Part shown: positions 1-64,000 of the stretch, piece by piece
Layout of the letters: every line of letters starts with the position of its first letter
How positions within the stretch are numbered: position 1 is the stretch's first letter
Origin: Procambarus clarkii
Lineage: Eukaryota > Arthropoda > Malacostraca > Decapoda > Cambaridae
NCBI RefSeq assembly: GCF_040958095.1
Contig: NC_091199.1
Location: forward strand, 35,480,942 to 35,544,941
Direction of reading: 5' to 3'
DNA: 64,000 nucleotides
Notes under the pieces: generated by a model
The model's database searches: none
What the model saw: only the letters and a program-made list of their open reading frames with translations
What the model was told of the DNA's origin: nothing
Program-made: the position numbers and the translations under genes

Positions 1-231
1 AACGTCACCACCACACACCACCTTCACCACCACACACCACCGTCACCATTAGACATCACCGTCACCACCACACACCACCGTCACCGCCACACACCACTAT
101 CACTACCACATACCAACGTTAGCACCACGCACCACCGTCACCACCACACACCACTGTCACCATTATACACCACCGTCACCACCACACTCCACCGTCAGCA
201 CCACACAACACCGTCACCACCACACACCAGA
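1..231. repeat. 19-bp satellite array, left part
   Basis: Tandem copies of a 19-bp unit built from CACCACCACACACC and ACCGT blocks. Variant units carry ATTATACACC in place of CCACACACC. The array runs off the left edge of the window and resumes at 2593 after a LINE insertion. The plus strand is almost free of G except in the GTC of each unit. Confidence 0.95.
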
Positions 232-2487
232 ATGAGAGAAGATGAACCAGCAATGCTTGATTTGATATTTACCCTAAATGAATGGGATATAAGGGAAGTT
301 AAGATGGAGGCGCCCTTGGGAATGAGTGACCACAGTGTATTGAACTTTGAGTACTTGGTAGAGCTAGGACTTATCTCCCCCCAAAAAGAACTAGGAATCA
401 AAAGGCTTGCATACCGAAAGGGGAATTATGAACAGATGAGAAGTTTCCTAAGTGAAATACCTTGGGACACAGACCTCAGAGACAAGTCTGTACAGGGTAT
501 GATGGACTATGTTACCCAAAAGTGTCAGGAGGCAGTAAACAGGTTCATCCCGGCCCAAAGGGAAAAATCCGAGAAGCAACAGAAGAATCCATGGTATAAT
601 AGGGCATGTATGGAAGCGAAGAAACTGAACAAAAAGGCGTGGAGGAACTTCCGGAATAACAGAACACCAGAAAGCAGAGAGAGATACCAGAGAACCAGGA
701 ATGAGTACGTCAGGGTGAGAAGAGACGCAGAGAAAAATTTTGAAAATGATATAGCAAACAAAGCCAAGACCGAACCAAAGCTACTCCACAGTCACATCAG
801 AAGGAAAACAACAGTGAAAGAACAGGTATTGAAACTTAGAACAGGCGAGGACAGGTATACAGAGAATGACAGAGAGGTGTGTGAGGAACTCAACAAGAGG
901 TTCCAGGAGGTCTTCACAATAGAACAGGGTGAGGTCACTGTGCTAGGAGAAAGGGACGTAAACCAGGCGGCCTTGGAGGAGTTCGAAATTACGAGAGAGG
1001 AGGTCAAGAGACACCTGCTGGATCTGGATGTTAGAAAGGCTGTTGGTCCAGATGGGATCTCACCATGGGTACTGAAAGAGTGTGCAGAGGCACTTTGCTT
1101 GCCACTCTCCATAGTGTATAGTAAGTCACTAGAGACGGGAGACCTACCAGAAATATGGAAGACGGCGAATGTGGTCCCAATATACAAAAAGGGCGACAGA
1201 CAAGAGGCACTGAACTACAGGCCAGTGTCCTTGACTTGTTTACCATGCAAGGTGATGGAGAAGATCGTGAGAAAAAACCTGGTAACACATCTGGAGAGAA
1301 GGGACTTCGTGACAAATCGCCAACATGGATTCAGGGAGGGTAAATCTTGCCTTACAGGCTTGATAGAATTCTACGATCAGGTGATACAGAATAAGCAAGA
1401 AAGAGAGGGCTGGGCGGACTGCATTTTCTTGGATTGTCGGAAAGCCTTTGACACAGTACCGCATAAGAGGCTGGTACATAAGCTGGAGAGACAGGCAGGT
1501 GTAGCTGATAAGGTGCTCCAGTGGAAAAGGGAGTATCTAAGCAATAGGAAGCAGAGAGTTACGGTGAGGGGTGAGACCTCCGATTGGCGTGAAGTCACCA
1601 GTGGAGTCCCACAGGGCTCTGTACTCGGTCCTATCTTGTTTCTGATATATGTAAATGATCTCCCGGAGGGTATCGATTCATTTCTCTCAATGTTTGCGGA
1701 CGATGCTAAAATTATGAGAAGGATTAAAACAGAAGAGGACTGTTTGAGGCTTCAAGAAGACCTAGACAAGCTGAAGGAATGGTCGAACAAATGGTTGTTA
1801 GAGTTTAACCCAACCAAATGTAATGTAATGAAGATAGGTGTAGGGAGAAGGAGGCCAGATACAAGGTATCATCTGGGAGAGGAAATTCTTCAGGAGTCAG
1901 AGAAGGAAAAAGACTTGGGGGTTGATATCACGCCAGACCTGTCTCCTGCAGCACATATCAAGCGGATAACATCAGCGGCATATGCCAGGCTGGCCAACAT
2001 ACGAACGGCATTCAGAAACTTGTGTAAAGAATCATTCAGAACTTTGTATACCACATATGTCAGGCCAATCCTGGAGTATGCAGCCCCAGCATGGAGTCCA
2101 TATCTAGTCAAGGATAAGACTAAACTGGAAAAGGTTCAAAGGTTTGCCACCAGACTAGTACCCGAGCTGAGAGGTATGAGCTACGAGGAGAGCCTACGGG
2201 AATTAAACCTCACTTCGCTGGAAGACAGAAGAGTTAGGGGGGACATGATCACCACATTCAAGATTCTGAAGGGGATTGATAGGGTAGATAAAGACAGTCT
2301 ATTTAACACAAGGGGAACACGCACAAGGGGACACAGGTGGAAACTGAGTGCCCAAATGAGCCACAGAGATATTAGAAAGAACTTTTTTAGTGTCAGAGTG
2401 GTTGACAAATGGAATGCATTAGGAAGTGATGTGATGGAGGCTGACTCCATACACAGTTTCAAGTGTAGATATGACAGAGCCCGATAG
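232..2487 (+). CDS. LINE A ORF2 fragment: endonuclease tail plus reverse transcriptase
   Basis: This 751-residue open frame has no internal stop. Residues 32-34 are SDH, the last catalytic motif of the exonuclease-endonuclease-phosphatase type LINE endonuclease, so only the final part of that domain remains. Reverse transcriptase motifs follow in order: VPIYKKGD and NYRPVSLT near 314-335, DCRKAFDTVPHKRL near 400, [11 protein letters not shown] near 457 and the catalytic FADD at 488-491. The C-terminal region (DRRVRGDMITTFKIL and onward) is the usual thumb and tail of CR1/L2/Jockey-group proteins. No RNase H domain is seen. ATG 232 is simply the first methionine after the truncation, not a native start. 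The open frame suggests recent insertion. It could not work alone because most of the endonuclease is absent. Confidence 0.9.
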   Translation: MREDEPAMLDLIFTLNEWDIREVKMEAPLGMSDHSVLNFEYLVELGLISPQKELGIKRLAYRKGNYEQMRSFLSEIPWDTDLRDKSVQGMMDYVTQKCQEAVNRFIPAQREKSEKQQKNPWYNRACMEAKKLNKKAWRNFRNNRTPESRERYQRTRNEYVRVRRDAEKNFENDIANKAKTEPKLLHSHIRRKTTVKEQVLKLRTGEDRYTENDREVCEELNKRFQEVFTIEQGEVTVLGERDVNQAALEEFEITREEVKRHLLDLDVRKAVGPDGISPWVLKECAEALCLPLSIVYSKSLETGDLPEIWKTANVVPIYKKGDRQEALNYRPVSLTCLPCKVMEKIVRKNLVTHLERRDFVTNRQHGFREGKSCLTGLIEFYDQVIQNKQEREGWADCIFLDCRKAFDTVPHKRLVHKLERQAGVADKVLQWKREYLSNRKQRVTVRGETSDWREVTSGVPQGSVLGPILFLIYVNDLPEGIDSFLSMFADDAKIMRRIKTEEDCLRLQEDLDKLKEWSNKWLLEFNPTKCNVMKIGVGRRRPDTRYHLGEEILQESEKEKDLGVDITPDLSPAAHIKRITSAAYARLANIRTAFRNLCKESFRTLYTTYVRPILEYAAPAWSPYLVKDKTKLEKVQRFATRLVPELRGMSYEESLRELNLTSLEDRRVRGDMITTFKILKGIDRVDKDSLFNTRGTRTRGHRWKLSAQMSHRDIRKNFFSVRVVDKWNALGSDVMEADSIHSFKCRYDRAR

Positions 2488-2562
2488 GCTTAAGAATCTG
2501 TACACCTGTTGATTGACGGTTGAGAGGCGGGACCAAAGAGCCAGAGCTCAACCCGCGCAAAC

Positions 2563-2590
2563 ACAACTAGGTGAGTACAACTAGGTGAGT
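2563..2590 (+). repeat. LINE A 3'-terminal tandem repeat, 2 x 14 bp
   Basis: Two exact head-to-tail copies of ACAACTAGGTGAGT end the element just before satellite resumes. Part of this sequence (ACAACTAG) reappears at the 3' end of the SINE at 51835-52085. Confidence 0.85.
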
Positions 2591-2592
2591 AC

Positions 2593-5500
2593 ACCACTGT
2601 CACCATTATACACCACCGTCACCACCACACTCCAACGTCAGCACAACACACCACCACCACACACCACCGTCACCACCACACACCACCGTCACCACCACAC
2701 ACCACCGTCACCACCACACACCACCGTCACCACCACACACCACCGTCACCACCACACATTACCGTCACCACCAAACACCGCAGTCACCACCATCGTCATC
2801 ACCACACCTCACCTTCACCATCACACACCACCGTCACCACCACACACCACCGTCACCATTATACACCACCGTCTCCACCACACACCACCGTCACCACCAC
2901 ACACCACCGTCACCACCACACACCACCGTCACCACAACACACCACCGTCACCACCACACACCACCGTCACCACCACACACCACCGTCATCACCACACCCC
3001 ACCTTCACCATCACACACCACTGTCACCATTGGTACACCACCGTCACCACCACACACCATCGTCAGCACTACACACCACGGTCACCACCACACACCACCG
3101 TCACCACCAAACACCACAGTCACCACCATCGTCATCACCACACCCCACCTTCACCATCAAACACTATCGTCACCATCACATACCACCGTCACTATCACAC
3201 ACCACCGACACCACCACACACCACCGACACCACCACACACCACCACACACCACAGTCACCACCACCACACTACCATCACCATCACAAAACACCGTCACCA
3301 CCATCGCACCACCGTTCCCATCACACACCACCGTCATCACCGCCACACCACCGTCACTATCACACATCACCGTCACCACCACACACCACCGTCACTACCG
3401 TCACCAACACACTCTACCGTCACCATCACACTCCACCGTCACCACCACACACCACCGTCACCACAACACACCACCGTCACAACCACACACCACCGTCACC
3501 ACCACATACCACCGTCACCACCACACACCACCGTCACCACCACACACCACCGTCTCCACCACACACCACCGTCACCACCACACACCACTTTCACTATTGT
3601 ACACCACCGTCACCACCACACACCACCGTGAGCACCACACACCACCGTCACCACCACACACCACCGTCACCACAACACACCACCATCACCACCACACACC
3701 AGCGTCACCACCCCACACCACCGTGATCACCACACCCCACCTTCACCATCACACACCACCATCACTACCACACACCACCGTCACCACCACACACCACCGT
3801 CACCACCACACACCACCGTCATCATTATACACCACCGTGAGCACCACACACCACCGTCACCACCACACACCACCGTCACCACCACACACCACCGTCACCA
3901 CCACACACCACCGTCTCCACCACACACCACCGTCACCACCACACACCACCGTCACCACCACACACCACCGTCACCACCACACACCACCTTGAGCACCACA
4001 CACCACCGTCACCACCACACACCACCTTCACCACCACACACCAACGTCACCACCACACACCACATTCACCACCACACACCACCGTCACCACCACACACCA
4101 CCGTCACTGCCACACACCACCGTCACCACCACACACCACAGTCACCACCACACACCACCGTCACCACCACACACCACCGTCATCATTATACACCAACGTC
4201 ACCACCACACACCACCGTCACCACCACACACCACCGTCACCACCACACGTTACCGTCACCACCAAACACCACAGTCACCACCATCGTCACCACCACACAC
4301 CAACGTCACCACCACACACCACCGTCACCACCACACACCACCGTCACCACCACACACCACCGTCACCACCACACACCACCGTCACCACCACACACCACCG
4401 TCACCACCACACACCACCGTCATCATTATACACCACCGTCACCACCACATACCACCGTCACCACCACACACCACCGTCACCACCACACACCACCGTCATC
4501 ATTATACACCAACGTCACCACCACACACCACCGTCACCACACGTTACCGTCACCACCAAACACCACAGTCACCACCACCGTCACCACCACACACCACCGT
4601 CACTGCCACACACCACCTTCACCTTCACACACCACCGTCACCACCACACACCACCGTCACCACCACACACCACCGACACCATTAAACACCACCGTCACCA
4701 CCACACACCACCTTCACCATCACACACCATCGTCACCACCAAACACCACCGTCACCACAACACACCACCGTCACCACCACACACCACTGACACCACCACA
4801 CACCACCGTCAGCATTATACACCACCGTCACCACCACACACCACCTTCACCATCACACACCACCGTCACCACCACACACCACCGTCTCCATCACACACCA
4901 CCGTCACTATTATACACCACCGTCTCCACCACACACCACCGTCAACACCACACACCACCGTCAGCACCACACACCACCGTCATCACCACACACCACCGTC
5001 ACCACAACACACCACCGTCAAAACCACACACCACTGTCACCACCACACACCACCGTCACCATTATACACCACCGTCACCACCACACACCACCTTCACCAT
5101 CACACACCACCGTCACCACCACACACCACCGTCTCCATCACACACCACCGTCACCACCACACACCACTGTCACCACCACACACCACCGTCACCACCACAC
5201 ACCACCGTCACCACCACACACCACCGTCACCACCACACACCACCGTCACCGCCACACACCACCGTCTCCACCACACACCACCGTAACCACCACACACCAC
5301 TGTCACTATTGTACACCACCGTCACCACCACACACCACCGTGAGCACCACACACCACCGTCACCACCACACACCAACGTCACCACAACACACCACCGTCA
5401 CCACCACACACCACCGTCACCACAACACACCACCGTCACCACCACACACCACTGTCACCACCACACACCACCGTCACCATTATACACCACCGTCACCACC

Positions 5501-8500
5501 ACACACCACCTTCACCATCACACACCACCGTCACCACCACACACCACCGTCTCCATCACACACCACCGTCACCACCACACACCACTGTCACCACCACACA
5601 CCACCGTCACCACCACACACCACCGTCACCACCACACACCACCGTCACCACCACACACCACCGTCACCACCACACACCACCGTCTCCACCACACACCACC
5701 GTAACCACCACACACCACTGTCACTATTGTACACCACCGTCACCACCACACACCACCGTGAGCACCACACACCACCGTCACCACCACACACCACCGTCAC
5801 CACAACACACCACCGTCACCACCACACACCACCGTCATCACCACACACCACCGTGATCACCACGCCCCACCTTCACCATCACACACCACCATCACTACCA
5901 CACACCAACGTCACCACCAAACACCACATTCACCACCACACAACACCGTCACCATTATACACAACCGTCACCACCACACACCACCGTCACCGCCAAACAC
6001 CACCGTCACCACCACACACCACCATCACCACCACACACCACCGTCACCACCACACTCCACCGTCACCATTGTACACCACCGTCACCACCACACACCACCG
6101 TCACCACCACACACCACCGTCACCATTATACATCACCGTCATCACCCCACCCCACCTTCACTATCACACACCACCGTCACCACCACACACCACCGTCTCC
6201 ATCACACACCACTGTCACCATTGGTACACCACCGTCACCACCACACACCACCATCAGCACTACACACCACGGTCACCACCACACACCACCGTCACCACCA
6301 CACACCACCCTCACTACAACACACCACCGTCACCACCACACACCACCGTCACCACAACACACCACCGTCACCACCACACATCACCGTCACCACCACACAC
6401 CACAGTCACCACCATAGTCATCACCACACCCCACCTTCACCTTCACACACCACCGTCACCACCACACACCACAGTCACCACCATCGTCATCACCACACCC
6501 CACCTTCACCTTCACACACCACCGTCACCACCACACACCACCGTCACCACCACACACCACCGTCACCACCACACACCACAGTCACCACCATCGTCATCAC
6601 CACACCCCACCTTCACCTTCACACACCACCGTCACCACCACACACCACCGTCACCACCACACACCACCGTCACCACCACACACCACCGTCACCATTATAC
6701 ACCACCGTCACCACCACACACCACCGTCACCACCACACACCACGGTCACCACCACACATCACCGTCACCACCAAACACCACAGTCACCACCATCATCATC
6801 ACCACATCCCCCCTTCACCATCACACACCACCGCCACCACCACACACCACCGTCACCACCACACATTACCGTCACCAACAAACACTACAGTCACCACCAT
6901 CGTCATCACCACACCCCCCTTCACCATCACACACCACCGTCACCATCACACACCACCGTCACCACCACACACCACCGTCTCCACCACACACCACTGTCAC
7001 CATTGGTACACCACCGTCACCACCACAAACCACCGTCAGAACTACACACTACGGTCACCACCACACACCACCTTCACCACCAAACACCACAGTCACCACC
7101 ATCGTCATCATCACATCCCCCCCTTCACCATCACACACCACCGTCACCCCAACACACCACCGTCTCCAACACACACCACCGTCACCATTATACACCACCG
7201 TCACCACCACACACCACTGTCACCATTGTACACCACCGTCACCACCACACACCACCGTCAGCACCACACACCAACATCACCACCACACACCACCGTCACC
7301 ACCACACACCACCGTCACCACCACACATTACCGTCACCACTAAACACCACATTCACCACCATCGTCATCACCACACCCCACTTTCACTATCACACACCAC
7401 CGTCACCACCACACACCACCGTCACCACCACACACCACCGTCTCCATCACACACCACTGTCACCATTGGTACACCACCGTCACCACCACACACCACCGTC
7501 AGCACTACACACCACGGTCACCACCACACACCACCGTCACCACCAAACACCACAGTCACCACCATCGTCATCACCACACCCCACCTTCACCATCACACAC
7601 CACCGTCACCACCACACACCACCGTCACCACCACACACCACCGTCACCACCACACACCACCGTCTCCACTACACACCACCGTCACCACCACTCACCACTG
7701 TCACTATTGTACACCACCGTCACCACCACACACCACCGTGATCACCACACCCCACCTTCACCATCACACACCACCATCACTACCACACATTAACGTCACC
7801 ACCACACACCACATTCACCACCACACACCACCGTCACCATTATACACCACCGTCACCACAACACACCACCTTCACCATCACACACCACCGTCACCACCAC
7901 ACACCACCGTCACCACCACACACCACCGTCACGACCACACACCACCGTCACAATTATACACCACCGTCACCACCACAAACCACCTTCACCATCACACACC
8001 ACCGTCACCACCACACACCACCGTCACCACAACACACCACTGTCACCACCACACACCACCGTCACCACCACACACCACCGTCATCACCACACCCCAACTT
8101 CACCATCACACACCACCATTACTACCACACACAAACGTCACCACCACACACCACCTTCACCAACACACACCACCGTCACCATTATACACCACCGTCACCA
8201 TTATATACCACCGTCACCACCACACACCACCGTCACCACCACACACCACGGTCACCACCACACATCACCGTAACCACCAAACACCACAGTCACCACCATC
8301 ATCATCACCACATCCCCCTTCACCATCACACACCACCGCCACCACCACACACCACCGTCACCACCACACATTACCGTCACCACCAAACACCACAGTCACA
8401 ACCATCGTCATCACCACACCCCACCTTCACCATCACACACCACCGTCACCACCACAAACCACAGTCACGACCACACACCACCGTCACCACCACACACCAC

Positions 8501-11500
8501 CGTCACCACCACACATTACCGTCACCACCAAACACCACAGTCACCACCACACACCACCGTCACCATTATACACCACCATCACTACCACACACCAACGTCA
8601 CCACCACACACCACATTCACCACCACACACCACCGTCACCATTATACACCACCGTCACCACCACACACCACCGTCACCGCCACACACCACCGTCACCACC
8701 ACACACCACCGTCACCACCACACACCACCGTCACCACCACACACCACCGTCACCACCACACACCACCGTCATCACCACACATTACCGATACCTCCAAACA
8801 CCACAGTCACCACCATCGTCATCACCACACCCCACCTTCACATTCACACACCATCGTCACCACCACACAACACCGTCACCACCACACACCGCCGTCACCA
8901 TTATACACCACCGTCACTACCACACACCACCTTCACCATCACACACCACCGTCACCACCACACACCACCGTCTCCACCACACATCACTGTCACCATTGGT
9001 ACACCACCGTCACCACCACACACCACCCTCAGCACTACACACCACGGTCACCACCACACACCACCGTCACCACCAAACACCACAGTCACCACCATCGTCA
9101 TCACCACATCCCCCCTTCACCATCACACACCACCGTCACCCCAACACACCACCGTCACCACCACACACCACCGTCACCATTATACACCACCGTCTCCACC
9201 ACACACCACCGTCACCACCAAACACCACTGTCACCATTGTACACCACCGTCACCACCACACACCACCGTCAGCACCACACACCACCGTCACCACCACACA
9301 CCACCGTCACCACAACACACCACCGTCACCACCACACACCACCGTCACCACCACACACCACCGTCACCATTATACACCAACGTCACCACCACACACCACC
9401 GTCACCACCACACACCACCGTCACCACCACACATTACCGTCACCACTAAACACCACATTCACCACCATCGTCATCACCACACCCCACCTTCACCATCACA
9501 CACCACCGTCACCACCACACACCACCGTCACCACCACACACCACCGTCACCATTATACACCACCGTCTCCACCACACACCACCTTTACCATCACACACCA
9601 CCGTCACCATTGGTACATCCCCGTCACCACCACACACCACCGTCAGCACCACACACCACCGTCACGAGCACACCCCAACTTCACCATCACACACCACCAT
9701 TACTACCACACACAAACGTCACCACCACACACCACCTTCACCACCACACACCACCGTAACCATTATACACCACCGTCACCACCACACACCACCGTCACCA
9801 CCACTCCCCACGGTCACCACCACACATCACCATCACTACCAAACACCACAGTCACCACCATCGTCATCACCACATCCCCCCCTTCACCATCACACACCAC
9901 CGCCACCACCACACACCACCGTCACCACCACACATTACCGTCACCACCAAACACCACATTCACCACCATCGTCATCACCACACCCCACCTTTACCATCAC
10001 ACACCACCGTCACCACCACACACCACCGTCACCACCACACATTACCGTCACCACCAAACACCACAGTCACCACCATCGTCATCACCACACCCCACCTTCA
10101 CCATCACACACCACCGTCACCACCACAAACCACCTTCACCACCACACATTACCGTCACCACCAAACACCACAGTCACCACCATCGTCATCACCACACCCC
10201 ACCTTCACCACCACACACCACCGCCACCACCACACATTACCGTCACCACCAAACACCACAGTCACCACCATCGTCATCACCACACCCCCCTTCACCATCA
10301 CACACCACCGTCACCACCACACACCACCGTCACCGCCACACACCACATTCACCACCACACACCACCGTCACCATTATACACCACCGTCACCACCACACAC
10401 CACCGTCACCGCCACACACCACCACACACCACCGTCACCACCACACACCACCGTCACAACCACACACCACCGTCACCATTATAAACCAACGTCACCACCA
10501 CACACCACCGTCACCACCACACATTACCGTCACCACCAAACACCACAGTCACCACCATCGTCATCACCACACCCCACCTTCACCTTCTCACACCACCGTC
10601 ACCACCACACACCACCGTCACCACCACACACCACCGTCACCATTATACACCACCGTCACCACCACACACCACCTTCACCATCACACACCACCGTCACCAC
10701 CACACACCACCGTCTCCACCACACACCACTGTCACCATTGGTACACCACCGTCACTACCACACACCACCGTCAGCACTACACACCACGGTCACCACCACA
10801 CACCACCGTCACCACCAAACACCACAGTCACCACCATTGTCATCACTACATCCCCCCTTCACCATCACACACCACCGTCACCCCAACACACCACCGTCAC
10901 CACCACACACCACTGTCACCATTGTACACCACCGTCACCACCACACACCACCGTCAGCACCACACACCACCGTCACCATCACACACCACCGTCACCACAA
11001 CACACCACCGTCACCACCACACACCACCGTCACCACCACACACCACCGTCACCATTATACACAAACGTCACCACCACACACCACCGTCACCACCACACAC
11101 CACCGCCACCACCACACACAACCTTCACCATCACACACCACCGTCACCACCACACACCACCGTCTCCATCACACACCACTGTCACTATTGGTACACCACC
11201 GTCACCACCACACACCACCGTCAGCACTACACACCACGGTCACCACCACACACCACCGTCACCACCAAACACCACAGTCACCACCATCGTCATCATCACA
11301 CCCCACCTTCACCATCACACACCACCGTCACCACCACACACCACAGTCACCACCACACACCACCGTCACGACCACACACCACCGTCACCACCACACACCA
11401 CCGTCACCACCACACACCACTGTCACTATTGTACACCACCACACACCACCGTCATCACCGCACCCCACCTTCACCATCACACACCACCATCACTACCACA

Positions 11501-12945
11501 CACCACCGTGAGCACCACACACCACCGTCACTACAACACACCACCGTCACCACCACACAACACATTCACCACCACACACCACCGTCACCATTATACACCA
11601 CCGTCACCACCACACACCACCTTCACCGCCACACACCACCGTCACCACCACACACCACCTCCACACACCACCGTCACCACCACACACCACCGTCACCATT
11701 ATACACCACCGTCACCACCACACACCACCGTCACCACCAAACACCACAGTCACCACCATCGTCAACACCATATCCTCCCTTCACCATCACACACCACCGT
11801 CACCCCAACACACCACCGTCACCACCACACACCACCGTCACCACCACATACCACTGTCACCATTGTACACCACCGTCACCACCACACACCACCGTCACCA
11901 CCACACACCACCGTCACCACCACACACCACTGTCACCACCACACACCCCCGTCACCACCAAACACCACCGTCATCACCACACCCCAACTTCACCATCACA
12001 CACCACCATTACTACCACACACAAACGTCACCACCACACACCACCTTCACCACCACACACCACCGTCACCATTATACACCACCGTCACCACCACACACCA
12101 CGGTCACCACCACACATCACCGTCACCACCAAACACCACAGTCACCACCATCATCATCACCACATCCCCCCTTCACCATCACACACCCCCGCCACCACCA
12201 CACACCACCGTCACCACCACACATTACCGTCACCACCGAACACCACAGTCACCACCATCGTCATCACCACACCGCACCTTCACCATCACACACCACCGTC
12301 ACCACCACACACCACCGTCACCACCACACATTACCGTCACCACCAAACACCACAGTCACCACCATCGTCATCACCACACCCCACTTTCACCATCACACAC
12401 CACCGTCACCACCATACACCACCGTCACCATTATACACCACCGTCTCCACCACACACCACTGTCACCATTGTTGCACCACCGTCACCACCACACACCACC
12501 GTCAGCACCACACACCACCTTCACCACCACACACCACCGTCACCACCAAACACCACCATCGTCATCACCACACCCCACCTTCACCATCACATACCACCGT
12601 CACCACCATACACCACCGTCACCACCACACACCACCGTCACCATTATACACCACCGTCTCCACCACACACCACTGTCACCATTGGTACACCACTGTCACC
12701 ACCACACACCACCGTCAGCACCACACACCACCGTCACCACCGTCACCACCAAACACCACCGTCTCCACCACACACCACTGTCACTATTGGTACACCACCG
12801 TCACCACCACACACCACCGTCAGCACCACACACCACCAAACACCACAGTCACCACCACCGTCATCACCACACTCCCCCCTTCACCATCACACACCACCGT
12901 CCCCCCAACACACCACCACACACCACCGTCACCACCACACACCAT
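2593..12945. repeat. 19-bp satellite array, main block (about 10.3 kb)
   Basis: More than 500 units of the 19-bp repeat with variants such as CCACCTTCACC, ATTATACACC and ATTGGTACACC. A longer cassette, reading CACCAAACACCACAGTC then CACCATCGTCATC then CACACCCCACCTTC, recurs many times (for example near 2770, 3110, 7550, 8390, 10250 and 12340), which indicates higher-order structure. Because 19 is not a multiple of 3, three units give a 57-nt period. Translation repeats every 19 residues (HHRHHHTPPSPPHTTVTTT) and has no stop in any plus-strand frame. The long open frames here, up to 1324 codons, are by-products of this and not genes. Confidence 0.95.
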
Positions 12946-12949
12946 TGGT

Positions 12950-13701
12950 ATTGTTTATCTGCAGGCATAGGTCCCCTCAGGCTTAATACTGGGCCAGAGA
13001 GTAATTTGCCTCCTGCAGAATTTAGTTTGGTTATGCCCTGATATTTAGTAGGGCTACCGATGAATCGATGGTAGTAGTCTGTCCCTACAAGGAGACCGAA
13101 GTCGGTGAGGTGATCAGACTTAATATTATCTGCCAATTTTATTTCTCTATTTCTCAGGAATTTGGCTGTTGCTCTCAGACCTTCAACTTGTAAATCTACT
13201 GGTATTTTGTCCACCACACTGGCTTGTACGTGACAGACCAACATGCCTAAACGTACTGATGGTTGTACCACCAGGTAGACTTGATGTTCTGCATCTGTTA
13301 AAAACCCTGAGATGTTGATTGTCGTCTGGTCTACAGGCCTTAATTGTAGTTCATCTGCCAAGTTTTTAGTGACATATGTTCTCTGGGACCCTTGGTCAAA
13401 CAATCCACGGATATGGACCTTGGCCCCTCATATTCTGGATGGTAATTTTGGCAGTAGGCAAAGTCGTATTACCTTTAGACTTTGCCGATTGGACACTCTT
13501 TGTTTGTTGTACCTTCCAGTACTGCACTGTGGTGGGAATGCTATCTTCCACCTTGGGTCTTGAATACGTTAATTTCGTGTATTTGCACAGTGCTGCATGG
13601 TGCCCACCTCTTCTACATTTGTTGTAGGTGTTGAATTGGGTATCACAATGGTCTATGTTGTGTGACTTGAGACACCTTGAACATCTCCCTAATTCCTGGA
13701 G
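12950..13701 (-). pseudogene. BEL/Pao zinc knuckles and aspartic protease (DUF1758-like), frameshifted
   Basis: Continuing from the gag stop, the frame reads through two zinc knuckles to about 13430. There a one-base shift in a G/C run (around 13423-13429) is needed to enter the protease frame. The protease begins GLFDQGSQRTYV, matching the DUF1758 retropepsin pattern in which Asp-X-Gly-Ser-Gln follows a hydrophobic strand. Here the catalytic triplet reads D-Q-G rather than D-S/T-G. Later segments (LVGTDYYHRF near 13070 and GPVLSLRGPMP near 12980) also fit the family. Sequence then runs into satellite, so RT, RNase H and integrase are gone. Two lesions and a missing pol make this a dead fragment. 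Confidence 0.75.
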
Positions 13702-14619
13702 TCACTTAATACGAGTATCTCTGTCTGGATAATTAGCACAACGGTATGTTGAATGTTTCTTTTTGCAGAACATACATGTCCCCCAGCCTACTGCACGTTT
13801 GTAAGTTACCGGTTTGGGTGAACTATTAACAGTAGGCTTGGAGGATTTTGCTGCATTGCCAGATTTCCTGCAACTTGATGTTAGAGTAATTGGTTGATGT
13901 TTATTTGGGGTAGTTGTTTTACCCTGTAATTGAGTATTATTTTCTATTTTTGAAGGCTCGCAAGAGGCTTTAACTTCCTCATTTGCTCGTCGTTTGTTTA
14001 TGATGGAATGTAAACCTTTGGTGATGTCCTGTACTGTCAAGATGGTGTTGTGTTGATGTGCGTATAATTCATCTAGTATATCGCTGGACAATTTTCGTTG
14101 AAGGACTACTTTGGTCATCCATTCACTAGTAGTTATATCAACCTTAAGACTGAATGTTCTTAGTAGTGACTCAAACTCCATGCTGAAGGATTGTAATGAG
14201 TCAGCAGTCTGATCAGGTAGAGGTAAATTCAGCAATTGTAGTACTAGATGTATGACAGTTTTCTCATTGCCAGCATTATTCCTAGGAGGCTGGACTGGGA
14301 AATTAGTGCTGTCGCTATTTTCATTTACATTTTCTACTACTGGTTCAGCTTCACCTCTAATTTCAGTTTGGAGGCATGTTAACTTAGTAGCCTCAGGTAT
14401 TGGGTTTTCAAAATCCCCAGAGACTGTGGATAAATTGTCTGAGAACTGTTTAATTTCTGGTGGTATAATATTGGGTGAAGCTTTATCCTCGTTGATTAAA
14501 GAATCTAATCTGGCTTGACATTTATTCTCAAAAAGATCCAGATTATCCATAACATTATCTACTTTATTTGATGTACTTGCTATTTGTTCTGATTCAATTA
14601 TCCTGTGTAAATGTTCCAA
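13702..14619 (-). pseudogene. BEL/Pao Gag (DUF1759-like) with first zinc knuckle
   Basis: About 305 residues resembling the Gag of BEL/Pao elements, which packages element RNA. A helical capsid-like region contains LQSFSMEFESLLR and LSSDILDELYAHQ, followed by a basic, Ser/Thr-rich linker and a zinc knuckle, CMFCKKKHSTYRC (C-X2-C-X3-H-X4-C). An in-frame TGA (13704-13702) follows TRIK. Past that stop the same frame continues with two more knuckle-like motifs, CSRCLKSHNIDHC and CRRGGHHAALC, the clustered arrangement expected for this family. So a single nonsense change splits one polyprotein. The apparent start is a TTG codon, and the true N-terminus is lost or degraded upstream. Confidence 0.75.
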
Positions 14620-14692
14620 CCTGGCTTGAGTTGAGTGATCACTAGGCTATAATCCGACCTCTACTAGAGGTTAGTACTTAAAATTAATACAC

Positions 14693-14694
<2 letters not shown>

Positions 14695-14779
<85 letters not shown>
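14695..14779. repeat. (TA)n microsatellite, left border of the inverted array
   Basis: About 42 TA dinucleotides join the BEL/Pao fragment to the first partial 252-bp unit. Unbroken TA translates as alternating Y and I, so open frames here are meaningless. Confidence 0.97.
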
Positions 14780-14782
<3 letters not shown>

Positions 14783-15914
14783 AACAAGCCTGAATGGTCC
14801 CCAGGACTATATACAACTGAAAACTCACACCCCAGAAGTGACTCGAACCCATACTCCCACAACTGGTATGTACAGGGACGCCTTAATCCGCTTGACCATC
14901 ACGACCGGACATAAGGAAGTGATAGCCGAGGCTATATGAACCACTTCCCCGCCGGCACTCGGATGGTAATCTTGGGCATAGCATTTTATCAAATCACCTC
15001 ATTCTTTGGGGCACACGTGAGGAACACAAATGCAAACAAGCCTGAATGGTCCCCAGGACTATATACAACTGAAAACTCACACCCCAGAAGTGACTCGAAC
15101 CCATACTCCCACAACTGGTATGTACAGGGACGCCTTAATCCGCTTGACCATCACGACCGGACATAAGGAAGTGATAGCCGAGGCTATATGAACCACTTCC
15201 CCGCCGGCACTCGGATGGTAATCTTGGGCATAGCATTTTATCAAATCACCTCATTCTTTGGGGCACACGTGAGGAACACAAATGCAAACAAGCCTGAATG
15301 GTCCCCAGGACTATATACAACTGAAAACTCACACCCCAGAAGTGACTCGAACCCATACTCCCACAACTGGTATGTACAGGGACGCCTTAATCCGCTTGAC
15401 CATCACGACCGGACATAAGGAAGTGATAGCCGAGGCTATATGAACCACTTCCCCGCCGGCACTCGGATGGTAATCTTGGGCATAGCATTTTATCAAATCA
15501 CCTCATTCTTTGGGGCACACGTGAGGAACACAAATGCAAACAAGCCTGAATGGTCCCCAGGACTATATACAACTGAAAACTCACACCCCAGAAGTGACTC
15601 GAACCCATACTCCCACAACTGGTATGTACAGGGACGCCTTAATCCGCTTGACCATCACGACCGGACATAAGGAAGTGATAGCCGAGGCTATATGAACCAC
15701 TTCCCCGCCGGCACTCGGATGGTAATCTTGGGCATAGCATTTTATCAAATCACCTCATTCTTTGGGGCACACGTGAGGAACACAAATGCAAACAAGCCTG
15801 AATGGTCCCCAGGACTATATACAACTGAAAACTCACACCCCAGAAGTGACTCGAACCCATACTCCCACAACTGGTATGTACAGGGACGCCTTAATCCGCT
15901 TGACCATCACGACC
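14780..15914 (+). repeat. 252-bp tandem repeat, left arm of a large inverted repeat
   Basis: About 4.5 head-to-tail copies with an exact period of 252 bp (the identical 76-codon open frames start at 14936, 15188, 15440 and 15692). Read on the minus strand, each unit has a tRNA-like head: TGGTCAAGCGGATTAAGGC resembles a Pol III A box region and GGGTTCGAGTC a B box. Just upstream of the head is a hairpin, GGAAGTG-ATAGCC pairing with GGCTAT...CACTTCC (15167-15200 in one copy). The unit therefore looks like a tRNA-derived SINE that has become a satellite. Copies appear identical. Confidence 0.92.
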
Positions 15915-16012
15915 ATGAGGTGATTTGATAAAATGCTATGCCCAAGATTACCATCCGAGTGCCGGCGGGGAAGTGGTTCATATAGCCTCGGCTATCACTT
16001 CCTTATGTCCGG
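15915..16012. repeat. Spacer at the centre of the inverted repeat
   Basis: The left arm breaks off at CATCACGACC and joins the reverse complement of the unit at ATGAGGTGATTTG. About 98 bp of unit sequence, present only in reverse orientation, separates the two symmetrical arms. Confidence 0.85.
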
Positions 16013-17108
16013 TCGTGATGGTCAAGCGGATTAAGGCGTCCCTGTACATACCAGTTGTGGGAGTATGGGTTCGAGTCACTTCTGGGGTGTGAGTTTTCAG
16101 TTGTATATAGTCCTGGGGACCATTCAGGCTTGTTTGCATTTGTGTTCCTCACGTGTGCCCCAAAGAATGAGGTGATTTGATAAAATGCTATGCCCAAGAT
16201 TACCATCCGAGTGCCGGCGGGGAAGTGGTTCATATAGCCTCGGCTATCACTTCCTTATGTCCGGTCGTGATGGTCAAGCGGATTAAGGCGTCCCTGTACA
16301 TACCAGTTGTGGGAGTATGGGTTCGAGTCACTTCTGGGGTGTGAGTTTTCAGTTGTATATAGTCCTGGGGACCATTCAGGCTTGTTTGCATTTGTGTTCC
16401 TCACGTGTGCCCCAAAGAATGAGGTGATTTGATAAAATGCTATGCCCAAGATTACCATCCGAGTGCCGGCGGGGAAGTGGTTCATATAGCCTCGGCTATC
16501 ACTTCCTTATGTCCGGTCGTGATGGTCAAGCGGATTAAGGCGTCCCTGTACATACCAGTTGTGGGAGTATGGGTTCGAGTCACTTCTGGGGTGTGAGTTT
16601 TCAGTTGTATATAGTCCTGGGGACCATTCAGGCTTGTTTGCATTTGTGTTCCTCACGTGTGCCCCAAAGAATGAGGTGATTTGATAAAATGCTATGCCCA
16701 AGATTACCATCCGAGTGCCGGCGGGGAAGTGGTTCATATAGCCTCGGCTATCACTTCCTTATGTCCGGTCGTGATGGTCAAGCGGATTAAGGCGTCCCTG
16801 TACATACCAGTTGTGGGAGTATGGGTTCGAGTCACTTCTGGGGTGTGAGTTTTCAGTTGTATATAGTCCTGGGGACCATTCAGGCTTGTTTGCATTTGTG
16901 TTCCTCACGTGTGCCCCAAAGAATGAGGTGATTTGATAAAATGCTATGCCCAAGATTACCATCCGAGTGCCGGCGGGGAAGTGGTTCATATAGCCTCGGC
17001 TATCACTTCCTTATGTCCGGTCGTGATGGTCAAGCGGATTAAGGCGTCCCTGTACATACCAGTTGTGGGAGTATGGGTTCGAGTCACTTCTGGGGTGTGA
17101 GTTTTCAG

Positions 17109-17110
<2 letters not shown>
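16013..17110 (-). repeat. 252-bp tandem repeat, right (inverted) arm
   Basis: The reverse complement of 14817-15914, with the same 252-bp period (minus open frames at 16003-16233, 16255-16485, 16507-16737 and 16759-16989). I see no mismatch with the left arm. The arm passes directly into a TA tract at the unit's own GTATATAG site, so the TA block seems to have grown from a short TA stretch inside the repeat. Confidence 0.92.
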
Positions 17111-17204
<94 letters not shown>

Positions 17205-17228
17205 ATATATATACAATATATATGTTAT

Positions 17229-17298
<70 letters not shown>
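17109..17298. repeat. (TA)n microsatellite, right border of the inverted array
   Basis: Two long TA runs are separated by an imperfect segment around 17200-17240 (TTATTGTATA, ACAATATATATG, TTATTGTGTACA). This mirrors the TA tract on the left side, so TA-array-array-TA forms one near-symmetrical structure of about 2.6 kb. Confidence 0.95.
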
Positions 17299-17300
<2 letters not shown>

Positions 17301-18189
17301 CATACACACGAATTATTTGAGTAATAAACCAGTGTCACTGGAAGTACCTTTAGGCTATCTCCTCGATTATCACCCTAAGATGGTATAGACACTAATTAAT
17401 CACTCGAAGGTGTAATGATCATAAGTAAATTATTATATATCCACAACTCAACTCGAGCTGGTAACAATTACACCAAAAATAGGGCCTGCACTATTCATTA
17501 ATGGTGCTAGGTTGTTTAATATAGTCCAACTAGACTATGGTAATAATGGGACTAGGATGAACAATAAATAGTTCAACTAGTCAATGGTAATATCCTACCC
17601 TGTTGTGTGTTGGCAATTGGTAAACATTGTATTGAGAACACTAGTGCAATATATATTAAATAATTCTCTATTTAAGAGAAATAAAATACACAATTATTGA
17701 TAATAGCCTCTTAATTAGCCTCTATGAAACTTCTAATATTATGAAAAAGTATTAAATATTATTAGTGACCTCGCGAAATTAACTTCACAAAATTCGTGGA
17801 TAATCTCTCACGAAATTAACACCACAAAATCCGTGAATAATCTCAGGAGAACACAGCCACTAATATTGCTGGCTTCAATATAAGCGCTGTCATTTCACAG
17901 AATAATAATCCACCATATCTGTGGGAGACCATTAAACCGCTGAATAAGGCTGAACTGCGCTGAGGGGTTCCTGAGCTCAATCGAGGGAGGCTACGCCGCC
18001 GGTCTTTAACTGGCTAAGTATTGTTATTGTATAAATCACTGCACTAGTACCCGTGTATTTAATTAATCCACTGGTTAACTGGTTCATCCGGTACTAAGAT
18101 GACCAAATAATCTGTCATCCGGTTCGAAGGACCAAAATATACAATAATTAAGATAAGGGTAAATTTACCTGAATTTATGTGAGGGAAAC
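17299..18189. other. Unassigned AT-rich sequence with a 37-bp direct duplication
   Basis: No coding potential or recognisable element. Two imperfect 37-bp direct repeats sit at 17770-17806 and 17807-17843; both contain CGAAATTAAC and end in ATAATCT. It could be LTR or flank belonging to the interrupted BEL/Pao element, but this is only a guess from position. Confidence 0.5.
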
Positions 18190-19190
18190 TAATACTAGTG
18201 ACCTTGATGAGGACAAGAAGACTGCGGCTTGTCAAAGGTCCACCATTTGCCCTGATGATCTTTTCCAGTTGTATTTTAATACCAAGCAGAGTTATGCCAC
18301 TTGCGGGTAGTCGGTTTCATGGGTTTACAACCCAAAGGGTGAAAAAGCATTTTTGGTTTTCTATCCTACATTGTGGTTTCTTGAGGTTGAACCCGTTGCT
18401 CCTCGATCGTTACATCAAACCTTTTGGAGAAACTGTCTGGATCGACATCCTCCAAATTGTTCAGTATTTTATGGGTTTCTATGAGATCCGCTCTGTCATG
18501 CCTGGTCTGCAGTGTTTTTAACCCAGTGGCCTTCATCCATTCCTGATACGAGAGATGACTGAGCTCTGGTATGATATTATTTTACTACCGCTTCCACTTG
18601 TTGTGCAACTTTTAATGAATGATGCTCTCTGACTCAAATGTCCTTTCCTTCATCTATCTGTTGTAAGGTAGTGTGTTGTCAATTTGGTAGTTCTGAAGTG
18701 GATTGTTGTGCCCCATATGCAAGGTCTAACATTTATCGACATTAAAAAGTATTTGTCAGTCATCTGACCTTTGTGGAGTTCATTTAGATCAGTTAGTAAG
18801 GTCTCATTATCACCTTCAACTATTACTAGTAGAACTATTCTATGGTCCAGGGATTTTCTGAAAAGGAGTTTCAGTGGAATGCATAGTGAATTTGCCAGTT
18901 CCTTTACGACTTGAGACTGAAATCCATTCACACTTTGTGCTTTTGAGCCTATTAGTTTATCAATGTTCTATCTGATTGTGTCGCGTGTAATTGGTATTTC
19001 CCTTAATTCATTCTCTTTATCTCCTGCAAACATTTGTGTGGGTGATGGGATGCTATTCAAGCTTTCTAGTGTAACCACTGACGTAAAGTATTCAATCAGA
19101 GTGTTTGCTGCCTTTTTATCATCCAACTTAACATGGCTAGTCTCATCTTTTGTGTCCTACAGCGTCCTTTGTTTTTGTTTTACTGTGTAT
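18190..19190 (-). pseudogene. Decayed LINE reverse transcriptase with internal deletion (LINE F)
   Basis: On the minus strand, 19190-18830 reads as the N-terminal part of a CR1/Jockey-group reverse transcriptase, including NGFQSQVVKELANSLCIPLK and LLFRKSLD, with a TAG in the middle. It then jumps directly to NETLLTDLNELHKG, which belongs well beyond the catalytic centre, so the FADD region is deleted. A further piece at about 18520-18330 reads RADLIETHKILNNLEDVDPD, the C-terminal tail common to these proteins. Several frames are needed. The product would bind and copy LINE RNA in an intact element. This is clearly a fossil. The neighbouring plus-strand piece at 19331-19680 carries the same C-terminal motif and may come from a related copy. 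Confidence 0.75.
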
Positions 19191-19192
19191 AT

Positions 19193-19330
19193 ATTTGCCC
19201 GAAACACTATGCGTATTAGTGGCTTTAGGTATTGTATGTACTAGCTCTTTCTTTAAATCCAACATTATGTTTGTAACTCATCTGCAATGTATGTACCTTT
19301 ACCTGAATAAAAAAATCTAATCTAAATCTA
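19193..19330 (+). repeat. Dispersed repeat tail with GCCCGAAAC box
   Basis: Begins TTTGCCCGAAACACTATGCG, continues GTGGCTTTAGGTATTGTATG and ends in an AT-rich tail with tandem TCTAATC units (19311-19335). A close copy lies at 56270-56400, ending in TAAATAAATTATTATT. A related stretch in the opposite orientation lies at 19915-19965. Probably the 3' end of a retroelement. Confidence 0.7.
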
Positions 19331-19700
19331 ATCTACATGCTTAGAGAGATGCAAATGAGGGAGTGATAGAGCAAAACTTTTAAAATACTGAACATTTTGG
19401 AGGATATTGATTCGTACAATTTCTTCAAAAGGCCAGATGTAACACGAACAAGGAGCAACGGTTTCAAGCTCAATAAACTACAATGTAGGAATGACAACAG
19501 ATGCTATTTAATCTATAGTATTGTGAATCCTTTAAAACTGCCTACCCGCCGAAGTCGTAAATGCTAAAATTCTGCTGAACTTTTAAACTCCAGCTTGAAA
19601 AAAATGATCAGGACAAATGTGGGGCCTATGACAAGTCGCCGGCTTCCTGTTCTCGTCAAGACTACTAGGCTGTTATTGGCTCTCAAGTAAATAAAGGTAC
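19331..19700 (+). pseudogene. LINE reverse transcriptase C-terminal fragment
   Basis: In plus-strand frames this reads KILNILEDIDSYNFFKRPDV, then RSNGFKLNKLQC, then NPLKLPTR, interrupted by stops and shifts. The pattern matches the thumb and tail of the CR1/Jockey-type LINE seen on the other strand at 18330-18520. It is short and degenerate, with no catalytic motif. It probably arose from a 5'-truncated insertion. No function is expected. The 3' boundary near 19700 is uncertain. Confidence 0.6.
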
Positions 19701-19807
19701 TGTACATTATTGTGGCTACAAGCACATTTGAAGTCAGTAAATAAATAAAATATTACTGGTTTTTGCTTAGGTTACTGAATTAGGTTGTTTGTAATTATTT
19801 TAAATTT

Positions 19808-20050
19808 TTACGAGTTAACAAGGCTACATTTTATTTCTTCAAATACCTTGGACACCCTGAACCAACAACAACATGGTAATGTGCTGTCCCAATTTTTTTT
19901 ATAAATACTAGATTTCTTACAATGTTGTACAGCCACTAGCACGCATAGTGTTTCGGGCAGGTCCTTAATCCTAATTTCCCCTAGAATACGACCTGCCAAA
20001 TCGTTTAGCAACCATGTGTAGAATAAGTAAGTAATTATCGAAAGAAGGCA
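19808..20050 (-). repeat. Dispersed repeat, minus orientation, with GCCCGAAAC box
   Basis: Read on the minus strand it contains AACGATTTGGCAGGTCGTAT and then CTGCCCGAAACACTATGCGT. The box is shared with 19195 and 56280, but the flanks differ, so this is a related family or a domain in another context. Confidence 0.6.
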
Positions 20051-20054
20051 CAAA

Positions 20055-21510
20055 ACCGGGAAGGATATGTAGAACCATCAAGTGTGAGGAATAATCAGAG
20101 GGTGCTAAATATCACCAAGGATGCCAATACAAGAACAGAAACGCATTAGGCAAACGATATCAAAAGTATCCGATTCGCCAAGAATTCTACCAAGGGACAA
20201 GTGACCGCAAGAGATGGTTGCAAAGCAAGACACACACTTGTCCTGGAAGTCAGGACATTCAACAAGGATATGCACGACTGTAAGAGGGACAATGCAATTT
20301 GGACAATACGGAGTAGGGCCGCGCTCCTTTAAGTGTCCTTGAATTAAGCGAGTAATGCCAATACGCAGCTTTGCCAGAGCTGTTTCCTACCGCCGGTTAT
20401 GGTGGCAGGAGGAAGGCCACAGGGACACACTATACTTATGAGTACGCAGTTTGTTACCAGTAACAGAAGACCAACAACCCTACCAACGAGCAAGGATGGA
20501 GGAACGAATAACTGGGTAAAAGCCGGAATAAGGAATACCTTTATGGGAGATGGGACAAGTGTGCATAACTTCCTTAGCGGCTGCATTCGCACGCTCATTT
20601 AAAGAGACACCAACATGGCTGGGAACCCAACAAATCTCTACCAACTTAAATTTACTTGAGATAAGAAACAGCCAATGGTGATTACCACGGGTGGATCGAA
20701 TTAAAGGACCCCAAAGCCATGAGGGCACTACGAGAGTCAACTACCACCACAAAGGAGGATTGACAACGAGAAAGCAGCAGACGAAGAGCATAGAGAATAG
20801 CATAAAGTTCTGCTGTGAAGATGCTAGCCTCTGGAGGAAGGCAACACATATAAGTGCGGTCAGGAAAAACAACAGAGTAGCTCACACCGTCAGCAAACTT
20901 AGACCAATTCGTGAAGATGGAAACGGAGCGGGAGTTTGAAGAAAAGTGCTCAAGGAAAAGTCGTTTCAGAACTGTAGGAGGGGTAAAAGCTTTAGTCATG
21001 CGGATCAGGGAAGTACGAAATTTAGGAAGGGGGGCCCTCCATGGGGCAAGGATGGAATGATACGAGGAGAAACATTGGTAATACGAACCGAAAGAGAATC
21101 TTGTAAGTGAGACAAACGGACAGAAAGAGGAAGGTGATGAAGAGGAACAGGAGCAACAGGAGGGTAAAAGTCAAATCACGACAGAGGCGAGAGTGAGGAT
21201 GCTGTAATGACCGTGCAGGACAGCGAAGACAGTAGCCATCATGGTGTTCGAGAGAAAGGAAGCCTATGTCAGCGTACAAGCTGAGGGTAGGAGTTGAACG
21301 AAAGGCACCAGAGCTGAGGCACAACCAAGTATGGTGCAGAGAATCAAGACGACGAAGAGTAGAAGGAGAAGCAGAAGAGTATGAAGAGCAACTATAATCT
21401 AGTTTAGACAGGACGAGAGAGGAGTGCAAATAGAGGAGCGTGCGCCTATCTGCTCCCCAAGAAGTATGGGGCAAAACCTTAAGTAGGCTTATGGCCTTAG
21501 CCAGGGCCTG
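20055..21510 (-). pseudogene. LINE E: RT thumb, RNase H and C-terminal zinc motif (I/Jockey-group LINE)
   Basis: The 3' end of a LINE in several minus frames. 21510-21050 encodes an RT C-terminal region (SLLKVLPHTSWGADRRTLLY, then STLRRLDSLHHT). 20999-20682 encodes the first half of an RNase H domain: AELYAILYALRLLL carries the catalytic Glu and VVVVDSRSALMAL a catalytic Asp. The first Asp site, expected as TDGSK, reads TNWSK, so a key residue is lost. 20740-20550 supplies EICWVPSHVGVSLNERAN, the end of RNase H. About 20345-20210 reads CPNCIVPLTVVHILVECPDF, the C-terminal zinc motif of such elements. RNase H separates this lineage from LINE A and LINE B. The 5' half is missing and frames are broken, so it is inactive. 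It abuts a LINE A fragment at about 21510. Confidence 0.8.
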
Positions 21511-23162
21511 ATGTTATCCTCTTGATATGAGCTTCAGGGTACAGGTCTGGCGTGATATCAATTCCCCAGGTCTTTCTCTCTCTCTGACTCTTGAAGTATT
21601 TCATCTCACAAATGATACCTTGTATCTGGTCTCCTGCTTCCTACCCCTATCTTTATTCCATTACATTTGCTTGGGTTAAACTCTAACAGCCATTTGTTCG
21701 ACCATTCCTTCAGCTTGTCCAGGTCTTCTTGAAGCCTCAAGCTGTCCTCCTGTCTTAATCATTCTCATAATTTTTGGCGTCGTCAGCAAACATTGAGAGG
21801 AATGAGTCTATACCCTCTGGGAGATCATTTACGTATATCAGAAACAGGATAGGTCCAAGTACAGAGCCCTGTGGGACTCCACTGGTGAATTCACACCATT
21901 CTGAGGTCTCACCCCTCACTGTAACTCTCTGCTTCCTATTGCTTACGTACTCCCTTATCCACTGGAGCGCCCTACCAGTTACTCCTGCCTGTTACTCTCC
22001 AGCTTATGCATCAACCTTTCATGAGGTACTGTGTCAAATGCTTTTCGATAGTCCAAAAAAATGCAGTCCGCCCATCCTTCTCTTTCTTGCTTAATCTTTG
22101 TCACCTGATCGTAGAATTCTATCAAGCCTGTAAGGCAAGATTTACTCTCCCTGAACCCAGGTTGATGGGTTGTCATGAAGTCTCTTCTCTCCAGATGTTA
22201 TCTTGAGATTATCTTGAGATGATTTCGGGGCTTTAGTGTCCCCGTGGCCCGGTCCTCGACCAGGCCTCCACCCCCAGGAAGCAGCCCGTGACAGCTGACT
22301 AACACCCAGGTACCTATTTTACTGCTAGGTAACAGGGGCATAGGGTGAAAGAAACTCTGCCCATTGTTTCTCGCCTGCGCCCGGGATCGTGCCCAGGACC
22401 ACAGGATCACAAGTCCAGCGTGCTGTCCGCTCGGTCGACCGGCTCCCTAGCGGTCCTCCTGTGTTACTAGGTTTTTTCTCACAATCTTCTCCATCACCTT
22501 GCATGGTATACAAGTTAAGGACACTGGCATGTAGTTCGGTGCCTCTTGTCTGTCACCCTTTTTGTATATTGATACTACGTTAGCAGTCTTCCATATTTCT
22601 GGTAGGTTTCCCATTTCCAGTGACCTACTATACACTATGGTGAGTGGCAAGCAAAGTGCTCCTGCACACTCTTTCAATACCCATGGTGAGATTCCATCCG
22701 GCCAACAGCTTTTCTCACATCCAGCTCCAATAGGTGCTTCTTGATCTCATTTCTTGTAATTTCGAACTTATCCAAGGTCACCTGGTTTGCTGCCACCTCT
22801 CCTAGCGCCTTGACATCTCCCTGTTCTATAGTAAAGACCTCTTGGAACCTTTTGTTGAGTTCCTCACACACCTCTTTGTCATTCTCTGTGTACCTGTCCT
22901 CACCCACCCTAAGTTTCATCACCTGTTCCTTCACTGTTGTCTTCCTCCTGATGTGACTGTGTAGTAGCTTTGGTTTGGTCTTGGCTTTATTAGCTGTATT
23001 ATTTTCATATCTTTTCTCAGCTGCTCTTCTCACATTAACATACTCGTTCCTGGTTCTCTGGTATCTCTCTCTACTTTCTGGTGTTCTATTATTACGGAAG
23101 TTCCTCCATGCCCTTTTGTTCAGCTCCTTTGCTTTCTGTGAGGCTGTGTGGCAGCCCCTCTG
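21510..23162 (-). pseudogene. LINE A, second copy: internal reverse transcriptase fragment split by a SINE
   Basis: Minus-strand segments match the LINE A protein at 232-2487 throughout. 23033-22674 covers HSHIRRKTTVKEQV to LELDVRKAVG. 22677-22447 covers LPLTIVYSRSLEMGNLPEIW to KVMEKIVRKNLV. 22176-21979 covers CLTGLIEFYDQV to FLDYRKAFDTVPHERL. MFADDAK is near 21775 and DITPDLYPEAHIKRITSG near 21525. Stops and shifts lie between these blocks. A 249-bp SINE (22199-22447) interrupts it after NLVT. The 3' end stops at about 21510 against LINE E, and the 5' end at 23162 abuts a Ty3-type LTR. Inactive. Confidence 0.88.
22199..22447 (-). mobile_element. SINE B copy 1 (tRNA-headed, LINE B tail)
   Basis: Minus-strand order: tRNA-like head GGGAGCCGGTCGACCGAGCG with a degraded B box; a shared body containing GAGTTTCTTTCACCCTATGC and GTTACCTAGCAGTAAAATAG; then a tail with GAGGCCTGGTCGAGGACCGG and ACACTAAAGCCCCGAAATC, ending in tandem TCTCAAGATAA units. 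The tail matches the 3' end of LINE B (61650-61721). It is inserted in LINE A copy 2, with TAACA on both sides as a possible target duplication. Confidence 0.9.
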
Positions 23163-23872
23163 TTAGGAGCCAAGTCTCCTCAGTCACCTGCCAGCGCTCG
23201 GAAGGGACGGACATAGCTCCTACCTCCAGGACGTTCCTCCATCTTTACTCTCATATTTAGGCCTTCTGCCTTATCAAAACATACCTAACATATCAACAGA
23301 CACTTGCTACGACGCTGGGCACACATCCAACTATAGGCAATCACTATTAACTAGTTAAATTTGGGCTTACCACAATAAGGTCTCCTGCAGGGCGCTCTCT
23401 CTCTCTCTCGAGGGAGCCTGACCAGGGCGCTCACACGGCCCACGAAAATGTCTCTGGGCGGCTTCACAACTCTCCTTGCCGTCCAGTACTTGAGACCACA
23501 CATTCCCAGCTTGATTCCACAGCTGAAACATCTGCACACTTCCTTCCTCTTGAAGGTATATCAACTAGGGGTTCCTCTCTAACAGGAGCTCACACGAAGC
23601 ACAGCTTCCCCTCACAATGTCTGGTACTCAAGTGAGGGTCAAAGCCCTCCAGAAGCGAACCTCACACTTCTAGCAAATTCTCCACATCTCATGTCAAGTC
23701 ATTTACTTATATTCTTGATCACTGCCCATACTCTTAAACTATTTATCAAATCTAACCAATTATTTTACGTATGTATCAACATGTCTATATTTCTTTAACC
23801 TCATATTTAGGTCAGTTCTTGCAGAATAACTCTCAAGGTAGACTCGTTTCTCAGCTACCTGGGATCATAACA
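23163..23872 (-). repeat. Partial LTR of the Ty3-type gag-pro family (minus copy)
   Basis: Begins TGTTATGATCCCAGG on the minus strand at 23872 and matches the first 0.7 kb of the LTR at 25274, including GAGAGTTATTC, the TAGGGGTTCC region and GGAGTGTGCAGATG-like blocks, with clear divergence. Cut short at 23163 by LINE A. Confidence 0.8.
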
Positions 23873-24346
23873 CTCCCCACATCTTATTTTTGAGAGTTAT
23901 TCCAGTGGCGAGGCTCGGGATAATGCATCCACCACGACATTGTCTTGTCCTTTAACCGACTTGACGGTCGGTTGATCTGTTTACGTACTCCCTCAAGGAG
24001 TTTACAATTAGTCCATTGCACCTTGCAACATCTGGGTCACACCTCGCTAGACACATGGTCTTCTTCTTCTTGCACTCCTCACGTCCTGAGTCAGACATCT
24101 ACTGTCTATACCTCCTCTGTCGTCCTCGTGCTTCAGTTCATCACGCCCACGATTCGATCTGTCACCATCACACTTCAGTCTCACATCAACATTCTTCACT
24201 CTGTCGTTCTCACGCCTCCATCTACTGCCTTTATACTTCTGTCTCCATGTGAGAGTTTGAGAAAATGGAATATGAATGGTAATGAAGAATTGAGCTGGGA
24301 AAATTTCTTTAATTCTTTTAATGTTTATTCCTGTCATGATATTCAA
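23873..24346 (-). pseudogene. Ty3-type element internal 3' end: Gag-Pro C-terminal tail and RNase H stub (minus copy)
   Basis: Minus-strand sequence upstream of the LTR. It contains EDDRGGIDSRCLTQDVRSAR, which aligns with the extreme C-terminus of the gag-pro protein at 27431-30367 (EDDRGGTDSRCLTLDVKRRR). Closer to the LTR, 23941-23897 reads NVVVDALSRASPLE then stop, the same RNase H terminal stub found before the polypurine tract at 30542-30589. The spacing between tail, stub, purine tract and LTR matches the complete element, so this older copy had the same layout. The frame is open only locally. Sequence right of about 24346 is no longer recognisable. Confidence 0.72.
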
Positions 24347-24563
24347 TTAGGTAACCTGAGGAAAGACTTGCTTAGCTAACACATCAGTGTAGTAAACAGC
24401 TCATTCCTCACTCTGGGACCATTTATGAACAATTGACTAGGAGCGAGCAAACGCCGAGACCCCAAAAAGTTTAAATCCCCTCCACTGTAGGCCGTCGAAC
24501 TTCGCCAAAGCGAATCTAGCAAGTAGGTCCTGGGCTCTCACAACAATAATTTATTATTGTGTA
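24347..24563. other. Unassigned sequence
   Basis: No ORF or recognised repeat. It lies between the minus Ty3-type fragment and a SINE. Confidence 0.5.
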
Positions 24564-24816
24564 ATTATCTTGAGGTTATCTTGAGATGAATTCAGGGCTT
24601 TTTTAGTGTCCCCGCAGCCCGGTCCTCAACCAGGTCTCCACCCCCGGAAGCAGCCCGTGACAGCTGACTAACACCCAGGTACCTATTTTACTGCTAGGTA
24701 ACAGGGGCATAGGGTGAAAGAAACTCTGCCCATTGTTTCTTGCCGGCGCCTGGGATCAAACCCAGGACCACAGGATCACAAGTCCAGCGTGCTGTCCGCT
24801 CGGCCGACCGGCTCCC
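24564..24816 (-). mobile_element. SINE B copy 2
   Basis: Same order as copy 1 on the minus strand: head GGGAGCCGGTCGGCCGAGCG with GGGTTTGATCCCAGGCGCCG (near-intact B box), shared body, and the LINE B-type tail ending in TCTCAAGATAACCTCAAGAT. Nearly full length. Confidence 0.9.
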
Positions 24817-25268
24817 TGGTGGTGCCGTATATTTAGTCCAAATCCCATGAATCAGTCTCAATTTTAGTAGTCGAGTGTGACAGTACACTGACAGAAGTAT
24901 AATAATATGTGGGGTGTAACGAAAAGACTGTGTTCAACATAACACAGTTTATTCAATAAAGTACTAACTAATACAACAAAACACAAAAGAAATATCAATG
25001 ACGTTACTCGAAATCCTTCCTGTCACACTATCAATGACAGCTAGACACCAGCCCCTCGGACTACATAATGAACTAACTCGAACATAAGCCGTGAACACAG
25101 AGGAATCCATCAAGCAAGATACAGGCACAGATCTATAATCACACTGGCAACTATGACACAGTAGGGTCTGAGACACATCTCCAGTAACCTCTTAACAGTT
25201 CTACGCCTCTGTGCAGTCTACATCTGCAACAACGGTTGCAATGCAATCAAATCAGTAGCCTGTCAGTG
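24817..25268. other. Unassigned sequence, left flank of the complete LTR element
   Basis: No convincing ORF. Removing the LTR element (25274-32633) and the retroposon (32737-34572) makes it contiguous with 32639-32725 and 34584 onward, so these belong to one older background sequence. Confidence 0.5.
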
Positions 25269-25273
25269 ACACA
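25269..25273. repeat. Target-site duplication ACACA, left
   Basis: ACACA directly precedes the left LTR and recurs at 32634-32638 directly after the right LTR. Five bp is the usual size for Ty3-type integrases. Confidence 0.8.
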
Positions 25274-27294
25274 TGTTATGATCTCAGCCTGCAGGAGAAA
25301 CGAGTCTCCCTTCTTGAGAGTTATTCAGCAAGCCTGACCTAACTAGAAGGTCTAGCAAATATTGAGGTGATAACCCATATGAAAAATGGCTGGTTGGATA
25401 TGTAAAACAATTTAAGATTATGGGCAGTAAGTAAGGAAATAGATAAATGACTGGCTAGGAGATGTGGACACTTTGCTGGAGGCGTGAGGCTCGCTTCTGG
25501 AGGACCTTGACCTCACTTGAGTGCCAGACATCGCAGGGGGAAGCCGCGCTCCGTTGAGCTCCCGTCAGAAGGGAACCCCTAGTGATATATCTCTAAGAGA
25601 AGAGAAGTGTGCAGACGTACCAGCTGTGGAATAGAGCTGGGGACGTGTGGTCTCAAGTCGTGGACGATAATTAGTGAATATTAAGCCGCCCGGAGGCATT
25701 ATTGTGGGCTGTGTGGAGCGCCCTGACCAGACGCCGTCAGAGGGAAAGCGCCCTCGACCAATTAATCTGTGGTAAGCACGATAAACGCCAGTTCATAGTG
25801 ATTGTTTGTAGTTGGTCGTGTGCCCAGCGACAGTAGCGATGTTTATTTATAAGTTAGACATGTTTTAATAAGGCAGAAAGCCTGAAATAGGAGAGTGAAG
25901 AGGGAGGAGCACGGAGCGACGTCCGTCCTCTCTGAGCGCTGGCGGACGACTGAGGGAGCCGGCTCCGGATGGAGGAAGACCCTCCCAGCGAGTGAGGACG
26001 CCGCCGCCAGGCGAGGTGGAGTATGGACCCGCCCAAAACGGGGGAGTCCACTCTCACTGTATGTAGAGGACAGATAGAGGTTTGAGGCAAGCATATTGTG
26101 TGGTTATTTGTGTTTATGTGTTAAAGGGGAACATTTTATTGGAACGTCGATGGGTTGCAGGTTTGTCCTTTGGGGAAGAAGTTGCTGAGAACTTCGAAGC
26201 CAGCAGATGAAGTAGCTGATGAGACTCCAAGGTAGTGGAGCAGAGGACCTCGAGCTGTGAGGAGAAGCAGCAGTGAAGAGGAGTGTCACGTGCTTCTGTA
26301 GAGGTGGAGAAGCACCACAGTTGCTCGGGGAAACTTCATGGTGTGGCAGCCAAGGAGCTGTGGAGGAACCCAGCAGAAGTAGTAGAGCACCATAGTTGCT
26401 CAGGGAAACTTCATGATAGCAGCCTGGAGGAGCTGCAGAGGATCCTGGTAGTGAAGCCCGGAAGAACCTAAGGATATTAGGGTTGTGAACTTCCAGAGGT
26501 GGAAGGGGGAAGTTCTGGTGGATTACTAGTAGGGAGTTGATAGTGTTTGGTTGTCATTAGCGTGCAAGACGCAGTGAGAGGTGAGTGACTGTTGGCATTC
26601 TTGCGTCAAGGAGTTTTTTTTTTATACTGAAGTATCAATGAACATTTATACTGGTATATGTTATTGCATTCAAATGCTGGTTTTCTATATATATATGTTA
26701 TCTTGCTGATGGTGCAACAGTGTGTAGGTTTGACCAACTTGAGGAAGTTAATAGTATCAGGTGGTGAACCAGGAGGTAGGATACCACTTGATAAGCTGAT
26801 AATAGAGTTCTGATGGTATTGGAGTGCAACCTGATTGTGATATTATAGAGTATAGGATTCATTATTATTATATGTGTGTATGTATCGTGTATGTGCCTTG
26901 TTCAGTAAATGTGTCACAATTTGCTGGTGTTTGCCCTTGTCCTAGTGAGGCTTCCCAGGAGGTAGTAAAGAAGGAGAGAGAGAGAGAGAAAGAACCATGA
27001 ACCACTGCTGTGGACAGGGTAGGAGGTAATACTAGTAAGTCATAGGGGGATTGAGGAGATCATATCTCATAAGGAGAGAGTGGGGAGTCACAGCGGCTCG
27101 AGTGGGTGTGTGCACGTGACGACGAGGCTAAGTGTTGGAGCCGCATCCCCTGAACGTGTGACGTTGAGCCCCTCTCCAAGAGCCAGAAGCGCCAAGGGTG
27201 ATCTCCTAGTATAAGCACTCTACCGAGTTGTGGGTTGGGTTGTCCGTAGAGGAGGATCAACGACGACTACACCAACCAACCCACAGTCTATAAT
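25274..27294 (+). repeat. 5' LTR (2021 bp) of the complete Ty3-type element
   Basis: Begins TGTTATGATCTCAGCC and ends CACAGTCTATAAT, four bases before the primer-binding site. It is almost identical to 30614-32633. The only differences I see are clustered near 26380-26395 (AAGTAGTAGAGCACCATAG versus AAGGGTGAAGCACCGTAG). It holds a short TATATATATA tract near 26690, which has grown to about 90 bp in the LTR fragment at 41484-42147. Confidence 0.93.
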
Positions 27295-27298
27295 AAAT

Positions 27299-27316
27299 TG
27301 GGGGCCTGTCCGGGAG
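27299..27316 (+). promoter_or_regulatory. Primer-binding site (tRNA-Pro-like)
   Basis: TGGGGGCCTGTCCGGGAG lies four bases after the LTR. It starts with the TGG that pairs with a tRNA CCA end, and from established knowledge it resembles the class of sites primed by tRNA-Pro, differing in the middle. Confidence 0.7.
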
Positions 27317-27430
27317 AGTGAACTGACACACCCACACCCTGTCCAAGAGTGGATTTGTACACCCCTGCTGAGATAAACTGTGTGACCGCAGGTGTATATT
27401 CTCTCTCTTGGGAAGACTCACAGGACAAAG

Positions 27431-30367
27431 ATGGATAAGGTGCAAACGTTTGTGGAGTCAGGCAAGCCTGAGGACTTGGAAGGTTGCACGAGGGATCAAT
27501 TGAAACAAATAGCAGAAAAATGTGGCATTAGGTTGAAAGCATCTAAAGTAGCTGGGATGAAGGATGAGATCCTGAGGCAGTTAAGAGCCAAAAGTGAAGC
27601 GGCAGAGCAAGGAGCCCAAAAAGGAGCTGAAAGTAGAAAGGAGGATGATGGGCAGGATGAAGTGAGATCCCAGGGATCGAGTAGGAGCAGCAAGAGTAGC
27701 CGCAGTAGTAGGAGTAGCCGGAATAGGAGCTTGGAGAGATTCCAGTTAGAGCTCCAGATGCAGCGTGAGGACAAGGAGAGACAGTTCCAGCTGGAAAAGA
27801 TGAAATTAGAACTGCAGATGAAAAATGAAGCCGAGAAGGAAAAAGAGAAAACCAAACTGGAAGTAGAAAAAGAGAAAACCAGAGTAAGGGAACTGGAGTT
27901 GGAACAAGAGAAAGAAAAAGAGAAAGCAAGACTAGAGGTCGAAAAAGAAAAAGAGAGAACAAAACAAATGCAGATAGAAGCGAACAGAACCTTGGCTGAG
28001 CAAAGGATTGAACATGGGTTGCCAGAGAGCACCACCCAGGTATCACACCCACCAGATGTTAGGGTTAGGGAGAAGGACATTCCCTTGTTTGTTCCCGAAG
28101 AGGCAGAGAGCTTTTTCGAGCACTTTGAAAAAGTAGCCAGCATCAAGGAGTGGCCACAGGAGGAATGGGCCCAGCTGGTCCAGTTAAGATTGACCGGTGC
28201 AGCCAGGGAGGCATACACCCAATTGTCACTGGAAGAGTGCCAGGATTATGCCACAGTAAAGAGCAGCATATTGCGCTCGTTTCAGTTAACCCCAGAAGCT
28301 TATAGAAAGCGTTTCAGAGAGATGATGAAGGTTGGAGCGTGTACTTTTGCTGAGACAGCAAGAGATCTGGAAAGACGATTCCAGAAGTGGATTGAGGCTG
28401 CTGGAGTTGGATCTTATGCTGACCTGAAGCAACTGATGGTCATGGAGAAGTTCTTGGAGATGATGCATCCCGAAACAAAGTTCAAGATCCAAGAAGCAGG
28501 GATAATGGAGGTGAAAGATGCCGCAGATAGGGCGGATATGATTACTGAAGCATACAAGAGCTTGAGGGAGAACAGAGTGAGAAGTGAGGCGAGATGCAGC
28601 AATGGCAGATCCAATGGAGTCTGGGGAGGAAGAAATTATGAGAAACCCAGAAGAGTCTGGGGTGAGAAAAATTTTGATAAATGGGCAGATAAAAGTAAGT
28701 ACCCTAAAGCTCAGAAGAGTAGGTCGCGCACTTCATCTGAAAGTGAAGATGGAGGAGCTAAACGAGAAACTGATCGGTATCCGGGAAATCAAGAGTCCAG
28801 TAAAGCTCCACAGAGTGCGAGTAGTACGTCTGGCCCGAGGAACTCCAATACGAGTGGGCAGAGTCAGAGCCGCTTTGGTACATATAGAAGAGATTTTTCC
28901 CAGATGAGATGTTACAATTGTAACGGATTGGGTCACGTGATGCGAGATTGTCGGCAGGGCAAGAGAGTTGTGACCCTGGCCATGTGTGACCCCCGAGGTA
29001 AATATACTAATGTGTTCCGAGACAAACCACAGAGAGCGAACTTAGTGAACGAGAGGTATAGGCCGTTCATGAGCAAAGGTTGGATCAGTATAGGAGGCCA
29101 ACCTGAGGTAGAAGTTGGTATCTTAAGAGATACCGGAGCTAATCAGAGCTTGATTACGAGAAGCCTGATTGGGGATGGTCGACGGTTAGCTGGCAGGAGT
29201 AAGATGAGAGTATATGGGTTATTGTCTGAGAGTGACATGCCCGTATGTACTGTCCAGCTAAGGTCGGAATATGTGTCGGCGGAGGTGATGTTGGGAGTGT
29301 GCCCCGACATACCTGTTCCAGGAGTCCAAGTGATCCTGGGGAATGACTTGTGCGGGACAAAGGTGTTGACGAGAGTCGTAGCGGAGACTGTGCCAGAGGA
29401 GTGCCCAGAAGGCCACAGCACGGGTGGGACACCTGAGAGTGTGAACCTGACTGACATCCGAGGAGATGAGTCAGGAGACCGCCAAGCCATTGAAAACCCT
29501 GTCTCGGTAGTGAGGAAGGCAGAGGTGGCCGACAAGGAAGACGCTGGAGAAGATGATACAGTGTCGATTCAACCAGTGGAAGATATCGATGTAGATATAG
29601 CATGGCTGTTTGATGAAGGTCCAGCCCAGAAAAATGAAGTCTCGGTGAGGTCAAAAGTGAAGATGGCCCAGCCGAAGAAGAATACTGTGGAGAGAGTTGA
29701 CCTGAGTAAAGCCCAGACTGCTGAAATTAAAAGTCGGAAGGTGAATGCAACTGTGCTGAGTAGGAATGAGGGAAGATGTGGACATGCTGAGGACGGGAGT
29801 AGAGCGTCAAGTGGTCCACGAGCACAGAGGCATATGGATAGTGGAGTTAAGTTGTTTGAGATGTCAGGAGTCGACATGTTTCACAGAAAACGTGGAGGAG
29901 AGATAGTGAAGAAGAGTAATAGCCGGGAAAATGAAAGGAGAAGAGACAGTATGTGTGGAGAGATGCTTACGAGCACTCTGGGAGAGGCAAGACGACGCGT
30001 ACGGTCGAATGCTGTTGGATGTAGTACAGTGCCCGAAGAAACTTTTAGGGAACGAAGAAGAGTTGAAGGAGAAGAAATGGAGTGGTATAGAGGTGAGAAG
30101 TGTGGGAAGAGGATGATGATGCAAGCATGGAGGAATAGAAGAAAGCCGAGGACTCGGTGGGAGTCGAACAGGATGAGGTCTCAGATAAATGAGGAGACGA
30201 AAAGGAGGATCGTCGGTGAAGACCAGGGAGTGAAGTATGATGGCAGGAGACGAAAGTATAATGGCAGTAGATGGAAGTGTGAAGACGACAGAGGAGGTAC
30301 AGACAGCAGATGTCTGACTCTGGACGTGAAGAGAAGAAGACGAGGAAACGGAGGGTGGAGACAGTAA
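27431..30367 (+). CDS. Gag-protease polyprotein with SAP-like and SCAN-like regions
   Basis: An intact 978-residue ORF from ATG 27431, the first ATG in frame after the primer-binding site. Residues 15-51 (DLEGCTRDQLKQIAEKCGIR and after) look like a SAP-type helix-loop-helix. About 75-205 is Ser-rich and then a long E/K coiled coil. 228-356 is the capsid: FFEHFEKVASIKEWPQEEWA, then from 290 AYRKRFRE, DLERRFQKWIEAAGV and LKQLMVMEKFLEMMHPE, a pattern like the SCAN domain that vertebrates inherited from Gmr1-type Gag. C494, C497, H502 and C507 form a zinc knuckle. DTGA at 567-570 is the retropepsin active site. The remaining 400 residues are acidic and then strongly Arg/Lys-rich, with no known domain. 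RT, RNase H and integrase are absent. It would assemble particles and cleave itself; enzymes must come in trans. Confidence 0.88.
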   Translation: MDKVQTFVESGKPEDLEGCTRDQLKQIAEKCGIRLKASKVAGMKDEILRQLRAKSEAAEQGAQKGAESRKEDDGQDEVRSQGSSRSSKSSRSSRSSRNRSLERFQLELQMQREDKERQFQLEKMKLELQMKNEAEKEKEKTKLEVEKEKTRVRELELEQEKEKEKARLEVEKEKERTKQMQIEANRTLAEQRIEHGLPESTTQVSHPPDVRVREKDIPLFVPEEAESFFEHFEKVASIKEWPQEEWAQLVQLRLTGAAREAYTQLSLEECQDYATVKSSILRSFQLTPEAYRKRFREMMKVGACTFAETARDLERRFQKWIEAAGVGSYADLKQLMVMEKFLEMMHPETKFKIQEAGIMEVKDAADRADMITEAYKSLRENRVRSEARCSNGRSNGVWGGRNYEKPRRVWGEKNFDKWADKSKYPKAQKSRSRTSSESEDGGAKRETDRYPGNQESSKAPQSASSTSGPRNSNTSGQSQSRFGTYRRDFSQMRCYNCNGLGHVMRDCRQGKRVVTLAMCDPRGKYTNVFRDKPQRANLVNERYRPFMSKGWISIGGQPEVEVGILRDTGANQSLITRSLIGDGRRLAGRSKMRVYGLLSESDMPVCTVQLRSEYVSAEVMLGVCPDIPVPGVQVILGNDLCGTKVLTRVVAETVPEECPEGHSTGGTPESVNLTDIRGDESGDRQAIENPVSVVRKAEVADKEDAGEDDTVSIQPVEDIDVDIAWLFDEGPAQKNEVSVRSKVKMAQPKKNTVERVDLSKAQTAEIKSRKVNATVLSRNEGRCGHAEDGSRASSGPRAQRHMDSGVKLFEMSGVDMFHRKRGGEIVKKSNSRENERRRDSMCGEMLTSTLGEARRRVRSNAVGCSTVPEETFRERRRVEGEEMEWYRGEKCGKRMMMQAWRNRRKPRTRWESNRMRSQINEETKRRIVGEDQGVKYDGRRRKYNGSRWKCEDDRGGTDSRCLTLDVKRRRRGNGGWRQ

Positions 30368-30541
30368 GTAGAGTGGACCAAGGGAGTGCAGGCGTCCAAA
30401 GAGGACAGCCTAGCTAAGAGGTGTCAGAGAAGTCAAATCGTTTGTGGGAAGAACATGTTCCTGGAGAGTTGTGAGCCGGATGTTGCAAGGTGCAACGAAC
30501 AAATTGTAGACTCCTAAGAGAGTATATGGGGTGAAGAACGA

Positions 30542-30589
30542 GACAGTGTGGTGGCGGATGTACTATCCCGAGCTTTGCCACTGGAATAA
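30542..30589 (+). pseudogene. RNase H C-terminal stub before the polypurine tract
   Basis: The 15 codons D-S-V-V-A-D-V-L-S-R-A-L-P-L-E followed by TAA match the conserved NVVADALSR end of Ty3-type RNase H. The stub lies outside the gag-pro frame and just before the purine tract. It is conserved with stop at 47548-47595 and 23941-23897. In standard Ty3 elements integrase would follow RNase H. An RNase H end next to the LTR suggests an ancestor with integrase before RT, as in Gmr1-like elements. Confidence 0.7.
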
Positions 30590-30596
30590 CTCTCAA

Positions 30597-30613
30597 AAAT
30601 AAGGGGAGGGGAG
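30597..30613 (+). promoter_or_regulatory. Polypurine tract
   Basis: AAATAAGGGGAGGGGAG lies directly before the 3' LTR and would prime plus-strand synthesis. It is also present at 47603-47619. Confidence 0.85.
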
Positions 30614-32633
30614 TGTTATGATCTCAGCCTGCAGGAGAAACGAGTCTCCCTTCTTGAGAGTTATTCAGCAAGCCTGACCTAACTAGAAGGTCTAGCAAAT
30701 ATTGAGGTGATAACCCATATGAAAAATGGCTGGTTGGATATGTAAAACAATTTAAGATTATGGGCAGTAAGTAAGGAAATAGATAAATGACTGGCTAGGA
30801 GATGTGGACACTTTGCTGGAGGCGTGAGGCTCGCTTCTGGAGGACCTTGACCTCACTTGAGTGCCAGACATCGCAGGGGGAAGCCGCGCTCCGTTGAGCT
30901 CCCGTCAGAAGGGAACCCCTAGTGATATATCTCTAAGAGAAGAGAAGTGTGCAGACGTACCAGCTGTGGAATAGAGCTGGGGACGTGTGGTCTCAAGTCG
31001 TGGACGATAATTAGTGAATATTAAGCCGCCCGGAGGCATTATTGTGGGCTGTGTGGAGCGCCCTGACCAGACGCCGTCAGAGGGAAAGCGCCCTCGACCA
31101 ATTAATCTGTGGTAAGCACGATAAACGCCAGTTCATAGTGATTGTTTGTAGTTGGTCGTGTGCCCAGCGACAGTAGCGATGTTTATTTATAAGTTAGACA
31201 TGTTTTAATAAGGCAGAAAGCCTGAAATAGGAGAGTGAAGAGGGAGGAGCACGGAGCGACGTCCGTCCTCTCTGAGCGCTGGCGGACGACTGAGGGAGCC
31301 GGCTCCGGATGGAGGAAGACCCTCCCAGCGAGTGAGGACGCCGCCGCCAGGCGAGGTGGAGTATGGACCCGCCCAAAACGGGGGAGTCCACTCTCACTGT
31401 ATGTAGAGGACAGATAGAGGTTTGAGGCAAGCATATTGTGTGGTTATTTGTGTTTATGTGTTAAAGGGGAACATTTTATTGGAACGTCGATGGGTTGCAG
31501 GTTTGTCCTTTGGGGAAGAAGTTGCTGAGAACTTCGAAGCCAGCAGATGAAGTAGCTGATGAGACTCCAAGGTAGTGGAGCAGAGGACCTCGAGCTGTGA
31601 GGAGAAGCAGCAGTGAAGAGGAGTGTCACGTGCTTCTGTAGAGGTGGAGAAGCACCACAGTTGCTCGGGGAAACTTCATGGTGTGGCAGCCAAGGAGCTG
31701 TGGAGGAACCCAGCAGAAGGGTGAAGCACCGTAGTTGCTCAGGGAAACTTCATGATAGCAGCCTGGAGGAGCTGCAGAGGATCCTGGTAGTGAAGCCCGG
31801 AAGAACCTAAGGATATTAGGGTTGTGAACTTCCAGAGGTGGAAGGGGGAAGTTCTGGTGGATTACTAGTAGGGAGTTGATAGTGTTTGGTTGTCATTAGC
31901 GTGCAAGACGCAGTGAGAGGTGAGTGACTGTTGGCATTCTTGCGTCAAGGAGTTTTTTTTTTATACTGAAGTATCAATGAACATTTATACTGGTATATGT
32001 TATTGCATTCAAATGCTGGTTTTCTATATATATATGTTATCTTGCTGATGGTGCAACAGTGTGTAGGTTTGACCAACTTGAGGAAGTTAATAGTATCAGG
32101 TGGTGAACCAGGAGGTAGGATACCACTTGATAAGCTGATAATAGAGTTCTGATGGTATTGGAGTGCAACCTGATTGTGATATTATAGAGTATAGGATTCA
32201 TTATTATTATATGTGTGTATGTATCGTGTATGTGCCTTGTTCAGTAAATGTGTCACAATTTGCTGGTGTTTGCCCTTGTCCTAGTGAGGCTTCCCAGGAG
32301 GTAGTAAAGAAGGAGAGAGAGAGAGAGAAAGAACCATGAACCACTGCTGTGGACAGGGTAGGAGGTAATACTAGTAAGTCATAGGGGGATTGAGGAGATC
32401 ATATCTCATAAGGAGAGAGTGGGGAGTCACAGCGGCTCGAGTGGGTGTGTGCACGTGACGACGAGGCTAAGTGTTGGAGCCGCATCCCCTGAACGTGTGA
32501 CGTTGAGCCCCTCTCCAAGAGCCAGAAGCGCCAAGGGTGATCTCCTAGTATAAGCACTCTACCGAGTTGTGGGTTGGGTTGTCCGTAGAGGAGGATCAAC
32601 GACGACTACACCAACCAACCCACAGTCTATAAT
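30614..32633 (+). repeat. 3' LTR (2020 bp)
   Basis: One base shorter than the 5' LTR and otherwise nearly identical. It ends at CTATAAT, followed by the ACACA duplication. Confidence 0.93.
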
Positions 32634-32638
32634 ACACA

Positions 32639-32725
32639 TCAATGACTAATGGGTTCACTGGCAACTCCAGCAATCCTTCCTCAAATTAATCTTTTCGTTA
32701 ACACTTCGTCCCACGTACGATCAAC
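32639..32725. other. Short unassigned flank between two insertions
   Basis: Background sequence left between the LTR element and the ORF1-only retroposon. Nothing recognisable. Confidence 0.5.
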
Positions 32726-32736
32726 AATCAATAACA
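32726..32736. repeat. Target-site duplication AATCAATAACA, left copy
   Basis: An exact 11-bp match to 34573-34583, bracketing the poly(A)-ended unit 32737-34572. Confidence 0.85.
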
Positions 32737-34572
32737 GACTACTTCCATGGTTTCCCAGAAAGGCACCCGTCACACGTCTGAGTTCCACCCTCGTGGCTGT
32801 GTGAGGAGGGTGTCCGTGACGGCTGTGGGGGTGTTGTCCCCCGGGTGGGCGTGGTACGCCTGTTGAGGAGACATGGGGACTTACCGGCCTCCATTGAAGA
32901 GGACCTCGTCGGCTGGTCTGGCTTTTACGGTGCCTGTGGACCACATGTTTGTTGTTGTTGCCCTGGGGGATGTTCTACATGTGGAGTTGTCGGAATTGGT
33001 GGGCATCCAGCTGCTGCAGGGGAACCGCGCCATGGTCAAGTTTCGCCATCAGGCTTCCTTTCAGGCGTTTCTGGGGCGGTGTGAGGGGCATGTTTACCCT
33101 CTCCCTGATACCGCCGGATCAGTTAAGGTAGTGAACCTCAGCGTCTCCTTGACGTATGTGTTGGTGCGTGGTGCCCCCTTCGAGTTTAACGACGATCTCC
33201 TAACTGCTGTGTTTGGACGGTTTGGTACTGTTCTCAGCATTCGCTGGAACAAGGTACTTGCAGGGCACTGTGCTGGGATGCTTGACGGCTCCCGCACCCT
33301 GACCATGTCACTGAAGAGTAGTGTTCCATCCTCTGTGTCCTTGTTGGGTTACCCGCTCCGCTGCCTGTATCGGGGGCAGCCGTGCACCTGTTACAGGTGT
33401 GGTAATGAGGGTCATCTCGCTGCAGCGTGCGACGTGGGAGCATCTGGCAGGGTACATATTTTTCGATAAGAGGACTTTGCACCCCTGTTGAATTCGGACA
33501 CTTCTGAGGATGGGGTGAGTGCTGTGCCTGAGGCGCTTGTTTGCCTGTCTGCTGCTCCGCCTGTTGGGACGGATACTACGCCTTGTTCGTCCAGTCTGTT
33601 AACTGCTGTGGCCCCGGAGGTAGTTGTTGCGAATGAGTGAGAGTGCCGGGCCGTCGCCCACACTGCGTGTGGTGGATGTTCCAGTGGAAGTCCATGTCCC
33701 GCCCCCGCCTGCAGATGTGGTCCCGGCTTCCAGAGACGTGGATTCTTCTGTTTTGGAGGGCCTGCCACCCCCGGGGCCGAGGCCTGACGACCCTGTGAGT
33801 TTGGACGATTGTAGTTCTGATGATGTACTTCCTTTGCAGAAGCGGGCGCGCCGGTGTCCCGGGCCAGTTTCCCAGGATGTGGTGGTCCATGTGAGCGACG
33901 TTGCCTCTGTGGGTTCTCCGGCCAGTGTTGGTGTGGACCATGAGGATGTGGTGATGTTGGCCGCGCCTGCGAAGGAGACGGGTGGGGATGGTGCGGTGCC
34001 TGTTCCTGCCTGCGTTTCGGGTGTTGCTCCACTGTGCCCCCCTGCGCCTCCGTGTGCCAGTTCTCCGAAATGGGAGGTTGTTGCACCTGCTGTGTCCCCT
34101 GGTGTGGATCGTGATTTAGTTCTCGTGCTGAAAAAGGACACCGGCCGGGGAGTCTTGGCGCCATATGAACCTGTGCCGCGGGATGTACCGCCGCTCGTGA
34201 TTGGAGGTGTCATTGTCGAGATTCTGGAGTATATGCCTCGTCCTCGTCGCTCGGATGCAGGTGTGCCCCCGTCGCAGGATGCCTGGGATGTGTGGCATGC
34301 GTATTGTCAGAAATATCCTAAAGCGTCTGTTTCCTGAAAAATATTATATTTAGCTTGTATGTATGTGTGTGTGATTTTTGCTTGTTTTTTTGTTTTGTTT
34401 TATGCTCCGCTGTCTTCTCCGTGTCCCTCTATTTTTCGTTCATGTTCCTGTCATTTATGTGTCCTGCTTTGTTACTCTGTCTTCGGGTTGGGTTGTTTCT
34501 GTAAAGGGTCATTTAATGATCGGGGGCTTCGATATCTTATTTAATATGTATGTCTATTTTATAATAAAAAAA
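32737..34572 (+). mobile_element. ORF1-only poly(A) retroposon, copy 1
   Basis: A 1.84-kb unit with an 11-bp perfect target duplication, one degraded ORF1-like gene, and a 3' UTR ending AATAAAAAAAAA. No endonuclease or reverse transcriptase sequence is present. It shares gene and layout with the copy at 38011-40721. Confidence 0.82.
32873..34337 (+). pseudogene. ORF1-like CCHC protein gene, copy 1 (broken)
   Basis: ATG 32873 begins MGTYRPPLKRTSS, matched by MGGHLPPVVRVNS in copy 2, which supports this start. Residues 1-198 hold an RNA-recognition-like fold (VLVRGAPFEFNDDLLTAVFG, RFGTVLSIRWNKVL) and then a knuckle, CYRCGNEGHLAAAC. This order is typical of LINE ORF1/Gag-like proteins and of ZCCHC3-like predicted proteins. 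TAA after HIFR (33467) and TGA near 33639 break the frame. A shifted frame then carries a Pro/Val-rich linker with the basic LQKRARRC patch, and a C-terminal region ending at TGA 34337. Copy 2 aligns along the whole length (EDFAPL versus EDFLPL, VPKRSRH versus LQKRARR). Presumably it bound RNA when intact. It might instead be a retroposed host gene. Confidence 0.7.
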
Positions 34573-34583
34573 AATCAATAACA
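34573..34583. repeat. Target-site duplication AATCAATAACA, right copy
   Basis: Follows the poly(A) of copy 1 directly and matches 32726-32736 exactly. Confidence 0.85.
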
Positions 34584-35989
34584 ATTTGATTTAGGTTAAT
34601 AATAAAGTAACATTTACGTTAATTTAATAACTCTTACAACTGTCACTAGTAACGCGGAAATTAAACAAACACTCTACCCGTCGAGCATTCAATGAATATA
34701 TCCCATTAATCCCTGTACTTCCAGACCGCTGTTTTTCTCTTTATTAGTTTCTACTACTACTACTTTAGTAGTAGTAATTAGTTTTATTTATTAGTTAAAT
34801 TAACTGCAATCGTTAATTTACATTATCTACTACTATCACTCAAAGATGGTAAACTCTGATTTACAATGTCCCAAGTGCTAAGAGAACTGTAATCACTCGA
34901 GATTACCTTTAGAGCAATTAATTACTATCCTCAAGATCAATAGTTAAACAATTAAATACGCAACCTTTCACACAGCTCAGCAATTTACATTAAGGTATGA
35001 ATTCCGTCTGAGCCTTCCATACTCAGACCAATTCAGGTGATTAAGGACGCTAATCACCACATTTACGTTATTCTAAAATGACGTTACTCTTCCTACGAGT
35101 CAATCAAGTGCCGGTAATTCCGGACGTATAAATAACGACGTTACGTTAATGGAACAATGTAGCCTTCGTGTGAGTCGATCAAACATGGATCGAAGTTAAT
35201 TACTTTGACTTCCTGAAACACGTCAATTACCTGGCCCACTGACCGTTAATTACGACAGACAATACTCAAATTTCTTATCTGGCTCTTGGCTAGGCTACCC
35301 TGAGACTACCGTAGCTGTTTGCAGGAAAATAATTAACCCAAACGTATTCTACGTTACTCAAATTGTCAAAGAACAAATTCTCTTAAAGCAATGGGCGTTC
35401 CCTAGGTTACGTTACATTAATTGCCTCGCAATCACCTCATTGAATACTGGACATCGATGTCCTACCAGATAAACAGGAGAATATAAAACCCAAGTACTCG
35501 TCTTCAGCCGAGTTCACCCACGACAATGATAATCACACTAACAAATCACAGTGATTTACGTTACAATCCAGTTGCACTGACAATACTGCAGAACACTAGT
35601 AAATAACCCTCAGATCATGAACCCTCAAGAACACGGCCCCCACAATGACTTACTGAACTGCAATCATAAACGGTGATCGATCCACACTAGCAACAATCAC
35701 CATCAATGACAACCCTTTTGCAATAACACACGCGGCAATGTGCACTAAATCAAACTATATTAGTACACTGCCCAACACTTACTGTTGCAAATGACCCCAG
35801 TGCTCTAATTACCACCTAGAACACTGGCTCACACGTTGCAATCACCACAGTAAATAACACACAATAACACTTGGCTTCGTGACACTACGATCATATATAT
35901 AAATATATATATAATTACTGCTGACACATGTAGCCTACAGCTATCAAAAAGTTAATGGAACAATAAGAAGAACACAACTCCTTAAATCA
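34584..35989. other. Unassigned AT-rich sequence
   Basis: No ORF over 60 codons and no recognised element. A small TAC/GTA hairpin (CTACTACTACT...AGTAGTAG) lies near 34749-34778. Continuous with 24817-25268 once nested insertions are removed. Confidence 0.5.
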
Positions 35990-36009
35990 CTTGGGTGAGT
36001 GATTTATTA

Positions 36010-36782
36010 CGCGACGCTTGAACGCGTTTTGTAATAACTTATTACATTTTCAAAGACTTTAGCATACACACACAACTGTAGTAGGCCAACTATAAAATAA
36101 AAAAAACGGCCAACCTACTCATGAAAAACTCTCCAGACACAAAGCAGAATGCCTTGAAAGAGACCAACGTCGTCTATGCCTTCAAATGCCCATTTGGGGG
36201 TTGTAAGCCCCAAAGAACTCAGTATATAGGCAAGACAACAACGTCTCTTTCCAGGCGATTAACAATGCATAAGCAACAGGGCTCCATAAAGGAACACATA
36301 ATCTCCTCTCACAACCAGACCATCACCAGAAAAGTCTTAACAGACAACACAGAAATCATCGATAAGTACAGCGATAGCAGGTGGGTCGACATTGGCATGG
36401 CACTACACATCAAAAAGTCAACACCAGCAAATTAATGCACAACTATATTCTACCCACTTCAAGACTCCGAACTAATATAGAAGCATCAAGAGGAACTATG
36501 GGCCAATAGGCCCTCTGCAGTTACTTCCATTCTTATGCTCTCATATCCATCTAATACCCATTGTTTCGTGTTCTGTCTTCCATTTGTCACAAATTTGTTC
36601 ACCTCATTCAAAACTGTTGTACCATATAACCTCACCCAAGTGCGAGTACATGTAAGACGGATAAGCTGTTTAGTGTTAGAATAAGTAAAACTCTGTTTAG
36701 TGTTTTCAGGTTACAGTTGTGTGTGTAAACTAAAGTCATTGAAAATGTAATAAGTTATTACAAAACACGTTCAAGTGTCGCG
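36010..36782 (+). mobile_element. Penelope-like element 3' fragment flanked by inverted 71-bp repeats
   Basis: A GIY-YIG endonuclease reading frame (36121-36435) lies between 36010-36080 and its near-perfect reverse complement 36712-36782, which share the core TAATAACTTATTACATTTTC. Inverted or tandem terminal repeats are known for Penelope-like elements. The reverse transcriptase that should precede the endonuclease is missing. Confidence 0.75.
36121..36435 (+). pseudogene. GIY-YIG endonuclease domain of a Penelope-like element (partial)
   Basis: A 104-residue frame with NVVYAFKCPFGGC, then QYIGKTTTSLSRRLTMH and GSIKEHIISSHN. The spaced Y and YIG, the following Arg (SLSRRL) and the His-rich end match the GIY-YIG nuclease fused to the C-terminus of Penelope-like reverse transcriptases, which nicks target DNA. 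The short Cys motif CPFGGC between GIY and YIG fits the zinc-binding insert seen in some PLE lineages. The RT domain is absent, and only about 40 bp of non-coding sequence separates the left inverted repeat from the frame, so this is a 5'-truncated or internally deleted copy. The last 30 residues (VDIGMALHIKKSTPAN) keep the usual conserved tail. Confidence 0.75.
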
Positions 36783-36954
36783 TCAGACTAGAAATAAAAA
36801 TGAATTTTGGATAATTGATTTTTCAATTACCATCGACAGTAAAAAGAAACATAACAAAATATTGAGAACATTCATGTTAGAATTATTAATCTCACTTTTT
36901 CGGTCATATTTAACAACATATGTTTACAAGAAACACTGCTACCAAAATATACTA

Positions 36955-36995
36955 ATATATATGTATATATATGTATATATGTATATATATGTATG

Positions 36996-37085
<90 letters not shown>
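36955..37085. repeat. (TATATG)n/(TA)n microsatellite
   Basis: Mixed TATATG and TA units becoming pure TA after 37000. Confidence 0.95.
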
Positions 37086-37089
<4 letters not shown>

Positions 37090-37164
37090 GACATATTGCA
37101 ACACTCAACCTTGGCCAGGATGGACCTCCCAGCAACGCCTCCCTTCAGTACATGTTGTACCTCA

Positions 37165-38010
37165 CCACACGAGGGGGGGGGGGGAGGGTTTCAGGGGTGG
37201 GAGCTAGGAATGGTTAGATGGTTGTTCGTAGACCGAAAATGGGATAGTTGTTAGTTTATGAGGGTAGGGAATTGTGGGGTGGTTGTTAGTGGAACTAGGG
37301 TGGAGGTGGTTGAGGTAGTGTAGATAGCGGGTGGTGGTAGTTGGTGTAGAGAGAGCGGTGGAAGGTGGGGTGGTAGTTGGTGGAGAGTGGTGGATGGTGG
37401 GGTGGTAGTTGGTGGAGAGAGAGTGGTGGATGGTGGGGTGGTAGTTGGTGGAGAGTGGTGGATGGTGGGGTGGTAGTTGGTGGAGAGAGAGTGGTGGATA
37501 GTGGGGTGGTAGTTGGTGGAGAGAGAGTGGTGGATGGTGGGGTGGTAGTTGGTGGAGAGAGAGTGGTGGATGGTCGGGTGGTAGTTGGTGGAGAGAGAAT
37601 GGTGGATGGCGGGGGGGGGGGGGTAGTTAGTGGAGAGAGAATGGTGGATGGTGGGGTGCTAGTTGGTGGAGAGTGGAGGATGATGGGGGGGGGGGTAGTT
37701 AGTGGAGAGAGTGTGAGGGATGGTGGGGTGGTAGTTGGTGGAGAGAGAGTAGTGGATGGTGGGGTGGTAGTTGGTGAAAAGAGAGTGGGGGATGGTGGGG
37801 TAGTAGTTGGTGGAGAGAGAGTAGTGGATGGTGGGGTGGTAGTTGGTGGAGAGAGTGGTGGATTGTGGGGGGTAGATGGTGGAGAGAGAGTGGTGGATGG
37901 TGGTGGGGTTAGTTGGTAGAGAAAGAGTGGTGAATGGTGGTGGGGGAGTAGTTGGTGGAGAGAGTGGAGGATGGTGGGGAGGGGGGGTTGGTAGTTGGTG
38001 GAGAAAAAGT
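37165..38010. repeat. 36-bp minisatellite, block 1
   Basis: Units of the type GTGGTAGTTGGTGG-AGAGAGAGTGGTGGATGGTGGG with a 36-bp period from about 37360. The 12-residue translation VVDGGVVVGGER repeats in frame. Poly-G runs interrupt it at 37170, 37610 and 37685. The strand is purine/GT-rich with almost no C. Confidence 0.92.
38001..38010. repeat. Target-site duplication GAGAAAAAGT, left copy
   Basis: A variant unit sequence repeated at 40722-40731 on the far side of the inserted retroposon. Both lie in the 36-bp minisatellite, but this A-rich variant is unusual there, so the match is informative. Confidence 0.75.
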
Positions 38011-38253
38011 TGTTAATTTTTTTTTATTTTTACATGCAAGCATGCCAGGGAAATACAATAAATACAATAAAACAAGTGAAATATAACAAAACAAAACAAG
38101 AAACCGCCGGCCAGAAGGACCAACAGCCCAGTACAACAATTATCAAAACATGAGAAGGCAACAACGTATACATGAAACACACACCTCAAGACACAAAACA
38201 AAAAACAAGTACAAACAGGCAAACAATGCAAGCAAAACAATAAAACATAGTTA

Positions 38254-38507
38254 GGTTATCTTGAGGTTATCTTGAGATGATTTCGGGGCTTTTTAGTGTC
38301 CCCGCGGCCTGGTCCTCGACAAGGCCTCCACCCCCCGGAAGTAGCCCGTGACAGCTGACTAACACCCAGGTACCTATTTTACTGCTAGGTAACAGGGGCA
38401 TAGGGTGAAAGAAACTCTGCCCATTATTTCTCGCCGGCGCCTGGGATCGAACCCAGAACCACAGGATCACAAGTCCAGCGTGCTGTCCGCTCGGCAGACC
38501 GGCTCCC
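38254..38507 (-). mobile_element. SINE B copy 3
   Basis: A near full-length minus-strand copy inserted in the 3' UTR of the ORF1-only retroposon. Intact B box GGTTCGATCCC, the shared body and the LINE B-type tail with TCTCAAGATAACCTCAAGAT. Confidence 0.92.
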
Positions 38508-38825
38508 AGTAACATTACAAAACATTATAACATTTTAGAACAAAAACAAAATCACCGGCCTGAAGGACCAACAAAGTACATCAGCATGAACAACATGAAA
38601 TACAACAAAAAAGCACAGCAGACAACAAAAAAGCACAACACGTAAAGCATAAATAGGACACACAGTGGAAAATAATAACACAAAAACAAACACATGAATA
38701 AAAACACTCACACTAAACCACCTGCCTCGTCCCAAACAAAGGGAGAGGCACGGGCATAAACTACAAGAGGGCAATCAAACAGCCAGAAGGGCATACAGTA
38801 CAAAAGGAAGCACAGAAACAGGAAA

Positions 38826-40572
38826 TCAGCGGACATACTTGCCCGGAAACATGTCCCGAGGGAACCGTATATTAAACGCTTCCCAAAGCAACCACATCCT
38901 GGAGCCTGGACCATCCACCGGGGACGCCATTTCATCCGGCACCTGGGCAACAAACACCTGTAAACATGGGACCCAGACGGTATCACACCTGAGGTGAGTG
39001 ATCGCCACACGCACCCACACCATGGGACTCGCCCCATCATGAAAGTCCCTCGGATCCTCTAATCTCTGCAATTCTCTGCAAATTATCTCTGCAATCCGCG
39101 ACCAATGACCCGGCGGCATCACGGACGCCAGCAACACGTCCTCCAGACCCCCAGTGCACACCCCAATAGGAGGGACCCGGACAGAGGGTACCACTATAGG
39201 GTCACCAACTTCCACAGACCCACTACCGGACGACCGCCAGGAACCCAATCGGCACGCATCCTTCCTTAAGGTCATCACCAGGCCACGCCCATCACCAGTA
39301 TCCCCACCATCCATGGCAACGGAAGCCACCACACCCCACCGCGTAGAGGCTCCCGGCGGAGAAGGAACAGAAAGCACACGCGCGACACGGTCACCATCAC
39401 CAGCAGGCACATATACCTCCACCTCCACTAACCATGGAGCCATCGACGCATCCGGATCCACACCGTCGACACCCATAGACCCACAGTCATTGAATTCCCC
39501 AACATCGGCCCAGGCAGACGACGAATGCCTGGAACGTTTGGGCACCGGCCGGAGATCATCAGAGCCGGAAGCGGACTCAGAAACACGGCCACCACCAGCC
39601 GGACAAACAGACGCTCGACGCAGAACGGCAGCAGCCTCTACTACAGGGGGAACCAGGCCACACACAGCAGGAGGCCGGCAGCCACCCCAGCACCCAGCAC
39701 AGCCGGGACCCGAGGGGAGGATGCAGGGCCAGGCGCAGCAGCCGAAGACGAGTAAGAAGATGACGACGCCTCACAGGGAGCACCAGGAAGACCCACGGGA
39801 GCAGCAGGGACAGTGACAGGAGCAGGAGAAACATCCGACGGCACCGCAACATCCGGAGGAGGGCCTGCGACAACTGGAGGAATGTCGGGCGACGCTGGGG
39901 GAGCCTCATCAGCTAATGGAACGTTCACCTCCTCACCCCCGGAGTCCTCCTCCAGAGGGAGCGGCAGGAAATCCTCTTCACGGAACAAATTTACGGGAGC
40001 AACCGGATCAGCAGTGCACCCGGCAGCCTGATGCCCCAACATGCCACACCGGAAACAAGTGCAGGTTTGTCGGGCATAAAACACCCACACGTAGTACCCT
40101 AAAAGCCAGACAGAGGATGGAATGTCCAACCTCAGTCGCATCCCGAGGGTACGAATGTTGGTCTTCACACCCGAATATTTCCCAGAAGACAGCGAGTTCA
40201 CCCGCACACTGACGACGGGGCCATACCTCTGGAAGAATTGCCGGAGGAGGGTCTCAGGAAACTCCATGGGGGCGCCATGGACACTCTTATATGTCACCGC
40301 ACCACTTTGGTCCGAAATGGCCACAGACCTGTTGTCGTCCTGCAGCTGCAAAGTACGCCCCTCGTACCGTCGGAGAAAGTCATGGTACACTGCCTCACCC
40401 ACAAAGTTGATGACCACACTGCGAGCAGTGACCAGCTCGACACTGTAGACGTCCATGACCGGGACCTTGAGCATGTCACTCAAGACCAAATCCACGAGAG
40501 GGTAACCCGCACGGCCAGTAAACTCCAAACCTAGGAGTTTACCCTCACGACAGGGGGAAGATGGCCGCCCAT
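38826..40572 (-). pseudogene. ORF1-like CCHC protein gene, copy 2 (frameshifted)
   Basis: ATG 40572-40570 gives MGGHLPPVVRVNS, then one shift leads to GLEFTGRAGYPLVDLVLSDM. The main frame to 39641 holds an RNA-recognition-like region (SVHGAPMEFPETLLRQFFQR, YGPVVSVRVNSLSSGKYSG), the knuckle CFRCGMLGHQAAGC, an acidic motif FREEDFLPLPLEED and a Pro/Ala-rich linker. A second shift near 39650 enters the C-terminal frame, with PVPKRSRHSSSAWADV, VEVYVPAGDG, a Trp-rich segment (SPMVWVRVAITHLRC, SRMWLLWEAFNIRFPRDMFP) and the stop near 38826. The full product would be roughly 580 residues. Copies 1 and 2 differ at most positions yet keep domain order, so they come from separate, diverged source genes. 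It may be a LINE ORF1 moved without ORF2 or a retroposed ZCCHC3-like gene. Confidence 0.7.
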
Positions 40573-40721
40573 CGCAAAAGCGACACGTCCACACCACCAG
40601 GAACAGCAGGGAGGGTAGAGACACCCACACCCCCTTCCGGCAAAAACGGCAACCACCCCAAACTACCGGAGAGGACAGGCGACACGTCCTCACTCCACGA
40701 CAGCTCAGGTTGGACTCAGTA

Positions 40722-40731
40722 GAGAAAAAGT
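40722..40731. repeat. Target-site duplication GAGAAAAAGT, right copy
   Basis: Matches 38001-38010 exactly, at the 5' end of the minus-strand retroposon. Confidence 0.75.
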
Positions 40732-41470
40732 GGTTGATGGTGGGGTGGTTGTTGGTGGAGAGTGGTGGATGGTGAGGTGGTAGTTGGTGGAGAGAGAGTG
40801 GAGAATGGTGGGGTGGTAGTTGTTGTAGAGAGAGTGGTGGATGGTGGGGTAGTAGTTGGTTTAAAGAGAGTAGTGGATGGGGGTGGGGTAGTTGATGGAG
40901 AGAGTGTGGTGGATGGTAGGGGGAGGGTAGTTAGTTGAGAGAGTGTGTGGTATGTTGGGGGAGGGTTGTTGGAGGAGAGAGAGTGGTGATGGTGGGGTGG
41001 TAGTTAACGGAGAGAGAATGGTGGATGTTGGGGGGTAATTGGTGGAGAGAGAGTGGTGGATGGTGGGGTAGTACTTGGTGGAGAGAGAGAGAATGGTGGA
41101 TGGTAGCTGAAGGAAAGAGTGGTGGATTGGGAAGGTAGTTGGTGGAGAGAGAGTGGTGGATGGGGTGGTGGTAGTTAGTGGAGAGAGAGTGGTGGATTGT
41201 GGAGGGTAGTTAGTAAAGAGAGAGATTGGTTGTTGGTTGGGTGTGGTAGTTGGTGGAGAAAGAGTGATGGATTGCAAGGGGGTAGTTGGTGGTGAGTAAT
41301 CGACTGTGGGTGGTAGTTGGTGGATGGTGAGGTGGAAGTTGGTGGAGAGAGAGTAGTGGATGGTGGGGTAGTAGTTTGTGGAGAAAGAATGGTGGATGGT
41401 GGGGTGGAAGTTGGCGGAGAGAGGGGGGGGGGGTGTTGGGGGTAGTTGGTGGAGAGTATTATAGTTTGTG
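40732..41470. repeat. 36-bp minisatellite, block 2
   Basis: A continuation of block 1 beyond the inserted retroposon: GGTGGAGAGAGAGTGGTGGATGG units, more diverged toward 41470, where it abuts an LTR fragment. Confidence 0.9.
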
Positions 41471-41483
41471 TGTTGGTGGTGTT

Positions 41484-42057
41484 GTCGTCGTTGACCCTTC
41501 TCTACGGACAACCCATCCCACAACTCGGTAGAGTGCTTATACCTCTCTAGAAGATCACACTAGGCGCTTCTGGCTCTTGGAGAGGGGCTCATCGTCACAC
41601 GTTTAGGGGATGCGGCTCCAACACTCAGCCTCGTTGTCACGTGCACACACCCACACGAGCCGCTGTGACTCCCCACTCTCTCCTTAGGTGATCTGATCTC
41701 CTCAATCCCCTTTTGACTTATTAGTATTACCTTTTACCCTGTCCACAACAGTGGTTCTTGGTTCTTTCTCTCTCTCTCTCTTCTTCTGTACTATTTCATG
41801 GGAAGCCTCACTAGGACAAGGGCAAACACCAGCAAAATGGAATGCATTTACTGGACAAAGCACATACACAATACATACACACATATAATAATAATGAATC
41901 CTATACTCTATACTATTACAATCAGGTTGCACTCCAACACCATCAGAACTCTATCACCAGCTTATCAAGTGGTATCCTATCTCCTGGTTCACCACCTGAT
42001 ACTATCAACCTCCTCAAGTTGATCAAGTCTACATACACTGTTGCACCATCAGCAAGA

Positions 42058-42058
<1 letters not shown>
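41484..42058 (-). repeat. Ty3-type LTR 3' portion, inverted fragment
   Basis: The reverse complement of the last 570 bp of the LTR (equivalent to about 26700-27272), including CGGCTCGTGTGGGTGTGTG and TGATACTATCAAC-type blocks with scattered changes. It ends exactly where the LTR has its short TATATATATA tract, here replaced by a 90-bp TA microsatellite. Confidence 0.82.

Positions 42059-42147
<89 letters not shown>
42059..42147. repeat. (TA)n microsatellite, left border of the 277-bp array
   Basis: About 44 TA units between the inverted LTR fragment and the first partial 277-bp repeat. Confidence 0.97.
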
Positions 42148-42150
<3 letters not shown>

Positions 42151-44825
42151 CCTATACTTGCATAAACCACAAGTGAAGATAAACAATCTTTGGACAACAC
42201 CCACCAGTGGGACTCGAACCCAGAAAGCACAACTACCTTCCAGTAGCTGGCATAACTAGTATGCTTTAACCCACTACGCCATCAGACCTTACAAAAGAAG
42301 TAGATAGTTCGAGATATATATATCTCAAACATCTCTACCTCCCGAAGGCACCAGATGAGTGAGGGGTCAGTCTGCAATTTTCGTCAAGCCACTGTCAATG
42401 TGAGAGAACTCGTGTCCAGCTTATAAGCCTATACTTGCATAAACCACAAGTGAAGATAAACAATCTTTGGACAACACCCACCAGTGGGACTCGAACCCAG
42501 AAAGCACAACTACCTTCCAGTAGCTGGCATAACTAGTATGCTTTAACCCACTACGCCATCAGACCTTACAAAAGAAGTAGATAGTTCGAGATATATATAT
42601 CTCAAACATCTCTACCTCCCGAAGGCACCAGATGAGTGAGGGGTCAGTCTGCAATTTTCGTCAAGCCACTGTCAATGTGAGAGAACTCGTGTCCAGCTTA
42701 TAAGCCTATACTTGCATAAACCACAAGTGAAGATAAACAATCTTTGGACAACACCCACCAGTGGGACTCGAACCCAGAAAGCACAACTACCTTCCAGTAG
42801 CTGGCATAACTAGTATGCTTTAACCCACTACGCCATCAGACCTTACAAAAGAAGTAGATAGTTCGAGATATATATATCTCAAACATCTCTACCTCCCGAA
42901 GGCACCAGATGAGTGAGGGGTCAGTCTGCAATTTTCGTCAAGCCACTGTCAATGTGAGAGAACTCGTGTCCAGCTTATAAGCCTATACTTGCATAAACCA
43001 CAAGTGAAGATAAACAATCTTTGGACAACACCCACCAGTGGGACTCGAACCCAGAAAGCACAACTACCTTCCAGTAGCTGGCATAACTAGTATGCTTTAA
43101 CCCACTACGCCATCAGACCTTACAAAAGAAGTAGATAGTTCGAGATATATATATCTCAAACATCTCTACCTCCCGAAGGCACCAGATGAGTGAGGGGTCA
43201 GTCTGCAATTTTCGTCAAGCCACTGTCAATGTGAGAGAACTCGTGTCCAGCTTATAAGCCTATACTTGCATAAACCACAAGTGAAGATAAACAATCTTTG
43301 GACAACACCCACCAGTGGGACTCGAACCCAGAAAGCACAACTACCTTCCAGTAGCTGGCATAACTAGTATGCTTTAACCCACTACGCCATCAGACCTTAC
43401 AAAAGAAGTAGATAGTTCGAGATATATATATCTCAAACATCTCTACCTCCCGAAGGCACCAGATGAGTGAGGGGTCAGTCTGCAATTTTCGTCAAGCCAC
43501 TGTCAATGTGAGAGAACTCGTGTCCAGCTTATAAGCCTATACTTGCATAAACCACAAGTGAAGATAAACAATCTTTGGACAACACCCACCAGTGGGACTC
43601 GAACCCAGAAAGCACAACTACCTTCCAGTAGCTGGCATAACTAGTATGCTTTAACCCACTACGCCATCAGACCTTACAAAAGAAGTAGATAGTTCGAGAT
43701 ATATATATCTCAAACATCTCTACCTCCCGAAGGCACCAGATGAGTGAGGGGTCAGTCTGCAATTTTCGTCAAGCCACTGTCAATGTGAGAGAACTCGTGT
43801 CCAGCTTATAAGCCTATACTTGCATAAACCACAAGTGAAGATAAACAATCTTTGGACAACACCCACCAGTGGGACTCGAACCCAGAAAGCACAACTACCT
43901 TCCAGTAGCTGGCATAACTAGTATGCTTTAACCCACTACGCCATCAGACCTTACAAAAGAAGTGGATAGTTCGAGATATATATATCTCAAACATCTCTAC
44001 CTCCCGAAGGCACCAGATGAGTGAGGGGTCAGTCTGCAATTTTCGTCAAGCCACTGTCAATGTGAGAGAACTCGTGTCCAGCTTATAAGCCTATACTTGC
44101 ATAAACCACAAGTGAAGATAAACAATCTTTGGACAACACCCACCAGTGGGACTCGAACCCAGAAAGCACAACTACCTTCCAGTAGCTGGCATAACTAGTA
44201 TGCTTTAACCCACTACGCCATCAGACCTTACAAAAGAAGTAGATAGTTCGAGATATATATATCTCAAACATCTCTACCTCCCGAAGGCACCAGATGAGTG
44301 AGGGGTCAGTCTGCAATTTTCGTCAAGCCACTGTCAATGTGAGAGAACTCGTGTCCAGCTTATAAGCCTATACTTGCATAAACCACAAGTGAAGATAAAC
44401 AATCTTTGGACAACACCCACCAGTGGGACTCGAACCCAGAAAGCACAACTACCTTCCAGTAGCTGGCATAACTAGTATGCTTTAACCCACTACGCCATCA
44501 GACCTTACAAAAGAAGTAGATAGTTCGAGATATATATATCTCAAACATCTCTACCTCCCGAAGGCACCAGATGAGTGAGGGGTCAGTCTGCAATTTTCGT
44601 CAAGCCACTGTCAATGTGAGAGAACTCGTGTCCAGCTTATAAGCCTATACTTGCATAAACCACAAGTGAAGATAAACAATCTTTGGACAACACCCACCAG
44701 TGGGACTCGAACCCAGAAAGCACAACTACCTTCCAGTAGCTGGCATAACTAGTATGCTTTAACCCACTACGCCATCAGACCTTACAAAAGAAGTAGATAG
44801 TTCGAGATATATATATCTCAAACAT
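42148..44825 (-). repeat. 277-bp tRNA-headed tandem array (about 9.7 copies)
   Basis: Exact 277-bp period: TTATAAGCCTATAC starts at 42421, 42698, 42975, 43252, 43529, 43806, 44083, 44360 and 44637, with partial units at both ends. Copies look identical except for a G/A change near 43963. On the minus strand each unit carries TGGCGTAGTGGGTTAAAGC (A box-like) and CTGGGTTCGAGTCCCAC (B box with T stem). These are preceded by the palindrome GAGATATATATATCTC flanked by GTT/AAC. It is a tRNA-derived repeat expanded in tandem. Confidence 0.95.
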
Positions 44826-44858
44826 CTCTCACATTGACAGTGGCTTGACGAAAATTGC
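44826..44858. repeat. 33-bp inverted fragment closing the 277-bp array
   Basis: CTCTCACATTGACAG through CGAAAATTGC is an exact reverse complement of unit positions such as 44590-44622. The array thus ends with a small fold-back before the retroelement begins. Confidence 0.88.
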
Positions 44859-44861
44859 AAA

Positions 44862-47374
44862 AAAACCAGGCTGGAAGTAGAAAAAGAGAAAACCAGACTG
44901 GAAATAGAAAAAGAGAAAACCAGAGTAAGAGAATTGGAGTTGGAACAGGAGAAAGAAAAAGAGAGAACAAAACAAATGCAGATAGAAACGAATAGAACCT
45001 TGGCTGTGCAAAGGATTGAACATGGGTTGCCAGAGAGTACCACCCAGGTATTACACTCACCAGATGTTAGGGTTAAGGAGAAGGACATTCTCTTGTTTGT
45101 TCCCGAAGAGGCGGAGAGCTTCTTCGAGCATTTTGAAAAAGTAGCCATCATCAAGGAGTGGCCACAGGAGGAATGGGCCCAGCTGGTCCAATTAAGATTC
45201 ACCGGTGAAGCCAGGGAGGCATACACCCAATTGTCACTGGAAGAGTGCCAGGATTATGCCACGGTAAAGAGCAGCGTATTGCGCTCGTTTCAGTTAGCCC
45301 CAGAAGCTTATAGGAAGCGTTTCAGAGAGATGAGCAAAGTTGGACCATGTACGTTTGCCGAGACAGCAAGAGATCTGGAAAGACGATTCCAGAAGTGGAT
45401 TGAGGCTGCTGGAGTTGGATCTTACACTGACCTGAAGCAACTGATGGTCATGGAGAAGTTCTTGGAGATGATGCATCCCGAAACAAAGTTCAAGATCCAA
45501 GAAGCAGGGATAAAGGAGGTGAAAGATGCCGCAGATAGGGCAGATATGATTACTGAAGTGTACAGGAGCTTGAGGGAGAACAGAGTGAGAAGCGAGGCGA
45601 GACGCAGCAATGGCAGACCCAATGGAGTCTGGGGAGGAAGAAATTATGAGAGACCCAGAAGAGTCAGGGGTGATAAAAATTTTGATAAATGGGCAGATAA
45701 ACGTGAGTACCCTAAAACTCAGAAGAGTAGGTCGCGCACTTCGTCTGAAAGTGAAGATGGAGGAGCTAAACGAGAAACTGATCGTTATCCAGGAAATCAA
45801 GAGTCCAGTAAAGCCCCACAGAGTGCAGGTAGTGTACCTGGCCCGAGGAACTCTCATGCGAGTTGACAAAGTCAGAGCCACTCTGGTTCTTATAGGAGAG
45901 ATTTTTCCCAGGTGAGGTGTTACAATTGTAACGGATTAAGTCACGTGATGCGAGATTGTAGGCAGGGCAAAAGAGTTGTGACCCTGGCCATGTGTGACCC
46001 CCGAGCTAAATATGCTAATATGTTCCAAGACAAACCACAGAGATCAAACTTAGTGAACGAGAGGTATAGGCCATTCATGAGTAAAGGTTGGATCAGTATA
46101 AGAGGCCAACCTGAGGTAGAAGTTGGTATCTTAAGAGATACCGGAGCTAATCAGAGCTTGATTGCGAGAAGCCTGATTGGGAATGATCGACGGTTAGCTG
46201 GCAGTGGGAAGATGAAAGTATATGGGTTATTGTCTGAGAGTGACATGCCCATTTGTACTGTCCAGCTAAGGTCGGAATATGTGTCGGCGGAGGTGATGTT
46301 GGGAGTGTGCCCCGACATACCTGTTCCAGGAGTCCAAGTGACCCTGGGGAATGACTTGTGCGGGACAAAGGTGTTGCCAAGAGTCATAGCGGAGACTGTG
46401 CCAGAGGAGAGCCCAGAAGGCTCTCTCTCGCGCAGGTGGGACACCTGAGAGTGTGAACCTGACTGACATCCGAGGAGATGCGTCAGGAGACCGCCAAGCC
46501 ATTGAGTACCCTGTCTCGGTAGTGATGAAGGCAGAGGTGGCCGACAAGGAAGACACTGGAGAAGGTGAGACAGTGTCGATTCAGCCGGTGGAAGATATCG
46601 ACGTAGATATAGCGTGGCTGTTTGATGAAGGTCCAGCCCAGGAAAATGAAGTCTCTGTGAGGTCAAAAGTGAAGATGGCCCAGTCGAAGAAGAATCATGT
46701 GAAGAGAGCGAACCTGAGTAGAGCCCAGCCCGCTGAAGTTAAGGATCGGAAGGTGAATGCAACTGTGCTGAGTAGAAATGAGGAAATATGTGGACAGACT
46801 GAGGACGGGAGTAGAGCGTCAAGTTGTCCACGAGCACACAGGCATATGGATAGTGGAGTTGTGGGAGATGTCAAGAGTTGATATGTTCCACAGGAAACGT
46901 GAAGAAAAGATAGTGAAGAAGAGTAATAGCCGAGAAAATGAAAGGAGAAGAGACAGTATGTGTGGAGAGATGCTTACGAGCACTCTAGGAGAGGTAGAGC
47001 GACATGTACGGTCGAGTGCTGTTGGTTGTAGTACAGTGCTCGAGGAAACTTTTAGGGAACGAAGAAGAGTTGAAGGAGAAGAATTGGAGTGGTATAGAAG
47101 TGAGAAGTGTGGGAAGAGGATGACGATACAAGCATGGAGGAATAGAAGAAAGCCGAGGACTCGATGGAGGTCAAACAGGATGAAGTCTCGGATAAATGAG
47201 GAAACGAAAGGGAGGATCGTCGGTGAAGACGAGGGAGTGAAGTATGATGACAGGAGACGGAAGTATAATGGAAGTAGATGGAAGTGTGAAGATGACAGAG
47301 GAGGTACAGACCTTAGATGTCTGACTCTGGACGTGAAGAGAAGAAGACGAGGTAACGGAGGGTGGAAACAGTAA
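44862..47374 (+). pseudogene. Gag-protease polyprotein, copy 2 (broken)
   Basis: It aligns with residues from about 135 to the end of the intact 978-aa protein. Capsid motifs FFEHFEKVAIIKEWPQEEWA and DLERRFQKWIEAAGV are present. A TGA near 45864 replaces the Gly codon after SHAS, and the same frame then continues through the knuckle CYNCNGLSHVMRDC and protease motif LRDTGANQSLIARS. A short insertion near 46420-46440 shifts the frame before NLTDIRGDASGDRQAIE. A deletion near 46858 shifts it again before MFHRKREEKIVKKSNSREN. The basic C-terminus ends at TAA 47374. It lacks the SAP-like N-terminus and is inactive, but shows that the 400-residue C-terminal extension is a family trait. Confidence 0.85.
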
Positions 47375-47547
47375 GTAGAGTGGACCGATGGAGCGCAGAC
47401 GTCCTAGGAGGACAGCCAAGCCAAGAGGTGCCAGAGAAGTCAGATCGTTTGTGAGAAGATCATGTTCCTGGAGAGTTGTGAGCCGGATGTGCAAGGTGCA
47501 ATGAACTAATTGTAGACTCCTAAGGGAGTATATCGATTGAAGGACGA

Positions 47548-47595
47548 GACAGTGTGGTGGCGGATGTATTATCCCGAGCTTTGCCACTGGAATAA
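47548..47595 (+). pseudogene. RNase H stub, copy 2
   Basis: Identical residues to the stub at 30542-30589 (DSVVADVLSRALPLE, stop), again just before the polypurine tract. Confidence 0.7.
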
Positions 47596-48317
47596 CTCTA
47601 AAAAATAAGGGGAGGGGAGTGTTATGATCTCATCCTGTAGGAGAAACGAGTCTCCCCCTTGAGAGTTATTCAGCAAGCCTGACCTGATTAGAAGGTCTAG
47701 CAAATATTGAGGTGATAACCCATATGTAAAATAACTGGTTGGATATGATGAACAATTTAAGATTATGGGCAGTGTAGAAGAAAACAGATAAATGACTGGT
47801 TAGGAGATGTGGACATTTTGCTGGAGGCATAAGGCTCGCTTCTGGAGGGGCTTTGACCTCACTTGAGTGCCAGACATCGCAGGGGAAAGCCGCGCTCCGT
47901 TGAGCTCCCGTCAGAAGGGAACCCCTAGTGATATATCTCCAAGAGAAGAGAAGTGTGTAGACGTGCCAGCTGTGGAACTAAGCTGGGAACGTTGTGGTCT
48001 CAAGTCCTGGTCGAAGAGGAGAGTATTAAACCGCCCAGAGACATTATTGTGGGCCGTGGAAGCGCCCTGACCAAGCTTCGTCAGAGGGAGGAGCGCCCTC
48101 GACCAGACAATCTGTGGTAAGCACGATATACGCCAGTTCATAGTGATTGCTTGTAGTTGGTCGTGTGCCCAGCGACAGTAGCAATGTTTATTGATAAGTT
48201 AGACATGTTTTGGTGAGGCAGAAGTCCTGAAATAAGAGAGTGGAGAGGGAGGAACACGGAGCGACGTCCATCCCCTCTGAGCGCTGGCAGGTAACTGAGG
48301 GAGCTCGGCTCCTGACG

Positions 48318-48677
48318 CAACCTGTCCTCTTAAAAAGAACGTCGCTTTTGGCCGTTTGTCTGTATGGCCGAATATAGACGTAATTTGAAAATATAAAAAA
48401 AAATGAATATAAATTTGGGATTTTTTTTCAACAACAGTAAGTTAAGGGTCCTCTGATAGGTTAGGTGGGTAGGAAATTCTCATAAAGTTTCAAAATGGTA
48501 TGAAAAACGTTAATGGAAAGAATCCTTTTCTAAGCTGGCCGAGTAAGCCGGACGACTCAAACAGAAAACGGAACAGTACATCACTTTTGTGAGTCGATTT
48601 CATTTCAAATTACGTCCAAATCTGGCCATAGCGCGCATACCAGCGAAAAGTGACGTTATTTTTAAGAGGACGGGTTG
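48318..48677. mobile_element. Foldback MITE with about 73-bp imperfect terminal inverted repeats
   Basis: The left end, CAACCTGTCCTCTTAAAAAG, and the reverse complement of the right end, CAACCCGTCCTCTTAAAAAT, match, followed by ACGTC(G/A)CTTTT, TATGGCC and GACGTAATTTGAAA in both. The arms are 48318-48390 and 48603-48677. No ORF. It sits between a truncated LTR and a minisatellite, so the target duplication cannot be confirmed and the superfamily is unknown. Confidence 0.82.
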
Positions 48678-48972
48678 GAGAGAGAGTGGTGGATGGTTGG
48701 GGGGGGTATTTGGTGGAGAGAGAGTGGTGGATGGCGGAGGGATAGTTGGTAGTGAGAGAGTGGTGGATGGTGGAGTGGTAGTTGGTAGTGAGAGAGTGGT
48801 GGATGGTGGGGTAGTAGTTGATGGAAAGAGAATAGTGAATGGTTTGCTTGATAGTTGGAGGAGAGAGAGAGGTGGATGGTGGAGGAGTAGTGGGTGGAGA
48901 GAGAGAGTGGTGGATGGTGGGGGGGGGGGGGTGTAGTTAGTGGAGAGAAAATGGTGGTTGGTAGGGTGGTAG
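48678..48972. repeat. 36-bp minisatellite, block 3
   Basis: GGAGAGAGAGTGGTGGATGG units like those at 37165-38010 and 40732-41470. Confidence 0.9.
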
Positions 48973-49113
48973 TTTTTTTTTTTTTTTTTGCTGAGATATT
49001 CCTGCGCGGGCCCTAAGCCTCTGGCTGGCCCACTAAGTGTTGCTTGTTTCTGTTTTACTTGGGCGGAGTATGAGTATTTATGACTCGTATGGTCGCTTCA
49101 GTATTATTTTACC
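48973..49113 (-). mobile_element. Short poly(A)-ended retroposed fragment inside the minisatellite
   Basis: On the minus strand about 120 bp ending GCGCAGGAATATCTCAGC and then a run of about 16 A, with the minisatellite continuing on both sides. Origin unknown. Confidence 0.55.
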
Positions 49114-49370
49114 TTGGTAGTTGGTGGTGAGTGAGTGGTGGATTTTGGGGTGGTAGTTAGTGGAGAGAGAGTGGTGGTTGGTGGGGTGGTAGTTGGTGGA
49201 GAGAGAGTAGCGGTTGGTGGGGTGGTAGTTGGTGGAGAGAGAGTAGTGGTTGGTGGGGTGGTAGTTGGTGGAGAGTGAGTGGTAAATGGTGAGGTAGTAG
49301 TTAGTGGAGAGTGGTGGTTGGTGGGGTGGTAGTTGGTGGAGAGATAGTGGTGGATGATGGGGTTGGTGGT
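49114..49370. repeat. 36-bp minisatellite, block 4
   Basis: TAGTTGGTGGAGAGAGAGTA-type units, merging into a related 38-bp repeat to the right. Confidence 0.88.
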
Positions 49371-49795
49371 GGTTGGTGGAGTGATGGTGGAGGGCAGTAG
49401 AGGGTGGTGGTTGATTGTGTGAAGGTGGAGGGTAGTTGGGGATGGTGGTTGGTGGTGTGAAGTTGGAGGGTAGTAAGGGGTGGTGGTTGGTTGTGTCAAG
49501 TGGAGGGTTGTGGTTAGAGTTGTGAAGGTGGAGGGTAGTGGGGGATGGTGGTTGGTGGTGTGAAGGTGGAGAGTAGTTGGGGATGGTGGTTGGTGGTGTG
49601 AAGGTGGAGGGTGGTAGGGGGTGGTTGTTGATTGTGTGAAGGTGAAGAGTAGTTGTGGATAGTGGTTGGTTGAGTGAAGGTAGAGGGTGGTGGTTGGTGG
49701 TGTAAAGGTGGAGGATAATGGGGGATGGTAGTTAGGGGTGTTAAGGTGGAGGGTAATAGGGGATGGTGGTTGGTGGGTGTGAAGATGGTGGGTGT
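49371..49795. repeat. 38-bp minisatellite, block 1
   Basis: Units of the form GGGGATGGTGGTTGGTGGTG-TGAAGGTGGAGGGTAGTG with a 38-nt period (the minus-strand translation repeats every 38 residues). It stops exactly where an LTR-like sequence begins. The same repeat follows a gag fragment at 54836. Confidence 0.88.
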
Positions 49796-50460
49796 TATGA
49801 ACCCCATGATCCTCATGATGAAGGTCTGCCCCACACTGAGAGTTATTCCCCACCTGACCATAGTGAGGAGTCAGGGAAGTTAAATGGTGCAAGCAACCAT
49901 CATTAAATGTGACTAAGGAGGAGATACGTCCCCGATGAGCACTTGGATAAGTCACTTGGAGGTCAGAGGTCGACTGTATGCGGCGACTCGTGTGCAAAAA
50001 TGACGTCATCGCAGGAGCATGTTGCGTGCAATGGTCTTAAGAGGTCACTTGTGAGGAAGTCTGAAAAGAAGGACGCAGGTCGTCTCTCCAGAGGAAAATA
50101 GTCATTTGTGACTTATGTAGAAGAATTTGTATTAAATTTCACTGAGTGAAGTGTGAGGAAGCTTTGGGAGGGCAATGACTGCACCATACAAATGTTGGGA
50201 CCCGTGTTTATGTTGAGAATGATAAGTTTCAAAAGTGTTTGTGTGTTGTACTGCGACGAGGCAGTTGCTTTGTGTGTTTAGCTGTTGGTGGCGCCAGGTA
50301 TAAATGTGGTACGGGTCAAATGTAGCTTAATTTGTTAGTCGACTGGAGATATTTAGCCAGTGTTATGCCTATTTTATATTTTTCCTGTAACGAGAGGTCA
50401 CCTCCTCCTAATATATGCTCGATGGTAAAGGGTATTTTAAGTGCAGTAAATACTTGTTTG
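49796..50460 (+). repeat. LTR-like sequence related to the Ty3-type family
   Basis: Starts TGTTATGAACCCC and soon contains GAGAGTTATTCCCCACCTGACC-like order, matching TGTTATGATC, GAGAGTTATTC and CCTGACC at the start of the LTR at 25274. Downstream similarity fades, so it is a distant subfamily, probably a solo or partial LTR. Confidence 0.6.
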
Positions 50461-50464
50461 AAGT

Positions 50465-51828
50465 TTAATCTGGCACTATGATGTCATAAAAGTGAAGGAG
50501 ATAGTGTTCGATTGTCTGAGGCCCCTGACAGTGGATGTAGAGTTCGTTGATGTTTGATCTGTACTTAGAGCTGAGTGCTGCCAGTTTGGTGTGTCCAAGC
50601 CTTAATCTGGTCGTCGTTACATCAGTTTCTCTGCTTTTTATAACTGACATGTTTCCAAGTTTCCGTTTTCTTTTTAATGGACCCATAGTACAAAGCTGAG
50701 CATGACGTTTTCCATTTCATTAAAAAATCTTGGGTGATAGTATCTTTGAAGGCTACTTTTCGTGCAATATGAGGAAATGGATGACGGGTAATGTGAGGTG
50801 TGTTGTGCATCGATTTGGCCAGTTGATCTACAAGTTTATTATGAAGTATACCACAATGCGCTGGGATCCAATGGATAGAGATGTCATAACTGTTCAATCG
50901 ATGTTCATGAAGAAGTTAAAGGGATGGGTAAACAAACTCTTTGCATGTCGTTGAAGAGTACGTAATTGCTTGAATCGCACTCCTGGAGTCACTACAGATT
51001 GTATCTCTCCCAACTGGTAATGATGTGATTATTTGGAGAGCTTGGTATAAGACATATAATTCAGCAGTGAAAATAGATAGTTGGTTTAGTAACTGCCATC
51101 CCTGCTGGAGATGGTATTACGGTATCCATACAGCACTAGTGACCGAAGGTGCGTTGTTCATGAGGATGCGAGATCCATCTGCATAAATCGCTGTGGTATT
51201 TGGGTACCAATTTTCCAATCTTGAGACAAAGACTGAGGCTATGGCTGAGTTTGGTGCAGACTTTGGAATGTTGTCTTCGAGTTGTATTGATGTATTAGGA
51301 GTTGTATAGAGTCAAGGTGGAATTGGGGGGCACAGTAAGTTGAGTTTCAGAGTTTTGGAGTAAAGTGAGGTCTATATTGAGGTTAGCTGTAGCCCGTGTG
51401 AGGATCGGTTGTGATTGGTGGGGAAGTGGGGTTATGTGGGTTAATTGTTGGGTTAATTTTTTATCTGTATGGGTGTGTCTGGTGAGCAGTGGTACAGAGT
51501 GACAGATAGTTGGCACACATTATGTCCCGTCTGGTGGCTAAGCTTGTGAAGCCTGTTACCACGTGAAGTCCAAAGAAAGGAGTGGAAAGCATTACGCCAC
51601 ATGTAAGTCGCATAGCATTGTTTTGTATGACCTCAAGGCTCTGTGGCTGCTCTGTAGGAGCAGCCGATGCAAATGCCTACCAACAATAGTCTAGTTGGCT
51701 GCGAATGTAGGCTATATATAAACAGGGCAAAATTTTATGGTGTGCTCCCCAGGTAGTGTGGCCAGGGTCAGGGGCTGACTGAGGGGGAGAGCCCCCTGGC
51801 GGATCAAGATTTTTGGTGTGGACTCGTC
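50465..51828 (-). pseudogene. LINE D: RT thumb, RNase H and C-terminal zinc-like end
   Basis: Minus-strand pieces in order. About 51765-51530 reads WGAHHKILPCLYIAYIRSQL, an RT C-terminal motif, with a TAG soon after. About 51225-51130 reads NTTAIYADGSRILMNN, the first RNase H catalytic Asp. About 51085-50950 reads IFTAELYVLYQALQIITSLP and ICSDSRSAIQAI, supplying the Glu and second Asp. 50897-50622 reads ISIHWIPAHCGILHNKLVDQ, the RNase H end. 50686-50465 reads TRLRLGHTKLAAL and CQGPQTIEHYLLH, the terminal motif. RNase H active-site residues survive, but stops and shifts abound and the catalytic RT core is absent. It belongs with LINEs of the I/Jockey group that carry RNase H, in a lineage distinct from LINE E. 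SINE A is inserted at its upstream side. Confidence 0.8.
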
Positions 51829-51834
51829 CATGTG
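51829..51834. repeat. Target-site duplication CATGTG flanking SINE A, left
   Basis: CATGTG at 51829-51834 and again at 52086-52091 brackets the SINE exactly. Confidence 0.65.
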
Positions 51835-52085
51835 TTTACTAGTTGTGTTTTTGCGGGGGTTGAGCTTTGCTCTTTCGGCCCGCCTCTCAACTGTCAATCA
51901 ACTGTTTACTAACTACTTTTTTTCGTTTTTTTTTTTAAAAACCCAGGTACCTATTTTCTGCTAGGTAACAGGGGCACTTAGGGTGAAAGAAACTTTTCCC
52001 ATTTGTTTCTGCCTCGTGCGGGAATCGAACCCGCGCCACAGAATTACGAGTCCTGCGCTCTATCCACCAGGCTACGAGGCCCCCA
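51835..52085 (-). mobile_element. SINE A: tRNA-Thr-like head, shared body, LINE A tail
   Basis: On the minus strand: a cloverleaf-like head (52080-52011), then the same body as SINE B (AGTTTCTTTCACCCTAAGTG, GTTACCTAGCAGAAAATAGG), an A-rich link, and a tail with GTTGATTGACAGTTGAGAGG, AGCTCAACCCCCGC and ACACAACTAG. The tail matches the 3' end of LINE A at about 2508-2571. Flanked by CATGTG. Confidence 0.9.
52011..52080 (-). promoter_or_regulatory. tRNA-Thr(CGT)-like head with Pol III boxes
   Basis: Seven perfect acceptor pairs (GCCTCGT with ACGAGGC), a five-pair T stem around TTCGATT, and a five-pair anticodon stem (CAGGA/TTCTG, one G-T) holding loop CTCGTAA with anticodon CGT. A tRNA finder may call it a gene. 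The SINE body that follows without a terminator argues for an internal Pol III promoter instead. Confidence 0.8.
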
Positions 52086-52091
52086 CATGTG

Positions 52092-52559
52092 GGGGAGTAC
52101 CCCCAAAGTACAGGCCGGTGCACGGAATATAGAATTGCGACGATAATTTTATTTAATGAATGTTATTTGTGTTTCGATAAAAGGATATAGTTTATTATTT
52201 TGTGGTAAAGGAATTACAGGTTCATGTATGATGGTCATGGTGCGTCCAGAGTTGATGTAGCAGTGGTACATGGTGGCCATTATCCGTCATTAGTTGAGGT
52301 AGCAGCGATATAGAAGAAGCTGCAAGAGGATATACTTAATTTGCGGACCCACTGATTGAAGGTCCCTGTAGTGATTCCCAGGAAGATCAATCACCATAGA
52401 AGAGACTTGTTGTGTAGCGAGAGTAGCTGATCTTGCGGGTGACATATAGAGGGTTGTGAGGGCAACAATATATGCTTCAGAGATAGATGGATTTATGTAG
52501 TATGCCTGACACATTGCAAGGTGAAAGCGTTGATATTTTGTTGTTGGTGTTAAATTACA
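52092..52559. other. Unassigned sequence
   Basis: A 74-codon minus frame (52290-52514) has no recognisable domain. It could be old LINE D flank. Nothing else seen. Confidence 0.4.
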
Positions 52560-54117
52560 TGTAAAAAGCCTAGTCGCCCAAACAGATGGCGAGGTGACTG
52601 AGGAACTGTGGGTAAATCTGCCTCAGAATATTAATTATAATGATAATTAATTTCGATAGCTGCGAAGGACCACCCAATAATTAAAAGGGAAATAAAATGA
52701 ATAAATAATATTATAAATAAATCCTAGAAATAGTGCATATGGATCTCTCAATAATTAATCATGTAATTCAAGAGCATTAAGTGAACTGTAGATTGAAATT
52801 AAAATATTGAACCACATCGCAACACATCCTTTGGGGGGTTAAATTGGTACAAAGAAACTAATGCGTTACTTGCACAATAAAATAGATACAAATTCGCATG
52901 AAATATTAGCCATTAAGATATCAAGAATATCAGAAATAATTTCATGACAAATATTAATAAATGGTTAGTAAACATATGATCTTATATTGAAGATCAGTAA
53001 TTAAATAAATGTTAGTGATTTACTAATTTAGAAAATAAACAGCAGCTTAGCTGTGTTGTAGAAATAGATGTAAGCGTTAGGGCAGTCACGTCAAGAGAAC
53101 TTGTCGAAACAGTCTGTCCTAGAACACGCCTTGGGGGTAGAGTCTTTCTTCTCTTCTTGTCACTATGGAACAAGCTGATATATAGGTAAAATGTAAGAAT
53201 TGCCTAAACCAATGTTGATTTACATCTATTTCTAAATGAAACTGTGGAGGCGATCGAGCGTGGGACTCACTTGTTGATATTTAGAGTCCATGTCGCCTGA
53301 CAACGAACATCCTACAAATTAATTACCTTGTGATCACAAACTACCAACTATTAGTAGGACTTATCGGTATAATGTTCACCAGGCCGAGTGTCTGATTAAT
53401 GATGGAGTCGCTCCAGCACCCTGACATCCGCTGATGTTAGGTGACACAAATACGGGCTGGTAAAATACGCAAGGTCCAGACACTGCTTGTCGCCAGGAAA
53501 ATGGCTGCCGTCTCTCTCCACCTTCCTCCTCGAGGTGGCGCATGCGCAGTAGCTCCCAGTAGGATCCCCGAGCATAAATTATATTATTTATTTAATGGTA
53601 AATATGGAAGGAAGAGAGTATTACGAATATTTACGTCATAAATAAATGTGTTATGCGGCCATATATTTTCTCGTGGTGCAAGTCAATTAATTTAGACTCC
53701 GTTAAATAAACAAAAAAGAGTTAGAGTGGAAATTGTTTTACATTATATTATTATTCACTGGAACAGCTAGTCTAGCTGGGTAAATGAATTCCAGTAAACG
53801 GTAATATACTAATTAAAGTAAACTTATTAGTAAATGTTTATCCTTAATAAAGAAAGGTAAAGAACTGGACTCTATTTGATCCACTGATATGTGGAAATTT
53901 ATTCTCTGGGGCAAGCTGGCTGACGCAACTTCGCCATAAACAGTAGGAAAGATTTGGCGCGGTTATTACACAGTAACAAATGAATTAATATTATTGCATT
54001 ACTGGTTAGTGGTATTTGAAAATATAATTGTTAGTACAAGAATTCTTCTTGAAGTACTAATTGTGAGTGATTATGTGTTGGAAATTTCCAACAGACACAA
54101 TGGGTTGCTGAAAAGAA
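52560..54117. other. Unassigned AT-rich sequence
   Basis: No ORF with family features. A single diverged unit of the 61-bp repeat seen at 54118 (ATGGCGAGGTGACTGAGG) lies near 52586. Possibly an LTR or intergenic background; I cannot tell. Confidence 0.4.
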
Positions 54118-54255
54118 GCAGGCAGCAGCCTAGCCCAAATGGCGAAGTGACTGAGGCACAGCGGGTGGCTGAATCAGAGCAGGCAACAGAGTACCCCAGA
54201 TGGCGAGGTGACTGAGGCACAGAGGGTGGCTAAAGAGGAACGGGCAGCAGACTAC
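54118..54255. repeat. 61-bp tandem repeat, about 2.3 copies
   Basis: Units around ATGGCGAAGTGACTGAGGCA and ATGGCGAGGTGACTGAGGCA, each followed by CAG(C/A)GGGTGGCT, repeat with a 61-bp step just upstream of a gag fragment. A (CA)n stretch follows at 54270-54292. Confidence 0.8.
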
Positions 54256-54344
54256 CCCAGAACTGTCTCACACACACACACACACACACAGAGAGCTTGT
54301 GTCTGAAACGAGTGCCTTACCCAGAGCCTGAGTCTGAGAGCAGG

Positions 54345-54835
54345 TAACTGTTATAAGCTCGTGTAACTGCAGGTCGAGTTATTTCTCTCTCTTTTAGACA
54401 ACTCAAAGGACAAGATGCATAATGTGCAAATGTTTGTTGATTTAGGGAAACCTGAGGCCTTGGAGGGATGTACAAAGGAACAGATGAGACACATTGCAGG
54501 GAGATGTGGCATTAGGATAAAATCATCCAAGGAAGCACTGATGAAAGATTGGATCCTTAAGGATTTGAGTCAAGAGTGAAGTGGTAAAGCAAGGGGCTCA
54601 AAATGGAGCTGAGAGGGGAGTGGAAGATGATGGGCAAGATGGAGTGAGGTGACAGGTGTCAAACATTAGTAGTAAGAGTAGCCACAGTAGCAGAAGCAGC
54701 CGGAACAGATGCTTGGAATGATTCCAGCTTGAATTGCAGATGCAACTGAGGCGAGTCAGTTCCAACTAGAGAAGTTGAAATTAGAACTGCAGAGAAAAAA
54801 ATAAGTAGAAAAAGAGAAGACTAAACTAGAAGCTA
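54345..54835 (+). pseudogene. Ty3-type Gag N-terminus, diverged 5' fragment
   Basis: ATG 54415 gives MHNVQMFVDLGKPEALEGCT, matching MDKVQTFVESGKPEDLEGCT of the intact protein, then MRHIAGRCGIRIKSSK, equivalent to the SAP-like region. The frame ends at a TGA near 54578. Shifted frames then carry the Ser-rich segment and the start of the E/K coiled coil until 54835, where a 38-bp minisatellite begins. Upstream, GTAACTGCAGGTCGAG and TTTCTCTCTC resemble the leader before ATG 27431. The divergence is well above that of copies 1 and 2, so this is an older or separate subfamily. No LTR is seen on its left, and capsid and protease are missing. Confidence 0.78.
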
Positions 54836-55375
54836 AGCTGGTTGTTGGTGGAATGAAGGTGGGGGATGGTGGTTGGTGGTGTGAAGATGGAGGGTAGTGG
54901 GGGATGGTGGTTGGTGTGAAAGTGGGAAGGGGGGTGATGGTGTTTGGTGGTGTGAGGATGGAGGGTAGTGGGGGATGGTTGTTGGTGGTGTGTAGGTGAA
55001 GGGTAGTGGGTGATGGTGGTTGGTGGTGTGAAGGTGGTGGGTGATGGTGGTGTGAAGATGGAGGATAATGGGGGATGGTGGTTGGTGGTGTGAAGATGGA
55101 GGGTAATGGGGGTTGGTGGTGTGAAGGTGGGGGATAGTGGTTGGTGGTGTGAAGATGGAGGATAATGGGGGATGGTGGTTGGTGGTGTGAAGATGGAGGG
55201 TAATGGGGGTTATTGGTATGAAGGTGGGGGATAGTGGTTGGTGGTGTGAAGGTGGGGGGGTGATGGTGATGTGAAGATGGAGTATAGTGGGTGATGGTGG
55301 TTGGTGGTGTGAAGGTGGAGGGTGGTGGGGGATGGTGGTTGGTGGCGTGAGGGTGGGATTTTTTTTTTTTTGGAG
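54836..55375. repeat. 38-bp minisatellite, block 2
   Basis: GGATGGTGGTTGGTGGTGTG and AAGATGGAGGGTAATGGGG units as at 49371-49795. It ends in a 12-T run at 55359. Confidence 0.9.
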
Positions 55376-55745
55376 TAAAGAGGGTGGAGAGGCATAGGTG
55401 AAGCAAAGTTTAGAAGTGGGAAATACAGTGAGAGTTAAGAAAGTAGGCGGGCTGTCCGCCTTGCTGACACGATGTCTGGGTGTTGGCAGCTAAGCTAAGC
55501 TTTCTCTCTTGTCAGGGAGCTGTGAGTGTGAGGTTCTTCACATGTATATCAGCATATACGAATGTCTATTGATGAATACTGTGTAGCATTTATATATACA
55601 CACCCTGATGCTTCCAAACATGTTGTTCTGTTTAAGGCTCTTTATTTCTGTTTTTTATTAATATTGATTTATTTATACATGCATATATATTCACATATGT
55701 ACACACACATGTATCCATATACACATACATATATACTAAATTGTT
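55376..55745. other. Unassigned sequence with a small ATACACAT-rich patch
   Basis: No coding signal. ATACAT/ACACAT units at 55677-55740 form a short microsatellite. Confidence 0.4.
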
Positions 55746-55749
55746 TCCA

Positions 55750-56261
55750 ATTATTGGGGGGTTTCTGGTCAGTATTTCACCTGGGAATTATGTACTGTGG
55801 GGCGGGGTTTTCATCTAGTGAATTGAGGCTCTAGGGTCACCAGCTGTGGGAGCGGCGTCTCATCTTGGAGTAATCTTTCTAACATTGGGTCCTCTAACAA
55901 TTCGATGGTGTTCCACACCCTGATGGGTTGGTGATGTAGTCTGATATTTAGTGGTTGTATGTTCAGGAGTTCATGGAGTTCCTGGATTGTCTGGTCATAT
56001 GGTGGACGGTGTTTTGCTGTTCTCCTTAGTGCCTTAGTTTGAACTGCTTTTAGTTTTTGCAAGTAAATTTTCTTTAAGGTGTGCAGTGGTACTGGGGGAT
56101 GCTCAAGATGCGGCCGAACTAGAGCACTATATAGGTGCATCTGAATGTTCGTGCTGAGGCTTCGGAATCTCCTCAGTTTCCCAAAGGCTGCTTTGGCTTT
56201 GTTTAATCGGTCCTTTATGTGAATTTTTATCCCTGTTTTATTGATCAAGGGTCCCAGTATT
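55750..56261 (-). pseudogene. LINE C reverse transcriptase C-terminal part
   Basis: The minus frame from GRILGPLINKTGIKIHIKDR through LNKAKAAFGKLRRFRSLSTN, IQMHLYSALVRPHLEHPPVP and YDQTIQELHELLNIQPLNIR to the stop at 55811. This is the thumb and tail of a LINE reverse transcriptase. Upstream coding continues at 56606-56774 and then at 61722 onward, because two insertions split the element. No RNase H follows before the 3' UTR. The segment itself is open over 145 residues, cleaner than the rest of LINE C. It would belong to an ORF2-type protein in the intact element; here it cannot be expressed as a unit. Confidence 0.82.
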
Positions 56262-56605
<344 letters not shown>

Positions 56606-56774
56606 TTGGATCGGGCAGCTGTCAAGGATAATGGGGTCAGGGTTTCATTTTGCAATGTGTATTATCTGAAACTTTTGTTTGTTTGTGCTGATTTTCCATT
56701 GTTTCTCAAAGATGTTTATGGATTTAATTGCTGCCTTGGTCTTGTCGGCTAGTAGTGGCTTTGATGGACCCGTT
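56606..56774 (-). pseudogene. LINE C reverse transcriptase middle segment
   Basis: Minus-strand residues PSKPLLADKTKAAIKSINIF, then EKQWKISTNKQKFQIIHIAK and a TGA, then NPDPIILDSCPIQ. It follows the YADD segment at 61751-61762 once LINE B is removed: ICQPG joins PSKPLL without loss of frame. It is bounded on the left by the (TTA)n insertion. Confidence 0.8.
56766..56774. repeat. LINE B target-site duplication, left (GGACCCGTT)
   Basis: GGACCCGTT here and GGACCCGGTT at 61722-61731 flank LINE B. They differ by one G. Both belong to the interrupted LINE C reading frame. Confidence 0.75.
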
Positions 56775-57535
56775 CAGTTCTGGGTGTGAGAGGGAAAGGG
56801 CCACGCTATGCGAGCTCCGCGGAAAACAATATATATCTAGGGATATTTCAGTGATACAGGAACTAAACACAGTCAGATAACTTTTAAAGTGTGTCTCAAC
56901 ATATTAAACAATATATCATAGTGATTACCATCCGACCGTTTGTGTTCAAGGAAAAATAAGTGAAATTCGTGTGTAGTCAAGGCCTGCCCTCGTGGTGCCA
57001 GGAGGCCTTAGGCGATAGTTGCCAAGTCGTCATTAAATCACATCCCTCGCTATTGAAACATCAAGAAATCAGTGCACATAGTGCTAAGATCTCTATGCAA
57101 AACGTGTGTCTATTATAAAAAAAATAAGATAACATATCTTAATATCAAGTTAACAATTTATACACAAAATAAGTCCGTTGTGTGTATGTAAACAAGGGTC
57201 ATTTAAATGTAGGCCCACCCCAGTACCCACTGTGTGTGTATTCTTTCAAATAGTGTAACGTACTCAGGTAACTAGTGCCCAGACACAGAAACTAGACGCC
57301 TCTACTGTAAGATAACTAGTGGGAAAATGCAAGTAATGTAATCTAACAAGTGAACAGAACAAATTAAGAGTGTGACACGTGGTAACAACACTGCCAGTCC
57401 ATACAGCCTCCTCCAGGCCTATCTCAAGTTGGTAAACACCCACGGTCAACATCCACAATCAACCCCCAACGGTCAACACCCCACCTTGTATGACCTTGTA
57501 AGATAACCACCACTGAACAGAAGTGTTCAACAAAA

Positions 57536-58714
57536 ATGGCTTTGATAAGAACGTGCATAGAATGCAACATGAAGGTAGAATACCAACAGAGCTTTCACTG
57601 CCAACTCTGTTCAGCAGCCATACACAAAAAATGTGCCAACATGACTAATAATTCAAGGAGAAATGGTCCCAGTGACCACTCTGTGTACTAGCTCTGCAAA
57701 AAGGATGATGTAACTTTTTTGAAGATGATGGAAATCCCGGATAAAACTCCCGCCGAAAACAGAGAATCACTAATAAATGCCTGTATAGCAATTTCTAATG
57801 TCTTCAAACAAACTGTACATGACACCAAAGTACAACCAGATGCAGCACACAGCTCGGTGGCAGCGGCGCCGGAGCAGAGCAGGGAGTCGGGGACGCCTGA
57901 GCAGAGCGGGGAGTCGGGGACGCCTGAGCAGAGCGGGGAGTCGGGGACGCCTGAGCAGAGCAGGGAGTTCGGGGCGCCTGAGCAGAGCAGGGAGTCGGAG
58001 ACGCCTGAGCAGAGCAGGGAGTTGGAGACGCCTGAGCAGAGCGGGGAGTCGGAGACGCCTGAGAAGAGTGGGGAGTCGGGGGCGCCTGAGCAGAGCGGGA
58101 AGTCGGGGACGCCTGAGCAGAGCAGGGAGTCGGGGGTGCCTGAGCAGAGCACGGTGTCAATGGCACCGGAGCAGAGCGCGGTGTCGCAGGCCCCAGAGCA
58201 GAGTACAGTGTCGGGGACGCCGCAGCAGAGTGCGGTCCCTGGCAAAGGGACACAAACATAACAAGACCCCAAAATCAGTTGGTATTACAAATGGGCAACC
58301 TGTAAACATGGGATATCGGGAAGAACAAATGGAACATGCATGTACGATCACCCTAGAACGTGCAGAAACCTCCTCAATACAGGTAAATGTACCAAAAGCT
58401 GCGAATTCTTTCACCCAGAAGCTTGCAAGAACTCTTTGGACAGGAAAGAGTGCTTCAATGCTGAATGTCCAGCTTTTCATATAAGAGGTACCAAGCAAAT
58501 AAAACCGACAGACCGCCACTATGAAAACAGCCACTACTCCATCGACTGGGATAATTTTGTAGCAAGAGGAGGAGGAGAAGAATGGCTGAAAATGACCAGA
58601 CTCTACCACCAACTCGGTCAAATGCTGGAGAGGACGCAAACACAGTGGCCTTCTTACCAGAGCCTTAGATATTTACACCAAGTAAGGCATCCAGCACTTC
58701 CACTAACACGATAA
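57536..58714 (+). pseudogene. LINE B ORF1: PHD-like finger, 9-residue repeats, CCCH fingers
   Basis: ATG 57536 gives MALIRTCIECNMKVEYQQSF, then HCQLCSAAIHKKC and LCKKD: a Cys/His pattern like a PHD finger, known from ORF1 of some CR1 elements. TAG at 57689 (codon 52) interrupts it. About codons 112-237 (57869-58246) are 14 tandem 9-residue units, PEQSGESGT and variants. TAA at 58259 is a second stop. The same frame then reads CKHGISGRTNGTCMYDH, CRNLLNTGKCTKSCEFFH and CKNSLDRKECFNAECPAFH, three CCCH-type motifs of which the last two have canonical spacing. The end overlaps ORF2. Such proteins are expected to bind element RNA. The 27-bp repeats leave other frames open on both strands, which creates spurious ORFs. 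The two stops are inactivating unless read through. Confidence 0.75.
57869..58246 (+). repeat. 27-bp coding minisatellite inside LINE B ORF1 (14 units)
   Basis: CCTGAGCAGAGCGGGGAGTC-type units with a 27-bp period encode PEQSGESGT variants. The period keeps frame, and substitutions concentrate in the second half of each unit. Confidence 0.9.
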
Positions 58715-61698
58715 CATCATTTATATTTGCCAACATCCAGGGTATAAAAACACGCAAATCCAACAAAGTTCACTTTATAGATGGTCTCCTTCATGAGGCA
58801 AATGCAGTGTTTGCAGCCCTAACAGAAACCCACACAAAGGACTACCATAATGGTGAAATATGGATCTCAGAGTACAATCTTTTCAGATGTGAGAGGAAAC
58901 ACCGGCTTCAGGGTGGGGTCAGCCTCTACGTCAAAGACACACTCATCTGTACTGAGCTGCTAAACACCTCAAATGATATGGTAGAAGTGCTGATAATCAA
59001 AATAGAGATCCTAAATGTAGTTATTGTCCTTGTATATAAGTCACCGGAGGCAAACCCTCAGCAGTTTAAAGACCAACTAATGAAAATAGAACACTGCTTG
59101 GAAAACCTCACAAATCCAGCTCCGAACATCATCCTGCTTGGGGACTTCAACCTACGACACCTGAAATGGAAGCACCTGGCTAATACAGTAATATCAGAAA
59201 GAATACCAGGAAGTAGCCTAAATGAACAGGCACATGCAAATGACCTGCTACGAATGTGTGACAGGTTTGCCTTAAACCAGCAAATAGTAGAACCAACTAG
59301 GAAGGAGAACACGTTGGACCTCATTTTCACTAATAATGATGACTTGATCAGGAACATAATGATTACAAATACCTGTTACTCAGATCACAACTTAATTGAA
59401 GTTATGACAACCATGGGGAATAGACCATCAAAACCAGTCCAGATTCTAGGTGGAGGAGATTTCAGCAAATTCAACTTCAATAATAAACAGATAAACTGGG
59501 AGCAAATAAACCAGGACTTCACAGAAATAAACTGGGAAGATCAGCTAGAAAGTGCAAACCTGAACCAGTGCTTGGAAAAAATAAGCTCAGTAGCACTAGA
59601 AATATGTTCAAACCGCATACCCCTAAGAAAAAAAAGAGGACGAGATGCAGATTGGAACGGGAACGTCGTTCCCTATATAGGCGAAGAAAACGAATCGCGG
59701 AGCAACTTGAGAGTCGCACCCTATCTCAAGAACGGCGAAGAAGGTTAGGTAGAGAAATAGAAACAATTGAACTCAAGCTACAAGAATCATACAAAACCCA
59801 GGAGAGGCAAAGAGAGCAAAAGCCCATCAGTGAATTAGAGAAAAATCCGAAATATTTTTTCTCCTATGCAAAATCAAGATCAAAAACCACATCTAGTATC
59901 GGGCCCCTGCGAAAGGGAGATGGAACTTTCACCGATGACAACAAAGAAATGAGCGAGCTACTGAGGAAACAGTATGACTGTTTTCAGCGAGCCATTAAAC
60001 GCACTAAAGATTGATAACTCAAATGAATTTTTCATGGATATGATACCAACATCAAATCATATATCAGACGTCACCCTATCCCCACTGGATTTTGAAGAAG
60101 CCATAAACAGTATGCCTATGCACTCTGCACCAAGCCCGGATTCTTGGAACTCCATATTCATCAAGAACTGTAAATAACCACTATCGCAGGCCCTCCACAT
60201 TCTGTGGAGACAAAGCATAAATACTGGCGTTATCCCTAATATACTAAAAACAGCAGAGATAGCACCACTTCATAAAGGAGGAAATATGGCAGAGGCAAAA
60301 AATTACAGACCGATAGCACTAACATCGCACATCATAAAAATTTTTGAGAGAGTGCTAAGAAGTAAGATCACAAAATACATGGAATCACAGCATCTCCATA
60401 ACCCCGGACAACATGGTTTCAGAACAGTGCGCTCTTGCCTGTCCCAGTTGCTGGACCACTATGATATGGCATTAGATGATATGGAAGACAAACAAAACGC
60501 GGATGTAATTTACACAGATTTCGCAAAAGCTTTTGATAAATGTGACCATGGTGTTATTGCACATAAAATGCGTTCAAAAGGAATTACCGGAAAAATAGGC
60601 AGATGGATCTACAATTTACTGACTAACAGAATAAATAAAATCCAGCCCATCAACCGTGAAGAGCTCAGTCCCCCAGGGTACTGTGCTTGCTCCAGTACTT
60701 TTTCTCATCCTCTTATCGGACATGGACAAGAACATAACCTATAGCACTGTATCATCCTTTGCAGATGACACTAGGATCTTCATGAGAGTAGGCAACATAG
60801 AGGACACGGCAAACCTCCAATCAGATGTAGATCAGGTCTTTCTATGGGCTACAGAAAATAATATGGTGTTTAACGAACATAAGTTCCAGCTCATGCGCTA
60901 TGGAAAAAATGAAAATATAAAAACGGAAACCACGTACAAAACTCAGGCAAATCATAACATAGAACGAAAAGGCAATGTAAAGGATATGGGTGTACTCATG
61001 TCGGAAGACCTTACCTTTAAAGAACACAATAAAGTAGCCATCACAATTGCAAGAAAAATGACAGGTTGGATAACAAGAACTTTTCACACTAGAGATGCTA
61101 AACCGATGATGATACTTTTCAAAACGCTTGTGCTCTCTAGAGTGGAGTACTGCTGCACAATGACAGCCCCTTTCAAAGCTGGAGAAATTGCTGACCTGGA
61201 GAGTGTGCAGAGATCCTTTACTGCTAGAATCCACTCAGTAAAACATCTAAACTATTGGGACTGACTAAAGAGCCTAAATCTGTACTCCCTTGAGCACAGG
61301 CGGGAGAGATACATAATAATTTACACGTGGAAAATATTAGAGGGGCTGGTCCCAAACCTGCACACAGAAATGAGACCACATCACATGAGACCAGAAAACA
61401 TGGCAGGATGTGCAGAATACCCCCGTTGAAAAGCAGAGGTGCAACAGGTACTCTGAGAGAGAACTCTATCAACATCAGAGGCCCGAGACTGTTCAACACA
61501 CTTCCGCTACACATAAGGGACATAACTGGCAAACCCCTCACAGTGTTCAAGAGAGAACTGGATAAGCACCTCCAAAGGATACCTGATCAACCAGGCTGTG
61601 ACTCATACGTTAGGCTGCGAGCAGCCGCGTCCAACAGCCTGGTTGATCAGTCCAGCAACCAGGAGGCCTGGTCGACGACCGGGCCGCGGGGACGGTAA
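58582..61698 (+). pseudogene. LINE B ORF2: endonuclease and reverse transcriptase
   Basis: ATG 58582 (MAENDQTLPPTRSNAGEDAN) overlaps the ORF1 end by about 130 nt; TAG at 58666 follows after 28 codons. The endonuclease is otherwise well kept: FANIQGIKTR, VFAALTETHTKD, NIILLGDFNLRHLKW and CYSDHNLIEV carry the Asn, Glu, Asp and SDH motifs. A shift in the A run at 59625-59640 leads to KKKKRTRCRLERERRSLYRR; further shifts lie near 59995, 60175 and 60665. RT motifs are NYRPIALTSH, TDFAKAFDKCDH, SVPQGTVLAPVLF and FADD (60758-60769). A TGA at 61262 and another shift near 61430 precede the tail GPRLFNTLPLHIRDITGKP. The last 20 codons lie in the segment shared with SINE B. No RNase H. Confidence 0.85.
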
Positions 61699-61721
61699 GC
61701 CCCGGAAGCACCTCAAGGTAA

Positions 61722-61731
61722 GGACCCGGTT
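61722..61731. repeat. LINE B target-site duplication, right (GGACCCGGTT)
   Basis: Follows the last base of LINE B and pairs with 56766-56774. Confidence 0.75.
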
Positions 61732-62473
61732 GGCATATTATTTGGGTGATATCGTCAGCGTACGTGATGTATTCTCCATGTTGGGGTTGGGGTAGGTCAC
61801 CTGCAAATATGTTGAATAGAGTGGGGGAGAGGCAGCTTCCTTGTGGTACTCCACTTTTCAGTTCTATTATTCAGTCACGCAAGTAGCTGCCGATATTGAG
61901 CCTAGCAGTTCTGTTGTCTATAAAGCTGCAGAGAGTAGCTGTAAATCTCACAGGGAATCCTAGCTCATATATCTTATATTTTAGGCCTGTGTGCCATACT
62001 TTTTCGAAGGCTTTCGAAACGTTTCTAAGCACTATATTACACTGATCTTTTTTCGACACTGCGTTGGCTATATGCTCGTAGAGCAGGGCTATTGCTGTAT
62101 TGGGCCCTCTGCGGTTCCTAAACCCTTCCTGCCTGGTGTAATACTTCCGCTCCTCTTCCATGTACTTCACAAGTCTCTGACTGATTATTTTTTCAAATAT
62201 TTTGCCTTGTACTTCGAGGAGGAAAATTGGCCTGTAATTTTCAGTTTGGGTTGGGGGTTTACCTGGCTTGGGCATTAATCCTATTGTGGCATTCTTGAAG
62301 TATGTGGGGAATAGTTCAGATGCAAGAGCTGTATTTACTATACAAGTGTATTGATGGAGTGCAATCACTGGTAGGTTGGATAATACCATCTTATTTATCT
62401 TGCTGTTGCCCGGCGCCGTGTTCTTGGAACCCATAATTGTTTTATGGACCTCTGCAATGGTTATGTGTTTCAT
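61722..62473 (-). pseudogene. LINE C reverse transcriptase N-terminal and catalytic part
   Basis: Minus frame 62473-61871 reads KNTAPGNSKINKMVLSNLPV, ATIGLMPKPGKPPTQTENYR, EKIISQRLVKYMEEE and NVSKAFEKVWHTGLKYKIYE. A stop and a shift near 61870 follow. The next frame gives SGVPQGSCLSPTLFNIFAGD and ITYADDITQIICQPG, with catalytic YADD at 61762-61751. It ends at the LINE B insertion and continues at 56774. LRNVSKAFE has Asn where the first catalytic Asp (usually LDVSKAFD) is expected, a further sign of decay. Protein character differs from LINE A and B; I place it in the broad Jockey/CR1/I assemblage without naming a clade. Confidence 0.85.
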
Positions 62474-63105
62474 AAGGTGGCAGTCATTGCAGATGTTGTT
62501 AAGGTCTATTGTTTGCGTCGGGAGTAGTGCTTCAGCTCAGTTAACGACTTGAGTTGTAATTTCCCTTTCAATAATGGGGCAAAAGTTTAAATTTGTTTCC
62601 GGGTTTATCCTGAATATTTTTTTCACAGAACTTCCTGAATTCCTGTTCTTGTTCACTTTCCTCATAGAGTTTATTTCCTGAGGCGTCTATGATTCAGGGT
62701 GTTCCTTCACCTGTGTTTTCCATCACTTTCTTCCAGAACTTTCCTGGGTTTCTGTAGTCGGCTTAAATTTTGCTTATTAGGTCATCCCATTTTTTGGTGT
62801 ATTCTATTTTGTATAGATCTTAAAGCTCGTCTTGTAACTCTCTTTGTAGTCTTTTGTGCTCGTCCGTCCACCCGTTGTGCGTTATGAGTTGTAGAGGATT
62901 GTTATATCTGGTTTGCAGTGTCCTAAGTGTCTCAGTGGCTTGGGGGTGTGGGAGCATTATGTGGTGAGCTACGGGGATATGATCGTTCATGCATTTTTCT
63001 ATGATGCTAATACACGTATTTAGCTCTGTATTTATGCATGATGTTTCCTTTCCATTAAAGTCTGTGACACTGATTTCCTGTGCACTGCTTTTGAACGCTT
63101 CCCAG
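62474..63105 (-). pseudogene. LINE C linker between endonuclease and reverse transcriptase
   Basis: Short minus-strand stretches remain readable: NPGKFWKKVMENTGEGTP, IIDASGNKLYEESEQEQEFR and TLRTLQTRYNNPLQLITHNG, all typical of the linker between LINE endonuclease and RT. Several stops, including one between GEGTP and IIDAS, break it. No separate gene. Confidence 0.7.
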
Positions 63106-64000
63106 TCAGTTTTTTGTGTATTGAAGTCTTGGTGGTGAGGGTTTCTGAATGGGGTTAGCCGATAGCTTCATTATTATTGGTAGGGGGTCGCTTGTGCTCT
63201 CTGGGCCCCTTTCTATGCGGGTGTTTAAGAAGTGGTGGTTGTTTGACAGTATTATGTCTGGTTTACCACTGTGTCCTTGTCTGACATAAGTTGGGAAGTC
63301 TGGGCCCAGGTGGGTTAGATTGCCGTTCCTTATCATATTGTGGATGGCATCTCCTGCCTGGTTGTTCCATCCGTGTCCCAGTGTTCTGTATTTGGTGTTC
63401 AGACCTCCCAGGAAGTAGCGATAACAAACAACAAGGTTGTGCATTGTGTTAAACAGACTGCTGCTTATCTGTTGAATAGTTATGGGGGTTAGGTTGAAAG
63501 CATGCGACATTATATAATTGTAGACGTATTTCGTATTAGCATTAGGGATATTGTGTTGGAATTTTACGTGCTGAGTTCGTATACGTTCTTTGAGGATCTT
63601 GTAGTTAACCGTGTGGGTTTCGTTTCTTGAGAAGAATTCGGTATTGTTTGGGATCTCTGCTGAGTCCTGGGTGACTGTGTCTGAGTTTGCAGCATTGTCT
63701 GTATGTGTGTGGTAAGCATTGATGCCCACTGTGTGTCTGTGATCTGCCTCAGTTACCTCATCGGAATTCGCTAATAGTTGTGTCTCCTGTGGTGCTTGTA
63801 TGTTTGTAGGCCCTCCTTGGGGGTCATTAGTGGTGGATGGTGCGACTGGTGTTAGTTCAACTTCCCCTTCTGACTCATCGAGGGTCTCTGCATTCGTGGG
63901 TCCTGACACTTGTTGGGAGTTAGTCTCAGATGTGGGAATGCTGATTATATTGCTGGCCACCAGGGCTTTTATGATGTTAAGGGTGGAAGGATTGTCTGGG
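63106..64000 (-). pseudogene. LINE C endonuclease, C-terminal part with a damaged SDH motif
   Basis: A minus frame of 285 residues, 63960-63106. The second half, FPTYVRQGHSGKPDIILSNN then GPESTSDPLPIIMKLSANPI, is the end of a LINE endonuclease. The family motif is S-D-H; here it is S-D-P (GAC CCC), which would remove the catalytic His. The first half is Thr/Asn-rich (TNAETLDESEGEVELTPVAP) and may include low-complexity upstream coding. The element continues past the right edge of the window, so its 5' end is unseen. Orientation and order agree with LINE C RT at 62473 and below. Confidence 0.75.

Follow-up and report, generated by a model that had tools for sequence, protein, structure and literature searches.

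A shared SINE body with two LINE-derived tails in Procambarus clarkii, and a landing niche that goes with the tail

The window, the 64-kb stretch of DNA analysed here, is a piece of contig C50 of the 4.03 Gb genome of Procambarus clarkii. It contains a copy of SINE A, three copies of SINE B and members of two LINEs, referred to as LINE A and LINE B, whose 3' tails recur on the two SINEs (Table 1). An earlier note on this DNA had named strings for both SINEs and for the LINEs; all were present at the places claimed, some SINE B copies with up to two mismatches. A 21-base word of the SINE body occurs 74,845 times genome-wide, and the body pattern had no match in viral contigs. Many copies that are 97–100% identical to the window SINE loci lie at about 20–36 Mb of C50, as if the region were segmentally duplicated. 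The window also holds 252-bp tandem arrays and a 277-bp array, at 14778–17117 and 42145–44829, beside (TA)n/(AT)n. In the part compared, the units of two neighbouring 252-bp arrays look reverse-complementary, and the units of the 252- and 277-bp arrays hold an ACTCGAACCC word that resembles the tRNA B box.

Table 1. Positions of the SINE and LINE features in the 64-kb window.
Feature	Position	Strand	Remarks
LINE A	230..2590	+	seems 5'-truncated; reverse transcriptase and 3' tail; inside 19-bp satellite
LINE A 3' tail common to SINE A	2508..2571	+	
LINE A terminal repeats (ACAACTAGGTGAGT)n	2563..2593	+	
SINE B copy 1	22197..22446	-	sits within LINE A fragment (21508–23134, minus)
SINE B copy 2	24565..24815	-	
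SINE B copy 3	38254..38506	-	
SINE A copy	51832..52083	-	internal deletion in body and spacer; complete consensus 293 bp
SINE A tail	51839..51902	-	88% to LINE A 3' end
SINE A body	51938..52010	-	shortened by internal deletion
SINE A head, tRNA-Thr-like (CGT)	52010..52080	-	ARAGORN; Rfam RF00005 48.6 bits
LINE B, broken frame	58669..61722	+	endonuclease in 58669–59748, reverse transcriptase pieces in 60178–61264, 3' tail
LINE B 3' tail common to SINE B, two predicted hairpins	61662..61721	+	

The anatomy of SINE A emerged when the window copy was aligned to the SINE A copies of 20 fetched loci. A complete element is composed of the head, a body ending in GTTAGTCAGCTGTCACGGGCTGCTTCCTGGGG, a (TG)n/A-rich spacer, which lies between body and tail in the fetched copies, and the tail. 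Its consensus length when complete is 293 bp, and that of SINE B is about 253 bp. As compared to its duplicate L028 on C50, the window copy of SINE A has seven bases in place of 60. The earlier note had expected a sharp breakpoint between shared and unshared sequence directly after ATAGGTACCTGGG, but this apparent end of the body is an artefact of the deletion in the window copy. In all 20 fetched copies, the SINE A body is extended by AGTTAGTCAGCTGTCACGGGCTGCTTCCTGGGG or a sequence much like it, which SINE B also has; the two SINEs have in common everything up to CTGCTTCC plus the G run that follows it. The true breakpoint is indeed sharp and lies about 30 bases further 3', at CTGCTTCC/TGGGG; it is hidden in the window SINE A because of the internal deletion. 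The beginning of SINE A is partly repeated (for example as GGGGCCTCGTA) directly 5' of the head at L016, L029, L023 and L106, perhaps reflecting 5' template jumps.

Between the A and B consensus sequences, the bodies are 93.3% identical, the heads 70.5% (shuffled sequences: mean 51, maximum 59) and the tails 49.5% (shuffled: mean 47.9, maximum 54.9). The bodies are thus clearly related and the tails unrelated. The 3' parts had been described as wholly different, and their identity is no better than that of shuffled sequence; the similarity of the bodies survived in consensus sequences, a test that the earlier note had set for itself. The proposal that both SINEs bear tRNA-Thr-like heads stood for SINE A only, whose head was called as Thr-CGT by ARAGORN and scored 48.6 bits in Rfam. 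SINE B gave no tRNA call: at the two copies in 22150–24900, one head scored 19 bits over the full model, below the Rfam threshold of 29, and the other had no tRNA match in the Rfam scan. The resemblance between the A and B heads is at least that of two tRNA-like sequences.

The body may be a CORE domain, in which case the term 'CORE-SINE-like', used for this family when it was first noticed, would be literally right. In a colinear alignment to a provisional version of the MIR CORE sequence, the B body was identical at 40 of 55 columns and the A body at 37 of 52; the B score was reached by 2 of 5000 dinucleotide shuffles and the A score by 27 of 5000 shuffles, which suggests CORE-SINE membership.

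Pfam searches identified RVT_1 in LINE A, as well as endonuclease and reverse transcriptase pieces, in different frames, in LINE B. Over 200 residues, the two reverse transcriptases share 31% of their positions, and we therefore regard LINE A and LINE B as two distinct LINEs. Both may belong to the CR1/L2 type, the analysis itself having given the RVT_1 and endonuclease matches and this identity. LINE A, over its span in Table 1, also includes, as judged by a motif, the putative end of the endonuclease region. Just upstream of LINE B, a 27-bp tandem repeat in an open frame occupies 57867–58230 of the window.

Each tail had been attributed to one of these LINEs. In SINE A, 65 bases of the tail are 88% identical to LINE A, and the SINE B tails of the window match LINE B over 61–64 bases at 85, 75 and 81%; among 200 kb of random sequence, SINE B tails were 84–88.5% identical to LINE B. 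The 80% identity that the earlier note had required of each tail is thus missed by the SINE B copy at 24565 (75%) and by dimers such as L066 (about 78%). Dimeric SINE B elements occur at L066, L071, L073, L074 and L077, each with a second, 5'-truncated body plus tail after a full copy, and their common flanks make these loci look like duplicates of one locus.

In the sequence examined, tail B occurs on LINE B, and tail A on LINE A as well as on diverged relatives of it. These relatives, in L044, L047 and L048, show 65–69% DNA identity over 259–908 bases, and some of them retain a recognisable A-type end. Among the sequence examined, only two LINE B 3' ends are preceded by LINE B sequence (in the window and in L036), and the tail-B piece of L049, which could not be assigned, lacks such sequence upstream. 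The relatives of LINE A and the L049 piece tell against a strict pairing of one tail with one LINE. The older SINE A copy L037, as well as L098, L099, L105 and L106, ends in ACTAGGTGA, like LINE A. L096 and L097, which are probably duplicates, carry an A-type SINE whose tail shares 95.8% of its bases with LINE A, a similarity that suggests a further tail exchange. On folding, the tails of LINE B and SINE B gave the same two predicted hairpins. The A tails, in an alignment drawn from 52 distinct tails (five dropped as rearranged or too short, one L048 tail added by hand), gave one conserved predicted hairpin with few compensating changes.

A third family, of which the window has no copy, joins the head and body of SINE A to the tail of SINE B. 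We designate the families by head and body, followed by the tail. Exact junctions across the whole genome numbered 5,896 for A/A, 7,930 for A/B, 28,024 for B/B and 60 for B/A; the A/B marker in these counts is a single body base, and the fetched A/B copies do have A heads. Twenty loci on C1 were fetched at body matches that the B-type word list lacked; they comprised nine A/A, six B/B and four A/B elements, the last two classes each with one duplicate, and one element with a B-like head and an A tail. Ten further A/B loci had an A head in nine cases, one of them partly lost, and no A head in the remaining one. The A/A consensus (seven copies) and the A/B consensus (12 copies) are identical at all 175 head-and-body positions compared. 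Median divergence was 2.7% for A/A (n = 7), 1.8% for A/B (n = 12) and 3.2% for B/B (n = 15 of 21 copies, six being without the anchor word); the copies were chosen by exact words, hence these medians are no age estimate. The suggestion that the SINEs switched partners by exchanging tails is supported, as the A/B recombinants, with their 7,930 exact junctions, show that tails were swapped.

A young recombinant family of the opposite kind, with B body and A tail, was considered and rejected. The 60 exact B/A junctions amount to about 1% of the A/A count, and one of them falls at the A/A copy L059, so that point mutants are likely. Separately, L101 shows a second class of breakpoint.

The modular pattern could also have arisen if the same conserved domain had been taken up independently between separately acquired heads and tails, with no exchange in one lineage. 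Such a history would suit heads that are 70.5% alike beside bodies that are 93.3% alike, and a head A whose likeness to a tRNA far exceeds that of head B. We nevertheless consider it unlikely, since the A/B recombinants show at least one exchange and B-like heads also occur with A tails in older copies (L098 and L048).

The families differ in where they stand. On C1, (CA)n directly precedes 24 of 95 listed A/A places and none of 97 listed A/B places (p = 8.6e-9), as judged by a strict pattern in which an exact 14-base A-head start must have (CA)5 no more than 9 bases away. Of the first 100 A/A and 100 A/B places listed, 5 and 3, respectively, were set aside for lying beyond the end of the CA listing; one of the 24 CA-preceded A/A places lies at an odd distance (172, versus 125–127). 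We also classified 108 copies with both flanks; 20 were taken for duplicates because of their similar flanks, and 88 remained. In this sample, (CA)5 or longer stands before the head in 29 of 35 A/A copies (25 of the 35 having come from a best-match search, which makes the sample partly selected), in none of 12 A/B and 30 B/B copies, in both copies with a B-like head and an A tail, and in one of nine with unclear modules. Six of the 35 A/A copies lack (CA)n under the sample rule. When only the less selected sources are taken, (CA)n precedes nine of ten A/A copies versus none of 12 A/B copies (p = 2.0e-5), and when look-alike duplicates are merged by eye, six of seven versus none of 12 (p = 2.6e-4).

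Genome-wide pattern matches numbered 9,349 for CA plus A head (2,197 reverse) versus 105 for CA plus B head (28 reverse), the forward counts being inflated by overlapping CA registers and the reverse ones looking like one per locus. The 100 matches listed for CA plus B head represent 57 loci. The landing niche therefore goes with the tail, that is, with the LINE partner.

For LINE A itself, the evidence of a CA preference is mixed. The window copy is inserted in a CA-rich 19-bp satellite, (ACACCACCGTCACCACCAC)n, which extends over 3–229 and 2591–12944, more than 10 kb, and some LINE A copies start in (CA)n. Of the LINE A starts in the random 200 kb, inspected by eye, three are in CA-rich DNA (L033 and two in L048) and four elsewhere (L033, L035, L037 and L045); the loci beyond this set were picked for holding SINE A. 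At the A/B (11) and B/B (15) loci, no consistent repeats indicating target-site duplications were detected: direct repeats of at least 6 occurred at three of 11 A/B loci, as against 17 of 110 pairs of mismatched flanks, and at four of 15 B/B loci versus seven of 210, with four B/B loci skipped.

The CA flanks might reflect no target preference at all, if the terminal CA repeats of A-tailed elements slip to greater length and later copies land in them by chance. The ends of LINE A and SINE A do run into (CA)n, and six of 20 SINE A loci have a LINE A-like tail immediately upstream. However, CA also stands 5' of the head: 15 of the 20 best-matching SINE A copies have at least (CA)6 in the 60 bases before it, against a background in which (CA)8/(TG)8 or longer runs make up 0.39% of 200 kb sampled at scattered places. 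B-tailed copies were not found at such places (B/B 0 of 30, A/B 0 of 12), and even with arrays made by earlier elements, entry would still track the A tail. Slippage alone thus seems an improbable source of the pattern.

Less probable still is that gene conversion or ectopic recombination made the A/B copies, with A sequence overwriting the head and body of resident B/B copies: they do occupy B-like sites, as converted B/B copies would, but 7,930 exact junctions and a median divergence of 1.8% (in 12 copies selected by exact words) look like amplification of a source element. Resident A/A copies are unlikely as the main substrate, since the strict pattern puts none of the 97 listed A/B places in (CA)n and no examined A/B copy lies there, which makes it unlikely that A/B elements are A/A copies overwritten in place.

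We instead favour, with good though not full confidence, three-module SINEs served by two LINE partners, in which template switching within the body swaps the tails, and the tail sets both the machinery and the landing site. The data show the modules (a tRNA-like head, a conserved body and a LINE-derived 3' tail), the matches between tails and LINEs, the recombinant family and the tie between tail and landing site. If the same cells copy the RNAs of both SINE families, a reverse transcriptase could switch template inside the near-identical body, and the new cDNA would acquire the other tail, yielding A/A, B/B and the recombinant A/B. The acquired tail would bind the enzyme of the other LINE, used in trans, so that the new family would land where that LINE lands; A-tailed copies would enter AC-rich tandem repeats and B-tailed copies would not. 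The A partner may reach (CA)n through an endonuclease preference or through annealing of its CA-rich 3' end. The template switching, the trans use of each LINE's enzyme and the route to (CA)n are inferred.

Comparable modular SINEs have been described. SINEs with stringent LINE partner recognition have a head derived from an RNA gene and a 3' end in common with a LINE of their genome, as do the elements here, the B head with a sub-threshold tRNA match; mobilisation by the enzyme of that LINE would be a further trait. CORE-SINEs likewise have a tRNA head, a conserved central domain and a LINE-derived 3' end (PMC3899998, PMC7983390). As compared to them, and granted the CORE match to the provisional sequence, this genome combines two tails with two landing niches and also holds their recombinant. 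HaSE1 and HaSE2 of Helicoverpa armigera likewise have a common head and central domain with differing 3' parts, and HaSE3 was proposed to be a template-switching chimera (PMC3272025). The 3' region of HaSE2 matches a mariner-like DNA element, whereas the second tail here is that of a second LINE, and the part of that source available to us describes no tail-linked change of landing for HaSE1, HaSE2 or HaSE3, unlike the present case (PMC3272025). PxSE1 and PxSE2 of Plutella xylostella are similar in that near-identical heads and central domains carry other 3' ends; unlike here, no recombinant family or landing difference is described in the accessible portion of the report (PMC8010984). Sauria SINEs and Bov-B LINEs show a SINE and its partner LINE with a common insertion signature, but they form, as far as the excerpted source goes, a single SINE/LINE pair with no tail-swapped control family (PMC13295347).

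In the open-licence literature, which says little on subscription papers and repeat databases, we found no report of tail-swapped SINEs of one genome with different landing, and six words of the SINE body had no match in open-licence paper texts. Why SINEs retain conserved central domains is an open question. Tail exchange via such domains has already been proposed and is one suggested answer (PMC6887750).

With somewhat less assurance, though still on the favourable side, we propose that the 3' tail alone reprograms landing, the same head and body going to CA-rich repeats with tail A and elsewhere with tail B, and that exchange through the body would move a family between LINE partners and niches. 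If this is true, the conserved body gains a concrete role as the switching point. The thousands of copies that have one head and body and either of two tails constitute a natural experiment, which separates the tail, and with it the LINE partner, from the head and body in target choice and makes the partner switch directly testable.
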